Below, one piece after another: positions 1-64,000 of a stretch of DNA of 64,000 nucleotides. Source of the stretch: Thermodesulfobacteriota bacterium (GTDB taxonomy: Bacteria; Desulfobacterota; Desulfobacteria; Desulfobacterales; Desulfosudaceae); contig JBFMDX010000001.1 in assembly GCA_040753795.1 (NCBI GenBank), forward strand, positions 558,001 to 622,000. Reading direction: 5' to 3'. A program made the translations under genes and the position numbers. The notes under the pieces were generated by a model that saw nothing but the letters and a program-made list of their open reading frames with translations, was not told where the DNA came from and ran no database searches. How positions within the stretch are numbered: position 1 is the first letter of the stretch; every line of letters starts with the position of its first letter.

Positions 1-842
<842 letters not shown>

Positions 843-910
843 TTGAAACGCTCTGGTCATGGCGGCAGGTGAGTGACGTCGCCAATCAGCCCGGCCTGCC
901 ACAAGACGTA

Positions 911-949
911 AAAAGGCCCCGGAGAAAATTTCTCCGGGGCCTTTTTTTT
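911..949 (+). terminator. Rho-independent terminator after katG
   Basis: Near-perfect hairpin: GGCCCCGGAGA pairs with TCTCCGGGGCC across a short AT loop, followed by a run of T. The A-run on the other side makes it potentially bidirectional, so it may also end the convergent minus-strand operon whose last gene stops at 977. Confidence 0.92.
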
Positions 950-976
950 ATTGGCATGCCTGTGAATAGATGACGA

Positions 977-3187
977 TCAGCCCACGCAACCCAGGGTGGG
1001 GTCCTGAACGGCGATGCCGGACCGGCTCCGTTTCTTTTTGGAAACCTGGCAGAGCAGGGTTTTATAAACCGGAAAGCCGGAGATTTCATCAAACTGGCCC
1101 ATATCCGCCAGCTCGTTGACATTGGCCTGGCGCCATTCTTCGGTGCCCAGGGGGCCGCCGCCGCCTGCCGGGGCATAGACAAACCCCGGCATGATTCGAT
1201 CGCTTACATGGGCCCGCATGGGCACGGCTCCCCGGGCGGTCCTGATGATGACCCGGTCCCCGGTTTGAATGCCCCGGTCCCGGGCATCGGCGGTGTTCAT
1301 CTCCACGGCGGGATAAGGATACTTTTTTATGAAAGCGGGAATGGCCCGCAGGCAGGATTTCATGTCCGGCTTAAAGGGTCCGGTGCCCAGGACCAGGGGA
1401 AACCGTCTGGCCAGCTCCGGATTGCTGACAGCGGTTTCCACGGATTCTTCATAAACGGGAAGACCGTTGTAGCCGTAACGCTCCAACACCGTGGACCGGA
1501 TTTCGAATTTGCCGGAGGGCGTTTCGAATCCGGGCCGGCCGTCTTTTCGCAGCAGGCCCTTTTCCCATTTGCGATATTCCATGGGGGCCTTGCCGATCGT
1601 CACCGCATGCCGGTCGGCCGCTTCCAGGTCCGCCACCGTTATGCCGGAATCCTTCAACAGCGTTTCCAGAAGCTCCCGGGGGGTCCGGGGGTAGAGATGG
1701 CCGTAACCCAGCCGGTCGGCCAGGTCCAGCAGAATCCGGAACCCGGGCCGGCTTTCCCCCACCGGTTCGATCATCTTTTCCCGCAGGCGCAGGGTCCCGC
1801 CGTAATAGCAGTAGGACTCCTGCTCAAAAGCCGTGGCAGCCGGCAGGACGATATCGGCGTAGGCCGCGTCCGCGGTGAGCTGCAGGTCCATGGTGACCAG
1901 AAAATCAAGTTCGCTCAAGGCCCTTCGCCAGAGGGCGGGATCGGGCCAGGCGGTGATGAGCGATGCCCCATACACCAGCAGGGCCCGGATTTTGTAAGGA
2001 TCACCGTCGATAATGGCGCGGGGCAGCAGGCCGGCATGGGGTTCACCCCCGCAGTAATGGGCATAAACCGGGAATTTCCCGCTGCCGATGGACTTCCCAA
2101 ACCCCGGGGTTTGGATCTGGTGGTCCCTGTTCAAGGGAATCATGCTCTCCCGCCTCAGAAAACACCGGCCTCCTTCCACATCCATCTGTCCGGCCAGGGC
2201 CCACAGCACCATGACGGCCCGGATGTTCTGAACCCCGCTTCTGGTGTATTCCAGCCCGGTGTACATGATATAGGAAGCCCCTTCGGCATGAACGATGCGG
2301 CGGGCCAGGTCCTCGATCCGGCCGGCCGGGATCCCCGTCAGGCCGGACACGTGGGCCGGGGTAAAGGCCTCCACATAATCCGCGAAGTCGTCGAACCCCA
2401 GGGTCCACTGTTTCACAAATGGTCCATCATAAAGATCGTCGCGGATCAGAACGTGGGCCAGTCCCAACGCCAGCGCCCCGTCCGATCCCGGCCGGATGGG
2501 GAGCCACTCGCTTCCGGGAAGATCGGCGGCCCTTGTTTTCCGGGGATCGATGACCACGATCTCCGCTCCTTCATCGGCGGCGGTCCGGAGCCGCTCGAAC
2601 ATGGCCGGCGGCGTGGAAGTGGAGGGGTCCGTACCCCACACCAGGATGAGGTCGGAATTGTCCACATCGGAAAACATGTCGATATGCAGGCACCCCATGG
2701 TCAGCTTCGGGGCCAGAACCCCCAGGGAGGTGTAACACGGGGCCCCCACGCCGAACGTATTGGGAGAACCAAAGGGAAAGAGGATGCTGGACGCCAGATA
2801 GATTTCCGATCCCTTGAGCTGGAAGGCGTCCTTGAATGAACGCTCATAGGAGCCGGTACCCGCGTAGAACCCGGCCGCCTCGGCGCCATGGGCCTGTTTG
2901 ACGGCGTTTAATTTCCGCGCGATCGTATCCAGGGCCTCATCCCAGGAGATCGGCGTAAATTCATAAGTTCCCCTGGGTCCCACCCGCTTGAGGGGATGGG
3001 CCAACCGGCTGGCTGAATAAATGATCTCTTTGGCCGCGCTTGCCATGGGGCAGAGGATGCCGCCCAGAGGCGCCTCCGGGTCCGGTTCCAGCCGGTCGAT
3101 TTTGTTGTCGTCGTCAAAATGGACCGTCACGCCGCAGCCCGGACTGTGAAAGCACAGACCGCAAATACCTTTTCTACTGGTGGCCAC
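977..3187 (-). CDS. Molybdopterin (Mo/W-bis-MGD) oxidoreductase, DMSO reductase family
   Basis: 736 residues from a GTG start lying 3 bases after the stop of the upstream methyltransferase gene; a GGGGGG Shine-Dalgarno sits in that junction. The N-terminus carries a [4Fe-4S] motif (C9, C12, C18, C46) typical of the family, followed by HPLKRVG and SWDEALD. Cys151 in the segment GAPCYTSLG is placed like the metal-ligand Cys/Sec of formate dehydrogenases and acetylene hydratase. The C-terminal MGD-binding domain (GDRVIIRTARGAVPMRAHVS) is complete. There is no Tat signal, so it is probably cytoplasmic. The substrate cannot be read from the sequence: formate-dehydrogenase-like, acetylene-hydratase-like and other non-respiratory members are all possible. 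The two MoeA-type genes at 41-44 kb fit the need for this cofactor. Confidence 0.9.
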   Translation of the reverse strand: MATSRKGICGLCFHSPGCGVTVHFDDDNKIDRLEPDPEAPLGGILCPMASAAKEIIYSASRLAHPLKRVGPRGTYEFTPISWDEALDTIARKLNAVKQAHGAEAAGFYAGTGSYERSFKDAFQLKGSEIYLASSILFPFGSPNTFGVGAPCYTSLGVLAPKLTMGCLHIDMFSDVDNSDLILVWGTDPSTSTPPAMFERLRTAADEGAEIVVIDPRKTRAADLPGSEWLPIRPGSDGALALGLAHVLIRDDLYDGPFVKQWTLGFDDFADYVEAFTPAHVSGLTGIPAGRIEDLARRIVHAEGASYIMYTGLEYTRSGVQNIRAVMVLWALAGQMDVEGGRCFLRRESMIPLNRDHQIQTPGFGKSIGSGKFPVYAHYCGGEPHAGLLPRAIIDGDPYKIRALLVYGASLITAWPDPALWRRALSELDFLVTMDLQLTADAAYADIVLPAATAFEQESYCYYGGTLRLREKMIEPVGESRPGFRILLDLADRLGYGHLYPRTPRELLETLLKDSGITVADLEAADRHAVTIGKAPMEYRKWEKGLLRKDGRPGFETPSGKFEIRSTVLERYGYNGLPVYEESVETAVSNPELARRFPLVLGTGPFKPDMKSCLRAIPAFIKKYPYPAVEMNTADARDRGIQTGDRVIIRTARGAVPMRAHVSDRIMPGFVYAPAGGGGPLGTEEWRQANVNELADMGQFDEISGFPVYKTLLCQVSKKKRSRSGIAVQDPTLGCVG

Positions 3188-3190
3188 CTG

Positions 3191-4144
3191 TTAACCCCCC
3201 TGCGATCGTATCCCCACCACGAACTGGGAGCGTATGTGCTCCCACAGGTTTTCCGTTTTTCGGATCTTCCAGGGGACCTGGCCTGATCCAATGACCGTCA
3301 GCGGGGGATCGAAAACCCCGCCCTTTCCCTTTAAATAGGCTCCGATGCTGTCGATGCCCCTGAGGCGGCCGTTGCCGTTTGTCCCGGCGCTCAGCCACAG
3401 GTCCGGGGGAGACACGGATTCATCCCAGGAAAAGGGGTCGGAGAAGACGAACATGGCGCCGTTTTTTTGAAGCACCCGGTTGACATTCGCCAGGTGTTTC
3501 AGCGGCACGGCCACTTTTTCCAGGATGTTGATGGAAGTGACGGCGGCAAAGGCCTGTTTCCGGAAGGGAAGGGCCAGGGCGTCGGCCACGATAAACTCCA
3601 CACGATCCAGGCGGAAGGCCGGGTCCAGTTGGCCGGACCGTTTTTCCGTGAGCAGTCCTTCGATGACCAGATCAAATTCCAGGGCTTTTCGCTTCATCAA
3701 ATCCCGGGCCGTTTTGATAAACGACACGGAGGTGTCGATGCCGATGACCCGGGAATGGGTTTTGCTCAGTTCAAAGGAGAGCCGGCCCACTGAACAACCG
3801 ATGTCCAGGGCGTCGCCGGCGGATTCCCTGAAAAAGGACGACCAGATCCGATAGGCGTCGGTGGCCTCCGGATCTTTTAAAAGATCGGAGAAATGACTCC
3901 ACAGGTAGGCCGAGAGCATGATCCGGGAATTATAGCCCGACGTTTCATGAAGGACGTCCCGTGAGGCCGCCGGCAGCACGATGGCGACTCCCCCGCGGAT
4001 GGGATAGGCACGGCGGCAGGCCGGGCAAGTCAATTCCCCGTCCAGGATGTCGTCGTCTCGTTCTTCATGGACAGTCAGGTCCAGGGGGATTTCCTCGCCC
4101 GTGCATTCCGGGCAGATGAGTCGTTCGGTCAGCCATTTTTTCAT
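3191..4144 (-). CDS. Class I SAM-dependent methyltransferase with N-terminal zinc ribbon
   Basis: 317 residues. A Trm112-like zinc ribbon (C11, C14, C40, C43) is followed by a Rossmann methyltransferase fold whose SAM-binding motif I is ALDIGCSVGRLS at about residue 115, with DRVEFIVADALALPF as the following acidic-loop region. An AGGAC Shine-Dalgarno precedes the ATG. It lies 24 bases downstream of another methyltransferase gene and 3 bases upstream of the Mo/W oxidoreductase, so the three are almost certainly co-transcribed. The tight coupling suggests it acts on the same substrate or metabolite as the oxidoreductase, but this is inference. The methyl acceptor is unknown. Confidence 0.85.
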   Translation of the reverse strand: MKKWLTERLICPECTGEEIPLDLTVHEERDDDILDGELTCPACRRAYPIRGGVAIVLPAASRDVLHETSGYNSRIMLSAYLWSHFSDLLKDPEATDAYRIWSSFFRESAGDALDIGCSVGRLSFELSKTHSRVIGIDTSVSFIKTARDLMKRKALEFDLVIEGLLTEKRSGQLDPAFRLDRVEFIVADALALPFRKQAFAAVTSINILEKVAVPLKHLANVNRVLQKNGAMFVFSDPFSWDESVSPPDLWLSAGTNGNGRLRGIDSIGAYLKGKGGVFDPPLTVIGSGQVPWKIRKTENLWEHIRSQFVVGIRSQGG

Positions 4145-4168
4145 GTTGATGTCCTGCCGGGAAGCGGG

Positions 4169-5263
4169 TTACCGCCGGTCGGATGATGTGAGTACCCGGC
4201 ATAAATAATGAAGATTGAATCCGTCATGGTCCATCTCGAGAACGTCAACCCGGTCAAATCCGGCCTCTTTCAGCATTTTCTCGGCCTGTTCCCGGCCCCA
4301 CATCATGCCCAGGCCGGCGCCGTTGTCGTAAAGGCCGATGGGCAGGCAGTGCATGAGGCTTACCGTGTACAGAAAAGACCCCATGGGATGGCCCAGGTTG
4401 TCGGCCGGATCCGAGAAGGCCTTGATATCCACCATGGAAAAAAGGCCGCCCGGCGCCAGCATGTGCCGGACGCCTTTAAGCGCATCCAGGGGCCGGCGCT
4501 GGTCGTGAATGGCGTCAAAGGCGCAGACATAGTCATATTGCCGGTAAAACGCGGGGTCGCCGTCGATGGCGGCGGCGTCAAACAGACGGTATTCCACATT
4601 GGACAGCCCCATCTGTCGGGCCGCGGCCCCGGCCCGGCGGATGGCTTCCTCATGGTTGTCGATGCCCGCAAACCGGCTCCGGGGAAAGGCCCTGGCCATG
4701 AGGTTTGTCGCCACCCCCTGGCCGCAGCCCAGGTCGCAAACCCGGATGCCATCGGCCAGCCGGCCCAGAAGGCGGCCGTTGTCCACCCCGGGCAGAAATT
4801 TCTGAATCAGCACCTGCTCATGCTTGGCGTCCGCCAGCTGGCCCATGAATTCCTGGAAATCCGGGTACTGGGAAAAAGGGACCCCTTCCCCGGTCTGAAA
4901 GGCCCTGGTCACCGCCTCCATGGCGCAGCAGGTCAGCAGGGGGATCTCCTGGGTATACACCCCCAGGTTGCTGCCGCCGGACTTGCGCGTCAGGAAGGCC
5001 GCGTTTTCCTCCGGCAGAAAGTAAAGGTTGTCGCCGCCCGGCGATTTTGACAATTCCACGATGTGGCCGGTGGCCATGATCCCCAGCCATTCCCGGACAT
5101 AACGGCCGTCAAGACCGGCCGCGGCGGCAATGTCCGACACGGCCGCCGGCCGGTTTAAATTCGCCATGACATCGAAAACCCGGTTCTTGTAACCAATGGC
5201 CATGGCCAGGTTCAGGGCGCCATAATTGAGAATCTCGGCCATTTTCTGCGAAAAGTCGGTCAT
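4169..5263 (-). CDS. Winged-helix/class I SAM-dependent methyltransferase
   Basis: 364 residues when started at the ATG at 5263. A longer frame runs to 5428 but would overlap the whole tail of the upstream lipoprotein gene and begins with unrelated sequence, so the short start is preferred although no clear Shine-Dalgarno is seen. The N-terminal 90 residues (ILNYGALNLAMAIGYKNRVF, then a recognition-helix-like GLDGRYVREWLGIM) look like the winged-helix dimerisation domain of small-molecule methyltransferases. Motif I is VCDLGCGQGVATNLMA. This architecture occurs in O-methyltransferases and in Rv2258c-like proteins. Second gene in a methyltransferase pair upstream of the Mo/W oxidoreductase. 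Confidence 0.85.
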   Translation of the reverse strand: MTDFSQKMAEILNYGALNLAMAIGYKNRVFDVMANLNRPAAVSDIAAAAGLDGRYVREWLGIMATGHIVELSKSPGGDNLYFLPEENAAFLTRKSGGSNLGVYTQEIPLLTCCAMEAVTRAFQTGEGVPFSQYPDFQEFMGQLADAKHEQVLIQKFLPGVDNGRLLGRLADGIRVCDLGCGQGVATNLMARAFPRSRFAGIDNHEEAIRRAGAAARQMGLSNVEYRLFDAAAIDGDPAFYRQYDYVCAFDAIHDQRRPLDALKGVRHMLAPGGLFSMVDIKAFSDPADNLGHPMGSFLYTVSLMHCLPIGLYDNGAGLGMMWGREQAEKMLKEAGFDRVDVLEMDHDGFNLHYLCRVLTSSDRR

Positions 5264-5282
5264 GTCGTTTTTGTAAATGTAT

Positions 5283-5732
5283 TTATTTTGCGTTGGTGTA
5301 CGTCGTTGTTTCATACCCCCAGCGGACGCCGCAATGCGGACAGGTGTCCCCGACTTTCGAACTGTTTGACACCCGGTTTCCGCAGGCACTGCAACTTTTT
5401 GAAATGAGCGTAGTCGATGAGCCGACATTGAAGGTCAGATCCTCCGGATCAAAAGGCAGGGGGTTGCCGTTTTTGTCGAGGGTGGCCTTCTCATCCAGGT
5501 AGCCTGCCTCGACCAGCTCTTCCAGTGATTCCGGGTTGCGGTTGTTCTCGAGAGCAAACGCCGAGCCGGCGGCGTCAATGACTTTCTGTTTGGCCTTTAT
5601 TTCGGCGGCATCGATTTTTCCCTGCAGCAGGGTCAGGGACGCGCCTTCCTCTTTCCCGCAGGAACTCATTGATAACAGGGCAATGAAGGCAATTGATATC
5701 CGCAGAAACCATAAAATGGATTTTCTGACCAT
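5283..5732 (-). CDS. Lipoprotein with C-terminal zinc ribbon, function unknown
   Basis: 149 residues. A type II signal peptide (FLRISIAFIALLSMSSCG) ends in a lipobox with Cys25 as the expected lipidated residue. The middle is helical and pilin-tail-like (ALENNRNPESLEELVEAGYL), and the C-terminus has two CxxC pairs (CSACG and CPHCG) separated by 14 residues, a zinc-ribbon pattern. Zinc ribbons are mostly cytoplasmic, so one on an exported lipoprotein is uncommon. The gene lies 12 bases after the FadH-like gene and 19 bases before the methyltransferase start, so it is embedded in the operon. No function is assigned. Confidence 0.75.
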   Translation of the reverse strand: MVRKSILWFLRISIAFIALLSMSSCGKEEGASLTLLQGKIDAAEIKAKQKVIDAAGSAFALENNRNPESLEELVEAGYLDEKATLDKNGNPLPFDPEDLTFNVGSSTTLISKSCSACGNRVSNSSKVGDTCPHCGVRWGYETTTYTNAK

Positions 5733-5744
5733 ACCGTTTCCTCT

Positions 5745-7748
5745 CTAAACCTTCAGGCCGGCTTCGAACCCCTCGAAAACCGCGTCCGAGATTTTCCTGG
5801 GCGCTTTGGCGTCGCCGATGACAATGGTATCAATCCCGAGCGCTTTACCTTGCGCGGAAAGGGTATCGTTCGGTTTCGCGCCCAGCGCCAGGATGACGGT
5901 GTCGGCCGGAATGTTTTTCCGTTCTTCACCGGCCTGAACGATCACCGCGTCATCGGTTATCTCCACCAGTCTGGTGCCCGGCATCATGGTCACGTCGCTC
6001 AGTTTCAAACTTTTCACCAGAACCCACCGGCTGGTGCGTCCGACATTGGCGGCCAGGCGGTCAACCATATCGATCACCGTAATTTTTTTCCCGGTTTTAT
6101 GCATCAGGGCGTTTAAGATCTTTTCATCTTCGGCGTGGTGGTACATCAGAAAAGCGCACGTCGCGGCGTCGGGCGCGCCGAGGGCCGCGACAAAATGGGC
6201 GGTTTCACACCCGGTGGCGCTGCCGCCGATAATGACGACGTTTTCACCGATGTCCCACACTTTTTCAGACAACACGTCCCAGGCGCTGACCACATGGGGC
6301 TTGTCAATTCCGGGAACGTTGACTTCAACGGGTTTTGCCCCGGTGGCCACAACCAGGAGGTCGGGCCTGACGGCGGTAAGCGTTTCCCGGTCAAGGGGGG
6401 TGTTAAGCCTGATTCGCACCCCGGCTTTTTTCATCCGTTTTTCGAGGCTTTTAATAATGTTGCCGATTTCTTCCTTGCCCGGGGACGCCTTGGCCAGGTT
6501 GACCTGTCCGCCCAGTTTGTCTCCGGATTCGTACAGGGTGACCTGATGGCCCCGGCTGGCGGCCATGACGGCAAACTCCATGCCCGCCGGCCCGCCGCCG
6601 GCGACGGCTATGGTTTTAGGCCGCCCGGCCGGTTGGATGGTAAATTCAGCCTCCCTGCCGGCCATGGGGTTTAAAACACAGCAGACCGGGGCGCCGGTGA
6701 TGATCTGGTCGAAACAACCCTGGTTGCAGGCGATGCAGGGCGTTATCTCGTCAAACCGTTTCTGCCTGACCTTATTGGGCAGTTCCGGGTCGGCGATCAG
6801 CGGCCGGCCCCAGCAGACCATGTCGCAGGATCCGTCCCTTAAGGCTTTTTCCGCCACATCCGGATTGCCCAGCCGGTTGGAGGCGAAAACCGGAACGGAG
6901 ACGCTTTCTTTGATGCCCCGGGCAAGATAGACAAACGCGCCCGGCGGCACCGGGGTCGTCAGCTGGGGGATATACGTCTCATGCCAGCCGCCGGTCACGT
7001 TGATCGCGTTTACCCCGGCTTTTTCCGCTTCAGCGGCAAACAGGGCGGCTTCCCGGTTGGTGTTTCCGCCGTCCATGAAATCGTTTCCGGCGATGCGGAT
7101 GCCCAGGGGCATGCCATTCCCGACCGCCTCCCGGACGCCCCGGATGACTTCAAGGCCGAAACGCATCCTGTTCTCAAGGCAGCCGCCGTATTCGTCGGTC
7201 CGGACATTGGTCAGGGGGGACAAAAACTGGCTGATCAGATACCCGGTGCAGCCGATGATCTCGATAAAATCAAACCCGGCCTCCCTGGCCCGCGCGGCGG
7301 CCCGGGCGAAATGGTCGATGACCATGAGGATATCGTCCCTGGTCATTTCCCTGGGCGCCTGCCGGTTCATTTTCCCGGGAATGGGAGACGGCGCGATGGC
7401 CTCTTCCCCGTTAAAGAGAATCGCGTTGCGGCCCATGTGCATGAGCTGGATGGCGACCCTGGCGGCTGTCGTCCGATGAATTTCATCGATGAATTCCTTA
7501 AACGGGGGGATCTGGCCGTCTTCGAACAGGCCCGGCATGACCGGCGACATGCACTGGGTGTCGATGGCCACCGGGCCGATGGTCATCAGCCCGACGCCGC
7601 CCAGCGCCCGCGCGCGGTAAAACGCCTTGACCCGGTCGTTTAAGGAAAAATCATAGGTATAACCGAGCCCCATGGACGGCATGACGATCCGGTTGGGTAT
7701 GGTCAGGCCGTTTATCGTTAGGGGTGAAAAAAGTTTCTGGTGTTCCAT
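5745..7748 (-). CDS. NADH:flavin oxidoreductase / 2,4-dienoyl-CoA reductase-like (FadH family)
   Basis: 667 residues from the ATG at 7748, which has GGAG eight bases upstream; an earlier ATG at 7778 lacks this. Domain order is that of FadH: an FMN-binding TIM barrel (residues 1-340, starting LFSPLTINGLTIPNRIVMPS), a [4Fe-4S] site (CIACNQGC plus a later CC in APVCCVLNP), then FAD/NAD(P)-binding Rossmann folds with AVAGGGPAGMEFAVMA and VVIIGGSATGCETAHF. Length equals the family norm of about 670. Such enzymes reduce conjugated C=C bonds of enoyl thioesters, trimethylamine or cyclic enones. The adjacent enoyl-CoA hydratase supports an acyl-CoA substrate. Confidence 0.92.
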   Translation of the reverse strand: MEHQKLFSPLTINGLTIPNRIVMPSMGLGYTYDFSLNDRVKAFYRARALGGVGLMTIGPVAIDTQCMSPVMPGLFEDGQIPPFKEFIDEIHRTTAARVAIQLMHMGRNAILFNGEEAIAPSPIPGKMNRQAPREMTRDDILMVIDHFARAAARAREAGFDFIEIIGCTGYLISQFLSPLTNVRTDEYGGCLENRMRFGLEVIRGVREAVGNGMPLGIRIAGNDFMDGGNTNREAALFAAEAEKAGVNAINVTGGWHETYIPQLTTPVPPGAFVYLARGIKESVSVPVFASNRLGNPDVAEKALRDGSCDMVCWGRPLIADPELPNKVRQKRFDEITPCIACNQGCFDQIITGAPVCCVLNPMAGREAEFTIQPAGRPKTIAVAGGGPAGMEFAVMAASRGHQVTLYESGDKLGGQVNLAKASPGKEEIGNIIKSLEKRMKKAGVRIRLNTPLDRETLTAVRPDLLVVATGAKPVEVNVPGIDKPHVVSAWDVLSEKVWDIGENVVIIGGSATGCETAHFVAALGAPDAATCAFLMYHHAEDEKILNALMHKTGKKITVIDMVDRLAANVGRTSRWVLVKSLKLSDVTMMPGTRLVEITDDAVIVQAGEERKNIPADTVILALGAKPNDTLSAQGKALGIDTIVIGDAKAPRKISDAVFEGFEAGLKV

Positions 7749-7821
7749 CTTCGCTCCGATCACCGGTTCATGCGCCAAACCCTCCCGGCAGCGGACCTTC
7801 GCCGCTTTTCATCCGGGGTGA

Positions 7822-8595
7822 TTATTTTTTTATCAATTTTTTAAAATCCGGCTTCCGCTTTTCCAGAAAGGCCATGACCGCCTCGGTGTTTTCCGGGCTT
7901 CCCGCCTGCCGGCTCATGGCATCGTGCTCGGCGTCCAGGGCCGCCCGGATACCGGCTTTATGCATCACGTTCAGGCAGCGCTTGGTCTCTTTTAAGGCGT
8001 TGACCGGCCACTGCGCGATTTCCGTTGCCTTCTCAAGGGCCGTGGACAGAAGTTCGGCGTTACCGCATCTGGCCCTGGCGATTCCGCAGGCCACGGCTTC
8101 ATCGGCGTCGATCCACTTGGAACTCAACAGGATTTCGGCCGCCCGCTGGGTCCCGATCCTGGCCTGCAGCATATACGTGCTGGCGAACTCGGGGGCCATG
8201 CCCAGGCTGGTAAACGGCACCCGCAGGCGCAGGCTTTCTCCCACATAGAGCACATCACAGAAGAACAATATGGTGGCCCCGCCGCCGACAGCCACCCCGG
8301 TGGCCGCCCCGATGAGCGGCTTGTCGAATTCAATCACGGCGTCCTCGCCCGTTCGGTAGGATGCGCCACCGCCTCCGGGCAGGCTTTTACTGTCGGATAA
8401 ATCCTGACCGGAACTGAAATTATTCCCGGCGCCGGTGATCACCACCACGTTGACGTCATCGTTCTTTCTGGCCTCGGCCAGGGCATCGGCAAACGCCTGC
8501 CATTGTTCGGCGTTAAAGGCGTTTTTCTTGTCCGGCCGGTTCAAGGTCAAAACCAGCACCCCATCTTTCAGTTCTTTTAAAACCGTATCGCTCAT
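7822..8595 (-). CDS. Enoyl-CoA hydratase/isomerase (crotonase family)
   Basis: 257 residues from the ATG at 8595, preceded by AGGAAG; an upstream in-frame start would overlap the preceding ferredoxin gene. The crotonase oxyanion-hole segments are visible: NNFSSGQDLSDSK at about residue 60 and PLIGAATGVAVGGGATILFF at about residue 100. The usual first catalytic Glu of true hydratases appears replaced in LGMAPEFASTYM, where Glu is offset, so isomerase or other crotonase chemistry is equally possible. It sits between a ferredoxin-like gene (28-base gap) and the FadH-like gene (73-base gap), all on the minus strand, consistent with an acyl-CoA pathway operon. Confidence 0.9.
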   Translation of the reverse strand: MSDTVLKELKDGVLVLTLNRPDKKNAFNAEQWQAFADALAEARKNDDVNVVVITGAGNNFSSGQDLSDSKSLPGGGGASYRTGEDAVIEFDKPLIGAATGVAVGGGATILFFCDVLYVGESLRLRVPFTSLGMAPEFASTYMLQARIGTQRAAEILLSSKWIDADEAVACGIARARCGNAELLSTALEKATEIAQWPVNALKETKRCLNVMHKAGIRAALDAEHDAMSRQAGSPENTEAVMAFLEKRKPDFKKLIKK

Positions 8596-8623
8596 CTTGT
8601 TTTCTTCCTTTCTCGAAAAGTCT

Positions 8624-9871
8624 TCAGCGGCGGGCCCGCCAGGCATTCAGGGAGCTCCGCAGCAGGTTGGGCGTCAGCCGGGCGCCCAGGGCCACATAGC
8701 CTCCGGGCGGTTTCCTGTATTCCTTCACCGGCTCCATTGCTATGGCCCGGGCCTTGTCGCAGGCCACCACGCACTGACCGCAGCCCACGCAGCGCTTCAG
8801 GTCATGATGGTGGGTTTTGTTCCGGGTGTCCACGGTGATGGCCCCCATGGGGCAGCGGAGGGCGCATTTGGCGCAGTGGTTGCACGTTTTCATGTCAAAC
8901 ACCGGCAGGTATCGCGGCGGCGCGATCATGGCCGGCATGTTGTACTGGGTGACGGTCTTCATCATATGGCAGCAGCAGCCGCAGCAGGAGCAGGACGAAC
9001 TGCCGTGCTTGCCGGATTCTTCATTGAAGATCCAGCTGACCAGACCGGCCTGTTCGGCCTGCCGCTTGATCTCCACCGCCTCCTTTTTTTCGATGATCCG
9101 CGCCTTCCCGGCCCTGGCCAGAACATTGACAACGCCTTCTCCGAACATCACGCAGTTTTCCAGCGGCCGTCCGCACCCCCGGCCGGCCAGAATTTCGGTC
9201 ATGCCGCACTGGCACATGGTCACGCCGAAGGTCTTATAGCGGTCCATGATCTCCTCCAGTCGGTCCGAAGGCAGGGCGAGTTGCTGCGCTTCAATGGCGT
9301 GATGGGCGGGAAGATACCGCACGGCGGGCAGGTCGTACTTGAGATAATCGGTCAGGTATCCGGTTTCCACCAGGCGCTCGAACAGTTCGGCAAAACGGCG
9401 CTGCCAGTCGGACAGATTCTCCATGGACGTGGCCATCATCACCGCCTCGAAGGTGCCGGGCAGAATGGGCATGACCGTGTATTTGCGCTTCGGACCGTCG
9501 CCCATGGCCAGGAGAATGAATTTTTCGCGGCTTAAACGGTCCAGGACCTTCCGCGCGTCCTCCACCGGTCGATGACTGGCTTTGGCGGCTTTTTCGGCGG
9601 TCATCCGCATCATGGGCTTGAAATGCCGCACGATATCGGCCTCTTCCTCCGTGAACATGTGCATGATCAGATCCATCAGTTCGTCACAGACGGGCGGCCC
9701 GGCCAGAAGGGGGCTGGCATAGAGCCTGGCCGTTTCCCGAAAAGCTTCGGCAACGTCCGGGTAGGCGCCGAGAGGTTTGATCCTGAGGCTTTTGGTCAGC
9801 GGGGGCTTGGGCCCGACAATGCCCTGGTTGATCTGGATGATGGTGGTGGCCTTTGATTTTTTTTCCGTCAT
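8624..9871 (-). CDS. Cys-rich 2x[4Fe-4S] ferredoxin-like protein with N-terminal helical/winged-helix module
   Basis: 415 residues. Residues 60-150 form a winged-helix-like module (MFTEEEADIVRHF, then EKAAKASHRPVEDARKVLDR). A Cys-dense middle follows: CQCGMTEILAGRGCG, then LENCVMFG, then the cluster CSCCGCCCHMM. The C-terminus is a bacterial-type ferredoxin domain with two cluster motifs, CNHCAKCALRCP and CVGCGQCVVACD. The plus-strand gene at 11747 is a paralogue sharing all these elements. First gene of the minus-strand run that continues through the crotonase and FadH-like enzyme, so it may carry electrons for them. No catalytic activity is established; the middle cysteines could bind a further cluster. 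Confidence 0.85.
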   Translation of the reverse strand: MTEKKSKATTIIQINQGIVGPKPPLTKSLRIKPLGAYPDVAEAFRETARLYASPLLAGPPVCDELMDLIMHMFTEEEADIVRHFKPMMRMTAEKAAKASHRPVEDARKVLDRLSREKFILLAMGDGPKRKYTVMPILPGTFEAVMMATSMENLSDWQRRFAELFERLVETGYLTDYLKYDLPAVRYLPAHHAIEAQQLALPSDRLEEIMDRYKTFGVTMCQCGMTEILAGRGCGRPLENCVMFGEGVVNVLARAGKARIIEKKEAVEIKRQAEQAGLVSWIFNEESGKHGSSSCSCCGCCCHMMKTVTQYNMPAMIAPPRYLPVFDMKTCNHCAKCALRCPMGAITVDTRNKTHHHDLKRCVGCGQCVVACDKARAIAMEPVKEYRKPPGGYVALGARLTPNLLRSSLNAWRARR

Positions 9872-10027
9872 GAAATCCTCTCAAAAGATTAAGGGATAGG
9901 GATTAGATCCTGCTTTCCGTGCTTTCTGGGCTATCATCTATAACAGGGCCGGTCCCCGGGTGTCAATGTAATCGCGGGAGCCGGCGGAACGATATTTTTC
10001 ATGGAAGCGAGGATTGCAAAAAGACCG

Positions 10028-11386
10028 TTATGTCTGAATTTTTTCGGCCGTTATCCACTCCAGAACATCATCCAGCCTGGAAAGGAAGTAGTAGGGGATG
10101 GAACCCAGATAATAGGTTTTACCGGCGTCCGTTGTGACCGTATCCACGCGCGGCGGGCCGGCGTAAACCCTCAAGGCATAGGGATGCGGCGATGCTTCCA
10201 TGAACAGATTCAGGGATTTCAGGCGTCCGGTTTTGCCGCTCTTTACTTCGATGGGAATGACCATGTCTTTAAAAACGTAGATGAAATCCGTTTCCGCGGC
10301 TCCGGTCTCCCGAATCCAGAATTGCAGTGACGGCGCCTGGAAAGACCGGGCCGCGATTTCCTGGGCCGTCACTTGTTCGGCGATCTTGCCCTGATAGACC
10401 CGATCCAGGGATTGCTGCTCGAAAAAGGTCGTCAGTCCTGCCCGGAAGTTGACCAGACCGGTATCCAGAAAATAGAGGCGGGGAGCCTTTCGCAGCTTCT
10501 CCACGACCGGCAGGCGGGTGGAGACGGAAGGACGGGCTCGGTACACGATCAGGGCCTGCTCCAGCACGTCAAAGGCCGTCTTCATTTCCCGCGACCGGAA
10601 AGCCGACTCCCCGAACTTTTCATAGGTGATCCGTTGACCGGCATAAAGCGGCGCCCGGTCGATGACATGAGTCAGGTATTTGGCCGCGGCTAAATTCGAA
10701 TATTTTTCGACATCCTCGATATAACCCATAAAGATGTCGTCATGAATTTTCCGGGCGGCGGCGTACGAGCCGGATTCCGCGAACGCGGCCAGGGCTTCCG
10801 GCATGCCGCCGACAAAGGCATAGGTATTGAAAGCCTCCAGCAGAAGATCGTGATTCGGCGAAGCCGCGAACGGATCCAGGGAAAAAAGATGGCCGGCCAG
10901 GACGGAATTTTTCGCCCGCAGATATTCTCCGAAAGTGACCGGGAACAGGAAGAGGTTCCGGACCCGGCCGACGGGAAAGGAGAATCCCTCCCGGTTTGAA
11001 AAAACTTCCAGCAGCGACCCGGCGGCGATGACGTGAAGACCGGTGGTGTCTTCATGCAGGTATCGCAGGGAGCGAACCGCTTCCGGTGAATGCTGGATTT
11101 CATCGATGAACAGCAGATCCCGGCCCGGAATGATCTCATGCCCCCGGTAAAGACCGATCCGTTCCACCAGCTCCCGGCCGCTGTTCCAGCCTGAAAAAAG
11201 CTCCCGCTCCCGTGGCCTTTCCAGGTTCAGCTCGATCAGGTGGTCAAAGCCGCCGGCCAGTTGACGTACCGCAAAGGTTTTCCCCACCTGCCGGGCTCCC
11301 CGCAAAACCAGGGGCTTACGGTCGGCGTCTTTTTTCCAGCATTGAAGTTCGGAATCAAGATCACGACTAAAAATCATTTTTGCCAC
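10028..11386 (-). CDS. AAA family ATPase with DUF4143 C-terminal domain
   Basis: 452 residues from a GTG at 11386, or 449 from the in-frame ATG at 11377. Walker A is LRGARQVGKTFAVRQL and Walker B LLFIDEIQHSPEAVRSLRYL, the AAA_14 arrangement. The C-terminal half ends in a restriction-endonuclease-like stretch (AETDFIYVFKDMVIPIEVKS) that defines DUF4143. Such genes are widespread, often singletons and frequently gained by transfer; their cellular role is not known. It lies between two divergent paralogous ferredoxin genes and its 5' flank is unusually AT-rich, which suggests insertion into an older cluster. Confidence 0.9.
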   Translation of the reverse strand: MAKMIFSRDLDSELQCWKKDADRKPLVLRGARQVGKTFAVRQLAGGFDHLIELNLERPRERELFSGWNSGRELVERIGLYRGHEIIPGRDLLFIDEIQHSPEAVRSLRYLHEDTTGLHVIAAGSLLEVFSNREGFSFPVGRVRNLFLFPVTFGEYLRAKNSVLAGHLFSLDPFAASPNHDLLLEAFNTYAFVGGMPEALAAFAESGSYAAARKIHDDIFMGYIEDVEKYSNLAAAKYLTHVIDRAPLYAGQRITYEKFGESAFRSREMKTAFDVLEQALIVYRARPSVSTRLPVVEKLRKAPRLYFLDTGLVNFRAGLTTFFEQQSLDRVYQGKIAEQVTAQEIAARSFQAPSLQFWIRETGAAETDFIYVFKDMVIPIEVKSGKTGRLKSLNLFMEASPHPYALRVYAGPPRVDTVTTDAGKTYYLGSIPYYFLSRLDDVLEWITAEKIQT

Positions 11387-11746
11387 GTCTTAAATATCAT
11401 ATGAATTATTACATTATTTGTTAATAATTTAATCATTTTTATATCATTTCCTGTATCGTATGTCAATAAAATACCATAACAGAATTTTTCTTTAAGCAAT
11501 TTTATATGCCCGAATTGGGGACAGTATACGAATTTCCGTTCTATTTCCAAATAATAGTCTCCTGCATCGGCCTTAACCCCGCGCTCCCGGCCCGGCCACA
11601 AAGCCCCTGCGGCCGGTTGCCCTGCCGCCAGCCGTATCAGGCTATCAGCATCCGGTTCGCCCCCCCCTTTTACAAAAAGCCGTTTGGTGTTACCCTGTTT
11701 GAAACACGGGACCACAAGAGCAACCTGTAAACAATAAGGAGAGACA
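11387..11746. other. Intergenic region, AT-rich in its first 130 bases
   Basis: About 360 bases between the divergent ATPase and ferredoxin genes. The part next to the ATPase (11390-11510) is far richer in A+T than the surroundings and probably contains the ATPase promoter. A 130-codon minus-strand frame crosses the whole region and runs into the ferredoxin gene, but has no family signature and is not called. An AAGGAGAG Shine-Dalgarno for the plus-strand gene lies at the right edge. Confidence 0.6.
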
Positions 11747-12826
11747 ATGTCCGAAAAAACACCCACCGATATTTACCAGGCGCTCCGGGAGAGACTGGAC
11801 CTGTTTTCCATCGGGTTCCCGGCCACGCCATCGGGCGTGGAGATCACGATTTTAAAGAGACTGTTTTCAGCCGAGGACGCCCGGCTCTTTCTGGAATTAT
11901 CGCCCCTGCTGGAGCCGGCGGAAACCATTGCCGGCAAACTGGGCTTGCCGGCAGAGGAAACCAGAGCCAGGTTGGCGGACATGGCCGGCCGGGGCCTGCT
12001 GTTTTCCAAAGCGCAGGAAGGGACAACGCTTTACGGGGCCACGCCCTTCGTCCACGGCATCTTTGAATATCAGGTCAACCGCATGGACCGGGAACTGGCC
12101 AAATTGATGAACCAGTACGGCATGGAAGCCTTCGGCATTAACATGATCCAGAACGCGGGTTCTTTCCTGCGGACCATCCCGGTGCGACAGTCCCTGGGAA
12201 CGGACCACCAGGTGGCCGCCTATGATGACGCCGTCGAAATCTTAAAGAGCAAAAAAACCATCGTGGTGACCGCATGTATCTGCCGTAAGAAGCAGAACCT
12301 GCTCGGCAAGGGCTGCGGAAAAATCGTGGAAGCCTGTTTCATGTTCAACACCATGGCGGAATATTACCTGGCCCATAACCTGGGCCGGCGGATCACCGTT
12401 GATGAAGCCGTCGCCATCCTGGAAAAGGCCCGGGAACAGGGGCTTGTCACCCAGCCGGCCACGGCACAGAACCCGGCCGGCATGTGCAATTGCTGCGGGG
12501 ACTGCTGCGGGGTGCTGCAGGCCATCAACTTCCATCCCAAACCGGCGGAAATCGTCTCCTCCAACCATTATGCCGTATTGGACCGTGACGCCTGCACCGG
12601 CTGCGGGACCTGTCTCGACCGGTGCCAGACCAAAGCGCTGACCATGGATGAAGACGGGCTGGCGGCCTTGAATTCGGACCGCTGCATCGGCTGCGGTCTT
12701 TGCGTCATCACCTGCCCGTCAGGGGCGCTCTGCCTTGAGGCCAAGGCCACGGAAGACCGCTATCAGCTTCCCAGAGACAGCATGGAGCAGATGGTGGCCA
12801 TGGCTAAGAAGCGGGGCATCCTTTAG
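11747..12826 (+). CDS. Cys-rich 2x[4Fe-4S] ferredoxin-like protein (paralogue of the gene at 8624)
   Basis: 359 residues, with AAGGAGAG five bases before the ATG. Architecture parallels the 415-residue minus-strand paralogue: winged-helix-like N-terminus (ITILKRLFSAEDARLFLEL, then ETRARLADMAGRGLL), then CICRKKQNLLGKGCGK, VEACFMFN and the cluster MCNCCGDCCGV. It ends with two ferredoxin motifs, CTGCGTCLDRCQ and CIGCGLCVITCP. It starts a plus-strand run with two more Fe-S proteins. A role in electron transfer or in sensing redox state through the winged-helix module is inference only. Confidence 0.87.
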   Translation: MSEKTPTDIYQALRERLDLFSIGFPATPSGVEITILKRLFSAEDARLFLELSPLLEPAETIAGKLGLPAEETRARLADMAGRGLLFSKAQEGTTLYGATPFVHGIFEYQVNRMDRELAKLMNQYGMEAFGINMIQNAGSFLRTIPVRQSLGTDHQVAAYDDAVEILKSKKTIVVTACICRKKQNLLGKGCGKIVEACFMFNTMAEYYLAHNLGRRITVDEAVAILEKAREQGLVTQPATAQNPAGMCNCCGDCCGVLQAINFHPKPAEIVSSNHYAVLDRDACTGCGTCLDRCQTKALTMDEDGLAALNSDRCIGCGLCVITCPSGALCLEAKATEDRYQLPRDSMEQMVAMAKKRGIL

Positions 12827-12886
12827 AGATACCCTATAACGTAACCGATCAGGGAAAATATCAACCAATCCGGAAAAGGAATATCC

Positions 12887-13918
12887 ATGGCCATTCGACG
12901 TAAAATGAAAGACAGGTACCGCCGTTTTCCCTGGCTTTCGGATTTCGCGGGCATGAAAAGCGCCATCGGCGAGATGCGCGGGCTCGGTTTCCCCCGACAG
13001 CCGCCGTTAAACAGGCCGGCAGGGTCGCCGTCCCGGGCGCCGGCGTTTGACGAGGCCTGGTTCACCGGTGAAATAACGCGCCAGATCGCCGGCCATCCTG
13101 AAAACCGCCTGGAATACCCCTATGCCGCGGAACCCATCTTCGACGAACCCCTGGTGGGCTTTGTCCGGGGCGATGACCCGATCTTTCAGGCGTTTAAATC
13201 CATCATCGGGCCCCATCATTTTACGCCGATGGAGATCATGGCCTGGCAGGCCAGGAAGAACCATGTGACGCCCCCGCCGGCGGAAGAGCTGTCGGTGGTC
13301 TCCTATGTCATGCCCATAACCCGGGCGACCAAACAGCAGAACGCCGAATGCGCCGAGTGGCCGGCGGAACGCTGGGCCCAGACCCGGCTGTCCGGCGAGA
13401 TCTTCAGCCAGGAATTCACCCGGGAAATTGTTGCTTTCCTGATGCAAAACGGGGTCCTGGCCATCGCGCCGGATGTCACCCCGCTGTTTAACAAAAAGCG
13501 CTATCCCCGTGTAGGCTGGGCCTCGCCCTGGTCCCACCGGCATATCGCTTATGCCGCCGGCCTGGGCACATTCGGCATGCACGATTTTTTAATTACGGAA
13601 AAGGGGTGCGCTCACCGGCTGGGCAGTTTCGTGGTGCACCGGCCGCTTCAGCCGAACCGCCGGCGGCCTGACGACATCCATGCCTACTGCCTTCAATACC
13701 AGGGCCGGCAGTGCCTCATGTGCGCCAGACGGTGCCCGGTCGGCGCCATCAGCGAGGACAACGCCCATGACAAGGAAACCTGCTATAAACACGTGGCCCG
13801 CTCACTGAAATACTGCCTGAAAAACTACCATATTTTTATTTACGGCTGCGGCCTCTGCGCCACCAGAGTGCCCTGTGAATCCGGGATACCGGCCGCCCTG
13901 AAAAACAAGGGAGAATAA
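12887..13918 (+). CDS. QueG/reductive-dehalogenase-like Fe-S protein
   Basis: 343 residues. The C-terminal part carries the double [4Fe-4S] pattern CLMCARRCPVGAI and, later, CGLCATRVPC. It is preceded by HRHIAYAAGLGTFGMHDFLI, the segment that in QueG and reductive dehalogenases packs against the corrinoid. There is no Tat signal and no membrane anchor, unlike respiratory dehalogenases. The gene ends 3 bases before a second QueG-like gene, so the two are coupled. Epoxyqueuosine reductase itself has a different N-terminus, so this is more likely an uncharacterised member of the superfamily; whether B12 binds is unknown. Confidence 0.8.
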   Translation: MAIRRKMKDRYRRFPWLSDFAGMKSAIGEMRGLGFPRQPPLNRPAGSPSRAPAFDEAWFTGEITRQIAGHPENRLEYPYAAEPIFDEPLVGFVRGDDPIFQAFKSIIGPHHFTPMEIMAWQARKNHVTPPPAEELSVVSYVMPITRATKQQNAECAEWPAERWAQTRLSGEIFSQEFTREIVAFLMQNGVLAIAPDVTPLFNKKRYPRVGWASPWSHRHIAYAAGLGTFGMHDFLITEKGCAHRLGSFVVHRPLQPNRRRPDDIHAYCLQYQGRQCLMCARRCPVGAISEDNAHDKETCYKHVARSLKYCLKNYHIFIYGCGLCATRVPCESGIPAALKNKGE

Positions 13919-13921
13919 AGG

Positions 13922-14773
13922 ATGGTAAACGCTGAAATCGTAAAAAAAATGATCAGGGATGAAGGCGTAGACCTGGTGGGCATCGCGGATGCCCAAAACC
14001 TGATCCTGGCCTATCCGCCCCGGCCGGCCACGGCGCTGATGCCGGGCGCCAGAAGCGTGATTGTCATGGCCGTGGCCCACAGCCTGGGCGCGGTGGTCGC
14101 GCCGGACATCATGCTCTGGACCCGCAGCAAAATGCAGACCTCGCGGCTCCTGGACCAGACGGCGGAGAAGGTCGGCCGGTGGCTGGAAGCCGAAGGCTTT
14201 CTGACCCTGCCGGTTTCATCCGACAAGCCGGTTGAAATTCACAAGCGAGACCCCGCGACCGGCAGAAAATTTGTCCAGACGAGAGTGGTCGGCCACCTGT
14301 CGCATAAACACGCGGCCGTCAGCTGCGGCCTGGGCGAGATCGGCGCCAGCAACCTGCTGCTGACACCGGAATTCGGCCCGCACCAGCGGCTGTGCGCCAT
14401 TATCACCCAGGCTCCCCTTGAGGCCGATCCGCCGCGGGAATTGAACTTGTGCAAAAAATGCGGCAGATGCGACAACGCCTGCCCGTCCGGCGCGTTGAAA
14501 GACGGCCAGTATAATGTCGACCCCTGCTTCAACTACTGGACCTATGGCTTCAAACGCCCGCTGCCCCGGAAACTGCGCGACGTGCCGGGGTTTTTAAAAA
14601 TGCTGGCCGGCCACAACAAACACCGGGACCTTCTGATTGAATCCGGCCAGTCATACATTACGGACGTGGACAACTGCATCGAATGCATGCGGGCCTGCCC
14701 GGTGGGCAGTCACTGGAAAAACATCCGGCCGGAACGGATGGTGCCGCAGAAATCCGGCGGGACAACCTGTTAA
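13922..14773 (+). CDS. QueG-like 4Fe-4S double-cluster protein
   Basis: 283 residues, start ATG 3 bases after the preceding stop with AAGG overlapping the end of that gene. The N-terminus (EIVKKMIRDEGVDLVGIADA) and ALMPGARSVIVMAVAHSLG are typical of the QueG-like superfamily. They are followed by HKHAAVSCGLGEIGASNLLL and two cluster motifs, CKKCGRCDNACPSGAL and CIECMRACPVG. It is shorter than QueG and lacks the C-terminal HEAT repeats. It probably forms a functional pair with the upstream gene; substrate unknown. Confidence 0.82.
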   Translation: MVNAEIVKKMIRDEGVDLVGIADAQNLILAYPPRPATALMPGARSVIVMAVAHSLGAVVAPDIMLWTRSKMQTSRLLDQTAEKVGRWLEAEGFLTLPVSSDKPVEIHKRDPATGRKFVQTRVVGHLSHKHAAVSCGLGEIGASNLLLTPEFGPHQRLCAIITQAPLEADPPRELNLCKKCGRCDNACPSGALKDGQYNVDPCFNYWTYGFKRPLPRKLRDVPGFLKMLAGHNKHRDLLIESGQSYITDVDNCIECMRACPVGSHWKNIRPERMVPQKSGGTTC

Positions 14774-14806
14774 ATTTGCCTTTTCCATTTTTCAGAGGAC
14801 GGGGTG

Positions 14807-16654
14807 ATGCTGACCTTCAGGACCAAACTGATTCTGTTCGCGCTGCTGTTGACGTTGATCGCGTCCGTTCCCGCCGTGATCCTCCTGGGACAGCGCCCCT
14901 GGGATGAACTGCGGCGGATGATCGCTCAAAGCGAGATGCTCCTGTCCAGTGTCCGGGCGGCCGTTCCGGAAGCGGACCTGGCCGCCGTCAACGCGTTTGT
15001 GCTGGAAGCAGTCCGATCGGTTCCGGAACATGCCGTCGGCATGGGAACGCCGCTGGATGAAACGGCGCCGGAAGACTTCACGGCCCTGGCGCCGGGGATG
15101 GCCTTTTACCTGCTGCTGGATCTGGACCGGCTGCCGCCGGGAAAGGAAATCCGGGAGATATTCGCCGAAGCAAAGGTGAATTACGCGGATTTTGATTATG
15201 CGCTTCTTTCGGCCTGGTATGACTTCTGGATGGATCAATTCGTCCGTCGGCCGGAAACGCTGGCGGCTTTTCGCCGTACCCGCGATATCCTGGTGAAAAC
15301 GGCTACGGCCGCGGAGGAGAACGGGCTGGCGGTCGTCGACCTTTACCTGATGCTTGACGTGGACGCGATCGATGCCGGATATTTCGCGCGCAATCTGGCC
15401 TACGTGCTGGAGAGCCTGCCCTGCTGGGACGCGGTGTTCCCGGGGCAACCGTTTGATATGGTCAAAAACAATTCTGAAAGCTGGCGGACTTCCTATCACC
15501 CCGCGCGGGGGGGCCGGCCGGGTTATCACCACAACCGGATTCATGATCCGGAGAACGGGTACCTGCCCGAATTCGACACCGATGAATGGGGTTCCTGGTT
15601 CACGGTGTGGCTGGCACCCGAACCCCTGGGTGCCAACCCGGCCGTATTCACCCTGTTTAACGTTGATTTTGATGCCGGCGCGGTCGTGGCCATGATGCGG
15701 CGCATTGCCGTCGGACTGATTTTCGGGGCGGTTCTGGTCCTCCTGCTGCTGATTGTCACGGCTTCGGTGATCAGCCGGCGACTGACCAGGCCGATACGGG
15801 ATCTCACCGCCGGCGTGGACGCGGTCATGGCCAGGCGCTTTGATCACCGGGTCCCCTGTGAAACCGGAGATGAATTCCGGCATCTCATCGAGGTGTTCAA
15901 CCGCATGATTCTGTCGGTCAAGCACATGGTCAACCTCAAGGACGCCCTGACCCGGATCCTCTCCGAGGAACTGGCCGAACGGGCGGCGGAGAAAGGGCTC
16001 ACCCTGGGCGGTCAGCAGGTGGAATGTTCGGTGATGTTCACGGACTTCGCCGGTTTTTCGACGCTGACCAGTCATATGCCGGCGGAAAAGGTGGTCGGCC
16101 TGCTCAATCACTATTTCGAGGCGCTGATTCCCATCATCAAGAAGTGGGGCGGTTTCCCGGACAAGTATATCGGGGATGCCATTGTCGCCATTTTCGGGGC
16201 GCCGATTCAACTGGACGATCATGCCGAGCGGGCGGTCCGCTGCGCGGTGGAGATGCAGCGGAAAATGCGAGAGTTGAACCGGATGCTGGATGAACGGGGC
16301 GAAGCGTTCTTTTTTATGCGCATCGGCATCAATACCGGTGAGGTGGTGGTGGGCGCCATCGGTTGCGATTTAAAGCTGGAGTTCACTTCCATCGGCGAGG
16401 CCACCAATCTGGCCAACCGCATGGAAAGCGTCTGCCCCATCGGGCATGTCATGATATCGGCGGCCACCATGGACCGGTGCCGGGGGCGCCTCCCGGACGG
16501 CGTGACCATGCCGGAGACGCCGGAGGAGGTCATGGTAAAGGGTTATGAAAAGGGTGTATCCGCCTATCCGATCTGGATCGACGGCTTGAGAATCGAGAAA
16601 CTGCCGGCCGCGGAGAACGCCCGGGATTTTTACCGATTGAGCCGGGAAGAATAG
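14807..16654 (+). CDS. Membrane-bound adenylate/guanylate cyclase with HAMP domain
   Basis: 615 residues from the ATG at 14807 (GAGGA eight bases upstream); a GTG at 14804 is the alternative. A first transmembrane helix (residues 8-28) and a second at about 300 (FGAVLVLLLLIVTASV) bracket a roughly 270-residue extracytoplasmic sensor region of no recognised family. A HAMP linker (RRLTRPIRDLTAGVDAVMAR) leads to a class III cyclase domain with VMFTDFAGFSTLTSHMP and the second metal-binding segment DKYIGDAIVAIFGAP. Both metal-binding Asp residues are present, so it is predicted active. It follows the QueG-like pair by 33 bases and may be co-transcribed. Confidence 0.92.
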   Translation: MLTFRTKLILFALLLTLIASVPAVILLGQRPWDELRRMIAQSEMLLSSVRAAVPEADLAAVNAFVLEAVRSVPEHAVGMGTPLDETAPEDFTALAPGMAFYLLLDLDRLPPGKEIREIFAEAKVNYADFDYALLSAWYDFWMDQFVRRPETLAAFRRTRDILVKTATAAEENGLAVVDLYLMLDVDAIDAGYFARNLAYVLESLPCWDAVFPGQPFDMVKNNSESWRTSYHPARGGRPGYHHNRIHDPENGYLPEFDTDEWGSWFTVWLAPEPLGANPAVFTLFNVDFDAGAVVAMMRRIAVGLIFGAVLVLLLLIVTASVISRRLTRPIRDLTAGVDAVMARRFDHRVPCETGDEFRHLIEVFNRMILSVKHMVNLKDALTRILSEELAERAAEKGLTLGGQQVECSVMFTDFAGFSTLTSHMPAEKVVGLLNHYFEALIPIIKKWGGFPDKYIGDAIVAIFGAPIQLDDHAERAVRCAVEMQRKMRELNRMLDERGEAFFFMRIGINTGEVVVGAIGCDLKLEFTSIGEATNLANRMESVCPIGHVMISAATMDRCRGRLPDGVTMPETPEEVMVKGYEKGVSAYPIWIDGLRIEKLPAAENARDFYRLSREE

Positions 16655-16664
16655 CCGCTGTCCG

Positions 16665-17411
16665 TTAGGGCAGGGACTGCAGGCAGGCCAGGTCGCAGTT
16701 CTGAAACATGGCCACGTCCATCTCTTCTTCGATGTAGCGCAGGTCCTCGGCCAGCATGCAATCGGCGGTCCGTCCGCGGAACAGCCGCTTGTAGGCGGCG
16801 AACAGCCGCGGTTTTTTGGCGCCCAGCTCGGCGGCCACTTGCACCGCCCGGTCTATGACATTGTCCGTGTCCGCCAGTTCGTCCACCATGCCGGCGGCCA
16901 GGGCTTCCGGTCCGTCGAATTTACGGCCGGACAGAAACGCCAGGTCGGTCCGGCGGGTACCGATCACGTAGTTGACCATGGCCAGGCACCCGGACGGCGG
17001 AATAATGGCGACATCGATTTCCGGAAAAGTGCAGACCGCCTTTTCCTTGCGCATGACCCGGTAGTCCAGGCACATGGAAAAGGCCAGGGCGCTGGCCACG
17101 GCATGTCCGTTGATGGCCGCCACCATGGGTTTGGGAAACAGAAAGACCCGGTGAAAGAAGGTGAACAGATCCTTGAAGAACCGCTTGATGCCGTCCGTTT
17201 CCAGGCCCATGACATAGGCAAGGTCCATGCCGGCGGAAAAGAACTGCCCGGACGCGCCGGCCACCACCACGCCCCGCACGGCCTCGTCGGTATCGATATG
17301 GTCCAGGGCGGCATTCAACTGCCGCAGGATTTCGCTGTTAAAACAGTTTTCCGTGTTGTTGTCCATCTGCAGGACGGTAATCTCTTTTCTGTTGTCGATT
17401 CTGATCGGCAT
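16665..17411 (-). CDS. Enoyl-CoA hydratase/isomerase family protein
   Basis: 248 residues. Crotonase fold signatures are ASGQFFSAGMDLAYVMGLE (oxyanion hole) and PKPMVAAINGHAVASALAFS; the region PEIDVAIIPPSG is where hydratases carry their catalytic glutamates. An AGGGG Shine-Dalgarno precedes the ATG. Convergent with the cyclase gene (10-base gap) and separated by 68 bases from the kinase gene upstream. The Gly-Gly of canonical hydratases in the second loop is replaced here by Ala-Ser (HAVASALA), so isomerase or thioesterase activity cannot be excluded. Confidence 0.88.
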   Translation of the reverse strand: MPIRIDNRKEITVLQMDNNTENCFNSEILRQLNAALDHIDTDEAVRGVVVAGASGQFFSAGMDLAYVMGLETDGIKRFFKDLFTFFHRVFLFPKPMVAAINGHAVASALAFSMCLDYRVMRKEKAVCTFPEIDVAIIPPSGCLAMVNYVIGTRRTDLAFLSGRKFDGPEALAAGMVDELADTDNVIDRAVQVAAELGAKKPRLFAAYKRLFRGRTADCMLAEDLRYIEEEMDVAMFQNCDLACLQSLP

Positions 17412-17479
17412 CTTTCCCCTCCTTGCAACCAGAGCAGGTTTGACGGTTTGCGTTTATCCGTAAAGTCCGTGCGTCAGCT

Positions 17480-18814
17480 TCAGCGCGACAATTCCTTTAT
17501 AATGGCCTGACGGATTTTGTCGATGGTGTAAGGTTTTTCGATAAAACCTCCTGCCCCCATTCCCATGGCGGCGGCCATATCACCCGTCTGGGAATATCCG
17601 CTGATAATGATGGCCCTCTGCCCGGGAACTTTTTCCAGGATCAGTTCGTATGTTTCGCGGCCGTTTATGCCATGGGACAGAAGCATATCAAGCAGGATCA
17701 GGTCGAAAGACTGCGCTTGGACAATCTCCACGGCTTCCCTGCCGCCTTGAACCGCGGACGGCGCGTAGCCCAGCGTTTTGAGAATCTCGCACAGCAGTTC
17801 CCTTTGTAGCGGGTCATCGTCCACCACCAGAATGCGCTGTCCGCGGCCATTGCAGGTATTGCAGGGGGTGATTTTCATTTCATTTTTCCCGGGTCCTTCG
17901 CTTGCCGGGAAAAAACATTCAAAGCGGGTGCCCTGTTCATTGCTGGCGATGTTGATATGACCCTGGTGATCCTGGATGATGTTCCATACAATTGTCAGCC
18001 CCAGTCCGGTTCCGCTTTTCCCCATGATTTTGGTTGAATAAAACGGCTCGAAGATCCGCTCCAGATGGTCCGGGGAAATACCGGGGCCGTTGTCGGAAAC
18101 CGTCAGGACCACATATGCTCCTTTTTCGATCTGATCGTAACCGGACAGAGCGCCGTACAGGCGAAGATTCTTCGTGGAAATGGCGATCTGCCCATTCCCG
18201 TCCACGGCTTCCACGGCATTGATGACAAGATTCATCATCAGCTTGAACATGCTGATTTTCGAGGCGGTGATATGTTTGAGGCCGGGATCAAGGTCGGTTC
18301 GGATCTGAATACCGGGGGCGGTATTTCGGATGGAGATAAATTCGGGGGTCAGAAAAAAATCGTCAATCATGTCGTTTAATACGATGGCGATTTTCTCCGA
18401 AGCCACCCCCCTGGCGACGCTCATCAGATCTTTGACCACGGCGGCCGCCCGTTCCGCGGCCCCACGGATAATTTCCAGGCCTCTTCTTGTTTTTTCGGAA
18501 AGCGAGGCGTCCATCAGCAGCAGTTCCGGATAGGACAGAACACCGGTCAGGATATTATTCAAATCGTGGGCCACGCCGCCGGCCAGAAGCCCAAGGGCCT
18601 CCATCTTTTTCATGCGGTACACTTTTTCCTGCAGGTCTTTTATTTCCGCGATGGATGCCTTGATGTCATCCGTCATCATTTTCACGGCGATGGTGAGCGC
18701 GTCCAGATCGTCATTCCGGTCCGACAGGGCAAGGCTGTCTTCATAATCGCCCCGGGCGATCCGCATCGTATGCCGGATCAGTTGATCAATTCGTTCTTTT
18801 TCGCTTTTATCCAT
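17480..18814 (-). CDS. Hybrid sensor histidine kinase with C-terminal receiver domain
   Basis: 444 residues, no transmembrane segment. A HAMP-like helical N-terminus (residues 1-70) is followed by the phosphoacceptor helix HDLNNILTGVL with His83. An HATPase domain comes next (MMNLVINAVEAVDGNGQIAI as N box, VSDNGPGISPDHLERIFEPF, GKSGTGLGLTIVWNI). A receiver domain closes the protein (RILVVDDDPLQRELLCEILK, phosphoacceptor Asp in LILLDMLLSHG, Lys in GGFIEKPY). Cytoplasmic, so it probably senses an internal signal or a partner protein. A SpoIIAA-like gene lies 30 bases upstream on the same strand and may be that partner. No DNA-binding output domain is present. Confidence 0.93.
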   Translation of the reverse strand: MDKSEKERIDQLIRHTMRIARGDYEDSLALSDRNDDLDALTIAVKMMTDDIKASIAEIKDLQEKVYRMKKMEALGLLAGGVAHDLNNILTGVLSYPELLLMDASLSEKTRRGLEIIRGAAERAAAVVKDLMSVARGVASEKIAIVLNDMIDDFFLTPEFISIRNTAPGIQIRTDLDPGLKHITASKISMFKLMMNLVINAVEAVDGNGQIAISTKNLRLYGALSGYDQIEKGAYVVLTVSDNGPGISPDHLERIFEPFYSTKIMGKSGTGLGLTIVWNIIQDHQGHINIASNEQGTRFECFFPASEGPGKNEMKITPCNTCNGRGQRILVVDDDPLQRELLCEILKTLGYAPSAVQGGREAVEIVQAQSFDLILLDMLLSHGINGRETYELILEKVPGQRAIIISGYSQTGDMAAAMGMGAGGFIEKPYTIDKIRQAIIKELSR

Positions 18815-18844
18815 AGGGTTTCGGTAGAGGGCGATGGCCGCGGG

Positions 18845-19249
18845 TTATTGACGAATAAGCCACTCCAAGGCCTCTTTTCGGTTCTTAAAAAACTTCATGT
18901 TGCGGTTTTTCGAAATACCCATGACAAAGGAAGCAATGACCATGGCCACCGTATGCATGCCGAACAGGGCGACTTTCCGGCATTTGCCGGTTTCAGTAAA
19001 AGCCTTGAACAGCTGCCTCGATTTGGAAGACGTTTTTCCCGCGCGGTTGAGGTCGATCAGCAGGTCAATCTGACCATCGACATTATCAACCAGCCGATTA
19101 ATCCTGCGGTCGATCTCAGTGCCCATCTCATCATCAACATCGCCATTCAACGTAACATGGAAAATGTTATCGTCGCCGAGCAGGTAGTGATTTTCCCCCG
19201 CCCGGAATTCCCGATCGCTGATTTGATTGATCGTGAAATCCTTGCCCAT
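18845..19249 (-). CDS. SpoIIAA-like (STAS/SEC14-type) protein
   Basis: 134 residues. The pattern of an N-terminal beta sheet, a central DGQIDLLIDLNRAGKTSSKS and the terminal FFKNRKEALEWLIRQ fits the SpoIIAA-like family, small alpha/beta proteins that often accompany signalling proteins. It lies 30 bases upstream of the hybrid histidine kinase and is probably co-transcribed with it. A role as phosphorylation- or ligand-dependent switch for the kinase is inferred from context only. Confidence 0.7.
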   Translation of the reverse strand: MGKDFTINQISDREFRAGENHYLLGDDNIFHVTLNGDVDDEMGTEIDRRINRLVDNVDGQIDLLIDLNRAGKTSSKSRQLFKAFTETGKCRKVALFGMHTVAMVIASFVMGISKNRNMKFFKNRKEALEWLIRQ

Positions 19250-19269
19250 CCGTACAAACCCATTTGTTT

Positions 19270-19586
19270 TTATTTTAATGTTAAGATTTTATCGGCCAGT
19301 CTGGCGGCGGTTTCCGCATCCAGGAGAAGACCCGCGGAAATCTTAACCCCCATTGCCAAAACCGGTTTGTCGGAAACAGAAACGGTATCAGGGGTTTTAC
19401 CGACACATTGCCTTTGTCGGGGCCGGTGGCGAAGACGACAAAAGCTCCCTGGCCCCGGCCGGAGTAAACAAGGTCTTTTCCAACGTCGATCTTATCGTTT
19501 TTGATAAAGTCAAGGTCGTCATGCCCGAAACTGATCGTAACTTCTATGCCATTAGTTGTCCTAACCGCACCTTGTTTTGTCAACAT
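19270..19586 (-). pseudogene. Small gene with an apparent frameshift, family unknown
   Basis: The minus-strand frame starting at 19586 reads well for about 60 residues (ending FVVFATGPDKGN) and then turns into low-quality, Pro/Trp-rich sequence ending at 19281. In the neighbouring frame, exactly from that point, a protein-like tail continues (KTPDTVSVSDKPVLAMGVKI, then AGLLLDAETAARLADKILTL) to a TAA at 19270-19272. Joining the halves gives about 105 residues. A single indel near 19400, real or a sequencing error, explains this. It would be the first gene of the SpoIIAA-like/kinase unit, 20 bases upstream. No recognisable family; the start has no clear Shine-Dalgarno. Confidence 0.5.
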
Positions 19587-19804
19587 TGCTGTAACGTTTT
19601 GTGCTGTTGATCGTATTAAAATAAGGATAAAGGGGCAAGAATCTGCTTATAAAGTAATTTTCATAACAAGATCAGGCTTGTTTGTCAATTTTTTCAAGCT
19701 GCCTTGTGTCCACCCTGCGGCTGCAAAAATATTGATCCGCAAGCATGGCGCTGCTATATGTAAAAAAAGGGGAATTATCTTTATCTTAAATGATGAGGTA
19801 AGTT

Positions 19805-20326
19805 GTGGATGATCAAGCAAAGCGGGCGTCAACTTTCGAAGTGTTGGTGACCCCGTTTATGCCCATATTATTCAAAGCAGCCTGGCGGCTGACGGGAAGA
19901 TCGGACGAGGCTGAAGATCTGGTTCAGCAGGTGCTGGTCAAGCTTTATCCCAAAACGGAGGAGATGCAGGCTATTGAGCACCTGGGGCCGTGGCTGAAAA
20001 AAGTACTTTACCGCGAATTTGTCGACGGGTGGCGGAAAAAGTCCAGGCGGCCGGAACACTACCTGTCGGACAGCCGGAACGATGTCAGCGCCCTTCAGGC
20101 GGAAGAAGATAACCCGGAAACGTTGGCGGAAAGGGCCTCGGATCATCAACGGGTTCGGGAGGCGCTTGATGCCTTGAAAGGGTCGGATCGTACCCTGATC
20201 ATCATGCATTTGATCGAAGGCTATACTGTGGGAGAAATGCAGGAATTTTTTCATGCCCCGGCGGAAACCATAAAGACCCGTCTCCGGCGTGCCAGAAACC
20301 ACCTGAAAAAATTTCTGATGCAATGA
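19805..20326 (+). CDS. ECF-type RNA polymerase sigma factor
   Basis: 173 residues from a GTG with GAGGTAAG upstream. Region 2 is visible as AAWRLTGRSDEAEDLVQQVL followed by LGPWLKKVLYREFVDGWRKK, and region 4 as DRTLIIMHLIEGYTVGEMQE followed by AETIKTRLRRARNHLKKFL. There is no region 1.1 or region 3, as usual for group 4 sigma factors. It is followed by a zinc-finger anti-sigma gene, so the pair is the standard sigma/anti-sigma module. The targets probably include the two exported-protein genes directly downstream (inference). Confidence 0.93.
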   Translation: MDDQAKRASTFEVLVTPFMPILFKAAWRLTGRSDEAEDLVQQVLVKLYPKTEEMQAIEHLGPWLKKVLYREFVDGWRKKSRRPEHYLSDSRNDVSALQAEEDNPETLAERASDHQRVREALDALKGSDRTLIIMHLIEGYTVGEMQEFFHAPAETIKTRLRRARNHLKKFLMQ

Positions 20327-20372
20327 CCCCGTTTTTAATTTTTTTACGTTTAAACAAGTAAAGGGCGTGAAA

Positions 20373-21014
20373 ATGGATTGCAAGGACATCCGGGAGAAAA
20401 TCCGTGAGACAGTCGCGAACAACGGGGCCGCAGAAAATGATAAAGCGCTGGCCCGGCATATTGGAGAGTGTGAACTGTGCCGCCAATTTTATACGGATTT
20501 AATACTTGACCGGCAATTATGCCGGGCCCTGGAAGAAATGCCGGTGCCGGAGCCGTCTCCGGATTTCGTGGCCAGGGCGATGCGGCATGCTGTCTCCTGC
20601 AATCGTTTAAAGCCCCGGAGATCGCTTGCGATGGGAGCCGTTGCCGCCTTGATCATTGCCGTTTTTGTTCCGCTGATGATGAAAAGTTTGAAACTGACGG
20701 AGCCGGTAGCGGATGTCGTTATTCCCGTAGGCGGAGAAAAAACGGTGCAAATCATGATTCAGGCGGCCGCTCCGAGAACGAATGTGACCCTGTCCATAGC
20801 GCTCGCCGGCGATGTGGCGCTAAAGAATTTTCCAAATCAGCACGGCCTTCAATGGCAGGCTGATCTCGATCAAGGCGACAACCTTTTGGCCCTTCCCCTT
20901 TTACTGAAAGATCGGGCCGGAGGCGACGTGAAAGTCCGGTATCAATATAATGGGACCGAAAAAGAGGTCCGAATTAAGGTCAGGGCCGAAACGAACGGCC
21001 CGGCGCATACCTAA
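20373..21014 (+). CDS. Transmembrane anti-sigma factor with zinc-finger (ZAS) domain
   Basis: 213 residues from the ATG at 20373, with AAAGGG seven bases upstream; a GTG two codons earlier overlaps that site. The N-terminal ZAS motif HIGECELC (His, three residues, Cys-x-x-Cys) is the signature of zinc-binding anti-sigma domains that hold an ECF factor. A single membrane helix (AMGAVAALIIAVFVPLMM, about residue 80-100) leads to a periplasmic beta-rich domain of about 110 residues. This topology would let an envelope signal release the sigma factor. The periplasmic domain matches no family recognised here. Confidence 0.88.
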   Translation: MDCKDIREKIRETVANNGAAENDKALARHIGECELCRQFYTDLILDRQLCRALEEMPVPEPSPDFVARAMRHAVSCNRLKPRRSLAMGAVAALIIAVFVPLMMKSLKLTEPVADVVIPVGGEKTVQIMIQAAAPRTNVTLSIALAGDVALKNFPNQHGLQWQADLDQGDNLLALPLLLKDRAGGDVKVRYQYNGTEKEVRIKVRAETNGPAHT

Positions 21015-21025
21015 GGGAGGGCAAG

Positions 21026-21604
21026 ATGAAACACAGAAAAATGATGGCAACCGGTTTGATAATAGTGCTTGGATTATTTTACAACGGCTATATTTACGCT
21101 CAAGGGACAGTCAATACCGGCAATAATAATGCCGGGGAAGACACCATGAGAGTTGTGGATGAAAGCCAGCGGCCCGAAGATATTGTCAATCAGATCGCCT
21201 TGCCGGCAGGCGGCTCCCAGACCTTAGATGAAAACACAGATTCGGAGATGGGGGAGACCCGTCAGATTCGGGAGCAGAACAGAGAGCGAGTCCAGGGAGA
21301 AACCCAACAGAACAGTTTCATGGATCAGACCCGGGAGCGGGCAATGGATCAGACCCAGGACCAGTTAATGGAGCAGACCCGGGAGCAGGCAATGGATCAG
21401 ACCCAGGACCAGTTAATGGAGCAGACCCGAGAACAGGTAATGGATCAGACCCGAGAACAGGTAATGGATCAGACCCAGGACCAGTTAATGGAGCAGACCC
21501 GAGAACAGGCAATGGATCAATATGAAGATCGGATAGCGGATCAGGCCGGACGGCAGAGCGAGACCCAAGGCCAATATCAATCTGGGGAAAATGGTAACCG
21601 CTGA
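21026..21604 (+). CDS. Exported octapeptide-repeat protein, function unknown
   Basis: 192 residues. A Sec signal peptide (MMATGLIIVLGLFYNGYIYA) is followed by an acidic, disordered stretch and then, from residue 99, eight tandem octads of the type M-[DE]-Q-T-[RQ]-[ED]-[QR]-[ALV], with a ninth degenerate copy. The octads are rich in Gln, Glu and Met, contain no Cys, and are likely helical or disordered. The stop codon overlaps the ATG of the next gene (ATGA), so it is translationally coupled to the TPR/beta-barrel protein. It may be the cargo or periplasmic partner of that barrel. No known homologue is recognised. Confidence 0.82.
   Translation: MKHRKMMATGLIIVLGLFYNGYIYAQGTVNTGNNNAGEDTMRVVDESQRPEDIVNQIALPAGGSQTLDENTDSEMGETRQIREQNRERVQGETQQNSFMDQTRERAMDQTQDQLMEQTREQAMDQTQDQLMEQTREQVMDQTREQVMDQTQDQLMEQTREQAMDQYEDRIADQAGRQSETQGQYQSGENGNR
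21320..21511 (+). repeat. Eight 24-bp tandem repeats inside the exported repeat gene
   Basis: The DNA is as repetitive as the protein: units beginning ATGGATCAGACCC or ATGGAGCAGACCC recur every 24 bases, several copies being identical (for example the pair of ATGGATCAGACCCAGGACC units). Identity at synonymous sites implies recent expansion by slippage or unequal recombination, so copy number may vary between strains. Confidence 0.92.
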
Positions 21605-22926
21605 TGATCCGACTATTAGTGAAGCTGTCGATGCCCTTATTGCTGCTGCTGTTGTTTCCGATGTTGGCAATAGCCGATGAAACAGAACCTTATCAGACCG
21701 GGTTGGAAGCGTTTAATGCGGGAAATTATGATCAGGCCTTGACCTGTTTTAACCAGGCACTGGCCCGGGGAAACCGCTCCCCGGGCCTCTACTACAATCT
21801 CGGAGTGACCGGTTACAAAACCGGGCGATATGATCAGGCGGCCAACGCGTTCGAGCGCTTGACCAAAGACCCGGCCTGGAGGGCGCTTGCATTATACAAC
21901 CTCGGCCTCATTGCCGAAGCCCGGGGCCAACGGGAAGCCGCTTTCAATTTTTATTCAACAGCACAGCAGATGGGGAGCGATTCCCGTCTCGCCGTTCTGG
22001 CGGGGCTGAAGTTAAAAACCTTAACGCCTGAGGTGGAAGGTCCGCATAAGGTGCGGCCCTGGTATGGCTTGATTTCCGCGGGAGCGGGATATGACGATAA
22101 TGCGATGCTCGCTCCGGACGATACTTTTGAAGGAACGAACGGAGAAGAAGACGGCTTTGTCGAACTATATGCCGCCGGTGGCCGGTATTTATCCGGCGGC
22201 TGGGATAACGGCATCCGTCTGGATGGCGGTTTATACGCCCGGGGCTATGCGAATGAATCGGATTACAATGCCGCCACAGTGTTTGCCGGTATAACCCGGG
22301 ACCGACAGCATACCCAATGGAAAACCCGCGCCGGCCTTGCGGTGAATGCCGACTTTGACGACGAGGGCCATTATGCCACCAACCCCTCTCTGGATCTGGT
22401 GGCGGAAAAAAGTTTCGCGACGCATTACAGGTTCAAAAGCTATAACACCCTGTACTGGGTCGAGGCTAATGACGACTATGATTATTTAACAGGTGTGAAA
22501 GACAGGTGCGGTATCCAGATAGCGTTACGGCTGCCTCGAATTCGTGTGTCTACGGGATGTGAAGTCGAATACAATGACAGGGATGATCTCTATGCCGGAG
22601 ATGAGTTTTTCAGTTATTCGCCCTTTCGCGGCAAGGTCGATGCCGCGCTTGATCTCAAGTTAACCAGCAAGTGGCGGGCTCTGCTGAAGGGGGCGTACCG
22701 TAAAAGCATATATCCGGATGCCAACATTCAGGTTGTCGATGACGCCTCAATTACCCGGAAAAAACGCGAGGACGACCGTTGGAACTTCTCTCTGCGCGGT
22801 GAATATGCCCTCACGGACATCCTGGATCTTTTCGGGGAATATCGCCACACGGATAATGATTCTAACATTTCGAGCAATTCCTATACCTGCAACCAGATAG
22901 TCGGGGGGCTGTCGGTCAGCTATTAG
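21604..22926 (+). CDS. Outer-membrane beta-barrel protein with periplasmic TPR domain
   Basis: 440 residues. Signal peptide (LLVKLSMPLLLLLLFPMLAI), then three to four TPR units (residues 30-145: GLEAFNAGNYDQALTCFNQA, LYYNLGVTGYKTGRYDQAAN). From residue 150 the sequence alternates in beta-strand pattern with many aromatic and charged residues, starting PWYGLISAGAGYDDNAML. It ends in the aromatic C-terminal signature of outer-membrane proteins (GGLSVSY). The order TPR then roughly 14-strand barrel resembles Slam-type and DUF560 proteins that export surface proteins, but identity to those is not established here. It is the last gene of the sigma/anti-sigma operon and overlaps the octad-repeat gene by ATGA. 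Confidence 0.85.
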   Translation: MIRLLVKLSMPLLLLLLFPMLAIADETEPYQTGLEAFNAGNYDQALTCFNQALARGNRSPGLYYNLGVTGYKTGRYDQAANAFERLTKDPAWRALALYNLGLIAEARGQREAAFNFYSTAQQMGSDSRLAVLAGLKLKTLTPEVEGPHKVRPWYGLISAGAGYDDNAMLAPDDTFEGTNGEEDGFVELYAAGGRYLSGGWDNGIRLDGGLYARGYANESDYNAATVFAGITRDRQHTQWKTRAGLAVNADFDDEGHYATNPSLDLVAEKSFATHYRFKSYNTLYWVEANDDYDYLTGVKDRCGIQIALRLPRIRVSTGCEVEYNDRDDLYAGDEFFSYSPFRGKVDAALDLKLTSKWRALLKGAYRKSIYPDANIQVVDDASITRKKREDDRWNFSLRGEYALTDILDLFGEYRHTDNDSNISSNSYTCNQIVGGLSVSY

Positions 22927-23019
22927 GGGTACAGACTGGTTTAGTGTTGACGCTGTTATCAAGCCGCCAATAAAATTTTTGAAAGTCTTTCCAAGCCGGA
23001 CAAATCCATATTCAAATCA

Positions 23020-23065
23020 AAAAAGCCGGATCAGCCCTTGTCGCAGGGCCTGATCCGGCTTTTGT
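23020..23065. terminator. Bidirectional rho-independent terminator
   Basis: Stem AAAAGCCGGATCAG with CTGATCCGGCTTTT, an additional GGG/CCC inner pairing and a short loop. The A and T runs on either side allow it to end both the plus-strand sigma operon and the minus-strand thiolase operon, which converge here. Confidence 0.9.
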
Positions 23066-23163
23066 TTAGAGGTTATTACCCGACTTGATCGGGTAATCCA
23101 GTATCAATCCAGATGCTTCATTTTTATCCTGGATCCAATGGTCGGAGGATGACGAACGGGTTA

Positions 23164-24342
23164 TTAGTCACACAGCTCAAACAGCCCGGCCGCGCCCATG
23201 CCGCCGCCGATGCACATGGACTCCACCCCGTACTTGACGCCCTTGGCCTGCATATTGGCCAGCAGGGTGGCGCAGAGCTTGGCGCCGGTGCAGCCCAGGG
23301 GATGGCCCAGGGCGATGGCGCCGCCGTTGATGTTGACCCGGTCCATGCTGATGCCCAGTTCCCGGACGCAGTAAATGGCCTGGGAGGCGAAGGCCTCGTT
23401 GATTTCCCACAGGCCGATGTCGTCGACCTTGAGGCCGGCCTTGTCCAGCAGCTTGGGAATGGCGTAACGCGGTCCCACGCCCATCTCATCCGAGCGGCAG
23501 CCCACGGTGGTGTAAAGCTTGAGCTTGGCAATGGGCTTGAGGCCCAGTTCCCGGACTTTGTTCTCGCTCATGATGATGGTGGCGGCGGCACCGTCGGTGG
23601 TCTGGGAGGAGTTGCCGGCCGTGACCGAGCCGGTGGCGGAAAAAGCCGGCCTCACTTTGGCCAGCCCCTCGATGGTGGTCTCCGGTCGGATGCCGTCGTC
23701 AAAGCTCTGGATAAAGGTCTCTTTTTTGAAGGTGCCGTCGGCCTGTTTGACGAACCTGGTGGCCGGGGTGGGCACGATTTCCGTGAACAGGTTTTCGGCT
23801 TTGGCTTTGGACGCTTTCATCTGGGACTGATAGGCGAACTCGTCCTGCTGCTGCCGGGAGATGCCGTAGCGGTTGGCCACGTTCTCGGCGGTGATGCCCA
23901 TGGACACGTAGTAGTCGGCCCGCACTTTGGACCAGTCCGGATGAGGCCGGGGCATGTTGCCGCCCATGGGCACGTAGGTCATGGATTCCACGCCGCCGCC
24001 GATGGTGACGTCCGACCAGCCGGACATGACCCTCAGGGAGGCCAGGGCGATGGCTTCCAGACCGGACGAGCAGAAGCGGTTGACCGTGGCGCCGGAAACC
24101 TGGTCCGGGAACCCGGCCATCTGCACGGCGATGCGGCCGATGTTGAGGCCCTGTTCCGCCTCGGGGAACGAGCAGCCCAGCATCAGGTCGTCCACATCTT
24201 TTTTGTCAAGCCCCGGGGTTTTCTCCATGGCGGCATTTAAGATGAAGCTGATCAGGTCCTCGGGACGGGTGTCCTTGAGGGCGCCTCTTCTGTTCTTGCA
24301 GCCGGGTGTTCTGACCGATGTAACAATATATGCGTCTCTCAT
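23164..24342 (-). CDS. fadA: Acetyl-CoA C-acyltransferase (3-ketoacyl-CoA thiolase)
   Basis: 392 residues from the ATG at 24342, preceded by AGGAGG; a longer frame to 24612 is only the shadow of the upstream gene. Thiolase signatures are complete: nucleophile Cys91 in [12 protein letters not shown], the His in [19 protein letters not shown] and the second catalytic Cys in [10 protein letters not shown]. It performs the last step of beta-oxidation, releasing acetyl-CoA. It starts 14 bases after the stop of the HAD/crotonase fusion, the usual partner, so the two form a fatty-acid oxidation operon. Confidence 0.95.
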
Positions 24343-24355
24343 GAGTCTATCCTCC

Positions 24356-26761
24356 TTAGTTGCGAAGCGGTTTGCCGGTTTTGAGCATGTGGTCGATGCG
24401 GGCCATGGTCTTTTCCTGCTTGAGAAATTCGATGAACATCTTTCTCTCCAGGTTGAGGATGGCCTGCTCATCCACTTCGCTGTTGGTCCGGGCGTCGCCG
24501 CCGGCGATGACGTAGGCGATGTTTTTCGCCAGGTAAGCGTCGTACTCGCTGACATAGCCGCCGTTCTGCATGTTGAAGATTTCGGCGTTGACCATGCCCC
24601 AGGCGGCCTCACCCACCACTTTCAGTGGCCTTTTCTGCGGAGTCACGTAGCCGTCCGCCAGCATCCGCAGGACTTCCTTCTTGGCTTCACCGATGAGGTT
24701 GTCGCGGTTGAAGACGATGCGGTCCTTGGGGCCGAGGAAGCCGTTGGCCCGGGCTTCGGCGGCCGACATGGACACCTTGGCCATGGCGATGGCCATGAAG
24801 GTGGGGATGAAGAACTTGCCCAGTTCCGCGTCCTTGACCGGCGCGGGAATGCCGCAGGTCATTTTTTTCCACAGGTTCATGCAGCCGGTGCCGGCGGGCA
24901 GGACGCCGACGCCGATCTCCACCAGGCCCATGAACAGCTCGGAGTGGGCCACGATGCGGTCGGCTCCCAGGCAGACTTCGCAGCCGCCGCCCAGGGTCAT
25001 GCCGTAGGGCGCGGCCACCACCGGAAAGTGCGAGTAGCGCTCGCGCTGGATGGCCTGCTGCAGGGAGTCGATCATCTGGTCGATGGCGTCAAACTGCTTG
25101 GCCTCCACGGCCCGGGTGATTTCTTTTAAATCCGCGCCGGCGGAAAAAGCGCCGGGCATGCCGCCGGCCTGGTTGCCGATGACCAGCCCCGCGCCGTTCT
25201 TGTCCACGTAATCCAGGGATTTGTGGATGAAGTCGATCAGCTCGGTGTTGAGCGCGTTCATCTTGGTGTGGAATTCGCAGCAGAACACGCCGTCGCCCAG
25301 GTCCACCAGGGAGGCGGAGGGGCAGGCCTTGACTTCCATCTTGGTGTTCTTGAGGACCGTCAGGGACACGGCGTCCGGGCTCACGGCCACGGGCTTGTAG
25401 GACTTGGACGAAAAGTCGTAGTATTTCACCACGCCTTTTTCGGTCTTGTAGAAGGTCTTGTTGCCGGCGTCCACCATCTTCTTGATCTTGGCCGGCACTT
25501 TCATCTTTTCCTTGATCATCCGGTCCACGGATTTTTTCAGGCCGATGGCGTCCCAGGTCTCAAAGGGGCCCATCTCGAAGTTGTAGCCCCACTTCATGGC
25601 GTTGTCGATCTCGACGATGGTGTCGGAGATCTCCGGCACCCGGTTGGCGGCGTAGATCAGGCCGCTGGCCACCACCTTCCAGGCGTATTCCGCGCCCTTG
25701 TCCTTGCCGAAGACCACGGCCTTCATCTTGTCGGCCAGGGTCTTCTTGGTCTTGGCCTCGGCCATGCAGGGAAACTCGACGTCGCCGTAGGCCTCGTATT
25801 CCAGGGTGGCGGGATTGATGACCTGGCGGATTTTCTTGCCGTCCGGGCCTTTGTCGGTCTTGTAGAAACCGGCCCGGGTCTTGTTGCCCAGGAGTTTTTT
25901 CTCGATCATGCCGGCCACGAAATCCGGGGCCGCGAAATCGCCGCGGGCCTCGTCGTCCTTGACCAGGTCGTAGGTGTTTTTGGCCACGTGGCTCATGGTG
26001 TCCAGGCCGACCAGGTCGGTGGTCTTGAACATGGCGGTCTTGGGCCGGCCCATGACCGGTCCGAACAGGGCGTCGGCCTCGGGAATGGTCAGGCCCATCT
26101 CCAGCATGAGCTGCATGGCCTTGATGATGCCCTGGACGCCGATGCGGTTGCCGATGAAGTTGGGGGTGTCCTTGGCCCAGACAATACCCTTGCCCAGCCG
26201 CTTTTCCCCGAATTCGGCCATGAAATCCAGAACTTCCGGCAGGGTCGCCTCGCCCGGGATGATTTCCAGCAGGTGCATGTAGCGCACCGGGTTGAAGAAA
26301 TGGGTGCCCAGAAAATGCTCGCGGAACTCCTTGCCCAGGCCCGCCGACATGGCTTTGAGCGGGATGCCCGAGGTGTTGGAAGAGACGATGCTGCCTTTTT
26401 TGCGCACCGTTGCGATGCGCTTGAACAGCTCTTTTTTGATCTTCAGGTTTTCCACCACCACTTCGATGATCCAGTCGCAATCGGCCAGCTTGTCAAAATC
26501 GTCTTCCATGTTGCCGATGGAGATCAGGGCGGCGTCTTCCGCCTGCATCAATGCCGCCGGACGGGACATTAAAATGGTGTCATAACCGGCCTTTACGATC
26601 CGGTTGCGGGCGGCCGGATCTTTTTTCTCGGCGTCGGTCAGGTTGAAGGGGACGATGTCCAGCAGCAGCGTTTTGACGCCGGCGCTGGCCAGCAGCGCGG
26701 CGATGCCGCCTCCCATGACCCCTGAACCGATCACGGCGGCCTGTTTGATTTTTCTGCTCAT
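24356..26761 (-). CDS. fadN: 3-hydroxyacyl-CoA dehydrogenase / enoyl-CoA hydratase fusion (FadN type)
   Basis: 801 residues, AGGAGG before the ATG. The N-terminal half is an NAD-dependent 3-hydroxyacyl-CoA dehydrogenase (GSGVMGGGIAALLASAG, then FREHFLGTHFFNPVRYMHLL). The C-terminal third is a crotonase domain (GGMPGAFSAGADLKEI, APYGMTLGGGCEVCLGADRI, and EIGVGVLPAGTG). This domain order, dehydrogenase first, is that of Bacillus FadN and not of E. coli FadB/FadJ. It carries out hydration and oxidation of enoyl-CoA, passing 3-ketoacyl-CoA to the thiolase encoded 14 bases downstream. Confidence 0.93.
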   Translation of the reverse strand: MSRKIKQAAVIGSGVMGGGIAALLASAGVKTLLLDIVPFNLTDAEKKDPAARNRIVKAGYDTILMSRPAALMQAEDAALISIGNMEDDFDKLADCDWIIEVVVENLKIKKELFKRIATVRKKGSIVSSNTSGIPLKAMSAGLGKEFREHFLGTHFFNPVRYMHLLEIIPGEATLPEVLDFMAEFGEKRLGKGIVWAKDTPNFIGNRIGVQGIIKAMQLMLEMGLTIPEADALFGPVMGRPKTAMFKTTDLVGLDTMSHVAKNTYDLVKDDEARGDFAAPDFVAGMIEKKLLGNKTRAGFYKTDKGPDGKKIRQVINPATLEYEAYGDVEFPCMAEAKTKKTLADKMKAVVFGKDKGAEYAWKVVASGLIYAANRVPEISDTIVEIDNAMKWGYNFEMGPFETWDAIGLKKSVDRMIKEKMKVPAKIKKMVDAGNKTFYKTEKGVVKYYDFSSKSYKPVAVSPDAVSLTVLKNTKMEVKACPSASLVDLGDGVFCCEFHTKMNALNTELIDFIHKSLDYVDKNGAGLVIGNQAGGMPGAFSAGADLKEITRAVEAKQFDAIDQMIDSLQQAIQRERYSHFPVVAAPYGMTLGGGCEVCLGADRIVAHSELFMGLVEIGVGVLPAGTGCMNLWKKMTCGIPAPVKDAELGKFFIPTFMAIAMAKVSMSAAEARANGFLGPKDRIVFNRDNLIGEAKKEVLRMLADGYVTPQKRPLKVVGEAAWGMVNAEIFNMQNGGYVSEYDAYLAKNIAYVIAGGDARTNSEVDEQAILNLERKMFIEFLKQEKTMARIDHMLKTGKPLRN

Positions 26762-26939
26762 AAAATTCCTCCTGATGTTGATATTGTTCTGATTGTTATA
26801 TAAATTTCACGGCATTACCGGATGGCCGGCCGTGCCGGAATTGCCAAACCAACAGATTACATAACTTTACCGGAAGTTCAATAAAAATTATTGACCCTGT
26901 TCCGGTCGGGTGTTATAAAACTAAAATTTTCAATCACAG

Positions 26940-27025
26940 GGAGGAGTGGCCGAGCGGTTGAAGGCGGCGGTCTTGAAAACCGTTGAGCGAAAGCTCCGTG
27001 GGTTCGAATCCTACCTCCTCCGCCA
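26940..27025 (+). tRNA. tRNA-Ser (anticodon TGA)
   Basis: Acceptor GGAGGAG pairs with CTCCTCC, followed by discriminator G and an encoded CCA. Anticodon loop CTTGAAA lies between GCGGT and ACCGT. A long variable arm, typical of class II tRNAs such as Ser, precedes the T arm with loop TTCGAAT. Confidence 0.96.
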
Positions 27026-27043
27026 GGTCGCAAATCCGCATGC

Positions 27044-27136
27044 GGAGAGATGGCCGAGTAGGTCGAAGGCGCTCGCCTGCTAAGCGAGTGTGCGGTGAAA
27101 GCTGCACCATGGGTTCGAATCCCATTCTCTCCGCCA
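27044..27136 (+). tRNA. tRNA-Ser (anticodon GCT); attachment site of the integrated element
   Basis: Acceptor GGAGAGA pairs with TCTCTCC, then G and encoded CCA. Anticodon loop CTGCTAA lies between CTCGC and GCGAG; a long variable arm marks tRNA-Ser. It lies 18 bases after the other tRNA-Ser, probably on the same transcript. Its last 14 bases are part of the 21-bp repeat that flanks the mobile element, and the tRNA stays intact. Confidence 0.96.
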
Positions 27137-27143
27137 TTTTTAT
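27123..27143 (+). repeat. attL: 21-bp direct repeat at the tRNA 3' end
   Basis: Starts CATTCTCTCCGCCA (tRNA T stem, acceptor and CCA) and runs seven bases into the flank. Identical over all 21 bases to the copy at 32681-32701. Confidence 0.93.
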
Positions 27144-27189
27144 TTTTAAGGCGTGTAATTTCAGATAATTAGAAAATTGTATTTCCAGG

Positions 27190-27215
27190 ATATGCCATAA
27201 GGTATGCCATAAAAC
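27190..27215 (+). promoter_or_regulatory. Putative integrase arm-type sites, left end
   Basis: Two tandem copies of TATGCCA spaced 11 bases (ATATGCCATAAGGTATGCCA), 47 bases inside attL. A matching tandem pair with the same spacing occurs near the other end at 32530-32552. Paired short repeats inside both attachment ends are what a tyrosine integrase binds with its N-terminal domain; assignment is by position and symmetry. Confidence 0.55.
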
Positions 27216-27254
27216 AAAGTGCTGTGGTGCCTTTTTAGCCCGTCCCTTTTCGAG

Positions 27255-27773
27255 CTATTTTACCTTAACCGGTAAGAACACGCATCGGCAATCTTCACAT
27301 GCTGGAATCAAGTAAAGGGCTTGATCAAGCGGGTACGGGCCTTCTCTTGCCAGCTTTTTACATTCTTCACACACATCATCATCTTCCATCGTTATCCACT
27401 CTGCCATAACGTCGATTTTATCAATATTCCAGTTCTTATAATTCTTTATCAGTTCTTTATGATGGGGCTGAATAAGCCCTGGCCGCCCCATAGCTTCGGT
27501 CCGCCGCATCCCGGCAACAAAACGCTTGTTAATTTCCTGCATCGGGACTTCCGGTAATAGCCCGGCCACAATCTTTGTGATTTTATCTTCAACAACTGCC
27601 CGGCTGACTCCCGGCTCTAAAACTTTCGATGCAAGGGATTTTCCAATAAGCAAGCTGGTGCTATCGCCTGTGACTTGTTTCTCGCCGGAGACAAGCGATT
27701 TACTATTTTCATCTTTGACAGCTCTGCCAAGCAGCATATTCAATATTCCCTTAATTTTGCCAATCTTTTTCAT
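27255..27773 (-). CDS. Head-morphogenesis-like fragment (SPP1 gp7 / Mu gpF C-terminal motif)
   Basis: 172 residues. The C-terminal segment, DDVCEECKKLAREGPYPLDQ followed by IPACEDCRCVFLPVK, keeps the Cys pattern of phage minor head proteins (C-x2-C ... C-x2-C-R-C). The roughly 200-300 residues that normally precede it are replaced by a short helical N-terminus. It therefore looks like a trimmed, stand-alone version of the domain. In a satellite it could redirect capsid assembly or packaging of a helper phage. Last gene of the element's operon, 60 bases after terS. Confidence 0.65.
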   Translation of the reverse strand: MKKIGKIKGILNMLLGRAVKDENSKSLVSGEKQVTGDSTSLLIGKSLASKVLEPGVSRAVVEDKITKIVAGLLPEVPMQEINKRFVAGMRRTEAMGRPGLIQPHHKELIKNYKNWNIDKIDVMAEWITMEDDDVCEECKKLAREGPYPLDQALYLIPACEDCRCVFLPVKVK

Positions 27774-27833
27774 GCTCCCCCCTTATTGTAGCGTTATGGG
27801 TCTATCAAGCCCCTGTCCTGTCCATGGCGTATA

Positions 27834-28217
27834 TTACGCTTTGTCATCTTCATAAACAACTTTGATCAACACCTCTCCTGAAGACTCCGGCTTTCCCGTG
27901 AACATGCCCAGGTGTTTCCCCAGCAGCTCAAGACCTTTCAACGTCGCGCCGAAATTGTTTGACGCTTCAGCCTTTGAGATAACCCGCATAATATCCATAA
28001 CGACTTGATCCGCTGTAATTTGCGTTCGTTGCTGCTGCTCTGTTTGTGCTCTCTCTATGGCCTTTTTAATTACAAGTTTTTGCATGTTCTCTTGACCTAT
28101 GCGGCCGGCCGTTTTTTTTGAGTATCCGGCCCGGATCGCCGCTTGCGTTGCGTTCAGGTCAATCAGATACTCATTGACAAATTTTTGTTGCTTGGCTGTG
28201 AGTTTTGTCTCTTGCAT
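27834..28217 (-). CDS. Terminase small subunit
   Basis: 127 residues from the ATG at 28217, with AAAGGAG five bases upstream; a GTG two codons earlier overlaps that site. The N-terminus KLTAKQQKFVNEYLIDLNAT followed by AAIRAGYSKKTAGRIGQENM is the typical DNA-binding domain of Terminase_2-type small subunits, and the middle is helical. No large-subunit gene accompanies it. A solitary small terminase in a satellite usually retargets a helper phage's packaging motor to the satellite's own pac or cos site; that function is inferred here. Confidence 0.9.
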   Translation of the reverse strand: MQETKLTAKQQKFVNEYLIDLNATQAAIRAGYSKKTAGRIGQENMQKLVIKKAIERAQTEQQQRTQITADQVVMDIMRVISKAEASNNFGATLKGLELLGKHLGMFTGKPESSGEVLIKVVYEDDKA

Positions 28218-28223
28218 ACTCAC

Positions 28224-28379
28224 TCCTTTTGTTGCGGTGTCTGGCTTTCATTGTGCTGGATGATCCGATTCCGGCCCCAGGTCCTGGAGTAGTCGTTTTA
28301 TAATAACTCCGCCCCTGACAACATCGGCCGGAACAATATCTTTTTTCGTTTAATGGAGTTAGTTCTCATCTCTTTTCCC
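28224..28379. other. Spacer between terS and the iteron-like array
   Basis: About 155 bases without a gene, holding the AAAGGAG site of terS. No clear promoter or packaging-site consensus could be read. As the DNA next to terS it is a reasonable place to look for a packaging recognition site. Confidence 0.35.
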
Positions 28380-28497
28380 TGTCCGGTTTTTGTCCGGTTT
28401 TCTGTCCGGTTCCGTACGATTTGTCCGATTTGGTCCGTCCGTCCTGTCCGGTTTTTCTTTAGAAAACCGGACGGACAGGACACCGGACAGCCGGACG
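28380..28497. repeat. Iteron-like array, candidate replication origin of the element
   Basis: Direct copies of GTCCGGTTTT or close variants start at 28381, 28392, 28404, 28423 and 28446, at about one or two helical turns from each other. Inverted copies (AAAACCGGAC at 28463, CACCGGAC at 28481, GCCGGAC at 28490) follow. The block lies between terS and the last codon of the primase-helicase gene. Iterons beside a rep/primase gene are the usual layout of a replication origin in plasmids and satellites. The central inverted pair could also act as a terminator for the primase transcript. Confidence 0.65.
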
Positions 28498-30324
28498 TTA
28501 AACCTGGTAAACATGGTTGTCCTTCACGTGAAATTGTCCCTTTACTTCGTGAAATCTGTTGCGTGGAATACCCGCTTGGATACAGGCGGATTTCCAGGCA
28601 TCGAATAAAACACCATCGACACCCTCGGACAATTCGTCATACAGGCGGTCAAGTTCGGCTTTTGCGGTTTTCTGCCATTTGCCGGATTTCGGTTTACAGA
28701 TTGACGGTGGCTTGAAGTCTACCAGATCCAGGACGGCGGACGTTATCGGCTCGCTATCTTCATCAACCATGCCCAGGTCAACCGTCCTGATCTGGAAGGC
28801 CATAGGGTCCGGGCGTTCGTGTTCCTTTATCTTCGAACAATACAGGCGGACGGTTCCGAAGGGATCAACTTCTAATCGGTATTCGGCATCAAGCGCACCC
28901 TTTAGCGCCATCGACCCCCGGCCCCTGGACTTGTCGCCATGGCCGGTATGGTGGATCAACAGGATTGCCGCCCTGGTCTGTTCGCGGATCATGTCAACCG
29001 CCGATATAAAGGCCGTCATATCCTTGGTGCTGTTTTCATCACCCGGCCCGAAGTTACGCGCCACGGTATCAACTATGATCAAAACAGGGGTTCCGTCTTT
29101 TTCCGAGACGGTGTTGATAGCATCCAGGACGGTTTTTAAAAACTCGGCATCCGATAACGCCGCGTTGCCGGTTGAAACAAAAACTGGGGCATCTTTTAAA
29201 CTTACCTGATGCCTGATTTCCCAGGCCGTAAAGCGCCGCCGTAAACCGTTCCAACCTTCGCCAGCGATATAAACAACAGGCCCCTGTTTAACAGGCATTC
29301 CATGAAAGGATATCCCGGCGGATACGCATCCAGCAAGATCGATAGATAGAAGGGATTTGCAACTTTCCGGATCGCCATAGAATTGCGCTAAGCTGTCAAC
29401 TTCGATAAAGCGCTTAACCAACCAGTCCGGCCGTCGGGTTTCGATTTCTGATAGACGTATCAAGCTAAATCCGCCGAGCTCTTTTTTCTCTGGCTCCGGC
29501 TGATAGGTCCGGGCATTGTCGGCGATATACTGATTGATCCGTTTCGCGTCCCATCCTTCGACCTCGGCGTCGGCCAGGTCCCAGCCTTTTACAGCATCTG
29601 CCGGTGGCGTCACCACGGCCACGGTCGCGGCCCCTGCCTGAATTGCGGCCTGTTTGACGGCCTCTGCGGCCTCCCTGCCTGGTTCGTCGGCGTCCGGCCA
29701 TATAAACACCAACCGCCCGTTTATTTTCGTCCAGTCGCCCTTTGAGACGGCTTTACAGCCGCCCGGCCAGGTGATGACGGTCCAGTCATCGCCCAGCAGA
29801 CGGGATGCCGCATCACAAGCTTTTTCGCCTTCGACAACAACAACAGGCTTTCCCGGATTACTGGCCAGCTTATCTATATTGTATAATGTCCGTGGCTGCG
29901 GTGCTGCCCCTGATTTCCATCGGTCTCCATCTTTTTTGAAAAAAGGAATAACGATTTTATCTTTACCGTCATCATACCGGGCAACGTAGCCGATAACATC
30001 GCCGGTCGCATTTTTATACTCCCATGAAGCTGTGAAAGATTTATCACTCCATTGCCCAGGAACCCCCTGCGGTCTTGAAGTGTCAGAACGGTGGTCGTCA
30101 GATGGCCATAAGCCGCGCGATTTCAAGGATGCAACAACTTCATTCTGTGGGCACCCGGCCTGACACTTTACGAGCAATTTACCGCTTTTGACAGCTATCG
30201 AAAGGGACGGGTTTTTATCATCGTGGCATGGACAATGACACATTGCCCCGGTGCCGCTCTGCTTACCGCCAAGCCCTTTGATCATGTTGTCAATTATGGC
30301 TGGATTTAAGGCTTTCTCAAGCAT
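28498..30324 (-). CDS. Primase-helicase: zinc finger, TOPRIM and RepA-type ATPase
   Basis: 608 residues from the ATG at 30324, preceded by GGGAGG. Domains in order: a CHC2-like zinc finger (CHCPCHDDKNPSL, then LLVKCQAGCP), a TOPRIM domain (PVVVVEGEKACDAASRLL, and the Asp pair in FIWPDADEPG), and a hexameric RepA/KaiC-type ATPase. In the ATPase, Walker A reads FYGDPESCKSLLSIDLA and Walker B VLIIVDTVARNFGPGD, followed by ILLIHHTGHGDKSRGRGSMA. The Walker A has Cys where Gly is usual before Lys-Ser. The protein probably replicates the element from a nearby origin, much as alpha of P4 does. It overlaps the upstream gene by 8 bases. Confidence 0.9.
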   Translation of the reverse strand: MLEKALNPAIIDNMIKGLGGKQSGTGAMCHCPCHDDKNPSLSIAVKSGKLLVKCQAGCPQNEVVASLKSRGLWPSDDHRSDTSRPQGVPGQWSDKSFTASWEYKNATGDVIGYVARYDDGKDKIVIPFFKKDGDRWKSGAAPQPRTLYNIDKLASNPGKPVVVVEGEKACDAASRLLGDDWTVITWPGGCKAVSKGDWTKINGRLVFIWPDADEPGREAAEAVKQAAIQAGAATVAVVTPPADAVKGWDLADAEVEGWDAKRINQYIADNARTYQPEPEKKELGGFSLIRLSEIETRRPDWLVKRFIEVDSLAQFYGDPESCKSLLSIDLAGCVSAGISFHGMPVKQGPVVYIAGEGWNGLRRRFTAWEIRHQVSLKDAPVFVSTGNAALSDAEFLKTVLDAINTVSEKDGTPVLIIVDTVARNFGPGDENSTKDMTAFISAVDMIREQTRAAILLIHHTGHGDKSRGRGSMALKGALDAEYRLEVDPFGTVRLYCSKIKEHERPDPMAFQIRTVDLGMVDEDSEPITSAVLDLVDFKPPSICKPKSGKWQKTAKAELDRLYDELSEGVDGVLFDAWKSACIQAGIPRNRFHEVKGQFHVKDNHVYQV

Positions 30325-30778
30325 AAAGCACCTCCCGGCTACTGCACCCCTCGGGAGCAACTTTCCGCCTGCCAGATGCCTCTATACGGCCCGTATCAGC
30401 CTTTAAATTTGAAATTCTGAAATGATGCAGAGGACAGTCCGACAGATGGCACCGCCGGACCTCAAGCCGCTGCCCTGCAACACACCATCCACAAAAATCA
30501 CGGATGGCCTTATCTCTGGCCTTTGGTGACTGTTTGCCTCTGCCTGTCCTGAAATGATGGAGAGCACATCCTTGCCGCGTACAGTCTCGGACCTCATCCC
30601 GGATGCCCCCGGAACAGTCCGCGCACCTTGCCTTGATGGCCTGCCGTCTGTTGAGTTTTACAGGAGAGATTTCTTGACTGGATGAAACGGTGTTGATATA
30701 TTTTTTTTTGTAAACTTCTCTTATTACTCCGGCTGTGGCTGGCAGGCCATGGCCGGAGACAAGCCCGGCGTTATTCAT
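30317..30778 (-). CDS. Cys-rich protein with two zinc-finger-like repeats, phage/ICE-associated family
   Basis: 153 residues from the ATG at 30778, which overlaps the alpA stop (ATGA). Two homologous motifs are seen: KARCADCSGGIRDEVRDCTR followed by QGCALHHFR, and RDFCGWCVAGQRLEVRRCHL followed by SDCPLHHFR. The pattern C-x2-C-x8-C-x4-C-x-L-x-x-[FY]-R occurs in small proteins encoded by phages and integrative elements. Each repeat probably binds a metal ion; function unknown. It lies between alpA and the primase gene and overlaps both, so it belongs to the replication/regulation operon. Confidence 0.8.
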   Translation of the reverse strand: MNNAGLVSGHGLPATAGVIREVYKKKYINTVSSSQEISPVKLNRRQAIKARCADCSGGIRDEVRDCTRQGCALHHFRTGRGKQSPKARDKAIRDFCGWCVAGQRLEVRRCHLSDCPLHHFRISNLKADTGRIEASGRRKVAPEGCSSREVLYA

Positions 30779-30966
30779 GACGCCCTCCTTTCCGGAGAGC
30801 GCTCTCCCTCCCATTTTTCCAAATTACACAACCGCCACCGGGTACAGCCTGAAGACAGCTTTACCGGAGCCGGAAAGTTGCCCTCCCGGACCCACCTCCA
30901 TACTGTACCGCGATCAACACCATAACGTTCTCCCACTTGCCGATCTGACAAAAACAGATTCTCCAT
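30775..30966 (-). CDS. alpA: AlpA-family excisionase/transcriptional regulator
   Basis: 63 residues with an excellent AAAGGAGG Shine-Dalgarno six bases before the ATG. The MerR-like winged helix is clear: FLSDRQVGERYGVDRGTVWR then WVREGNFPAPVKLSSGCTRW. Such proteins activate int or act as excisionases in P4-like elements, and AlpA is the master regulator of Gram-negative PICIs. A hairpin (30981-31003) and the two long repeats lie immediately upstream and are likely its control region. Confidence 0.9.
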   Translation of the reverse strand: MENLFLSDRQVGERYGVDRGTVWRWVREGNFPAPVKLSSGCTRWRLCNLEKWEGERSPERRAS

Positions 30967-30980
30967 TGGAGACCTCCTTT

Positions 30981-31003
30981 GTCAGGCCACAAAAAAGCCT
31001 GAC
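30981..31003. promoter_or_regulatory. Inverted repeat in the alpA leader
   Basis: GTCAGGC and GCCTGAC separated by nine bases, directly before the alpA ribosome-binding site. It could be an operator or an RNA hairpin in the leader. The half-site TCAGGCaaaa also occurs in the downstream long repeats, suggesting the same binding protein. Confidence 0.5.
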
Positions 31004-31033
31004 CGCTAAAGACGAGAATACCCGTCCATGCAG

Positions 31034-31211
31034 CCAGGCTGATTAGGTGAGCAGAGTCAGATTTTGCCTGACCCCAACCTATCTCACCACTTTCGGCAGT
31101 GATTTTTATTTTCCTGTCATAAACTTCCAGGCTGATTAGGTGAGCAGAGTCAGATTTTGCCTGACCCCAACCCATCTCACCACTTTCGGAAGTTTTTTAT
31201 TTTCCTACCAT
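31034..31211. repeat. Two tandem 85-bp direct repeats between alpA and int
   Basis: Copies at about 31034-31120 and 31127-31211, offset by 93 bases, nearly identical from CCAGGCTGATTAGGTGAGCA to TTTTCCT. Each holds GTCAG-ATTTTGC-CTGAC and GGTGAG...CTCACC inverted pairs. They fill the space between the alpA leader and the integrase stop. Likely roles are regulatory sites for AlpA or a second replication or recombination locus. Only two copies, so not a CRISPR. Confidence 0.75.
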
Positions 31212-31261
31212 AAAAATTTAAACTAAATTTAAGCAAAGATCAATATAAAAAAAACAAGATG

Positions 31262-32488
31262 CTATTTTTTCGCACCAATAGCCACTATCTGACCACCTGA
31301 GCCCTCCGCCCTCTGCTTATCGCAGTAGTCACTCCATGACTGCATGAGCCGCCGCCGCTTATCCAGCAGATCACCGCGCCGATATGCGGCCTCAACTTTT
31401 GACTCAATGGCATGGCCTAAAGACTGTTCGCAGACCTCCCTTGCATAGTTCGTCTGTTCGGCTGACCAGTCCCGGAAAGTGGACCGGAACCCATGAGGCA
31501 CCGCGTCAACTTTCATCCCCCGGCATACCTCCAGCAGAGCCATATCTGATAATGGTTTGTTTTTGCTGTTCGGAAAAATAAAGTCACACTCGGGGAAACG
31601 CGGTGTTGACTTCAACAGTTTCATGGCCTGTTTTGATAACGGTATCACATGCTCTTTTTTCGTTTTTGTTCTCTCTGCTGGTATAGTCCAGACGTTGCCG
31701 TCTATCTCTGACCACTTGGCACCGCGCGCCTCTCCAGACCGGCAGGCGGTCAATATTACGAATTCCAGGCACCGCGCCGATATGCCCGGACGGACCCGGA
31801 GTTTTTCAATAAAGCCGTTTATCTCTGAATATGGCAGAGCAGGCATATGCCGGACCCGTTTTATTTTTGTGGGCTTTGGCAGTAATGCCTCCAGGTATCC
31901 TTTCCACCGAGCGCAATTATCAGTGGAGCGGTGTCCTGATATGATGGCCCAGTCAATGATATTTTCTATCCTCTGCCGGAGCCGTGTCGCCGTCTCCGTC
32001 TTTTCCTCCCATATCGGCCGGAGAATTGACAGGACATGCTCCAGGGCGATCTCTTCCACGGACATGTCACCTATCACCGGATAGGCATAATTGGCCACCG
32101 ATGAGAGCCAGTCTCCGGCATGTTTTTCGTTTCTGAATTCCGACCGTTTCTTTTCAAAGCAGGCCTCCGCCGCCTCCCGGAAGGTCATTCCAGAGGCCCG
32201 GAGAGCCCTCTGCCGCGCTTTTTTTGCTTGGATAGGGTCAATGCCCTGGTGTATCTGATCCCGTGCCGCTCGTGCCCTCTCTATGGCCTGCGAAAGGGTC
32301 ACGGCAGGATAACCTCCCAGGCCGATGCACCGCCGCCGATCACCCACCATGACCCGGAGGACCCATGACTTGGCACCACTGGGCTTGACCTGTAGCAGGA
32401 GCCCAGGCACCCCTCCGGCTGCATGCGTCCCGGCTTTTGATATCTGTTTGACTCGGAGAGCGGATATCTGTTTAATGCTCTTTGGCAT
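31262..32488 (-). CDS. P4-type tyrosine integrase
   Basis: 408 residues. N-terminal DUF4102 arm-binding domain (GLLLQVKPSGAKSWVLRVMV, then IGLGGYPAVTLSQAIERARA), SAM-like core-binding domain, and catalytic domain with all active-site residues: Arg in TACRSGEARGAKW, Lys in TKTKKEHVIPL, HxxR in VPHGFRSTFRDW, His in SLGHAIESK and nucleophile Tyr in VEAAYRRGD. P4-type integrases mostly target tRNA 3' ends, matching the tRNA-Ser junction. Located at the attR end; it should catalyse integration and, with AlpA, excision. Confidence 0.96.
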   Translation of the reverse strand: MPKSIKQISALRVKQISKAGTHAAGGVPGLLLQVKPSGAKSWVLRVMVGDRRRCIGLGGYPAVTLSQAIERARAARDQIHQGIDPIQAKKARQRALRASGMTFREAAEACFEKKRSEFRNEKHAGDWLSSVANYAYPVIGDMSVEEIALEHVLSILRPIWEEKTETATRLRQRIENIIDWAIISGHRSTDNCARWKGYLEALLPKPTKIKRVRHMPALPYSEINGFIEKLRVRPGISARCLEFVILTACRSGEARGAKWSEIDGNVWTIPAERTKTKKEHVIPLSKQAMKLLKSTPRFPECDFIFPNSKNKPLSDMALLEVCRGMKVDAVPHGFRSTFRDWSAEQTNYAREVCEQSLGHAIESKVEAAYRRGDLLDKRRRLMQSWSDYCDKQRAEGSGGQIVAIGAKK

Positions 32489-32529
32489 GGTTACACCCCC
32501 TTTTATGAGTTAGGCGGAGACGTTTAGAG

Positions 32530-32552
32530 ATATGCCACTGGATATGCCAAAA
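32530..32552 (+). promoter_or_regulatory. Putative integrase arm-type sites, right end
   Basis: ATATGCCACTGGATATGCCA: two TATGCCA copies spaced 11 bases, just upstream of the integrase start. It mirrors the pair at 27190-27215 near attL. Confidence 0.55.
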
Positions 32553-32680
32553 AAAATAACATCATTTAAGACGGGTTGCAACAGAAAAAAACAGTCTGCT
32601 AAAAATATTTCAATTAAAACAATTAGATTGTGATACTTGATGGAATTGAAGAAAACAGGTAAAAACATGAACTTGGCGGA

Positions 32681-32701
32681 CATTCTCTCCGCCATTTTTA
32701 T
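32681..32701 (+). repeat. attR: 21-bp direct repeat
   Basis: Exact copy of the attL repeat, beginning CATTCTCTCCGCCA, two bases from the stop of the neighbouring permease gene. GGCGGA immediately before it can pair with TCCGCC inside it, forming a small hairpin after the permease gene. Confidence 0.93.
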
Positions 32702-32703
32702 GC

Positions 32704-34386
32704 CTATTTCCCCGGCTCCAGCTTTTTTGCCCCGAACCGCAGCGAGAAGAGGGTGGCAAAACCGGACAGGCCGGCCACGCCGGCAAACGATAATGCCATC
32801 CAGGCCCAGCCCTCGACCCCGGCTGAGCGGTTGCGGATGCCGGCCATGAAAAGCCGGTAGGCCGGGCCCGCCTCCAGCACGATCACCGCTAGGACATAAA
32901 GGGCGCTGACCGCCATGAACACGAACCCGCCGAAGCTGGTGACCGCCTGGGCCGGGTTTTCCGAGGCAAAATCCGGGTAGGCCGCGCCCAGCCCCACCCC
33001 CATGGCCACGATGGCCGGGATCATCAGGCACATGGTCGCCAGGGAAAGCCACATCATGAAGGGCGTGACCGACAGCAGCAGGTTGGTGATAATGATCAGG
33101 ACGATGGTCATGACAAACAGGGGCGCCAGGTAGACAAAAAATTTGATGCGGACAAACAGGCGCATGGAAATCGGGCAGCTGCGGGTGATCCAGAAGGCGC
33201 CTTTTTCCATGCTCACGGCCGGAAAGGCGAAGCGGGCCGTGACGGCGGTGAGAACGAACGCCGCCAGCCCCATGTTCAAAAAGGCGAACAGGTTCTGCAG
33301 GTAGACGGTTTTGATGGGGGATTTTTCAAGCGGCAGGACCTTGAAATTGTAAACATAGATGATGATCAGGGCCATGATCAGAAAAAGCTGGGACCACTGG
33401 CTCTGGTCCCGGAGAAAGGTTTTGATCTCTTTGACCACAAAGGCCCGGACGTGGGACGGCAGGAAAAACAGAAACACCGCCGCGTACTCCCGGTTGCCGC
33501 GCCGGACGGATTTCACGCGGCCGCTGGCGGTTTTGGAAAACCCGGAAAAATAGATCCGGTCGGCGACAATCTGCATGATCAGGATCAGGGCCGCGGCCAG
33601 GGAGATGCACAGCAGGCCGTTAAAAAGGCTGCCGGCCATGTCGCCGGTCAGCGTCGCGGTAATGCAGTCATAGGCCCAGGTGCTGGGCAGCCAGGGGGAG
33701 GAGGGCGTGTTCAGGGATTTTAAATAAACCAGGGTGGTGGCGAACATCTCCGGATCGACCAGCCGCTCCGGCCGGAGCAGGCGGAAGGCGAAATAGAGCA
33801 GGATGAACAGGGCCAGCCCCAGGAAGATGAAGATGGTTTTCAGCCGCGAGGCGGAGATCAGGTTGACGATGAAAGCCACGCCGATGGCGCTGATTCCGGA
33901 GGCGATGACGCACAGGCAGAGCAGGCAGACCAGAAAGGCGACGTAAAAAAACGGACCGGTCGCATAGACGATGCCGTAGGCGATAAACACCGGCAGGACG
34001 AAGACAACCACCATCCAGGCGCTGTCAAAGGTAGCCTCGATCCATCGGGCCAGGAACAGATACCGCCGGGGAACCGGCAGGGAGTGGACCAGGTTCAGGT
34101 CCCGGGACAGATAGAGCTTGGACAGGAGCGTGATGACGCTGCTGAACACCAGCAGGGACAGGATCACCACGAAAATCATGGACAGCAGCTTGTTGGCCAG
34201 GATCTCACCCAGCTGCTCGATGCCTTGAAAATAGGTCAGTATCCGGAAGGAGGCGGCAAACACCCCGGCCCACAGGGCCACGCCGATGCCGCCGAACAGC
34301 AGGAACTGGATTTTCCGGGAATATAACATGCGGTTTTTAAACGACAGTGCCCTGGGGAAGAGCAGGGTATAAACGATCGAAAGCAT
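32704..34386 (-). CDS. ABC-transporter-type multi-spanning permease
   Basis: 560 residues with about 12 hydrophobic segments (for example FLLFGGIGVALWAGVFAASF, IFVVILSLLVFSSVITLL, AFLVCLLCLCVIASGISAIG). The two-half organisation and the amphipathic QFLLF/YLSRDLNLVHSLPVPRRY region resemble large ABC-2-like export permeases. No ATPase gene lies beside it in the window, so the energy partner must be elsewhere or upstream genes have been lost. The element integrated just past its stop codon, leaving it intact. Substrate unknown. Confidence 0.75.
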   Translation of the reverse strand: MLSIVYTLLFPRALSFKNRMLYSRKIQFLLFGGIGVALWAGVFAASFRILTYFQGIEQLGEILANKLLSMIFVVILSLLVFSSVITLLSKLYLSRDLNLVHSLPVPRRYLFLARWIEATFDSAWMVVVFVLPVFIAYGIVYATGPFFYVAFLVCLLCLCVIASGISAIGVAFIVNLISASRLKTIFIFLGLALFILLYFAFRLLRPERLVDPEMFATTLVYLKSLNTPSSPWLPSTWAYDCITATLTGDMAGSLFNGLLCISLAAALILIMQIVADRIYFSGFSKTASGRVKSVRRGNREYAAVFLFFLPSHVRAFVVKEIKTFLRDQSQWSQLFLIMALIIIYVYNFKVLPLEKSPIKTVYLQNLFAFLNMGLAAFVLTAVTARFAFPAVSMEKGAFWITRSCPISMRLFVRIKFFVYLAPLFVMTIVLIIITNLLLSVTPFMMWLSLATMCLMIPAIVAMGVGLGAAYPDFASENPAQAVTSFGGFVFMAVSALYVLAVIVLEAGPAYRLFMAGIRNRSAGVEGWAWMALSFAGVAGLSGFATLFSLRFGAKKLEPGK

Positions 34387-34535
34387 GAAATCGCTCCGTT
34401 TTCCGGCTGTATCGGTTTAGTGTGACGGTGATTATAGCATGGCATGGATTGCCGGAGCGAGAAAAAAACCGGCGGGGGAAAGCAGGAGACATCAAGCGGC
34501 ACACCGCGGTGTCCACGGGATTTACAGCCGTACTT

Positions 34536-34961
34536 TCACACGTCCACCACCACCCGGGCCGTCCAGCCGTCAGGGCCGGACGAGACCGAACCCTGGTGAT
34601 AAGTGACGGCCTTGATATCGGTTTTCAGGACGTGACGGGCCGGGGAGTAGGAGTCAAACAAGATATCCGCGGTCAGGCTTGTCTCTGATATGCCTTTTAT
34701 GCGCGCCGATTTAATCAGCAACCCTTCCACTGTCCACAGGGCCAGCAGTTCTCTCAACCAGTTGATCATCAGGTCGGCGGTATCTTCTCCCGCTATGGTG
34801 ATGGTCCGGGTGGCGTCGCCGGTCACCCGGGACAGGTCGGCAATATTGTCGAACAGGGCAAAGCAGGCGTTGGTGAACAGATCCGGCAGATCCCGGCCGT
34901 AAATTTCGATCTTTAGGTCGGCGGTATGATTCAGCAGGGTGTAACGTCCGTCGGGAATCAT
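34536..34961 (-). CDS. Archease
   Basis: 141 residues from the ATG at 34961, which overlaps the stop of the upstream membrane-protein gene (ATGA). The N-terminal YTLLNHTADLKIEIYGRDLP followed by LFTNACFALFDNI is the archease signature, with the metal-ligand Asp in HTAD. WLRELLALWTVEGLL and the terminal TARVVVDV complete the domain; length matches the family. Archease activates the tRNA/RNA ligase RtcB or related enzymes; no rtcB gene is in this window. The function of bacterial archeases lacking a linked RtcB is less certain. Confidence 0.9.
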   Translation of the reverse strand: MIPDGRYTLLNHTADLKIEIYGRDLPDLFTNACFALFDNIADLSRVTGDATRTITIAGEDTADLMINWLRELLALWTVEGLLIKSARIKGISETSLTADILFDSYSPARHVLKTDIKAVTYHQGSVSSGPDGWTARVVVDV

Positions 34962-35590
34962 ATCCAGCCCAGGATATTCACAAAGACGATCCATGAGATA
35001 ATGTTGATCAACAGGAAAACGGCCAGGACCTGTGCTTTCCCCCTGGTTGATACATGAAAATATCCCCAGCAGATCAGGAAATAGGGCGTCATGTAATTGA
35101 TGACCAGCGACCAGATGTGCGGCCAGTTGCCCCAGTACCGGTATTCCCATACCAGGGCGTTGAATTGATTTAACATGATTTCCACGCCGATGCTGAAGGC
35201 GCCCACGGCCAGGGGGATGAAGATGCGGTTGGGAAGGCCCATGATTTTGACGGTTTTGTCTTCGGGCAGCAGTTTGACGAAGATGATACCGGTGATGGAA
35301 AACAGCAGGAATATTTCGATATTGATGCCCACCAGGATGAGAAAGGCCGTGTCTCCGGGCGTGCTCCACAGGGCGGCATACTGCGTGAAATGAAGGATGA
35401 GGGCGTTGATGATTTCCCAGATGAAATCCCCGGCGATAAACAGCAGGCCAATGAGAACCGCGTCCCAGTTCCGTTTCTGGATTTCCACGGCATAGACATA
35501 AACCACCAGCACCAGAAAGGGCACGATGTACCAGTGAAAATTTTCGGTACTTCTCAAAAGACTCAGGGCCTGCTGGCTTGCGTTCGTCAT
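34958..35590 (-). CDS. Integral membrane protein, function unknown
   Basis: 210 residues with six predicted membrane helices (IVPFLVLVVYVYAVEI, AVLIGLLFIAGDFIWEIINA, FLILVGINIEIFLLFSITGI, IFIPLAVGAFSIGVEIMLNQ, MTPYFLICWGYFHV, VLAVFLLINIISWIVFVNIL). Conserved acidic residues within the helices (DFIWE, GVEIM) suggest ion or substrate contacts. No family is recognised. Coupled by ATGA to archease and 14 bases downstream of the hydrolase gene, so a three-gene operon is likely. Confidence 0.75.
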   Translation of the reverse strand: MTNASQQALSLLRSTENFHWYIVPFLVLVVYVYAVEIQKRNWDAVLIGLLFIAGDFIWEIINALILHFTQYAALWSTPGDTAFLILVGINIEIFLLFSITGIIFVKLLPEDKTVKIMGLPNRIFIPLAVGAFSIGVEIMLNQFNALVWEYRYWGNWPHIWSLVINYMTPYFLICWGYFHVSTRGKAQVLAVFLLINIISWIVFVNILGWI

Positions 35591-35604
35591 GATTGTCTCC
35601 GGTA

Positions 35605-36534
35605 TTACAGCCCGGCCCGGAATTCCAGATAGTCGCGGGCCGCGGCGCCGGGGGCTTCGATCATGGGAAGATGGCCGATACCTTTCATGACGACGGCCTG
35701 GGAATTAGGCAGCAGGGAAACCAGGATGGGCGCCGTGGCGGCGCTGATGGCGCGGTCCTCTTCTCCCCAGACGATCAGGGCCGGGGTTGTCAGACCCCGG
35801 ACGGCTTCTTCAACGGAGTCGGCCTTGATCTGTTCAAAGATGCGTTTTTCCAGTGCGACGTTCCGGATCCGTTCCTGGGCCATGACATCGAGGACAGGCC
35901 GGGGGATAAAAGGCGGCCGGCTCATGGCAAAGTCATAGGTTCGCGCGAACTCGTCTTCGTTTTTGGCGATCAGCGGGTTCTCGCCGGTTTCGCGGATGAC
36001 CCGGCGGAGATCGCTTTCCGGGGCCGACCAGATGCCGCCGGGCGCCAGCAGCCACATGCTCTTGACCTCGCCGGGATAGAGAACCGCATATCGCATGGCG
36101 ATCAGGCCGCCCATGGAACTGCCGCCGATGTGAATCGTTGACAGGCCCAGGGCATTTATAAACCGGTGCAGGCGCTCGGCCTGGGCCGCGGAAGAATAGT
36201 CCGCTTCGGCCGGGTGGGAGGACTCGCCGAAACCGATATGGTCCGGAACAATGACATGGCAGGTTTTGGTCAGGTTTCGGGCCACGAAGGTAAAATTATC
36301 CTTGTTGGCCCCGAAACCATGCAAAAGCAGAAGCGGCTCACCCTTGCCCCCTTCCAGGTAAACGTATTTCTCGCCTCCCGGAAGCGTCAGTTCCTTGCGC
36401 TCCAGCCCGCAGATTTTCCGGGTCAGGTCGAACGATGTCGCGGCGAACTTTTCCGGGGCAAGATAGAGAAACCCGGTCGTCGCCACGACCAGGGCAATGA
36501 TAACGGCCAGAAGACCTGCCAGCAGTTTTTTCAT
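35605..36534 (-). CDS. Alpha/beta hydrolase with N-terminal membrane anchor
   Basis: 309 residues. A hydrophobic N-terminus (LLAGLLAVIIALVVATTGFL) is a signal anchor, so the enzyme is probably outside the cytoplasm or membrane-tethered. The fold signatures are complete: PLLLLHGFGANKDNF (oxyanion region), nucleophile Ser in IGGSSMGGLIAM, acid in VWGEEDRAIS and His in GIGHLPMIEAP. Related enzymes are lipases, esterases or C-C hydrolases; the substrate cannot be read. It starts the operon with the membrane protein and archease. A MITE-like palindrome lies 120 bases upstream. Confidence 0.9.
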   Translation of the reverse strand: MKKLLAGLLAVIIALVVATTGFLYLAPEKFAATSFDLTRKICGLERKELTLPGGEKYVYLEGGKGEPLLLLHGFGANKDNFTFVARNLTKTCHVIVPDHIGFGESSHPAEADYSSAAQAERLHRFINALGLSTIHIGGSSMGGLIAMRYAVLYPGEVKSMWLLAPGGIWSAPESDLRRVIRETGENPLIAKNEDEFARTYDFAMSRPPFIPRPVLDVMAQERIRNVALEKRIFEQIKADSVEEAVRGLTTPALIVWGEEDRAISAATAPILVSLLPNSQAVVMKGIGHLPMIEAPGAAARDYLEFRAGL

Positions 36535-36540
36535 GGGCGT

Positions 36541-36955
36541 ACCCTCCTGATTAAAGAAAAGATTTCGACTGGATCAATCTAATAGGGTCATGACCGCCTG
36601 TCAAGCATCCCCGGATTTTTGCCGGAAGATTACATCCGCACTTCGGGAAAATCACTTAAGGGCACCTCCAAAAATTGCCTTTTGGCTCGATCTCGGCGTT
36701 GCGCTCAAATTTTAATCCTCGAAATACTTCAATGTATTCCTCCGGTTAAAATTTTCGCGCGCCTTGACCTCGAACCAAAATTCTAATTTTTAGAGATACC
36801 CTTAATTAATGACGTCTCTCATCGTAAAGAACTTGTTTTCCGGACACGGGGTCTGATATGAAGGGAAAAATACATAAAGACAGGGCTATGGGTAGGTAAA
36901 TGCGGTTATCAACGATGGCCCCTTTTCCGGGGGCAAAAGGTGATGAGGTTTTGGC
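36541..36955. other. Intergenic region containing a MITE-like palindrome
   Basis: About 415 bases between divergent genes. Bases 36656-36805 are a repeat described separately. The rest must contain both promoters; a GAGG ribosome-binding site lies 9 bases before the acyl-CoA synthetase start. Nothing else was recognised. Confidence 0.6.
36656..36805. repeat. 150-bp MITE-like imperfect palindrome
   Basis: Ends are inverted: TTAAGGGCACCTCCAAAAAT at the left and TTAAGGGTATCTCTAAAAAT read inwards from the right, three differences in 20. The similarity continues inwards (TTTTGGCTCGA against TTTTGGTTCGAGG; AATACTTCAATGTATTCC against its complement), so the whole unit folds into a long hairpin. It has no coding capacity. 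A short internally deleted derivative lies at 38750-38790. Confidence 0.85.
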
Positions 36956-38752
36956 ATGAGCAACAATGAAGCCTGGTATGAGTATCCCACCAATCTGGTG
37001 GATATGTTCGAAGACAGCGTGAAGAAGTTTCCCGACCGTCCCGTGGTGGGCACGAAAAACGCCGCCGGGGAATATGAGTTCACCACCTACGGCCGTCTGG
37101 GAGAGCGGGTGGATAACCTCCGGGCCGGCCTGGCCCAGTTGGGCGTTGACAAAGGCGATGGGGTCGGACTGATTATCAACAACTCCGAGGCCTGGGGGGT
37201 GATCGCCTTTGCCGCCTATGGCCGAGGCGCGCGCCTGGTGCCCATGTATGAGAAGGAGCTGGTGGCTACCTGGCGGTATATCGTCAAGGACAGCGGGCTG
37301 AAGGTCCTGTTCGTGGTCAACCAGGCCGTGTATGAAACGGTCAAGGGTTGGGTGAATGAGATCGACACCCTGGAAAAGATATTCATCATCAACGGCAGCG
37401 GCGAAAACAGCCTGGCCGCCCTGGAGGAAAAGGGCCGCAAAAGCCCCGTGCCGTCCATCAAGCCCCATTACAGCGACATCGCCGGCCTGATTTACACCTC
37501 CGGCACCACCGGCGATCCCAAGGGCGTTCTCCTGAGTCACGGCAACTTCACCACCAATGTCCAGGCAGCCGCCAAAATGTTTCCCGATATCGATGAAAAC
37601 GTGGTGACCCTGTCGATTCTGCCCTGGGCCCACAGTTTCGGCCAGACCGGGGAATTGTACCTGGGGATTTACCGGGGGGGCTCCACCGGTCTGATGGGTT
37701 CGGTGGATACCATTGTGGAGGATATGGGCAAGGTGCGGCCGACGGTGCTGATCGCCGTTCCCCGTGTGTTTAACAAAGTTTACAGCAGTATTCATAACAT
37801 GATGGCGGAAAAGGGCGGTCTGCCCCTGTTTCTGTTTAACGCCGCCAAGAAAGCGGCCGAGGAAAAGCGCCGGACCGGCCAGGCCGGGTTGAAATTCAAG
37901 ATTCTGGATAAGCTGGTTTTCGCCAAAATCAGGGCCCGCTTCGGCGGCCGTCTGACCAGGGCCGTGACCGGCAGCGCCGCCATGAATCCGGAAATCGCCC
38001 AGTTCTTTATCGATATCGGCATTCCTACCTATGACTGCTACGGACTGACTGAAACCACTCCGGCCATGACCATGAACTCGCCGGGCGCCAACCGGCTGGG
38101 CACCGTCGGCCGGGCCATTGAAAAGGTCACGGTGGTGATCGATAAAACCTATACGGGCGAAGACAGTGAAGACGGCGAGATCGTCTGCTTCGGCCCCAAT
38201 GTCATGCAGGGCTATCATAACAAGCCGGAGAAGACCGCCGAGGTCATGGTGCATGACCCCGTGCTCGGCACGGGTTTCCGCACCGGTGACCGGGGTCGGC
38301 TGGATAAGGACGGCTTCCTTTATATCACCGGCCGGTTCAAGGAGGAATACAAGCTGGAAAACGGTAAATATGTCCATCCCGCTTCCCTGGAAGAGGACAT
38401 CAAACTAAATCCCTATGTGATCAACGCCATGATTTACGGCGAGGGGAAACCCTATAATGTGTCCATACTGGTGCCGGATTTCGCGGCCCTGAAGCCGGTC
38501 GCCCAGGAAATGGGGCTGGGGGACAAAAGGCCCGAAGACCTGATCCGGGAGGAGAGGATTCAGGAACTCATCAAAAACTCGGTGGTCACCCAGCTTAAAA
38601 AAACCTACGGCGGGTATGAGATCCCCAAAAAGTTCCTGTTCCTGGCCGAAGATTTTTCCCTGGAAAACGGCATGCTGACCCAGACCATGAAACTCAAGCG
38701 CCGCAACGTCTTTAAGAAATATCAGGACCAGCTGGACGCGCTTTATTCGTAA
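36956..38752 (+). CDS. AMP-forming acyl-CoA synthetase (long-chain fatty acid-CoA ligase-like)
   Basis: 598 residues. The AMP-binding P-loop is AGLIYTSGTTGDPKGVLLSH. The adenylation motif YDCYGLTETTPAMTMNSPG and the hinge motif FRTGDRGRLDKDGFLYITGR followed by FKEEYKLENGKYVHP are those of long-chain acyl-CoA synthetases of the FACS type. It activates a carboxylate to its CoA thioester and would feed the beta-oxidation genes at 23-27 kb. The TAA stop lies in the end of a repeat (38750-38790), which replaces whatever originally followed. Confidence 0.93.
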   Translation: MSNNEAWYEYPTNLVDMFEDSVKKFPDRPVVGTKNAAGEYEFTTYGRLGERVDNLRAGLAQLGVDKGDGVGLIINNSEAWGVIAFAAYGRGARLVPMYEKELVATWRYIVKDSGLKVLFVVNQAVYETVKGWVNEIDTLEKIFIINGSGENSLAALEEKGRKSPVPSIKPHYSDIAGLIYTSGTTGDPKGVLLSHGNFTTNVQAAAKMFPDIDENVVTLSILPWAHSFGQTGELYLGIYRGGSTGLMGSVDTIVEDMGKVRPTVLIAVPRVFNKVYSSIHNMMAEKGGLPLFLFNAAKKAAEEKRRTGQAGLKFKILDKLVFAKIRARFGGRLTRAVTGSAAMNPEIAQFFIDIGIPTYDCYGLTETTPAMTMNSPGANRLGTVGRAIEKVTVVIDKTYTGEDSEDGEIVCFGPNVMQGYHNKPEKTAEVMVHDPVLGTGFRTGDRGRLDKDGFLYITGRFKEEYKLENGKYVHPASLEEDIKLNPYVINAMIYGEGKPYNVSILVPDFAALKPVAQEMGLGDKRPEDLIREERIQELIKNSVVTQLKKTYGGYEIPKKFLFLAEDFSLENGMLTQTMKLKRRNVFKKYQDQLDALYS

Positions 38753-38790
38753 GGGCATCTCTAAAAATTGCCTTTTAGAGATACCCTTAA
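38750..38790. repeat. Short derivative of the MITE-like repeat, overlapping a stop codon and resembling a terminator
   Basis: TAAGGGCATCTCTAAAAATT at the left and TTAAGGGTATCTCTAAAAGG inwards from the right match the ends of the 150-bp repeat at 36656 while the interior is missing. The first three bases are the stop codon of the acyl-CoA synthetase. The short hairpin may slow or stop transcription. Confidence 0.8.
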
Positions 38791-38852
38791 GAAAACAAGC
38801 CGGCTTTTTATCAACGATTAAACAAGCCGGGGATGCCTGACGGTGATAAACG

Positions 38853-40067
38853 TCAAGGCGTCCCCGGTTTTTTTGTCGGTTCCGGCAGCCCTTTTTCATA
38901 ACAGGCGATGGGGATGTTGTTGGCGATGGCCCCCAGGCAGCGGTTGCAGTTGACGCAGGCGGAGCGGTCGGACTTTTTTTCGCGGAACTGCTTGACCAGA
39001 AACGGCTCACGGACAAAGGGGCGGCACATCTGGATGAAATCGGCGTCCCCGCTGGCCGTGACGGCCTCCATTTCGGCCAGGGTCCGCAACCCACCGACCA
39101 GGAAGAGGGGCAGGTCGCCGGTGACTTTCCGGACGGCCCTCGCGGCTTCGAGGTTCCAGGGGCCTTTCAGGTCGTATTTCCCTTCCATGGATTTCATGAC
39201 GACCCAGGCGCCGGCTTTTTTCCACCAGGGCAGGGAACGGATCAGTTCCTTCATCGGCACGGACCCGTGCCACATGGTCATATGTTTGTAAAGCAGGTTC
39301 CCGGAGGCGATTTCCAGTCCGTCCACGCCGGCTTCCTTCAACCAGGCGGCATGCCGCAGGGCCGTTTCCAGGGTGACGCCCGGGCCCGGCGTGTGGTCGT
39401 CGGTGCTGATCTTGACCACCAGCGGCATGCCCGACGGCAGTTGGGCTTTGATGGCGAGGACGATCTCTTTTAGAAACCGGAAGCGGTTGACGTCGCTGCC
39501 GCCCCATTCATCCGTGCGCCGGTTGTGAAAGGGCGAGAGGAACTGGTTGATCAGGTAGCCGGCGGCCGCGCTCACGTGGATCCCGTCGGCGCCGGCCCGG
39601 ACCGCGCGCCCGGCCGCCGCGGCATAGGAGCCGATGACGGTCCGGATGTCCTCCGCCGTCATAGCCCGGGGTTTGACCAGGTAGGTGGGATCGCGGTGAA
39701 TCGCCGACGGACCCATGGGTTTGCCGCCGATGGTGACCGGCATGGTCTGCCGGCCGGCGTGCACCAGTTGATAGAGAATCCGGCCGCCCTGGCCGTGAAC
39801 GGCCTCGGCCAGGGAGGTAAGCCCGGGCAGAAAGCCGTCGTCGTGAATACCGGTCTGGTGGCCGGTCGCCCGGCCATGGGGATGAACGCACATGTAGCCG
39901 GTCACGATCAGCCCTACTTCTCCTTTGGCCAGGGTCCGGTAGCGCCGGATCAGCCGGTCGGTGACATGCCCGGTCTCGGTGGCCATGCATTCGTAGGTTC
40001 CCGAATGCACAAACCGGTTTTTGACTTCAAGAGAGCCGACACGCTTGGGGGTGAACAGAATCGACAT
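38853..40067 (-). CDS. NADH:flavin oxidoreductase (Old Yellow Enzyme family), short form with Fe-S site
   Basis: 404 residues. FMN-binding TIM barrel starting LFTPKRVGSLEVKNRFVHSG, with the active-site region AAGYLINQFLSPFHNRRTDE and VVKISTDDHT. The Cys motif CVNCNRC plus IACYEKG at the C-terminus corresponds to the [4Fe-4S] site of FadH/TMADH-type enzymes. The FAD/NAD domain present in the 667-residue enzyme at 5745 is absent, so electrons must come from another protein. It begins 9 bases after the SRPBCC gene and is co-transcribed with it. Confidence 0.9.
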   Translation of the reverse strand: MSILFTPKRVGSLEVKNRFVHSGTYECMATETGHVTDRLIRRYRTLAKGEVGLIVTGYMCVHPHGRATGHQTGIHDDGFLPGLTSLAEAVHGQGGRILYQLVHAGRQTMPVTIGGKPMGPSAIHRDPTYLVKPRAMTAEDIRTVIGSYAAAAGRAVRAGADGIHVSAAAGYLINQFLSPFHNRRTDEWGGSDVNRFRFLKEIVLAIKAQLPSGMPLVVKISTDDHTPGPGVTLETALRHAAWLKEAGVDGLEIASGNLLYKHMTMWHGSVPMKELIRSLPWWKKAGAWVVMKSMEGKYDLKGPWNLEAARAVRKVTGDLPLFLVGGLRTLAEMEAVTASGDADFIQMCRPFVREPFLVKQFREKKSDRSACVNCNRCLGAIANNIPIACYEKGLPEPTKKPGTP

Positions 40068-40076
40068 GGGGCTCCT

Positions 40077-40775
40077 TTACAGCCGGCCGAGATTGTCGGG
40101 AGATGCTCCCTCGGCCAGTTTTTTGATGACGCGGAGCATGCGTTGCTCCATGATAAAGGACGGCAGCTCGCCGAAGGCGATGACGATCAGGTTCAGCCAC
40201 AGGGAGCGGGGGGGCCACTCGATGCCCCATCGCTCCACGATGCGGGTGGTGCCGTCGGGCCGGGCAAAGAGATTGAAGCTCCAGTACCCTGCCATGTGCA
40301 TCCCCCTGGGCAGGGGCGGAACAAAATATTTCCGGCCTTCCTGCAGTTTCCGTGAATCCGTCCAGAGGACCAGCTTCCTGTTCTCTTCCATTCGTTCCAC
40401 GGTAACGCCCATGCCGTTTTTATGCAGGAGGACATGGTCGCCGGCTTTCAGGTCCTGAAGCTCAGGCCGTATCTGGTAGACATTGTGGATGCCGAACCCG
40501 AAGAGCCGTTCGAGCCAGTCGTAGCTGTAATACCCGCCCCGGCCCTGGCCCAGCTGCTTGAACCAGGGCCAGACGGCTTCCACGGGCGCGTTGACGGTGA
40601 TGGCGTGGGTCATGTAAATGGACGGCATGGGGGCGAGTTCGTCCTCCGGCAGCGGCATCAGAAACTCTTCCGACGTCGCGCCCCAGCGGCAGTACCACCA
40701 CCGGAAGACACCGATGAACATAATGATCAGGACCTCCACGATCAGCAGGGTCAGAACAATCGAAAAAGTACTCAT
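40077..40775 (-). CDS. Membrane-anchored SRPBCC-fold protein
   Basis: 232 residues. One N-terminal membrane helix (FSIVLTLLIVEVLIIMFIGV), then a START/Bet v1-like fold: MTHAITVNAPVEAVWPWFKQ with GGYYSYDWLERLFG, the usual entry into a SRPBCC ligand cavity, and a conserved C-terminal helix. Such proteins bind or convert hydrophobic ligands. First gene of a two-gene unit with the short OYE enzyme, behind a clear sigma70-type promoter with a palindromic operator at 40883-40911. Confidence 0.8.
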   Translation of the reverse strand: MSTFSIVLTLLIVEVLIIMFIGVFRWWYCRWGATSEEFLMPLPEDELAPMPSIYMTHAITVNAPVEAVWPWFKQLGQGRGGYYSYDWLERLFGFGIHNVYQIRPELQDLKAGDHVLLHKNGMGVTVERMEENRKLVLWTDSRKLQEGRKYFVPPLPRGMHMAGYWSFNLFARPDGTTRIVERWGIEWPPRSLWLNLIVIAFGELPSFIMEQRMLRVIKKLAEGASPDNLGRL

Positions 40776-41078
40776 GGGCCGATTCCTCCTTGGTTATTCT
40801 CTTTACCCCAGGCATGGTTGAAGCCGCGAACGGGAGGCGTTGTCGCAACGCGCTACCGGTTTCTTTTCGCGGCGGTTTTTATCCTATACAATTTTTAGAC
40901 CATACGGTCAAATAAAAAATGACAACCGCTCCGGGATTTTTTCCAACGGTTCCGGAAATGGTCCTGGCAATCTCTTTGTTTAAAAATTAAAGGGGTGTAG
41001 GAGCGGAAGGGCAACCGGACCGGGAAATATGTCAAACCCGTAAAGTGTATAGTTTATGAAGAGAAGAGGGGCGTCCGG
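40776..41078. other. Intergenic region with a promoter/operator
   Basis: About 300 bases between the SRPBCC gene and the end of the MoeA-fusion gene. Contains the promoter described at 40883-40911. No small gene or RNA recognised. Confidence 0.6.
40883..40911 (-). promoter_or_regulatory. Sigma70-type promoter with TetR-like palindromic operator
   Basis: On the minus strand: TTGACC, a 17-base spacer, then TATAGG. The palindrome GACCATACGGTC (40898-40909) overlaps the -35 box and spacer, so binding would block RNA polymerase. Such short GACC...GGTC palindromes are typical of TetR-family regulators of acyl-CoA genes. It should control the SRPBCC and OYE genes. The cognate regulator is not identified. 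Confidence 0.65.
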
Positions 41079-43025
41079 TCAGAAAATATCAATCGTCTTA
41101 CCGGTTTCGGCGGTAGAGTACCCGCCCAGGGCCGTCACCCGCTCGGCAAACTCCCGGGAGTTGATGATTTTCATCAGCACCCCCATGGCCGGCAGATCGA
41201 AAAATTGCTCGGGGATGACCAGTTCGTATTGCTCCGTGACCACGGGAAGAAAATTCAGGCCCAGGGCCCGGGCCGCGGCCAGGATACCCAGCCCGGCGTC
41301 GGCCGCGCCGCTGGCCACGGCAATGGCCACGGACATGTGGGTGTACTCCTCGTTTTCGTATCCGTTGATGCCGGCGGGGTCGATGCCGAGCTGCTTGAGA
41401 CGGTAGTCCAGCAGCACCCGGGTCCCGGACCCGGCCTGGCGGTTGATGAACCGGATCCGGCCGCCGGAAAGATCGGTGAAATCCCCTATGCCCAGGGGAT
41501 TGCCGCGCGCCACCATCAGGCCCTGGTCCCGGTCCACCAGCCGGACCAGCTTGATTCTCATGCCCTTCAAATATTTTTTGATATAGGAAATATTGTACTG
41601 GCCGGTTTCGGTGTCGAGCAGGTGGGAACCGGTCAGGTGGCAGTATCCCTTGGCCAGGGCGATCAGGCCGCCCAGGCTGCCCACGTGGGAGGAGGCCAGA
41701 AAGGTTTTGGGGGCGCCACGGCCGGCCAGGTCGGCCAGCACGTTGAGGGTGTTGTCGTGGCTGCCGACGACAACAAGGGTGTTGTCCAGATCCGGTCGGG
41801 GCTTGATCAGTTCGGCCTGAACAACGGCCCCTTCCGGCAGCCCCTCCGTGTCGGCCGGGACCCGCACCAGGGCGTCGGCTTCGGCCAGGGAGGAGACCGA
41901 GCCGGCGCCACGGGGCAGTTGCGTGGCCACCACCCGGCCGCCGACATTGCCCAGGCGCACCCGCAGGAATTCCTCCACGCCCAGCTTGGAGGCCGCTTTT
42001 TTGGCCAGGGTGGCCGTGAGCGTCGGCCTGTCTTCGTGCGGCAGGCGCTGCATGAAGCGCAGCAGGGGCCGGACCAGCTGGTCAAAACAGATCACCGCCG
42101 AAACCGGATAGCCGGGCATGCCCCAGACGGGCGTGTCCCGGACAACGCCGATGATCAGCGGTTTGCCCGGCATGATGGTGACGCCGTGGACCAGGACCCG
42201 GCCCAGGGAAGCGATGACTGATCGTGAAAAATCGCTGGCCCCGGCCGATGATCCGCCCACCAGCAGGATCATCTGAAAGCGGCCGCTGTCCAGGGCTTTT
42301 TCAACCGCCTGCCGGATCTGTTCAACATCGTCGGGCACGATGGCGTGACGGACGTAACGGCCGCCGGCCGCTTCGATCAGCTTGCCCAGCATGGCGGAAT
42401 TGCTTTCCAGGATTTTGCCGGCAGGAAGTTGCCCGAGGTCCAGTTCCGTATGGCAGTCTACCAGTTCGTCGCCGGTGGGGATGATCAACACCGCCGGTCG
42501 CCGGATGACGGCTGCGGAGAATACGCCGGCGGACAGCAGCGCCCCGACGCACAGGGGCGTGACGTGATGATACGCCGGGAAAATCAGTTCCGTGGCCACG
42601 ATGTCTTCGCCGGCTTTGCGCACATGCTGCCAGGGGACCACCGGCGCCATGATTTCGATGTGGCGGTCATCAATGACATGCACGTCCTCGATCATGATGA
42701 CGGCGTTGGTTCCGGCGGGCAGGGGATTACCGGTGTTGACGAAGAAGGCGTTACGGCCGGTTTCCAGGGTCAGCGGAGCGGTTTCACCGGCGCCGTAAGT
42801 TTCCTCGGCCGTTACGGCAATGCCGTCCATGGCCGCGATGTGGTAAGGCGGAACCGACAGCCGGGCGGAGACGCCGGCCGCCAGCACCCGTCCGACCGTG
42901 TCCGTCACGGCGATTGTTTCCGAAGGCGGCTCACTGCCTGTATAGAACGTTTCGGTAACAATGGCCCTGGCCTGGTTCAGGCTCTTTTTTTCAAGGTAGA
43001 TGTTGCGGTTGTTAACGGATGCCAT
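41079..43025 (-). CDS. MoeA-like molybdopterin biosynthesis protein fused to a PBP-like domain
   Basis: 648 residues from the second of two adjacent ATG codons; AGGAG is four bases upstream of it. Residues 1-400 are a MoeA domain (YHIAAMDGIAVTAEETYGAG, IPTGDELVDCHTELDLGQLP, LLVGGSSAGASDFSRSVIAS, PGKPLIIGVVRDTPVWGMPG). The C-terminal 230 residues form a periplasmic-binding-protein-like LysR-type domain (VVGSHDNTLNVLADLAGRGA, INRQAGSGTRVLLDYRLKQL), here cytoplasmic. This fusion is known in anaerobes and archaea and may sense molybdate or tungstate, or select the metal. It follows moeA by 10 bases. Confidence 0.92.
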   Translation of the reverse strand: MASVNNRNIYLEKKSLNQARAIVTETFYTGSEPPSETIAVTDTVGRVLAAGVSARLSVPPYHIAAMDGIAVTAEETYGAGETAPLTLETGRNAFFVNTGNPLPAGTNAVIMIEDVHVIDDRHIEIMAPVVPWQHVRKAGEDIVATELIFPAYHHVTPLCVGALLSAGVFSAAVIRRPAVLIIPTGDELVDCHTELDLGQLPAGKILESNSAMLGKLIEAAGGRYVRHAIVPDDVEQIRQAVEKALDSGRFQMILLVGGSSAGASDFSRSVIASLGRVLVHGVTIMPGKPLIIGVVRDTPVWGMPGYPVSAVICFDQLVRPLLRFMQRLPHEDRPTLTATLAKKAASKLGVEEFLRVRLGNVGGRVVATQLPRGAGSVSSLAEADALVRVPADTEGLPEGAVVQAELIKPRPDLDNTLVVVGSHDNTLNVLADLAGRGAPKTFLASSHVGSLGGLIALAKGYCHLTGSHLLDTETGQYNISYIKKYLKGMRIKLVRLVDRDQGLMVARGNPLGIGDFTDLSGGRIRFINRQAGSGTRVLLDYRLKQLGIDPAGINGYENEEYTHMSVAIAVASGAADAGLGILAAARALGLNFLPVVTEQYELVIPEQFFDLPAMGVLMKIINSREFAERVTALGGYSTAETGKTIDIF

Positions 43026-43038
43026 CATGCTCCTTGGT

Positions 43039-44274
43039 TTAAAATAACTTCACCGATACCGGCGTACCGGCTTTTAGGCCTTCGGTGTCGGCGTCAATGA
43101 CAATCAGTCCGTCGGCGGCGGTCATGGTGTTGAGCAGTCCGGATTTTCCGAAGACCGGCCAAGCCAGGAGGACGCCCTCCTTTTCCTCCAGTCTCACGCG
43201 GATGTAATCCTCCCGCCCGGAAACCGAAGGAATATTCCTCGCGGTCAGGGCGGAGATTTCCCGGTTAAATCGGCGGGTTGTTCCCCGGACGCCGGCCAGC
43301 CGGTCGATAAAAGGCCGGACAATGACGGAGAAGATGACCATGGCCGAAGCGACCTGGCCCGGCAGGCCCCAGAACGGTTTGCCGCTGATCCGGGCCAGCA
43401 GGGTCGGCTTGCCCGGCCGGATGGCGATGCCGCGCACCAGGAGCTCCGAATCGGGCAGGGAGTTGATCACCTCCAGGGTGAAGTCGCGTGTCCCCAGGGA
43501 ACTGCCGCCGGACAGGAGCACCATGTCGCATTCGGCCAGGGCGGCGGCTGTTTTTTCCTTCAGATGATCCGGGTGGTCGTCGACAATGCCGTAAATGACC
43601 GGCCGGGCTCCGGCCTCTTCGGCCAGGGCGGCCAGGGTGTAGGTGTTGACGTCCCGGACCCGGCCGGGGGCGGGCGTCTCTTCCGCCGGCACCACTTCGT
43701 CGCCGGTGGAAATGATCCCGACGGTGGGCTTGCGGAAAACGGTCACGTCGACAATGCCGAGGGCGGCCAGCAAGCCGGCTTCCTGGCTTCTTACGCGGAC
43801 GCCCCCGGGCAGGGCGATGTCGCCTTTTTTAAAATCCTCGTCGGCCGCGATGACGTTTTCTCCCGGAGCCGCGGACTTGAAAATTTCAAGCAACGTGTTG
43901 TCGATCAGCCGGGTGTGTTCGATGATGACGACGCTGTCGGCGCCTTCGGGCATCATGCCCCCGGTGGGGATCTCGGCCGCCTGGCCGGCGCCAAGGCAAA
44001 ATCCCGGTGCCTCCCCCATGACCACCGCACCCATGCGTTCCAGATAGACCGGGTTGGTTTCGGAGGCGCCAAAGGTGGCCGCGGCCCGAACCGCGAACCC
44101 GTCCATGGTCGAACGGGCGAAACCCGGCAAGTCGCCGGTGATGACGATATCCCGCCCCAGCACCCGGCCGTGGGCCCGGGCGAGGGGCACGTCTTCCAGT
44201 TCAACCGGGGTAAAGCGGTCGACCATGGACAGAACGGTTTGCGGGGGAACAACCGTGAAGAAGTCTTCTTTCAT
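43039..44274 (-). CDS. moeA: Molybdopterin molybdenumtransferase MoeA
   Basis: 411 residues. The full MoeA pattern is present: ARSTMDGFAVRAAATFGASE, AAEIPTGGMMPEGADSVVII, VGIISTGDEVVPAEETPAPG, DMVLLSGGSSLGTRDFTLEV and IRPGKPTLLARISGKPFWGL. It inserts molybdate or tungstate into adenylylated molybdopterin. It lies directly upstream of a second, PBP-fused MoeA, and two MoeA proteins in one organism often serve Mo and W separately. The Mo/W oxidoreductase at 977 is a probable client. Confidence 0.95.
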   Translation of the reverse strand: MKEDFFTVVPPQTVLSMVDRFTPVELEDVPLARAHGRVLGRDIVITGDLPGFARSTMDGFAVRAAATFGASETNPVYLERMGAVVMGEAPGFCLGAGQAAEIPTGGMMPEGADSVVIIEHTRLIDNTLLEIFKSAAPGENVIAADEDFKKGDIALPGGVRVRSQEAGLLAALGIVDVTVFRKPTVGIISTGDEVVPAEETPAPGRVRDVNTYTLAALAEEAGARPVIYGIVDDHPDHLKEKTAAALAECDMVLLSGGSSLGTRDFTLEVINSLPDSELLVRGIAIRPGKPTLLARISGKPFWGLPGQVASAMVIFSVIVRPFIDRLAGVRGTTRRFNREISALTARNIPSVSGREDYIRVRLEEKEGVLLAWPVFGKSGLLNTMTAADGLIVIDADTEGLKAGTPVSVKLF

Positions 44275-44426
44275 TAATACATTCCGGTGGTTGCGGTCCG
44301 GTTTTGTCCGAACCGGAAATTGCCGGGTATTCTCACAAAACAGGGGGGAAAGGTCAATAGATTACGGAAGAAACAGCGAAGGGCGGCCGCGACAGGACCG
44401 CCCGTTTTGCATTCAGATGATTGCAG

Positions 44427-44451
44427 GGGGCACGCTGCGCCGTGCCCCCTA
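44427..44451. terminator. GC-rich hairpin after the FecR-domain gene
   Basis: GGGGCACG and CGTGCCCC with a six-base loop, 20 bases past the stop of the minus-strand FecR gene. There is no T-run, so it is a weak terminator or mRNA-stabilising hairpin. A second GGGCGG/CCGCCC hairpin with TTTT on the plus strand lies at 44381-44406. Confidence 0.45.
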
Positions 44452-44472
44452 CCTCCTGCCTTTCGGATGTCC

Positions 44473-45678
44473 CTACTGGATTTTGGTTAAATAACCTTTT
44501 TCCATGCCGCTGCATGAGTTGGTGCCGTCGGTCCATTCCCAGTAAGTGACGTAGGTGCCTTCCGTGGCTGAAGTTAATTCGATGGTGGTGTAATCAGTCG
44601 TGGTGCCGGAGTCCTCCGGGGTGGAGGCGGTGAAGGTATAGGTGGCGCCGCTGACGGTCCCGGAAAAGGAGCCATCTTGATCATAACCGGTAAAGGTCGT
44701 TCCGGTTTGTGTGATCGTAGCAGTTCCCACATCATTTAAAATGACCGGATCTCCGCAGTTGTTTTCGCCCTCCGTCAGCGTCCATTGCCAGGTGCCGGTG
44801 GCGTCGTAAGGCGTGGTGCCGTTATTGTCGGTGTCTTCGCCGCCGCCGCCGCCGCCGCCACCACCACCACCACCGCTGGCCACCGCTACTGCGGCTCCGG
44901 CCCCGGCCACCCCGGCCGCGGTCAGGCCGACGATGGCGCCGGTTGACAATCCGGCAGCGGTTGCCGTGGTTCCGGCCGCTGCCGTGGTGCCCGCGGCGGT
45001 GGCAGTGGCCCCGCCGCCGGCTGCCGTTGCGCCGCCGGAACTTGCCGCGGCCGCACTGCCGCCGCCGGCCGCCGCGGCCGCGCCGATCAGGGAAATGGTG
45101 ATGACGCCGCCGGTAATGACGGCCATCTGGCCGGCTTCAAGAACGGCCGTGGAAACAACGGTTCCTTTATCCGACAGGGCCGACAGGTTCAGTGACCCTT
45201 CGGTACAGTTGATCGTGGCTTTTGTCTTGTCCGCTTCTTTGGCTTCGGTGATGTCAAAACCCGTGCCCCTGACGCCGATGACGCAGGTGGGGGAGTGGAC
45301 TTCAAAAGTGTTCTCCCCGCCGATGAACTTGCTGACGGCGGCCTTCAACTGGCCGGTCGACAGCAGCAGAACAGCCGCGCGGGATGTTTTTTTGAACAGA
45401 AACTGGCTGATTTCCAGCTTCGAGTTCTGCCCCAGATGGATGGTGCTGTCGTCGGAGAACGCCATGGCCGCTGATGACGACTGATCGGTGGCGATCAGAT
45501 CCTTAATTTGAACCGGAGTCTTCGCAGCCGGTATGATGACCTCTTTCCCCCGGGTCTGTGTCACCGTGCCGACGACGGAAGTGAACTCGCCCACCGCCGT
45601 CGCGAAGATGGAACCGGGAATGGCCAGTTGCAGTACCAGAAAAACGACAAGACACTTCCGGATCATGCTGGATTTCAT
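44473..45678 (-). CDS. Exported FecR-domain protein with Ala/Gly-rich linker and C-terminal beta domain
   Basis: 401 residues from the ATG at 45678 (AAAGGGG upstream). Signal peptide ending PGSIFATA. FecR domain: FTSVVGTVTQTRGKEVIIPA, IKDLIATDQSSSAAMAFSDD, STIHLGQNSKLEISQF, and VHSPTCVIGVRGTGFDI. Then comes a 110-residue Ala/Gly-rich stretch including a helix-forming GLSTGAIVGLTAAGVAGAG and a run of 13 Gly. A final domain of about 110 residues (from YDATGTWQWTLTEGENNC) has two Cys and looks like a lipocalin/avidin-type beta fold. A paralogue of the same plan lies at 54195. Unlike iron-signalling FecR there is no sigma gene nearby. Confidence 0.85.
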   Translation of the reverse strand: MKSSMIRKCLVVFLVLQLAIPGSIFATAVGEFTSVVGTVTQTRGKEVIIPAAKTPVQIKDLIATDQSSSAAMAFSDDSTIHLGQNSKLEISQFLFKKTSRAAVLLLSTGQLKAAVSKFIGGENTFEVHSPTCVIGVRGTGFDITEAKEADKTKATINCTEGSLNLSALSDKGTVVSTAVLEAGQMAVITGGVITISLIGAAAAAGGGSAAAASSGGATAAGGGATATAAGTTAAAGTTATAAGLSTGAIVGLTAAGVAGAGAAVAVASGGGGGGGGGGGGEDTDNNGTTPYDATGTWQWTLTEGENNCGDPVILNDVGTATITQTGTTFTGYDQDGSFSGTVSGATYTFTASTPEDSGTTTDYTTIELTSATEGTYVTYWEWTDGTNSCSGMEKGYLTKIQ

Positions 45679-45896
45679 AACGCCCCTTTCTTGTTGTGAT
45701 ATCAATTTGATTTTATATGATTTATTTATAACAGAGGCGTTTTCGCCTGTCAAGGGGAGGGAATGAAAAAAAATGACGTTTCCGGCTATTGACAACGGCC
45801 AGATATTGTGGTTAATAGGCCGATATACACAATATATAGTGGTTTTATGGTTTAGCTATCCTCTTTTTCGCCTTTATCATAAGGAGTTGATGACCA

Positions 45897-48122
45897 ATGG
45901 AAAAACAGACCGACACCTCTGCCATGCCGGAATTGGCGCCCAACGCCGTAACCGTTCTGGAACGCCGCTATCTGAAGCGGGACAGACAGGGCAAAGTCCT
46001 CGAGGAGCCGGCGGACATGTTTCGGCGGGTGGCCGAGACCATCGCCGCGGCCGACATGAAATTCGATGCCAAGGCGGACGTATCGTTGCTGACAGAAGCG
46101 TTCTACCGGATGATGACGCAATGGGAATTTCTGCCGAATTCGCCCACCATGATGAACGCGGGGCGCGAGCTGGGGCAACTGTCCGCCTGCTTCGTCCTGC
46201 CGGTGGGTGACTCCATGGAAGAGATCTTTGACACGGTAAAATACACGGCCCTGATTCATAAATCCGGCGGCGGTACCGGTTTTTCCTTCTCCCGGCTGCG
46301 CCCGGCCAACGACGTGGTCAAGACGACGACCGGCATTTCCAGCGGTCCCATTTCCTTCATGCGTGTTTTTGACGTGGCCACGGAAACCATCAAGCAGGGC
46401 GGAACGCGCCGCGGCGCGAACATGGGGATTCTGCGCGTGGATCATCCGGACATCATGGACTTTATCATGTGCAAGGCCGACCACAAACAGCTCAATAATT
46501 TCAACATTTCCGTGGGGCTGACGGAAACCTTTATGAAGGCCGTGGAAAGAGACGAAGACTATGATCTGGTCAACCCCCGCAACGGCCGTGTCACCGGACA
46601 GCTTAACGCCCGCAAGGTGTTCAACCGCATCGTTGCCCAGGCCTGGGAAAACGGTGAACCGGGCATTGTTTTTCTGGACCGCCTCAACCGCGACAATCCC
46701 ACGCCGCATATCGGAATGATCGAATCCACCAATCCCTGCGGCGAGCAACCGCTTCTGCCCTACGAATCGTGCAATCTGGGATCGATCAACCTGGCCAGAA
46801 TGGTCGCGGACGGCCAGGTCGACTGGGACCGGCTCAGGGAGGTCGTGCATCTGGCCGTTCATTTCCTTGATAATGTGGTGGAGGTGAACAGATACCCCTT
46901 CCCCCAGATCGCCGAAATGACCCTGGGAAACCGCAAGATCGGGCTGGGGGTGATGGGGTGGGCGGATATGCTGATCCGGCTGGACATTCCTTATAATTCG
47001 GATGAGGCGGTGGATCTGGCGGAAAAAGTAATGCGGTTTATTAATGAACAGGGCCATGAAGCTTCCCGGGCACTGGCCGTCAGCCGCGGCGCCTTTCCCA
47101 ATTTCAAAGGGTCGATATACGATCAAAGGGGAGAAACCCCGCTGCGCAACGCCACCGTCACCACCATCGCTCCCACCGGGACCATATCGATCATCGCCAA
47201 CACCACCTCCGGAGTGGAGCCGCTGTTCGCCGTTTCTTTTGTCCGGCAGGTCATGGACAACGATATCCTGGTGGAGGTCCATCCTTATTTTGAAGCCCTC
47301 GCCAGGCAGCGGGGATTTTACTCCCCGGAGCTGATGCAGCGCATCGCCGAGCAGGGCACGCTGCGCGATATCGAAGAAATTCCCGAGGATATCCGCCGGG
47401 TCTTTGTAACGGCCCACGATATCACGCCGGAAATTCATATCCGGATGCAGGCGGCTTTCCAGAAGCATACCGATAACGCCGTCAGCAAAACCGTCAACTT
47501 TGCCAAAACCGCCACCATTCAGGATGTGGCCAGCGTCTATGAGCTTGCCTATAAACTGGATTGCAAGGGCGTGACCATTTATCGTGACGGTTCGCGCGAC
47601 CAGCAGGTGTTGAGCGTCGGCAGGAAGGAAGACGGGGCGGCGGCCGCTCCGGGAGATAATCCGGCCGTCAAGCGGGAACGCCCCAAGGTGCTCAAGGGCT
47701 GGACCTATCAGATGCAGACCGGGTGCGGCCCGCTTTACGTCACCGTAAACGAGGACAGTTCCGGTCTTTTTGAGCTGTTCACCACCATGGGCAAGGCCGG
47801 CGGCTGCGCCGCGTCCCAGAATGAAGCCATCGGGCGGCTGGTGTCCCTCGCCTGGCGAAGCGGTCTCCAGGCCCGGCAGGTGATCAAGCAGTTGCAGGGG
47901 ATTTCCTGCCATTCCCATGCGGGCTTCGGCGCCAACAAGACCCTGTCGTGCGCGGACGCCGTGGCCAAGGCCATCCAGTCCCATCTGGCCGCCAACGGCG
48001 GCAAGGTCAAACACGAAAAGCGGGCCTTTTTCAAGGGCGCCTGCCCGGACTGCGGCGGTATTATCGAACACGAAGGCGGCTGCGTTGTCTGCCGCGGCTG
48101 CGGCTACAGTGAATGCGCCTAG
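45897..48122 (+). CDS. nrdJ: Adenosylcobalamin-dependent (class II) ribonucleotide reductase
   Basis: 741 residues with AAGGAG upstream of the ATG. The N-terminal PNSPTMMNAGRELGQLSACF holds the first redox Cys. The finger-loop motif NPCGEQPLLPYESCNLGSIN carries the thiyl-radical Cys, and APTGTISIIANTTSGVEPLF is conserved in the family. The C-terminus ends with a zinc-ribbon-like CPDCGG...CRGCGYSEC that holds the swinging Cys pair. The enzyme makes deoxyribonucleotides without O2 using B12. It stands alone; no cobalamin riboswitch was recognised upstream. Confidence 0.96.
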   Translation: MEKQTDTSAMPELAPNAVTVLERRYLKRDRQGKVLEEPADMFRRVAETIAAADMKFDAKADVSLLTEAFYRMMTQWEFLPNSPTMMNAGRELGQLSACFVLPVGDSMEEIFDTVKYTALIHKSGGGTGFSFSRLRPANDVVKTTTGISSGPISFMRVFDVATETIKQGGTRRGANMGILRVDHPDIMDFIMCKADHKQLNNFNISVGLTETFMKAVERDEDYDLVNPRNGRVTGQLNARKVFNRIVAQAWENGEPGIVFLDRLNRDNPTPHIGMIESTNPCGEQPLLPYESCNLGSINLARMVADGQVDWDRLREVVHLAVHFLDNVVEVNRYPFPQIAEMTLGNRKIGLGVMGWADMLIRLDIPYNSDEAVDLAEKVMRFINEQGHEASRALAVSRGAFPNFKGSIYDQRGETPLRNATVTTIAPTGTISIIANTTSGVEPLFAVSFVRQVMDNDILVEVHPYFEALARQRGFYSPELMQRIAEQGTLRDIEEIPEDIRRVFVTAHDITPEIHIRMQAAFQKHTDNAVSKTVNFAKTATIQDVASVYELAYKLDCKGVTIYRDGSRDQQVLSVGRKEDGAAAAPGDNPAVKRERPKVLKGWTYQMQTGCGPLYVTVNEDSSGLFELFTTMGKAGGCAASQNEAIGRLVSLAWRSGLQARQVIKQLQGISCHSHAGFGANKTLSCADAVAKAIQSHLAANGGKVKHEKRAFFKGACPDCGGIIEHEGGCVVCRGCGYSECA

Positions 48123-48149
48123 ACTTTCAGACCCATGTCCAGCGCTTTT

Positions 48150-48827
48150 CTAATGGCGGCCTTCCCCCTGCGGGTTCCCCTGCCCGCCGGGGTTGCTCGC
48201 GCCCGGCTGGCCGGCGGAGATCATCCGGAATGAGAAGAAATCATAAATAATGCTGGTCAGCTCTTCGATGAGGCGGGATTCTTCAATTTCCGGGCCGATG
48301 AACTTGGCGGTGTGGGCCACATGCTCCACGGCGTTGTGGATGATAATGGCGGTGGCGTAGGGGTCGCGGATATTCAGCCGGTCCCTGTTGCTTTCGATCA
48401 GGGCCATGATCTGGTCCAGTTCCCGCTGCCGTTCTCTTTCATAGATGCGGTTGATGTCCGGGTCCGAGTAGCGCAGGGCGTGGGTCTGGCTGAGAAAGCG
48501 GGGGGCGATGTCATAGGCCTTGAAAACATTGGTGATGACGGATTTGATGTTGTCCCGGGTCAACCCTTCCACCGAATAAGAGCCCAGGTCCTTCCAGATG
48601 ACCAGGTACGCCTGGTTGAGAAAGTTTTCCAGAATTTCCAGCAGCAGTTGCTTCTTGTCCTTGAAATAGGAATAAAAACTGCCGATGGAAACCCCGGCCT
48701 TGTCGGCGATTTCTTTGGTGTTGGTGCCGTGAATGCCTTTTTTTGAAAACAACTTGAAGGCGGCCTTTTCAATCCGTTTTCTGGTTTCCAGGCCCCGTTG
48801 CTGCGTCGGTATTCTGACAGTGCTCAT
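48150..48827 (-). CDS. TetR-family transcriptional regulator
   Basis: 225 residues. N-terminal HTH of TetR type: TRKRIEKAAFKLFSKKGIHG then TKEIADKAGVSIGSFYSYFK, followed by a helical ligand domain. The C-terminal tail (SAGQPGASNPGGQGNPQGEG) is low-complexity and probably disordered. It is divergent from the dehydrogenase gene at 49084, and a palindrome overlaps that promoter (49013-49041), so it most likely represses the dehydrogenase, SCP2-like and ThDP genes. Confidence 0.93.
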   Translation of the reverse strand: MSTVRIPTQQRGLETRKRIEKAAFKLFSKKGIHGTNTKEIADKAGVSIGSFYSYFKDKKQLLLEILENFLNQAYLVIWKDLGSYSVEGLTRDNIKSVITNVFKAYDIAPRFLSQTHALRYSDPDINRIYERERQRELDQIMALIESNRDRLNIRDPYATAIIIHNAVEHVAHTAKFIGPEIEESRLIEELTSIIYDFFSFRMISAGQPGASNPGGQGNPQGEGRH

Positions 48828-49012
48828 CGATTGTCTTTCTTAAAAAAAATTACGGCATTAATGGTCTTTCCATAAGCCTCGACCCCTTGACTCCTTGAAC
48901 CCTGTCCGTCAACTGGGGGTTCGATGCTTCAGCGGTCCGGAATTATTCTTAACATGAAAAAATATTCGTATTCAATAAAAATAATAAATATTTATTATTT
49001 TGATAATTTTTC

Positions 49013-49041
49013 TTGACAATATGAATTATATTTCATATTTT
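49013..49041 (+). promoter_or_regulatory. Promoter with palindromic operator for the dehydrogenase operon
   Basis: TTGACA, a 17-base spacer and TATTTT make a strong sigma70-type promoter. ATATGAA (49019-49025) and TTCATAT (49032-49038) form an inverted repeat filling the spacer and entering the -10 box. This is the likely operator of the divergent TetR regulator. The surrounding 120 bases are very AT-rich. Confidence 0.7.
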
Positions 49042-49083
49042 ATTTTTTAATTTGAAACTGCTTCATTGTCAAACGGAGGGCAT

Positions 49084-50301
49084 ATGAAGGCGCTGCAGCT
49101 CAATATTTCCCCGCTGACCTTCGCCGTTGGCAAAACCTGCGCGGCAATATTCGGTAAAACATCATACTTCCGGGGGCCCGGCCGGACCGTAAGGTTGCGC
49201 GAAATCCCCGAACCTGCTCTGCCCGGACCGGAGTGGGTCAAGATCCGGACCATGGCCTGCGGTTTTTGCGGCAGCGATTTGAACCTGATCATGCTCCATG
49301 ACTCCCCCAGCGCCCAGCCGTTCACCTCCTTTCCCTGCGTCATGGGGCACGAGTTCGTCGGTGAAATCGTGGAGACCGGCTCGCGGGTTTCCGGTTTTTC
49401 CGCCGGCAGCCGGGTGGCCGTCAGCCCTGTTTTGAGCTGCCTGCCCCGGGGCCTCTCGCCATTGTGCCCCGCCTGCCGGGCGGGTCGGCCCGGAAACTGC
49501 GAACGCACGGCCGAGGGGGCCTTTTCGCCCGGCATGTTTCTGGGCATCTGCCAGGATCTCAGCGGCGGGTTCGCGCCTTATGTGGTGGCCCACCAGAGCC
49601 AGCTTTTTGTTGTTCCGACGGAGTTGAACACGGACGCGGCCGTCATGACCGAGCCGGTGGCCGTGGCCCTGCAGACGGTGTTCGACAACCGGCCGCTTGA
49701 CGCCGAGAGAATCCTGGTCATCGGCGGCGGGGTCATTGGCAACCTGGTTGTTCAGGCAGCCCGCGCCCTGGCCCTGGATTGCCATATTTCGGTGATCGAG
49801 CCGGGATCGTTTGCCGCCGGGCTGGCTGTCACCTGCGGGGCCGATGAGATCATTTCCCCGGGCGACATCTTCCCGAAAACTGCGGCCATAACCGGGGCAC
49901 GACTGTATAAGCCCATGATCGGTCAGCCCGTGCCCATGGGCGGGTTCGACCGGGTCTATGACACCGTCGGCAACGCCGCCACCCTGAACCTGAGCATGCG
50001 GGTGCTAAAGGGCCTGGGCACCTTGAGCGTGGTGGGTATCGGCGGTAACGTCAAGCTGGACCTGACGCCGTTGTGGCTTAAGCTCCAGACCGTCAAGGGG
50101 GTGTACGCCTACGGCCTGGTGGACGACGGGGGCACGCGGCGGCATGTGTTCGACATCGCCCTGGACATGATGCGTCAGAAGCAGATCAACGCGGAAAAGC
50201 TGGTCACCCACCGTTTCCGCCTGGAAGAATATCGCCGCATGATCGAAGTCAACATGAACAAGGGGCAACACCAGGCCATGAAAACCATCGTGGCCTTTTG
50301 A
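49084..50301 (+). CDS. Zinc-dependent medium-chain alcohol dehydrogenase family protein
   Basis: 405 residues from the ATG at 49084 with GGAGGG four bases upstream. Catalytic-zinc segment MACGFCGSDLNLIM and GHEFVGEIVETGSRVSGFSA; a structural-zinc-like Cys set (LSCLPRGLSPLCPACRAGRP followed by GNCER); NAD(P)-binding ILVIGGGVIGNLVVQAARAL. The family oxidises alcohols or reduces aldehydes and enones. First gene of a plus-strand set with the SCP2-like protein and, after a repeat-filled gap, the ThDP enzyme, behind a TetR-controlled promoter. Confidence 0.92.
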   Translation: MKALQLNISPLTFAVGKTCAAIFGKTSYFRGPGRTVRLREIPEPALPGPEWVKIRTMACGFCGSDLNLIMLHDSPSAQPFTSFPCVMGHEFVGEIVETGSRVSGFSAGSRVAVSPVLSCLPRGLSPLCPACRAGRPGNCERTAEGAFSPGMFLGICQDLSGGFAPYVVAHQSQLFVVPTELNTDAAVMTEPVAVALQTVFDNRPLDAERILVIGGGVIGNLVVQAARALALDCHISVIEPGSFAAGLAVTCGADEIISPGDIFPKTAAITGARLYKPMIGQPVPMGGFDRVYDTVGNAATLNLSMRVLKGLGTLSVVGIGGNVKLDLTPLWLKLQTVKGVYAYGLVDDGGTRRHVFDIALDMMRQKQINAEKLVTHRFRLEEYRRMIEVNMNKGQHQAMKTIVAF

Positions 50302-50331
50302 ATTTTCAACCCAACCATCAGGGAGTTCGTA

Positions 50332-50685
50332 ATGAGATTGAAAGTGCTGCTGTTCGGCCTGTACTGGCTGCTGTGGTTTTCATCCAAAACCAATGCCTCC
50401 TTCAAGAAATTTATCCGCAAATCAAAGGTCCGGTTGATGATCAGGACCGCAGACGGACAATTTGCCCGGCTGTTCGTGTTCGACCAGGGGAAGATCACCA
50501 CCGCCGTCGGCCCCCATCATGCCTTTGACGCGGCCCTGGTCTGGAAGGACGCCAAAACGGCTTTTTCCGTCATGCTCAAACAGAACATGGAGGCTTTTTT
50601 TTACGCTGCCGCGGACGGCAAGCTCAAAATTGAAGGCATGCCGGTTTATGCCCAGTGGTTTGACGCGGCCATGAAACATATTTAA
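50332..50685 (+). CDS. SCP2-like (sterol carrier/lipid-binding) small protein
   Basis: 117 residues. A hydrophobic N-terminus (LLFGLYWLLWFSS) is followed by VRLMIRTADGQFARLFVFDQ and the tail KNMEAFFYAAADGKLKIEGM-like segment (QNMEAFFYAAADGKLKIEGM), matching the end of SCP2 folds, which bind acyl-CoA or sterols. It lies 30 bases after the dehydrogenase gene, so both probably handle a hydrophobic substrate. Assignment rests on pattern only. Confidence 0.6.
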   Translation: MRLKVLLFGLYWLLWFSSKTNASFKKFIRKSKVRLMIRTADGQFARLFVFDQGKITTAVGPHHAFDAALVWKDAKTAFSVMLKQNMEAFFYAAADGKLKIEGMPVYAQWFDAAMKHI

Positions 50686-50699
50686 AGAAGGGTTTAAGA

Positions 50700-50755
50700 T
50701 TCAGGGTACAGGGTTCAGGGTACAGGGTTCAAGGTCCAAGGTTCAGGGTTCAGGG
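50700..50755. repeat. Heptamer tandem repeat array (STRR-like), locus 1a
   Basis: Eight uninterrupted heptamers of consensus TTCAGGG (TTCAGGG, TACAGGG, TTCAAGG, TCCAAGG variants). Lies directly after the SCP2-like gene and faces a second array at 50810 of opposite polarity. Confidence 0.9.
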
Positions 50756-50809
50756 GGCACAACAAAAAAGGACTGAGGGAATCAGAAAGTTCATTTACAA
50801 CCCCTCGAC

Positions 50810-50863
50810 CCCTCGACCCCTCGACCCCTCAACCCTTAACACTTAAAACTTAAAACTTTACTC
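50810..50863. repeat. Octamer/heptamer tandem array, locus 1b
   Basis: CCCCTCGA repeated at 8-base spacing, passing into heptamers CCCTTAA, CACTTAA, AACTTAA and AACTTTA. Opposite polarity to the array at 50700, so the pair could fold. Confidence 0.85.
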
Positions 50864-50922
50864 CAACAAAAGTGAAGAAAATCAAGGCACAATAAATATT
50901 GCAAGCGAGAAAGGAATTACTA

Positions 50923-52590
50923 ATGACAAAAATCTCCGGCGGCCACCTGGTAGCCAAATATTTGAAAGAAGCGGAACAGGTCACCCACGTCTTCACCATT
51001 TCCGGCGGGCATATTGAAAGCATCCTGGACGGCCTGACCGAGTACGGCCTCAAGACCATCGATGTCCGTCACGAGCAGGCCGCGGCCATGATGGCCCATG
51101 CCTGGTCCGTTTACACCAACACCCCCGGCGTCTGCCTGGTCACGGCCGGCCCCGGGTTCACCAACGCCCTGACCGGCATCGTCAACGCCCACCTGGAAAA
51201 CGTCCCCCTGGTCGTGCTCTGCGGCCGTCATCCCATCCGGGACGATCTCAAAGGCGCCCTGCAGGAGATGAACCAGATCGACATGGTCAAGCCGGTGACC
51301 AAGTGGTGCGCCACCTGCTATGACACCCGGCGCATCCCGGAATACCTGGCCATCGCCTTCCGCCAGGCCACCATGGGCCGGCCCGGCCCGGTCTTTCTGG
51401 AACTGCCGCCGGACATTCTCTTTGCCGAGATCGACGGCGGCAGTTCTCCTGTCGTGCCCCGGAGACGGCACAAGACAGCCACCCGGCCAATTCAGGCCGA
51501 CCTGGAGGCGGCGGCCCGGATCATTAACGCGGCCCAGAAGCCGGTTCTCCTGGGCGGCACCGGCATCGGCCTGAGCGATTGCGGCCCGGCCCTCAAGGCC
51601 TTTGTGGAAAAAACCGGCATTCCTTTTGCCCTGATCAATTACGGCCGGGGCGTATTGCCGGACGATCACCCCCTGTCTTTGAGCGAAGGCGGCTTTACCG
51701 GCATCACTTCGGGCCTGCCGGTGGCGGACGTGATTGTCGCCGTGGGCATCCGCTTTAACTGGGTGCTTCAGTCTGGCCAGTTGTTTCCCAATGCCAAAGT
51801 CATCCGCATCGACATCGATCCCCATGAACTGGACCGCAACCAGACCGCCACGGTCGGCCTGGAAGGGGACGCGGGCACGGTGCTGGATCTGCTCCTGCCC
51901 CTGGTGGACAAGCGCGACCACGGCCAGTGGGTGGAGTCCTTCCGCCGGGCCTACACCGCCTTTATGACCACCGAACTGGAAAAGCGGCGGACACCCTCCG
52001 ATCCAATCCACCCCTCGCGGCTGGTGGCCCAAATCATGGAAGTTTTCGGCACCGACGCCTATTACGTGGCCGACGGCGGCGACACCACCTATTACGGGCT
52101 GTCGGGCTTTTCGTCCGTGCACCGGGCCGGCGTGCAGATTCCGGCCGGCGGCCTGCTGGGCTGCCTGGGCACCGGCATCCCCTTTGCCCTGGCCGCCAAG
52201 CTGGCCCACCCGGACAAGCCGGTCATTGTGTTGAACGGCGACGGCTCCTTCGGGTTCAACAGCATGGAGTTCGACACGGCCGTGCGCCATAACATTCCCA
52301 TTATCTGCGTGGTCAACAACGACTGCGCCTGGGGCATGATCAAACATTCCCAGGAGATCAGCCTGGGCCATGACCGCTGCACCTGCGCCGACCTGGGCAT
52401 GCGGCATTACGAGAAGATGGTGGAGGGGCTGGGCGGTTACGGCGAGATCGTCACCAAGGACGAGGAGATCATTCCCGCGCTCAAGCGGGCCGCGGCTTCC
52501 GGGAAACCGGCCTGCGTCAACGTGGTCACCGACCCGACCGTGACCAGCCAGGCTACTATTTTATTTTACCAGAGCTTCAGCGAGCTGTAG
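50923..52590 (+). CDS. Thiamine-diphosphate-dependent enzyme (acetolactate synthase/2-hydroxyacyl-CoA lyase-like)
   Basis: 555 residues from the ATG at 50923 (AAAGGA upstream). The catalytic Glu that activates ThDP is in IDVRHEQAAAMMAHAWSVYT. The central domain starts PVLLGGTGIGLSDCGPALKA, and the Mg-ThDP motif is VLNGDGSFGFNSMEFDTAVR ending at the later VVNNDCAWGM. Family members include acetolactate synthase, oxalyl-CoA decarboxylase and 2-hydroxyacyl-CoA lyase. Linkage to a dehydrogenase and an SCP2-like protein favours C-C cleavage or ligation of a hydrophobic acyl substrate over branched-chain amino acid synthesis. Confidence 0.88.
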   Translation: MTKISGGHLVAKYLKEAEQVTHVFTISGGHIESILDGLTEYGLKTIDVRHEQAAAMMAHAWSVYTNTPGVCLVTAGPGFTNALTGIVNAHLENVPLVVLCGRHPIRDDLKGALQEMNQIDMVKPVTKWCATCYDTRRIPEYLAIAFRQATMGRPGPVFLELPPDILFAEIDGGSSPVVPRRRHKTATRPIQADLEAAARIINAAQKPVLLGGTGIGLSDCGPALKAFVEKTGIPFALINYGRGVLPDDHPLSLSEGGFTGITSGLPVADVIVAVGIRFNWVLQSGQLFPNAKVIRIDIDPHELDRNQTATVGLEGDAGTVLDLLLPLVDKRDHGQWVESFRRAYTAFMTTELEKRRTPSDPIHPSRLVAQIMEVFGTDAYYVADGGDTTYYGLSGFSSVHRAGVQIPAGGLLGCLGTGIPFALAAKLAHPDKPVIVLNGDGSFGFNSMEFDTAVRHNIPIICVVNNDCAWGMIKHSQEISLGHDRCTCADLGMRHYEKMVEGLGGYGEIVTKDEEIIPALKRAAASGKPACVNVVTDPTVTSQATILFYQSFSEL

Positions 52591-52647
52591 GAGGGGTGGA
52601 ATTAGAGAGGCCTGTTTTTTTGTAATTGAAAAATAAGGGCAAGAGGG

Positions 52648-52823
52648 CTTGTAAAAAGCCGGTTTGTTCGCAACGTGATTGTTTTGGGCGGTCGCCACGG
52701 CCCTGTCGGAACGCCTCGAACTCGGGCTTCGCCCTCAGACAGCGAGGCGTTCTTTTCGCCAGGGCCGTGGCAACCTTGTTTCCCAAAACAATCAATGGTT
52801 ACTCACAAAAGGCTTTTTACAAG
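52648..52823. repeat. 176-bp imperfect palindrome A
   Basis: Outer arms CTTGTAAAAAGCC and GGCTTTTTACAAG. Inner matching blocks GATTGTTTTGGG with CCCAAAACAATC, GCCACGGCCCTG with CAGGGCCGTGGC, and GAACGCCTCG with CGAGGCGTTC. The tip holds the core CTCGAACTCGGGCTTCGCCC. It begins 58 bases after the ThDP gene stop. Too long and interrupted to be a simple terminator. Confidence 0.88.
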
Positions 52824-53038
52824 ACAGCAGTGCCTGACCGTAAAGATGACTTTTTGATCAGAGCCGCGGACGACTTAATTTCACCCGGCCAAACCATATA
52901 AGAGTTCAAGGCATACGGATACGTGACCGTATTGGTGCCAGCATGTATTCAAGTTGTTGGTCAACACTGGCGATAACAATACCGGGGGCAGGGAATCCAT
53001 TTTGATTGTTACTGCACCGGATTGGGAACGGTGATCCG

Positions 53039-53213
53039 GCGAGAACCTGTTTTTCATGAGCGCCGGTTAAACATTTTGGGAAAAAGCCGGTTAGAAGCGG
53101 CTGCGTGAAGCATTGCTCGCTGTCCGAGGGCGAAGCCCGAGTTCGAGCAATGCAGCAGACGGTTTTAACCGGCCCCAAAAGGGTTAGGGCGCGAAGAAAA
53201 AACAAGTTCTCGC
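53039..53213. repeat. 175-bp imperfect palindrome B, inverted relative to A
   Basis: Outer arms GCGAGAAC and GTTCTCGC; inner blocks TTTTGGG with CCCAAAA, GCCGGTTA with TAACCGGC, and GCATTGCTCG with CGAGCAATGC. The core is the reverse complement of that in palindrome A with one difference over 32 bases, while the stem pairs next to it differ on both arms in a compensating way. It ends 60 bases before the SDR gene. Confidence 0.88.
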
Positions 53214-53272
53214 GGGGATCGCAAAAGACATTTGAACGATAAAATAACCGCATCATAACAACGGGGGGAATC

Positions 53273-54100
53273 ATGCCGGGAATAAAGAATCTGAAGGATA
53301 AGGTGGTGGTGGTGACCGGCGCGGGCAGCGGCATCGGCCGGGCCACGGCCAAGGCCTTTGCCGGTGAGGGCGCCAGGATGGTGCTGGCCGACATCAGCCG
53401 GGAGCGGCTGGACAACCTGCAGAAAACGCTTCAGGAAAGAGACATCCAGGCGGCGGTGTTCGCGCTGGATGTTTCCGACAAAAAGCAGGTGGCCGACCTG
53501 GCCCAATTCACCCTGGACACCTACGGCCGGGTGGACATCATTCATAACAACGCCGGCATCGGCATGGGCGGCCCCCTGGAAGTCTTCCCCCTGGAAGACT
53601 GGGAGCGGATCGTCGGCGTCAACTTCTGGAGCGTGGTTTACGGGGTGCACTATTTCCTGCCCCACATGATCCGCCAGCGCTCGGGCCATATCGTCAACAC
53701 CTCCAGCGCGGCCGGCTACTGGGGCCTGGCGGGGCTGGGCGCCTACACCGCCACCAAGCATGCCATTATCGGTTATTCCGACGTGCTGCGGGCGGAAATC
53801 CGGCGCTACAATATCGGTGTTACCACCATCTGCCCGGGCGTTATCAAGACCAGCATCGTTCATGACGGCAAGCAGACCATGCTGCCGACCGCCAAGATCG
53901 ACCAGAAAAAGATGGCCGCGTTTTACGACCGGTTCGGCTGGTCCCCGGAGCGGGTGGCCCGGGCCGTGATCAAGGGGGTCAAGAAGAACCGGGGCCTGGT
54001 GCCGGTAAGCCCGGAAGCCTGGGTGATGTGGTATGTCAAACGGCTATCCGAAACCGCCTACAACCTGTTCCTGCGGATCGCCGCCCGGAGCGCCTGGTAA
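53273..54100 (+). CDS. Short-chain dehydrogenase/reductase
   Basis: 275 residues, GGGGGG before the ATG. NAD(P)-binding motif VVVVTGAGSGIGRATAKAFA, an Asp (VLADIS) after strand 2 that favours NAD, NNAGIG, the catalytic Ser in NTSSAAGYWG and YTATK with catalytic Tyr and Lys. The C-terminal extension (WYVKRLSETAYNLFLRIAAR) is amphipathic and may bind membranes. It oxidises or reduces a hydroxy or keto group of an unknown substrate. Confidence 0.93.
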   Translation: MPGIKNLKDKVVVVTGAGSGIGRATAKAFAGEGARMVLADISRERLDNLQKTLQERDIQAAVFALDVSDKKQVADLAQFTLDTYGRVDIIHNNAGIGMGGPLEVFPLEDWERIVGVNFWSVVYGVHYFLPHMIRQRSGHIVNTSSAAGYWGLAGLGAYTATKHAIIGYSDVLRAEIRRYNIGVTTICPGVIKTSIVHDGKQTMLPTAKIDQKKMAAFYDRFGWSPERVARAVIKGVKKNRGLVPVSPEAWVMWYVKRLSETAYNLFLRIAARSAW

Positions 54101-54194
54101 TCAGGGGCTATAGGCCCGGAACCATTTCGATGACCTGGCCGTCCTGTCTCGGAAAATTAATGGGGCGGCCCGGAAATATGGACAGGAGGCAGGG

Positions 54195-55316
54195 CTACTG
54201 GATTTTGGACAAAGTTCCTTTCCCGATGCCGTTGCATGAGTTTGAGCCGTCAGTCCAGTTCCAGTCTGACGTCCAGGTTCCACCCGTATTTGAATCCAGG
54301 ACAAGCGTAATTGTTTCCGTGTGAGTTTTAGGGTCTTCAAAAAAAACCTTGGTGTAGGTGTAAGTGCCACCGCTGATGGTTCCGGAAAAGCTGCCGGTAT
54401 CATCGGAGACGGTAAACGTCGAGTCGGTCTGGGTGATCACCATAGTGTCCGTCTGGCCTATTCCTACCGGTTCACCACAGTCGTTTTCTTCATAGGTGGT
54501 AGTATGCTCCCAGGTACCCGTGGCGTCATAGGCCGGTGAATTTGATTTGCCGCCGCCGCCCCCCCCACCGCCGCCGCCGGCGGCCGCCACGGCCACCCCG
54601 GCGCCGGCCACGCCGGCGGCGGTCAGGCCGACGATGGCGCCGGTTGACAGCCCCGCTCCCGCCGCCGCCGCCCCGCCGCTTCCTGCCGCTGCGGCTCCTC
54701 CGCCGGCGGCCGCGGCCGTCCCGATCATGGAGATAGTGATGACGCCGCCGGTAATGACGGCCATCTGACCGGCTTCCAGCACGGCCGTGGAAACAACGGC
54801 TCCTTTATCCGACAGGGCCGACAGGTTCAGGGCGCCTTCCGTGCAGCTGACCGTGGCTTTTGTCCTGTCTGCCTCTCTGGACTCAACAATGTCAAAGCCC
54901 GTCCCCCGGACACCGAGAATGCAGGTCGGTGAATGGACTTCAAACACATTCTCCCCGCCGATAAACTTGCTGACGGCGGCTTTCAACTGGCCGGCCGACA
55001 GCAGCAGAACGGCCGTGCGGGATGTCTTTTTGAACAGAAACTGGCTGATCTCCAGTTTCGTGCTCTGCCCCAGCTGGATGGTGCTGTCATCGGAAAAGGT
55101 CATGGCGGCGGCAGACGCCTGTTCGGTGGCCACCAGATCCTTCATCTCAATGGGCGATTTCACGGCGGGCGCGATGACTTCCCCGGCCCTTGTCTGCGTT
55201 ACCGAACCGCTGACGGAGGTGAACTCCCCCACCGCCGCCGCAAAGACGGAACCGGGGATTGCCAGTTGCAGGGCCAGAAAGAAAACAAGAAACCTTTTGA
55301 TGGTAAGGGACATCAT
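54195..55316 (-). CDS. Exported FecR-domain protein (paralogue of the gene at 44473)
   Basis: 373 residues from the ATG at 55316, with GGAGGAGG upstream. Same plan as the 44473 paralogue: signal peptide ending PGSVFAAA, FecR domain (FTSVSGSVTQTRAGEVIAPA, STIQLGQSTKLEISQFLFKK, VHSPTCILGVRGTGFDIVES), Ala/Gly-rich linker with a poly-Gly run, then a C-terminal beta domain starting AYDATGTWEHTTTYEENDCG and ending GKGTLSKIQ. FecR and linker are highly similar between the two, while the C-terminal domains have diverged more. Function unknown; probably periplasmic or surface-exposed. Confidence 0.85.
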   Translation of the reverse strand: MMSLTIKRFLVFFLALQLAIPGSVFAAAVGEFTSVSGSVTQTRAGEVIAPAVKSPIEMKDLVATEQASAAAMTFSDDSTIQLGQSTKLEISQFLFKKTSRTAVLLLSAGQLKAAVSKFIGGENVFEVHSPTCILGVRGTGFDIVESREADRTKATVSCTEGALNLSALSDKGAVVSTAVLEAGQMAVITGGVITISMIGTAAAAGGGAAAAGSGGAAAAGAGLSTGAIVGLTAAGVAGAGVAVAAAGGGGGGGGGGKSNSPAYDATGTWEHTTTYEENDCGEPVGIGQTDTMVITQTDSTFTVSDDTGSFSGTISGGTYTYTKVFFEDPKTHTETITLVLDSNTGGTWTSDWNWTDGSNSCNGIGKGTLSKIQ

Positions 55317-55419
55317 GACGCCTCCTCCGTTCACGGGTATCAGGTTAATGGGAATGAGGTTAATATAGCAGGGGCGGTGGGGCCTGTCAAAAGGCCGGCG
55401 GTCAATGCTGTTCAGGCAG

Positions 55420-56418
55420 TCAAGCCCGGGGCTCCAGCCCCAGGATCCGCAGCAGGGCCAGGTCGTCTGCCAGGCTGCGGCCGGAGGTGGTCAGGTAGTC
55501 GCCGGTCATGATGCCGCTGGCGCCGGCGTAGAAGACAAAGGGATGCAGTTCCTTAAGATTGCTCTCCCGGCCGCCGCAGATGATGATCTCCTTGTCCGGC
55601 AGCAGGTGGCGCAGAAAGGCGATGATCTTCAGGCAACGCAGGGGGGTGAGGGTGTTTGACCGGGCCACGGCTGTGCCGGGAACGGGCACCAGGAAGTTGA
55701 CCGGCACGGCGTCCACCTCCAGTTCCCGCAAGGTCAGGCCCAGTTCCGCGATCTGGTCGTCGCTTTCGCCGATGCCGAAAATGCCGCCGACGCACAGGGA
55801 CAGGCCGGCCCGCCGCGCGCGTTTAATGGTGCGGACCCGTTCCGCGAAGGAATGGGTGGTGCAGATCTGAGGAAAGAGGCTGGGGGCCGCCTCCAGGTTG
55901 TGATGGTAGCGGGAAACCCCGGCTTTTTTCAGCGCCAGCAGGTCGTCGCGGTCGATGATGCCCAGGGAGGCGCAGGCGCTGATTTTTTCACGGTCCAGCC
56001 GGGACAGGGCCGCGGCCACGGTCCGGACTTCCCGCTTGGGCAGTCCCCGGCCGCTGGTGACAATGGAGTAGCGGTTGACCGGCGTTGCCTCCAGCCGTTT
56101 TCCCCGGGCCGCCATTTCATCGGCGGACAGCAGGGGGTAGACGTCGATGCCGGTGTCGGCATGGGCCGACTGGGAGCAGAAGGAACAGTCCTCCGAGCAG
56201 CGGCCGGACTTGCCGTTGCAGATGACGCACAGGTGGACGGATCGGCCGAAGCGGGCCTCCCGCAGCAGGTCCGCCCCGGCACACAGGAGGAGGGCGTCTT
56301 CGTCCGGGACCCGGATCAGGGAACGGCAGGCCTCGGCCGTCAGCGCTTCTCCGGCGTTGATTTTCCGGGCCAGCTGTAACAGCCGCCGGCGTTCTTTCAT
56401 CTTATTTTTCATGACCAT
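55420..56418 (-). CDS. bioB: Biotin synthase
   Basis: 332 residues from the ATG at 56418; an ATG at 56412 is equally plausible because the Shine-Dalgarno is weak. The radical-SAM cluster motif is [15 protein letters not shown]. Further conserved segments are [40 protein letters not shown] and [12 protein letters not shown]. It inserts sulfur into dethiobiotin. Last gene of the biotin operon, separated from bioD by a heptamer repeat array. Confidence 0.95.
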
Positions 56419-56444
56419 CAACTCTCTTTTACTTCCGCCCTTGC

Positions 56445-56507
56445 CCCTTACACCCTGAACCTTGTACCCTATACCTCATACCTTGAACCTTAAACCTCAA
56501 ACCTTTA
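56445..56507. repeat. Heptamer tandem repeat array (STRR-like), locus 2
   Basis: Nine contiguous heptamers of consensus ACCTTRA (CCCTTAC, ACCCTGA, ACCTTGT, ACCCTAT, ACCTCAT, ACCTTGA, ACCTTAA, ACCTCAA, ACCTTTA) between bioD and bioB. The last heptamer contains the bioD stop codon. Confidence 0.92.
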
Positions 56508-57140
56508 ATTAAAGCAGTTATCAAACGTTCGCATCAGTTCTTCCGGCGTGACCGACGCCATGGGCTCGATCTCCCCGATCACCGGCACCCGGCCATAGCG
56601 TTCCACCGCCTTTTTGTTTTCTCCGTTGCGGGGCCCGTTCATGATGACGCCGAACACCGGTATATTGTACCGCCGGAGCTGATCCACCGTCAGCAGGGTA
56701 TGGTTGATCATGCCCACCCGGCTGGGGGCCACCACCAGGGCCGGGGCATCGAGCTGCCGGAACAGGTCGATCATGAACTGGCGGTCATTGAGGGGCGCCA
56801 GCACGCCGCCGGCGCCTTCGATGATCATATGCGAGATTCCCGGCGGCAAGGGCGGCGGGATGATGCGCGAAAGGTCGATGGTGACGCCTTCCATGGCCGC
56901 GGCCAGGTGAGGCGAGACCGGCGCGCGCAGGAGATAAGCCTCCGGCGGGAAATGGCTTTTCCCCAGGCCGGTCTTCTCCCGGACCCACTCCCGGTCGGCC
57001 TGACCCTCGGCTCCACTTTGTACCGGCTTCCAGTAGATGGCGGCCAGACCGGCCGTCAGCACGGCCGATACCACGGTCTTGCCGATATCCGTATCCGTGC
57101 CGGTGACGATCAGGCGATGGGGAAAATCAATCTTTGTCAT
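56505..57140 (-). CDS. bioD: Dethiobiotin synthetase
   Basis: 211 residues from the ATG at 57140, which overlaps the bioF stop (ATGA). P-loop VTGTDTDIGKTVVSAVLTAG, substrate-binding Lys in YWKPVQSG, and the IIEGAGGVLAPLNDRQFMID motif identify BioD. It closes the ureido ring of dethiobiotin using ATP and CO2. Coupled translation with bioF confirms the start choice over an ATG four codons earlier. Confidence 0.95.
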   Translation of the reverse strand: MTKIDFPHRLIVTGTDTDIGKTVVSAVLTAGLAAIYWKPVQSGAEGQADREWVREKTGLGKSHFPPEAYLLRAPVSPHLAAAMEGVTIDLSRIIPPPLPPGISHMIIEGAGGVLAPLNDRQFMIDLFRQLDAPALVVAPSRVGMINHTLLTVDQLRRYNIPVFGVIMNGPRNGENKKAVERYGRVPVIGEIEPMASVTPEELMRTFDNCFN

Positions 57141-58294
57141 TTCGCCGTCCACTGTTCGATGGCCCCGGCCAGGGCTTCCACATCCCGGCGGTCCAGGGCG
57201 GCGGACAGGGAAATCCGCAGGCGTGACTGATCGGCGGGCACCGACGGCGGCCGGATGGCCACGGCCAGAAACCCGAGTTCTTCCAGCCAGGCCGAAAGTG
57301 AGAGGGCTTTGTTTTCCGCGCCCATAATGACGGGAATGATCTGGGTGGCGGAGGCGCCGGTGGACAGCCCCAGGCCGTTGAGCCGTTTCCTTAAGAAGGC
57401 GGCGTTGTCCAGCAGTCGTCGCCGCTCCTCGGCCATGCCGGGAATCAGGTCCAGGGCGGCGTCAATGGCGCCGATGACCGCCGGCGGCAGACCGGTGGAG
57501 TAGACAAAGCCGGGGCAGCAGTTGATCAGGTACTCCCGCATTTTACGCGAGCAGGCCACGTAGGCGCCGAAGCTGCCGCAGCCCTTGCCGAAGGTGCCCA
57601 TGACCAGGTCGGCCCCGGCCCCGCAGGCCAGGCCCATGCCGTTGTCACCGAAAACACCGGTGGCATGGGCCTCGTCCACCATCAGGATGGCCCCGAACCG
57701 TTTCGCCAGGGAGGACAGCCGGTCGATATCGCCGGTGTCGCCGTCCATGGAAAAAACCGTTTCCGTGACGATGACGATCCGGGAAAAGCCGCTGGCCGCG
57801 TTTTCTGCCAGCAGCCGTTCCAGGTCATCCATATCGTTGTGGACAAAGGGTTTGACGGCGCAACGGGACAAATGGCAGCCGGCGATGATGCTGTTGTGGT
57901 TGAGCCGGTCGGAAAGGATCAGCGACTTGCGGTCGCACAGGGCCGGCAGCAGGGTGGCGTTGGCCTGGTACCCGGCGTTGAAGATCAGGGCGGCCGGGGT
58001 CTGCTTGAGGGCGGCCAGTTTTTCCTCCGTCTCTTCGACGCAGGCGTAATTGCCGCAGATCAGGCGGGAGGCGGTGGCGCCGGCGCCGTATTTTTCAAGG
58101 TATGCCGCGGCCCGTTCCGCCAGCAGCGGATGCCGGGACAGTCCCAGGTAATCGTTGGAACTGACGTTGATCAGGGTCCGGCCGTTGAGCTCGATCCGCC
58201 CGTTGTCCCGGGGAATGACCCGCCGCAGTCGGCGGACCTGGTTGGCGGCTTGCCGCCGTTGGAACTCTCTGTCGATAAAATCGAATTTATCCAT
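57137..58294 (-). CDS. bioF: 8-amino-7-oxononanoate synthase
   Basis: 385 residues. PLP-dependent alpha-oxoamine synthase with NVSSNDYLGLSRHPLLAERA, GAGATASRLICGNY, VDEAHATGVFGDNGMGLACG and the Schiff-base Lys in GTFGKGCGSFGAYV. It condenses pimeloyl-ACP or pimeloyl-CoA with alanine. It starts one base after the bioA stop. No bioC, bioH or bioW gene is in the window, so the pimelate source is encoded elsewhere. Confidence 0.95.
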   Translation of the reverse strand: MDKFDFIDREFQRRQAANQVRRLRRVIPRDNGRIELNGRTLINVSSNDYLGLSRHPLLAERAAAYLEKYGAGATASRLICGNYACVEETEEKLAALKQTPAALIFNAGYQANATLLPALCDRKSLILSDRLNHNSIIAGCHLSRCAVKPFVHNDMDDLERLLAENAASGFSRIVIVTETVFSMDGDTGDIDRLSSLAKRFGAILMVDEAHATGVFGDNGMGLACGAGADLVMGTFGKGCGSFGAYVACSRKMREYLINCCPGFVYSTGLPPAVIGAIDAALDLIPGMAEERRRLLDNAAFLRKRLNGLGLSTGASATQIIPVIMGAENKALSLSAWLEELGFLAVAIRPPSVPADQSRLRISLSAALDRRDVEALAGAIEQWTAK

Positions 58295-58295
58295 G

Positions 58296-59594
58296 TTATC
58301 TGTCCGCCAGCTTGCGTGCCAGGCCGCCCATGGCGCCGGTCAGGCGGGACAGCTCCCGGGGCTGGATGATATATGGCGGCATGATGTAGACCAGTTTGCC
58401 GAAGGGACGGATCCACACGCCGTTTTCCACGAAATAACGGCCCGCCGCGGCTGTGTCAACGGGCCTCTCCATTTCCATGACGCCGATGGCGCCCAGCACC
58501 CGAACGTCGGCCACGCTGGGAATGGCGGCCAGGGGCGTCAGCTCCGCCCGCAGCTGGTTTTCAATGGCCGCAATCCTATGTTGCCAGCCGGACGATTGCA
58601 AGAGCTGAATGCTGGCCGCGGCAATGGCGCAGGCCAGGGGATTGCCCATGAAGGTGGGGCCGTGCATGAACACGCCCGGCGCGGCCGAACAGATGCCGTC
58701 GCTGACCCGGTCGGTGGCCAGGGTGGCCGCCAGGGAAAGAAACCCGCCGGTCATGGCTTTGCCCACGCACATAATATCCGGAGAAATGCCGGCGTGTTCG
58801 CAGGCGAACATCCGGCCGGTGCGTCCGAAGCCGGTGGCGATTTCGTCGCAGATCAGCAGCAGATCATACTGGTCGCACAGTTGCCGGGTCCGCTCCAGGT
58901 ACCGGGGGGAATAAAACCACATGCCGCCGGCGCCCTGGACAATCGGCTCCAGGATGACGGCCGCGATTTCCCGGTGATGCCGCTCCAGGATGCCGCCAAG
59001 ACTTTGCAGGTCGTCTTCTTGCCAGGGGTCTTCAAAGCGGCAGCGGGGCTGATCGGCGAAATAGTGGCGGGGCATGGCCTCGGCAAAAAGATGATGCATG
59101 CCCGTGACCGGGTCACACACGGCCATGGCGCCGAAGGTGTCGCCGTGGTAGCCGCAGCGGATGGTGGCCAGTTTTTTTCTTTCCGGACGGCCTTTGGCAA
59201 ACCAGTACTGCAGGGCCATCTTGATGGCTACTTCCACGGCCACGGACCCGGAGTCCGACAGGAAAACCCGGGTCAGTCCCTTCGGGGCCATGTCCAGGAG
59301 CAGCGCGCATAAATTCACGGCCGGCTCGTGGGTCAGGCCGCCGAACATGACATGGGACATGCGCGAGAGCTGGTCTATGGCAGCCTGGTTGAGGACCGGG
59401 TGATTGTAACCGTGGATGGCCGTCCACCAGGAGGCCATGCCGTCGATCAGTACCCGGCCGTCCGCCAGGGTCAGGGTGCAGCCCGAGGCCGACCGGACCG
59501 GGTAGACCGGAAGCGGGTTGGTCATGGAGGTATAAGGATGCCAGACATGTTGCCGATCGAAGGTGAGCAGCTCTTCAGAAGACCATGTGTTCAC
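58296..59594 (-). CDS. bioA: Adenosylmethionine-8-amino-7-oxononanoate aminotransferase
   Basis: 432 residues from a GTG at 59594. The N-terminal [20 protein letters not shown] is the BioA signature, followed by [60 protein letters not shown] and the PLP Lys in [19 protein letters not shown]. It converts KAPA to DAPA with SAM as amino donor. First gene of the bioA-F-D-B operon; a heptamer array lies directly upstream of its start. Confidence 0.95.
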
Positions 59595-59611
59595 GTCAAA
59601 AGTTTTTCTTT

Positions 59612-59660
59612 CACCTTAAACCTTACACCTTACACCTTGAACCCTGTACCTTAAACCGTT
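59612..59660. repeat. Heptamer tandem repeat array (STRR-like), locus 3
   Basis: Seven contiguous heptamers (CACCTTA, AACCTTA, CACCTTA, CACCTTG, AACCCTG, TACCTTA, AACCGTT) just upstream of bioA, in the short gap to the next gene. Same family as loci at 50700 and 56445. Confidence 0.9.
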
Positions 59661-59664
59661 GTTG

Positions 59665-60756
59665 TTAACTTTTCTTTTCCAGGTTTTCGGCGTAAATCAC
59701 ATTGACTGGCAGGGGCGAAAATTTTCTTCGCAAGGCGATATCGGTCCTGGGCAGGATGTGCTGATTGCCGACGGTCAGCCAGGGGAGGGACATCCGGACC
59801 GTACGCAGTTTCTTTTCCGATGGAAAACGGGAATGTTCGGTCCGCATATATGCCACCCGCAGGACAAAGATTCCGGCCGTTCCTTCAGTGGCAATGACAT
59901 AATTATTGGTCAGGTCTTTCACCGCCAGGCCGGTCCTGGCAGCCAGGTCGGTCATTTCCTGTTTGGAAAGTTTGACCAGCGCGAACTTGGAAACCCCTCT
60001 TTCCGACAGCCGGGTCACGTGCCGGGCCTCGCTGCTGGCCACGTAAACGGTACTGATGCAGGGCAACTGCTTCAGGAACTGGGCGGCCACCAGGGCCGCG
60101 GTTCTGCGGCCGCCGACCATGAAGGGGAACCCGTAGTATTCGAAGAGTTTCTTTTGAAGGGTTTCGGCGTACTTGTCCCCTTTCTCATAAAGATCCTTGG
60201 AAATATACCGCAGATACTGGCCCAGGTCCTCGGCGGCCGAGGCGATGGGCCAGTCGATGCGGACATGGAAATGGGAAAGGTTGTAGTGATCGGCGGCCAC
60301 GGTGGTGGGGTCTCGCTGGATCAGCAGGGCGTAATCCAGTGGCAGCAGTTCCTTTAAAAAATTGTTGAAACGGGCTGACTCCATGAATTTTTCGGTCCGG
60401 TCGAAATTGTCGGCCAGGGCCAGGGAGTCGGCCTGCATCAGGTTGGTCTTGGTTGTCCGGTTGACATCAAAGAAACGGATATGTTTCTTGCAGGTGTCGG
60501 GAATGGTGTCTTCCACGAACACCACCAGAAAGGTGTTCTGTTCTCCATATTCGATCTTCGGCAACTGGGCCCGGGGCTTTAATTCCCGCTTGGCCGCAAA
60601 AGGGTAAGGCTTATTCTTCTGCTTGAAATTATTATAGGAGTCAATCAGGGCGTACTGAACGATAAAATCGTCCAGATCGTCCCGAAGCAGTTCATAGTAG
60701 GACCGGCGCAGCCTGTTTCTGGCGCTTAACTCTTCTCTGATCAGCCAGTGGAACAT
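59665..60756 (-). CDS. Conserved-looking protein of unknown function
   Basis: 363 residues, no signal peptide or membrane helix. The N-terminus is rich in Arg and Tyr (LSARNRLRRSYYELLRDDLD), the centre contains HFHVRIDWPIASAAEDLGQY, and the C-terminus a basic region (PRTDIALRRKFSPLPVNVIY). The segment VGGRRTAALVAAQFLKQLPC resembles a nucleotide- or phosphate-binding turn but no family is recognised. Codon use is like its neighbours. It lies alone between bioA and pgk on the minus strand. Confidence 0.7.
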   Translation of the reverse strand: MFHWLIREELSARNRLRRSYYELLRDDLDDFIVQYALIDSYNNFKQKNKPYPFAAKRELKPRAQLPKIEYGEQNTFLVVFVEDTIPDTCKKHIRFFDVNRTTKTNLMQADSLALADNFDRTEKFMESARFNNFLKELLPLDYALLIQRDPTTVAADHYNLSHFHVRIDWPIASAAEDLGQYLRYISKDLYEKGDKYAETLQKKLFEYYGFPFMVGGRRTAALVAAQFLKQLPCISTVYVASSEARHVTRLSERGVSKFALVKLSKQEMTDLAARTGLAVKDLTNNYVIATEGTAGIFVLRVAYMRTEHSRFPSEKKLRTVRMSLPWLTVGNQHILPRTDIALRRKFSPLPVNVIYAENLEKKS

Positions 60757-60856
60757 GTCTTCTCTTTTCGGCCCTGATCCGGAGCGGAATGGCAGGGTGT
60801 GATATCGTTAATTTTTTGAACACGTTAGCATGGCGGAACAACCGCTGTCAAGACCG

Positions 60857-60889
60857 AAAACAAGTAAGGGGGCCTTAAAATCAGGCCCC
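60857..60889 (-). terminator. Probable terminator of pgk
   Basis: On the minus strand GGGGCCT (60889-60883) pairs with AGGCCCC (60875-60869) around a seven-base loop and is followed by CTTACTTGTTTT. The pgk stop codon lies inside the stem. Confidence 0.65.
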
Positions 60890-62071
60890 GCACTGTTTTT
60901 CCAGAACCGCCACCCCCGGCAGGGGCTCCCCTTCCATCAGGGACAGAAAAGCGCCGCCGCCGGTGGAAATGTATGACAGTTTGTCGGTCACGCCGGCCGC
61001 TTCCACCGCCGCCACGGTATCACCGCCGCCGGCGATGGTATAGGCGCCGGTTTTTGCCACCGCCTCGGCCACGCCGTTGGTGCCGGCGGCAAAGACCGGG
61101 GTTTCAAAAATGCCCATGGGACCGTTCCAGATGACCGTGCCGGCCCCGGCGATAATGCCGGCAAAAAGGCTGACGGTGGCCGGCCCGATGTCGAGTACCA
61201 TGGCCTGATCGGGAATGCTGTCGATGGGCACGATTTGTCCCGGCGTTTTCTGGTCGATGCTGTCGGCCGCCATGGCGTCCACCGGCAGGTAAATGGCGAT
61301 TTTCTTCTCTACGGCCTGGGCCAGTATTTTGCGGGCGTCCTCGATCAGGTCCGGCTCTATTTTTGACTTGCCGACTTTGCCTCCTTTGGCCGCCAGGAAA
61401 GTGTTGGCCATGGCCCCTCCGATGATCATGCTGTCCACCGAGTTCAAGATGCTGTAAAGCGCCTTGAGCTTGGAGGAGACCTTGGCCCCGCCGACGATGG
61501 CCACCAGCGGCCGTTTGGGGCTTTCCATGGCCGTCCGGAAGGCAGTGATCTCCTTTTCCAGCAGCAGGCCGGCGGCGCAGACCGGCGCGTGTTTGACGAT
61601 GGCTTCCACCGAGGCGTTGGCCCGGTGGGAAACGGCGAAGGCGTCGTTGATGTAGATATCGCACAGGGCCGCCAGGGTTCTGGCAAAACCGTCGTCGTTG
61701 TCGGCTTCGCCGGGATGGAAGCGCAGGTTCTCCAACATGATAACATCGCCGTTTTTCATGCCGTTGATCATGGCGGTAACCTTGTCGCCGATGCAGTCGT
61801 CGGCCATGATCACCGGCTTGCCCAGCAGTTCCTGCAGGCGCTTGGCCGCGGGCGCCAGGGTGAAGGCCGGGTCCGGCTTGCCCTTGGGGCGGCCCAGGTG
61901 GGAGCAGAGAATGACCCGGGCATTGTTTTCCATCAGCCAGGTAATGGTGGGCATGACGAACCGGATGCGGGTATCGTCGGTGACGTTCCCCTTGTCGTCC
62001 AGGGGCACGTTAAAATCCACTCGTACCAGCACTCTCTTACCGGAAACAGCTAAAGTCTTCATTGATTTCAT
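60881..62071 (-). CDS. pgk: Phosphoglycerate kinase
   Basis: 396 residues from the ATG at 62071, six bases after GGAGGAGG; an ATG two codons earlier abuts that site. KRVLVRVDFNVPLDDKGNVT, SHLGRPKGKPDPAFTLAPAA, LENLRFHPGEADND, AIVGGAKVSSKLKALYSILN and the C-terminal TIAGGGDTVAAVEAAGVTDK, STGGGAFLSLMEG are all family hallmarks. It acts in glycolysis and gluconeogenesis. The small Cys protein gene lies 18 bases upstream and is probably co-transcribed. Confidence 0.97.
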   Translation of the reverse strand: MKSMKTLAVSGKRVLVRVDFNVPLDDKGNVTDDTRIRFVMPTITWLMENNARVILCSHLGRPKGKPDPAFTLAPAAKRLQELLGKPVIMADDCIGDKVTAMINGMKNGDVIMLENLRFHPGEADNDDGFARTLAALCDIYINDAFAVSHRANASVEAIVKHAPVCAAGLLLEKEITAFRTAMESPKRPLVAIVGGAKVSSKLKALYSILNSVDSMIIGGAMANTFLAAKGGKVGKSKIEPDLIEDARKILAQAVEKKIAIYLPVDAMAADSIDQKTPGQIVPIDSIPDQAMVLDIGPATVSLFAGIIAGAGTVIWNGPMGIFETPVFAAGTNGVAEAVAKTGAYTIAGGGDTVAAVEAAGVTDKLSYISTGGGAFLSLMEGEPLPGVAVLEKQCGA

Positions 62072-62089
62072 GGTCATCCTCCTCCCCGT

Positions 62090-62359
62090 TTAATCGGTTT
62101 CTTCTGATTTTTTTCGGGCAATGGTTTTCTTCTGCAGCCATCGGTCGAAAAAGCCCATGGATCCGGAAGCATATGCGCGATTGATCCGTTCCTCGGCCAT
62201 GGCCAGCCTGCCCCGGCCTTCGGCCGCCTCACGAAGGCATTCGGTCTTGTGCGGGCAGGGCACGCAGGGTTCCGGCGTCCGCCGCAGCCCGTCGGCCTGC
62301 ATGGGAAAGACCTTATCCAGTTGCCCGTAGCAGGACGGGCGTGAAGCGGTGACGTTCAT
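62090..62359 (-). CDS. Small Cys-containing protein, function unknown
   Basis: 89 residues. The pattern CYGQLDKVFPMQADGLRRTP followed by CVPCPHKTECLREA has four Cys in C-x(n)-C-x2-C-x5-C arrangement, able to bind a metal or Fe-S cluster. From general familiarity similar short proteins occur in deltaproteobacterial genomes, function unknown. The C-terminus is basic (KKTIARKK). It sits 18 bases upstream of pgk. Confidence 0.7.
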   Translation of the reverse strand: MNVTASRPSCYGQLDKVFPMQADGLRRTPEPCVPCPHKTECLREAAEGRGRLAMAEERINRAYASGSMGFFDRWLQKKTIARKKSEETD

Positions 62360-62740
62360 TTTTTATATTTTATTACATTGCCGTTCAAAAGGCACCGGAT
62401 TTCTTATGTCGCTTATCCGTGTCACTTTCCCCGGGAAAAAGAAAAGTTGATCCTGCGAGGGGAAACCCAAAGGTCTTTGCCAAGCCGATTCTGATTTCAG
62501 AATCTCGCCCGGATGTACGGGAGGAATCTTCGAGGAACTCGGAGGTATTCAACGCTTGAACTGCGATTCGGTATACGCAATTTTCGAAAGGCGGTCCGCT
62601 GCCTGCATGTTCTGGTCGGATGCCCTTTTTCGTTCCAGAATAAAAAAATCCTCAAGTCCTTTATGTTTGAATGATTTAAACGTCTAAGGTAAGTTGCAAA
62701 CTGGCGAGAAAAAATAATGGCCTCGTTTTGCCAGCCAGTT
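62360..62740. other. Gene-free region next to the cassette-like units
   Basis: About 380 bases with no supportable gene. Bases 62693-62747 form a hairpin (GTTGCAAACTGG with CCAGTTTGTCAAC, one extra base) that shares its right end with the attC-like site at 62741. Its polarity (GTT first, AAC last) is opposite to attC, so it is not counted as a cassette site. The rest shows nothing recognisable. Confidence 0.55.
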
Positions 62741-62801
62741 TGTCAACGTCGGGCATCAGCAGCCGCGGCTTTTTGCGCTCTGCTGAATGCCCTTGTTCTG
62801 C
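62741..62801 (-). repeat. attC-like recombination site B
   Basis: Read on the minus strand: GCAGAAC, then GGGCATTCAGCAG pairing with CTGCTGATGCCC except for one extra T (extrahelical base), then GTTGACA. Size 61 bp. AAC and GTT at the ends are the R'' and R' core bases of attC. It begins three bases after the stop of the RHH antitoxin gene. Confidence 0.7.
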
Positions 62802-62804
62802 AAA

Positions 62805-63044
62805 TTAATTTATTCTGTCATAATGCTCAGGCTCTGAATCCGGCACTTTCTTAAGTACTTTCTCAAATTTTTTTACACTTCCCTTTTTAGCTCTTGCTTC
62901 AATATATTCTTCAGTCAATAGGGCGGTCATCTTTTCAGCTGCTGCTGACGCAACAAACTGATTGATAGAAATTCCTTCCCTTTTAGCAAGAAGCCTAATC
63001 TGTTCGTGCAGCGAGTGTGGGATTCGTAAACTTAAAGTGCTCAT
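62805..63044 (-). CDS. Ribbon-helix-helix antitoxin (HicB/CopG-like)
   Basis: 79 residues. N-terminal RHH fold: TLSLRIPHSLHEQIRLLAKR then EGISINQFVASAAAEKMTAL. The C-terminal tail (KKFEKVLKKVPDSEPEHYDR) would neutralise the toxin. Its ATG overlaps the stop of the PIN toxin gene (ATGA), so toxin precedes antitoxin, the less common order. Probably represses the module's promoter. Confidence 0.85.
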   Translation of the reverse strand: MSTLSLRIPHSLHEQIRLLAKREGISINQFVASAAAEKMTALLTEEYIEARAKKGSVKKFEKVLKKVPDSEPEHYDRIN

Positions 63045-63460
63045 TTTAATACTCCTATTTCTATAAGAAATTCCTTCGGGTCGTAAACGTTTAATCCAAA
63101 GCGCTTAGCTTCTCTGAAATGTTTCTTATTGTAAGTGACAATCGCATCGCAATCTCCGGCTACTGCGACTTCCAAAACAAGATCATCTGATGGATCGGGC
63201 AGGCATGGCCGCCAAAGGAAAAAAATGTCTTGCTTGCTCCCAATATGGCAGAGGAAGTCGATAACATCACCGATATCTTTTTCGGATATCGATGCCGGTA
63301 GCTGGCCTTTCGTCAGCACGGATTCATATTCAATAATTAAAGGAACTGATATTGCGATCGAAAACTTTTTACTTGGCAAAAGTGATAGCAGGAGAAAAGA
63401 GGCCCCTTTTCGAGATTTTAAGCCAGTAAAAATTACATTGGTGTCTAAAACAATTTTCAT
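63041..63460 (-). CDS. PIN-domain toxin (putative ribonuclease)
   Basis: 139 residues. Starts with MKIVLDTNVIFTGLKSRKGA, containing the first catalytic Asp; further acidic residues are in LIIEYESVL, LPDPSDDLVLEVAVAGDCDA and IVTYNKKHF. This is the PIN_3 type usually paired with an RHH antitoxin. No Shine-Dalgarno is visible; the -10 box lies only five bases from the ATG, so the mRNA may be leaderless. Confidence 0.88.
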   Translation of the reverse strand: MKIVLDTNVIFTGLKSRKGASFLLLSLLPSKKFSIAISVPLIIEYESVLTKGQLPASISEKDIGDVIDFLCHIGSKQDIFFLWRPCLPDPSDDLVLEVAVAGDCDAIVTYNKKHFREAKRFGLNVYDPKEFLIEIGVLK

Positions 63461-63462
63461 GT

Positions 63463-63496
63463 GGTATTATATATCATACCATAAAATAACAATCAA
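63463..63496 (-). promoter_or_regulatory. Promoter and palindromic operator of the PIN/RHH module
   Basis: Minus strand: TTGATT (63496-63491), 17-19 bases, then TATATAAT (63473-63466). The palindrome GGTATGATATATAATACC (63480-63463) covers the -10 box and ends two bases before the toxin ATG, a position suited to autorepression by the antitoxin. Confidence 0.65.
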
Positions 63497-63505
63497 GTCT
63501 TTTTT

Positions 63506-63564
63506 GCAGAACGGCGGCCGCTCACCAGACGCTGTAAGCGGTCTGGTGAAGTGAATGGTTATGC
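63506..63564 (-). repeat. attC-like recombination site A
   Basis: Minus strand: GCATAAC, an 8-base spacer, TCACCAGA, an unpaired C, CGCTTACAGCG, TCTGGTGA, a 9-base spacer and GTTCTGC; 59 bp. This matches attC architecture: R'', unpaired spacer, L'' with extrahelical base, terminal structure, L', spacer, R'. The stop codon TAA of the ParE gene lies within GCATAAC. Confidence 0.75.
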
Positions 63565-63855
63565 CTTGATTTCATCTATCGGCAACATCTGTTTCCCGTG
63601 CCGAATAGTAAGTATGGATATTTGTTTTGCTTCGAGGTGATAGACGATCCGATAATTTCCATAAATTAACTCCCTGAATTGACGGTCATTGATTTCAGGG
63701 GCAATCCTTCCGATTTCTGGATTAGATCGAAGCTGTTCAACTTTTGAAAATACTGCATGAATCCATTTTCCCGCGGCTATTGGCTTATCTTGAGCAATGT
63801 AATCAACTATTTCCGATGCTCTTTCAACAGCAAGGGGAGACCATACTATCCTCAT
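63559..63855 (-). CDS. RelE/ParE-family toxin
   Basis: 98 residues. MRIVWSPLAVERASEIVDYI, VFSKVEQLRSNPEIGRIAPE and the C-terminal FRELIYGNYRIVYHLEAKQI followed by LTIRHGKQMLP are typical of ParE toxins. The ATG overlaps the stop of the upstream antitoxin (ATGA), the standard antitoxin-first order. Belongs to the cassette ahead of the PIN/RHH unit. Confidence 0.92.
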   Translation of the reverse strand: MRIVWSPLAVERASEIVDYIAQDKPIAAGKWIHAVFSKVEQLRSNPEIGRIAPEINDRQFRELIYGNYRIVYHLEAKQISILTIRHGKQMLPIDEIKA

Positions 63856-64000
63856 TTAGGGACTCGCTTCAATAATTTGTCTTTTGCTTTTTGGTGGGAG
63901 ACCCCTTCTCCTTTTGCCAGCTGGTTAAGGGAGGTTTGGACGTCTGATAGAAGCTCAATTTTTTCTTGCATAGTTTCAAATTCATTTGCGCTCAACAGTA
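63852..64000 (-). CDS. Antitoxin partner of ParE (Phd/StbD-like), C-terminal part; start outside window
   Basis: Open frame entering from the window edge and ending in TGA at 63852-63854. The readable 48 residues (LLSANEFETMQEKIELLSDV, then SLNQLAKGEGVSHQKAKDKL, LKRVPK) match the C-terminal helices of Phd/YefM/StbD-type antitoxins. The N-terminal DNA-binding domain lies beyond base 64000. Confidence 0.75.
   Translation of the reverse strand, partial: LLSANEFETMQEKIELLSDVQTSLNQLAKGEGVSHQKAKDKLLKRVPK

What the first reader, a model, noticed from the sequence alone, without database searches (positions are those of the whole stretch)
27123..32701. Compact phage-satellite (PICI-like) element with its own terS and a trimmed head-morphogenesis gene
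Seen: a perfect 21-bp repeat at both ends, one end in tRNA-Ser(GCT); int, AlpA, primase-helicase, terminase small subunit and a stand-alone Mu gpF/SPP1 gp7-type C-terminal motif, all on one strand in 5.6 kb; no large terminase, portal, capsid or tail gene. Known: int-alpA-primase-terS without structural genes characterises Gram-negative PICIs that hijack a helper phage's packaging. Inference: the element is a mobilisable satellite, possibly redirecting head assembly through the short gp7-like protein, which I do not know from described PICIs.
Basis: partly seen in the sequence, partly recalled or inferred. Interest (0 to 1): 0.8.

Follow-up and report, generated by a model that had tools for sequence, protein, structure and literature searches.

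The report
Tiny phage-satellite with borrowed packaging genes
A complete-looking 5.6-kb mobile element sits at a serine tRNA gene of a bacterium related to sulfate reducers; it has the parts to cut itself out and copy itself but only two virus packaging/head genes, so it probably travels by hijacking a phage, and one of the two (a shortened inner-head protein) was not found described for such hitchhikers in the papers searched.

Summary
A perfect 21-bp repeat (27123-27143, 32681-32701) bounds a 5.56-kb unit at the 3' end of tRNA-Ser(GCT). Both same-family genomes held carry the same tRNA pair without the unit. Candidate integrase arm sites lie at both ends and nowhere else in 64 kb, and an iteron array follows the primase, so the mobility parts look complete. 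Relatives sharing integrase/AlpA or primase carry other small packaging/head sets: TerS; TerS, head protease and tape measure; small terminase and capsid protein; TerL and capsid protein. Best reading: a minimalist satellite that excises via Int/AlpA, replicates from its iterons, steers a helper's terminase with its own TerS, and adds its own MuF to the head. Mobilisation, helper and MuF function are inferred. A decayed prophage or capsid-encoding satellite remains possible. It is not a strict PICI (size) nor a PICMI (site, primase, TerS). The stand-alone MuF is the unusual part.

The parts
27044..27136 (+). tRNA-Ser(GCT), integration target, left intact
   Evidence: ARAGORN; Rfam RF00005 62.7 bits (27044-27133)
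27123..27143 (.). attL core, 21-bp perfect direct repeat (3' end of the tRNA plus 7 nt)
32681..32701 (.). attR core, second copy of the 21-bp repeat, 2 bp from the stop codon of the flanking ABC permease gene
27189..27209 (+). pair of GRTATGCCA sites, 12-bp spacing: candidate integrase arm-type sites, MuF-side end
   Evidence: only 4 matches in 64 kb; 0 of 100 shuffles reach 4; role inferred
32529..32549 (+). second pair of GRTATGCCA sites, same spacing, int-side end
   Evidence: role inferred
31262..32488 (-). int, tyrosine recombinase (Arm-DNA-bind_3, Phage_int_M, Phage_integrase)
31034..31203 (.). two 77-bp direct repeats (92% alike, 93-bp spacing) in the int-alpA gap; function not shown
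30775..30966 (-). alpA, AlpA-type excisionase/regulator, 63 aa
   Evidence: Pfam PF05930 6.5e-7; phrog_66, phrog_1553
30317..30814 (-). Cys-rich protein, 165 aa, or 153 aa from the internal ATG; no family; related to the protein after int-alpA in L267 (E 5.9e-27)
28498..30360 (-). primase-helicase (AAA_25; primase/helicase PHROGs), 620 aa, or 608 aa from the internal ATG
28378..28496 (.). iteron array immediately 3' of the primase gene: 7 GTCCG, a 15-bp AT-rich gap, 4 CGGAC; putative origin
   Evidence: 11 in 130 bp, maximum 4 in 300 order-1 Markov simulations of the element
27834..28223 (-). terS, small terminase subunit, full length (54% identical over residues 8-129 to the TerS of viral contig L138)
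27255..27773 (-). stand-alone MuF (Mu gpF/SPP1 gp7-like) domain protein, 172 aa, Cys motif kept, long N-terminal part absent

Best explanation
The unit is a minimalist phage satellite, integrated and structurally complete. Shown by sequence: att repeats at tRNA-Ser, candidate arm sites at both ends, int, alpA, primase with adjacent iterons, TerS and a short MuF protein in one unidirectional block. Inferred: when a helper phage infects or is induced, AlpA lets Int excise the element; the primase copies it from the iterons; its TerS binds a site on the element and hands the concatemer to the helper's large terminase, so that helper procapsids are filled with satellite DNA; the short MuF protein joins the helper's portal or the packaged DNA, either standing in for the helper's own gp7-type protein at DNA ejection or keeping it out of the head. 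It belongs to a loose set of satellite-like elements, mostly in the same bacterial order, that share int/alpA or the primase and carry different one- or few-gene head/packaging kits.
For: Empty sites: both same-family genomes held (G001, G002) have the two tRNA-Ser genes between the permease and (by reading) the hydroxyacyl-CoA dehydrogenase gene with no element. Ends: arm-site pairs at both ends, 0 of 100 shuffles reach the count. Origin-like array directly after the primase. Genes look intact: TerS aligns to its best relative over residues 8-129 of 129, the four best int matches in other genomes cover residues 1-391 to 1-405 of 408, and muf has its own Shine-Dalgarno-like AAGGGGGGAG. Relatives with att repeats: L264 (G276, tRNA-Ala, 16 bp, 10.0 kb: int, alpA, primase), L270 (G087, tRNA-Ser(GGA), 16 bp, 10.7 kb: int, alpA, primase-like), G361:C148 (tRNA-Ala, 15 bp, 16.3 kb: int 55%, alpA, DnaB, TerS, head protease, tape measure, no TerL/portal/capsid found), L282 (viral contig, tRNA-Ser(TGA), 16 bp, about 10.1 kb: int 45%, alpA, primase, TerL, capsid protein, no portal or tail found). 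Without att repeat found: L276 (int, alpA, primase/helicase, TerS) and L038 (int, alpA, primase 52%, small terminase, capsid protein). TerS resembles solved small terminases (3zqp E 3.6e-17) and the MuF's best phage hit is annotated SPP1 gp7 family; SPP1's module is gp1-gp2-gp6-gp7 (PMC6316719 passages). terS and muf share a lower GC (0.464, 0.447) than the other genes (0.526-0.544). In the TerS tree the element's TerS groups with viral contigs (8 rows, 99/98) and that of L276 pairs with the phage L274 (100/99), as expected of separate capture.
Against: No helper, induction, excised form or transfer was or could be observed. No other TerS or MuF match in its genome. No other satellite with a stand-alone MuF was found: the MuF query hit 5 of 389 order genomes and 5 of 216 phylum genomes (own genome counted in both). 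Of the 8 other hits, context was read for 5: TerL and portal stand beside MuF in L052, L054 and L303, portal in L053, and L051 is cut by its contig end. Int of this clade beside AlpA also occurs in a complete P2-like phage, and prim-TerS-TerL in a viral contig (L118), so the backbone is not satellite-specific. Phage cassettes run (TerS)-TerL-portal-MuF (L303), so deletion could give the same order. The RTE motif present in 4 of 4 aligned MuF relatives is RPG here, which could mean loss of function. No att repeat was found for L265, L267, L275 or L276. In 80alpha, single domains of the ejection protein gp44 did not complement (PMC7290940 passages); that gp44 is a gp7-type protein is not stated in those passages.
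Confidence: 0.7

Rival explanations
1. Deletion remnant: a prophage or capsid-encoding satellite (cf-PICI-like) that lost TerL, portal, capsid and the first part of muf in internal deletions, keeping its att ends and early genes by chance; no longer packaged as a unit.
For: Gene order is collinear with a phage cassette (TerS position)-TerL-portal-MuF (L303) and with the capsid-encoding relative L282; MuF lacks its N-terminal part and its conserved RTE motif is altered; no helper or second TerS seen in the genome; same-clade int beside AlpA in a whole P2-like phage.
Against: No gene fragments seen between the att ends; gaps only 60-295 bp; int, alpA, primase and TerS full length; muf has its own ribosome-binding-site-like sequence and an N-terminus without detectable similarity to portal or TerL; one bounded relative, G361:C148, also keeps TerS and two other virion genes without TerL or portal, and L276 and L038 look alike but are not bounded.
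Confidence: 0.22
2. Gram-negative PICI in the strict sense, only small.
For: int, AlpA, replication gene, unidirectional genes, iterons flanking an AT-rich stretch right after the replication gene (criteria read in PMC6092414).
Against: 5.56 kb against the stated 12-15 kb; carries a head-type gene; int clade shared with phages; helper dependence untested.
Confidence: 0.05
3. A decoy or immunity island: the short MuF protein and TerS act in the host cell to spoil packaging by incoming phages rather than to package the element.
For: Phage-derived decoys in defence are general knowledge (recalled, no call); the element has no known defence gene, so an unknown one is possible.
Against: No toxin or effector domain on the MuF protein; excision and replication parts are kept; PADLOC matches are only weak ones to AlpA-type (3.6e-5) and DnaG-like (2.5e-7) models.
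Confidence: 0.03

Closest known systems
PICMI (phage-inducible chromosomal minimalist islands, Vibrionaceae; PMC10803314, passages and section 10 read)
   Same: Size class (5.6 kb here; average 6.7 kb reported for 67 Vibrionaceae elements), order int - alpA - small gene - primase, no capsid-remodelling set.
   Different: Sits at tRNA-Ser, not next to fis; primase is AAA_25 type, not DUF3987/DUF5906; carries TerS and MuF, where PICMI115 has no terS; not in Vibrionaceae.
Gram-negative PICIs (PMC6092414, sections 5, 6, 12, 15, 18 read)
   Same: int, AlpA, replication gene, one transcription direction, iterons around an AT-rich stretch just after the replication gene, no capsid/tail/lysis genes. 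The paper notes that some SaPIs encode their own TerS and that PmCI172 carries a capsid homolog.
   Different: Less than half the size; MuF head-type gene; integrase clade shared with phages; helper biology unknown.
Capsid-encoding satellites (cf-PICI-like; the label is my reading), here L282 and L060
   Same: Related int and AlpA, packaging genes downstream of the primase; L282 also a tRNA-Ser target and the same orientation.
   Different: The window element lacks TerL and capsid protein, and has MuF instead.
SPP1-type packaging/portal module gp1-gp2-gp6-gp7 (PMC6316719, passages)
   Same: TerS resembles solved small terminases of that kind (3zqp; its phage SF6 is recalled) and the last gene is of the gp7/MuF type.
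   Different: gp2 (TerL) and gp6 (portal) are absent and the gp7-like protein lacks about 150 N-terminal residues.

Membership tests
Gram-negative PICI | Conserved organisation: integrase, replication module, master regulator | tested here: met
   int, AlpA, primase-helicase
Gram-negative PICI | Size about 12-15 kb | tested here: not met
   5,558 bp between repeat starts; criterion
Gram-negative PICI | No phage structural or lytic genes | tested here: inconclusive
   No capsid, portal, tail, TerL or lysis gene, but one MuF head-type gene
Gram-negative PICI | att site never used by prophages | tested here: inconclusive
   2 of 2 same-family genomes are empty; int clade found in phages, their sites not examined
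Gram-negative PICI | Unidirectional genes | tested here: met
   all six on the minus strand
Gram-negative PICI | Origin 3' of the replication gene with two iteron sets around an AT-rich stretch | tested here: met
   7 GTCCG / AT-rich / 4 CGGAC at 28381-28496; description; origin function not tested
Gram-negative PICI | Helper-induced excision, interference and packaging | not testable with these tools
   needs a strain, a helper and infection assays
PICMI | int, alpA, prim core | tested here: met
PICMI | Integration next to fis | tested here: not met
   tRNA-Ser(GCT)
PICMI | Primase with DUF3987/DUF5906 | tested here: not met
   AAA_25; neither family listed at E up to 0.1
PICMI | No packaging-redirection genes such as terS | tested here: not met
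   TerS present
Capsid-forming satellite (cf-PICI) | Own TerL, portal and capsid genes (definition recalled) | tested here: not met
   none in the element
MuF / SPP1 gp7 family | Match to the family model | tested here: inconclusive
   TIGR01641 E 0.043, 14.2 bits against a cut-off of 39.65; no Pfam match; tblastn E 3e-5 to an annotated MuF; E 2e-10 to a protein of G532 that Pfam calls Phage_Mu_F
MuF / SPP1 gp7 family | Cys motif and conserved RTE motif | tested here: inconclusive
   Cys-x2-Cys and CRC kept; RTE of 4 of 4 aligned relatives is RPG here

The most novel reading that the evidence does not exclude
A satellite lineage works by swapping single virion parts: each element keeps an excision/replication core and adds its own TerS plus one part that docks on the helper's head or tail. 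Here the part is a trimmed MuF protein that rides on the helper's portal, is packed inside the head and enters the next cell with the satellite DNA (or displaces the helper's own gp7-type protein), giving a 5.6-kb element a packaging and ejection advantage without any capsid remodelling.
Probability: 0.3. Interest if true: 0.78.

Novelty: new variant of a known kind. Interest (0 to 1): 0.55.

Why it matters
If true, it is a satellite smaller than the PICI size range and the PICMI average in the two papers read, yet with its own packaging-specificity gene, in relatives of sulfate reducers (the 20 of 59 papers listed include none on their satellites). It would use a strategy not met in the papers searched: borrowing an inner-head/ejection-type protein instead of capsid or capsid-size genes. 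Its relatives (TerS; TerS, protease and tape measure; small terminase and capsid; TerL and capsid) form a natural series for asking how few virion genes a satellite needs.

Tried and rejected
Searches that led nowhere: MuF protein in genome contigs and viral contigs (0 relatives) and in plasmids (0); Cys-rich protein in viral contigs (0) and only short partial hits in phages (13 records, best E 2e-3); the MuF N-terminal 60 and 80 residues in PHROGs (0 families) and the first 60 in phages (one hit at E 9), tried to see whether the protein is a portal-MuF fusion; solved structures for the MuF alignment (0). The AlphaFold model of MuF from a single sequence was poor (mean pLDDT 46.8) and was not searched or used. 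Promoter- and terminator-like sites were not clearly above shuffles (10 against 5.6, sd 2.7; 9 against 6.2, sd 2.8). TerL in the own genome: three phrog_2 matches at E 1.3e-4 to 2.1e-4 (about 21 bits), taken as chance-level ATPase matches and not followed.

Rejected readings: strict PICI, PICMI and cf-PICI membership (see the tests). A plain prophage was rejected for lack of any TerL, portal, capsid, tail or lysis gene; a deletion remnant could not be rejected. The ORF 30861-31175, which spans the 77-bp repeats in another frame over alpA, was taken as spurious.

Weakness found on the way: my home-made TerL/portal/capsid profiles missed the capsid protein of L038 that Pfam finds, so statements that a relative lacks structural genes rest on the Pfam/PHROG scans of its larger ORFs, not. 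For L276 and L275 only a few ORFs were scanned that way. L037 and L038 are cut by contig ends. L275's excisionase-like gene and L038's partial tRNA were judged by eye. Larger neighbourhoods were fetched for 8 of the 13 TerS places outside the own genome: 3 have TerL beside TerS (L273, L274, L280), 2 show none (L275, L276), 3 were not resolved (L277, L278, L279). One search also fetched 9 integrase neighbourhoods: the best place of each of the eight best other genomes, plus the partial match in G340; of these L268, L269, L271 and L272 gave no bounded element.

Full report
What is there. The window holds a unit of 5.56 kb between two identical 21-bp copies, 27123-27143 and 32681-32701. The left copy ends tRNA-Ser(GCT) (27044-27136); the right copy stops two bases before the stop codon of an ABC permease gene. 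The shuffles expect 0.01 such matches in the window. Six genes fill the unit on one strand: integrase, AlpA, a Cys-rich protein, primase-helicase, small terminase, MuF-like protein. The gaps are 60 to 295 bp, too small for a further large structural gene. Against 50,697 phage records the whole unit gives only short DNA matches, none over 80% of it and most of the listed ones in terS (13 records, 10 shown).

Is it an inserted unit. The permease query matched 12 of 20 relatives, own genome included. Of the 11 other loci, the two from the same family, G001 and G002, carry the tRNA-Ser(GCT)-tRNA-Ser(TGA) pair next to the permease and, by reading, the hydroxyacyl-CoA dehydrogenase gene, and no element; the other nine show no tRNA in the fetched flanks, so synteny is lost or not covered there. 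In both empty sites a PilZ-like gene lies between permease and tRNA; it gives no convincing match in the window, an unexplained difference. Inside the unit, pairs of GRTATGCCA with 12-bp spacing lie 45 bp from the left core and 131 bp from the right core. These are the only four matches in 64 kb, and 0 of 100 shuffles reach four. I read them as integrase arm-type sites; if so, both ends of the element are original ends.

Replication part. Directly after the primase gene lie 7 GTCCG, an AT-rich stretch and 4 CGGAC within 130 bp; the densest 130-bp stretch in 300 order-1 simulations of the element held 4. This is the arrangement described for Gram-negative PICI origins (PMC6092414, section 6). 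Function is untested.

Packaging part. TerS is full length: its best viral-contig relative (L138) aligns over residues 8-129 at 54%, and the best solved structures are small terminases (3zqp E 3.6e-17; that this is the SPP1-like phage SF6 is recalled). The last gene codes for a 172-aa protein with the MuF Cys motif. Support: tblastn E 3e-5 to the annotated MuF of Halorubrum phage Hardycor1; E 2e-10 over residues 39-169 at 25% identity to a place in G532, where Pfam calls the 316-aa ORF Phage_Mu_F (5.3e-10); weak TIGR01641 (E 0.043); no Pfam match of its own. In G532 it stands in the order HTH protein (in the TerS position, not confirmed as TerS)-TerL-portal-56 aa-MuF, and its residues 198-313 match residues 42-158 here. 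So the protein keeps the domain and lacks about 150 N-terminal residues. The RTE motif of 4 of 4 aligned relatives is RPG. terS and muf share a lower GC (0.464, 0.447) than the other four genes (0.526-0.544), as if they came together.

Relatives. The primase query matched 28 of 389 genomes of the order, the integrase 110 of 379, TerS 13 of 379, MuF 5 of 389 and 5 of 216 in the phylum; each count includes the own genome. Three order contigs have the same lengths as contigs titled Desulfobacteraceae (29,591 and 12,413 bases) or Deltaproteobacteria (60,937), which places the order. Elements with att repeats found here: L264 (tRNA-Ala, 16 bp, 10.0 kb), L270 (tRNA-Ser(GGA), 16 bp, 10.7 kb), G361:C148 (tRNA-Ala, 15 bp, 16.3 kb), L282 (viral contig, tRNA-Ser(TGA), 16 bp, about 10.1 kb). 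All four have int at the end far from the tRNA, reading toward it, as in the window. Their payloads differ: L264 and L270 have int, alpA, primase and unknown genes; G361:C148 has TerS, head maturation protease and tape measure, and none of its called ORFs left unscanned exceeds 163 aa; L282 has TerL and major capsid protein, with no portal or tail match. L276 has int-alpA-primase-TerS and L038 int-alpA-primase-small terminase-capsid protein, the latter cut by its contig end; neither gave a convincing att repeat. L267 has int-alpA-Cys like the window, also without att repeat. Against a satellite-only reading, the integrase query matches 13 phage records at 1e-40, and in one of them, the P2-like Acica, whose table I read, int lies beside an AlpA gene; a viral contig has primase-TerS-TerL.

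How it most likely works. Shown: the parts. Inferred: AlpA-dependent excision by Int, replication from the iterons, TerS-directed loading of satellite DNA by a helper's large terminase, and a MuF protein that works at the helper's portal. [quoted passage not shown] The 80alpha ejection protein gp44 acts in survival of injected phage DNA but has no effect on SaPI1 replication or assembly (PMC10541612 and PMC7290940 passages), which warns that satellites may not need such a protein. Why this one would carry a MuF is open.

Satellite or remnant. For a remnant: order collinear with a phage cassette minus TerL and portal, trimmed MuF, altered RTE motif, no homologous helper seen in the genome. For a satellite: complete-looking ends, intact genes, own start signal of muf, no fragments seen, and one bounded relative (G361:C148) that also keeps TerS and two other virion genes without TerL or portal. 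I hold about 0.7 for the satellite and 0.22 for the remnant.

Literature. Searches of the open PMC library for 'phage satellite' with 'MuF' (0 papers) and for 'phage-inducible chromosomal', 'minor head protein', 'satellite' (0 papers) found nothing; none of the 15 listed of 107 papers holds 'SPP1 gp7'. Most subscription papers are not in that library, so this is not proof of absence. PICMI (PMC10803314, passages and section 10) is the nearest published minimal plan; PICMI115 has no terS and sits at fis.

Verdict. Observation confirmed; interpretation partly supported; new variant of a known kind, with the stand-alone MuF and the differing kits of its relatives as the points of interest.

Noticed in passing
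L266 with L283 (G361:C148:53281-69563): A 16.3-kb tRNA-Ala element with TerS, a head maturation protease and a tail tape-measure protein but no TerL, portal or capsid match: a satellite that may act on helper tail length or head maturation.
   Followed up: partly
L282 (IMGVR_UViG_3300032135_000230), 111-10233: Bounded capsid-encoding element at tRNA-Ser(TGA) with TerL and major capsid protein but no portal or tail match.
   Followed up: partly
L038 (G191:C97): int-AlpA-primase-small terminase-HK97-type capsid protein cluster next to what reads as part of a tRNA; no TerL or portal was seen before the contig end, but not all ORFs were scanned.
   Followed up: partly
window 31034-31203: Two 77-bp repeats (92% alike) between int and alpA, each folding into a stem-loop with z-scores of only -2.2 and -1.5; L264, L266 and L267 have a gene in this place instead.
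   Followed up: partly
window 27137-32703 against L127 and L128: Both empty sites carry a PilZ-like gene (name from my reading) between the tRNA and the permease gene that gives no convincing match in the window; insertion or an earlier excision may have removed it.
   Followed up: partly
L004/L053, L005/L054, L287, L288, L289: MuF matches in open frames of 1,557-1,565 residues recur in five genomes with the same matched residues and 29% identity; TerL and portal stand beside it in L054 and portal in L053, the other three were not read: perhaps a widespread phage with a giant MuF protein.
   Followed up: no
L303:11105-12052: The phage muf gene of G532 has a TGA inside the Cys-motif region in an otherwise complete-looking head cassette.
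   Followed up: no
L269 (G022:C8:2170-4453): Two integrase genes of this clade in tandem beside a tmRNA gene, one with an internal stop in the match.
   Followed up: no
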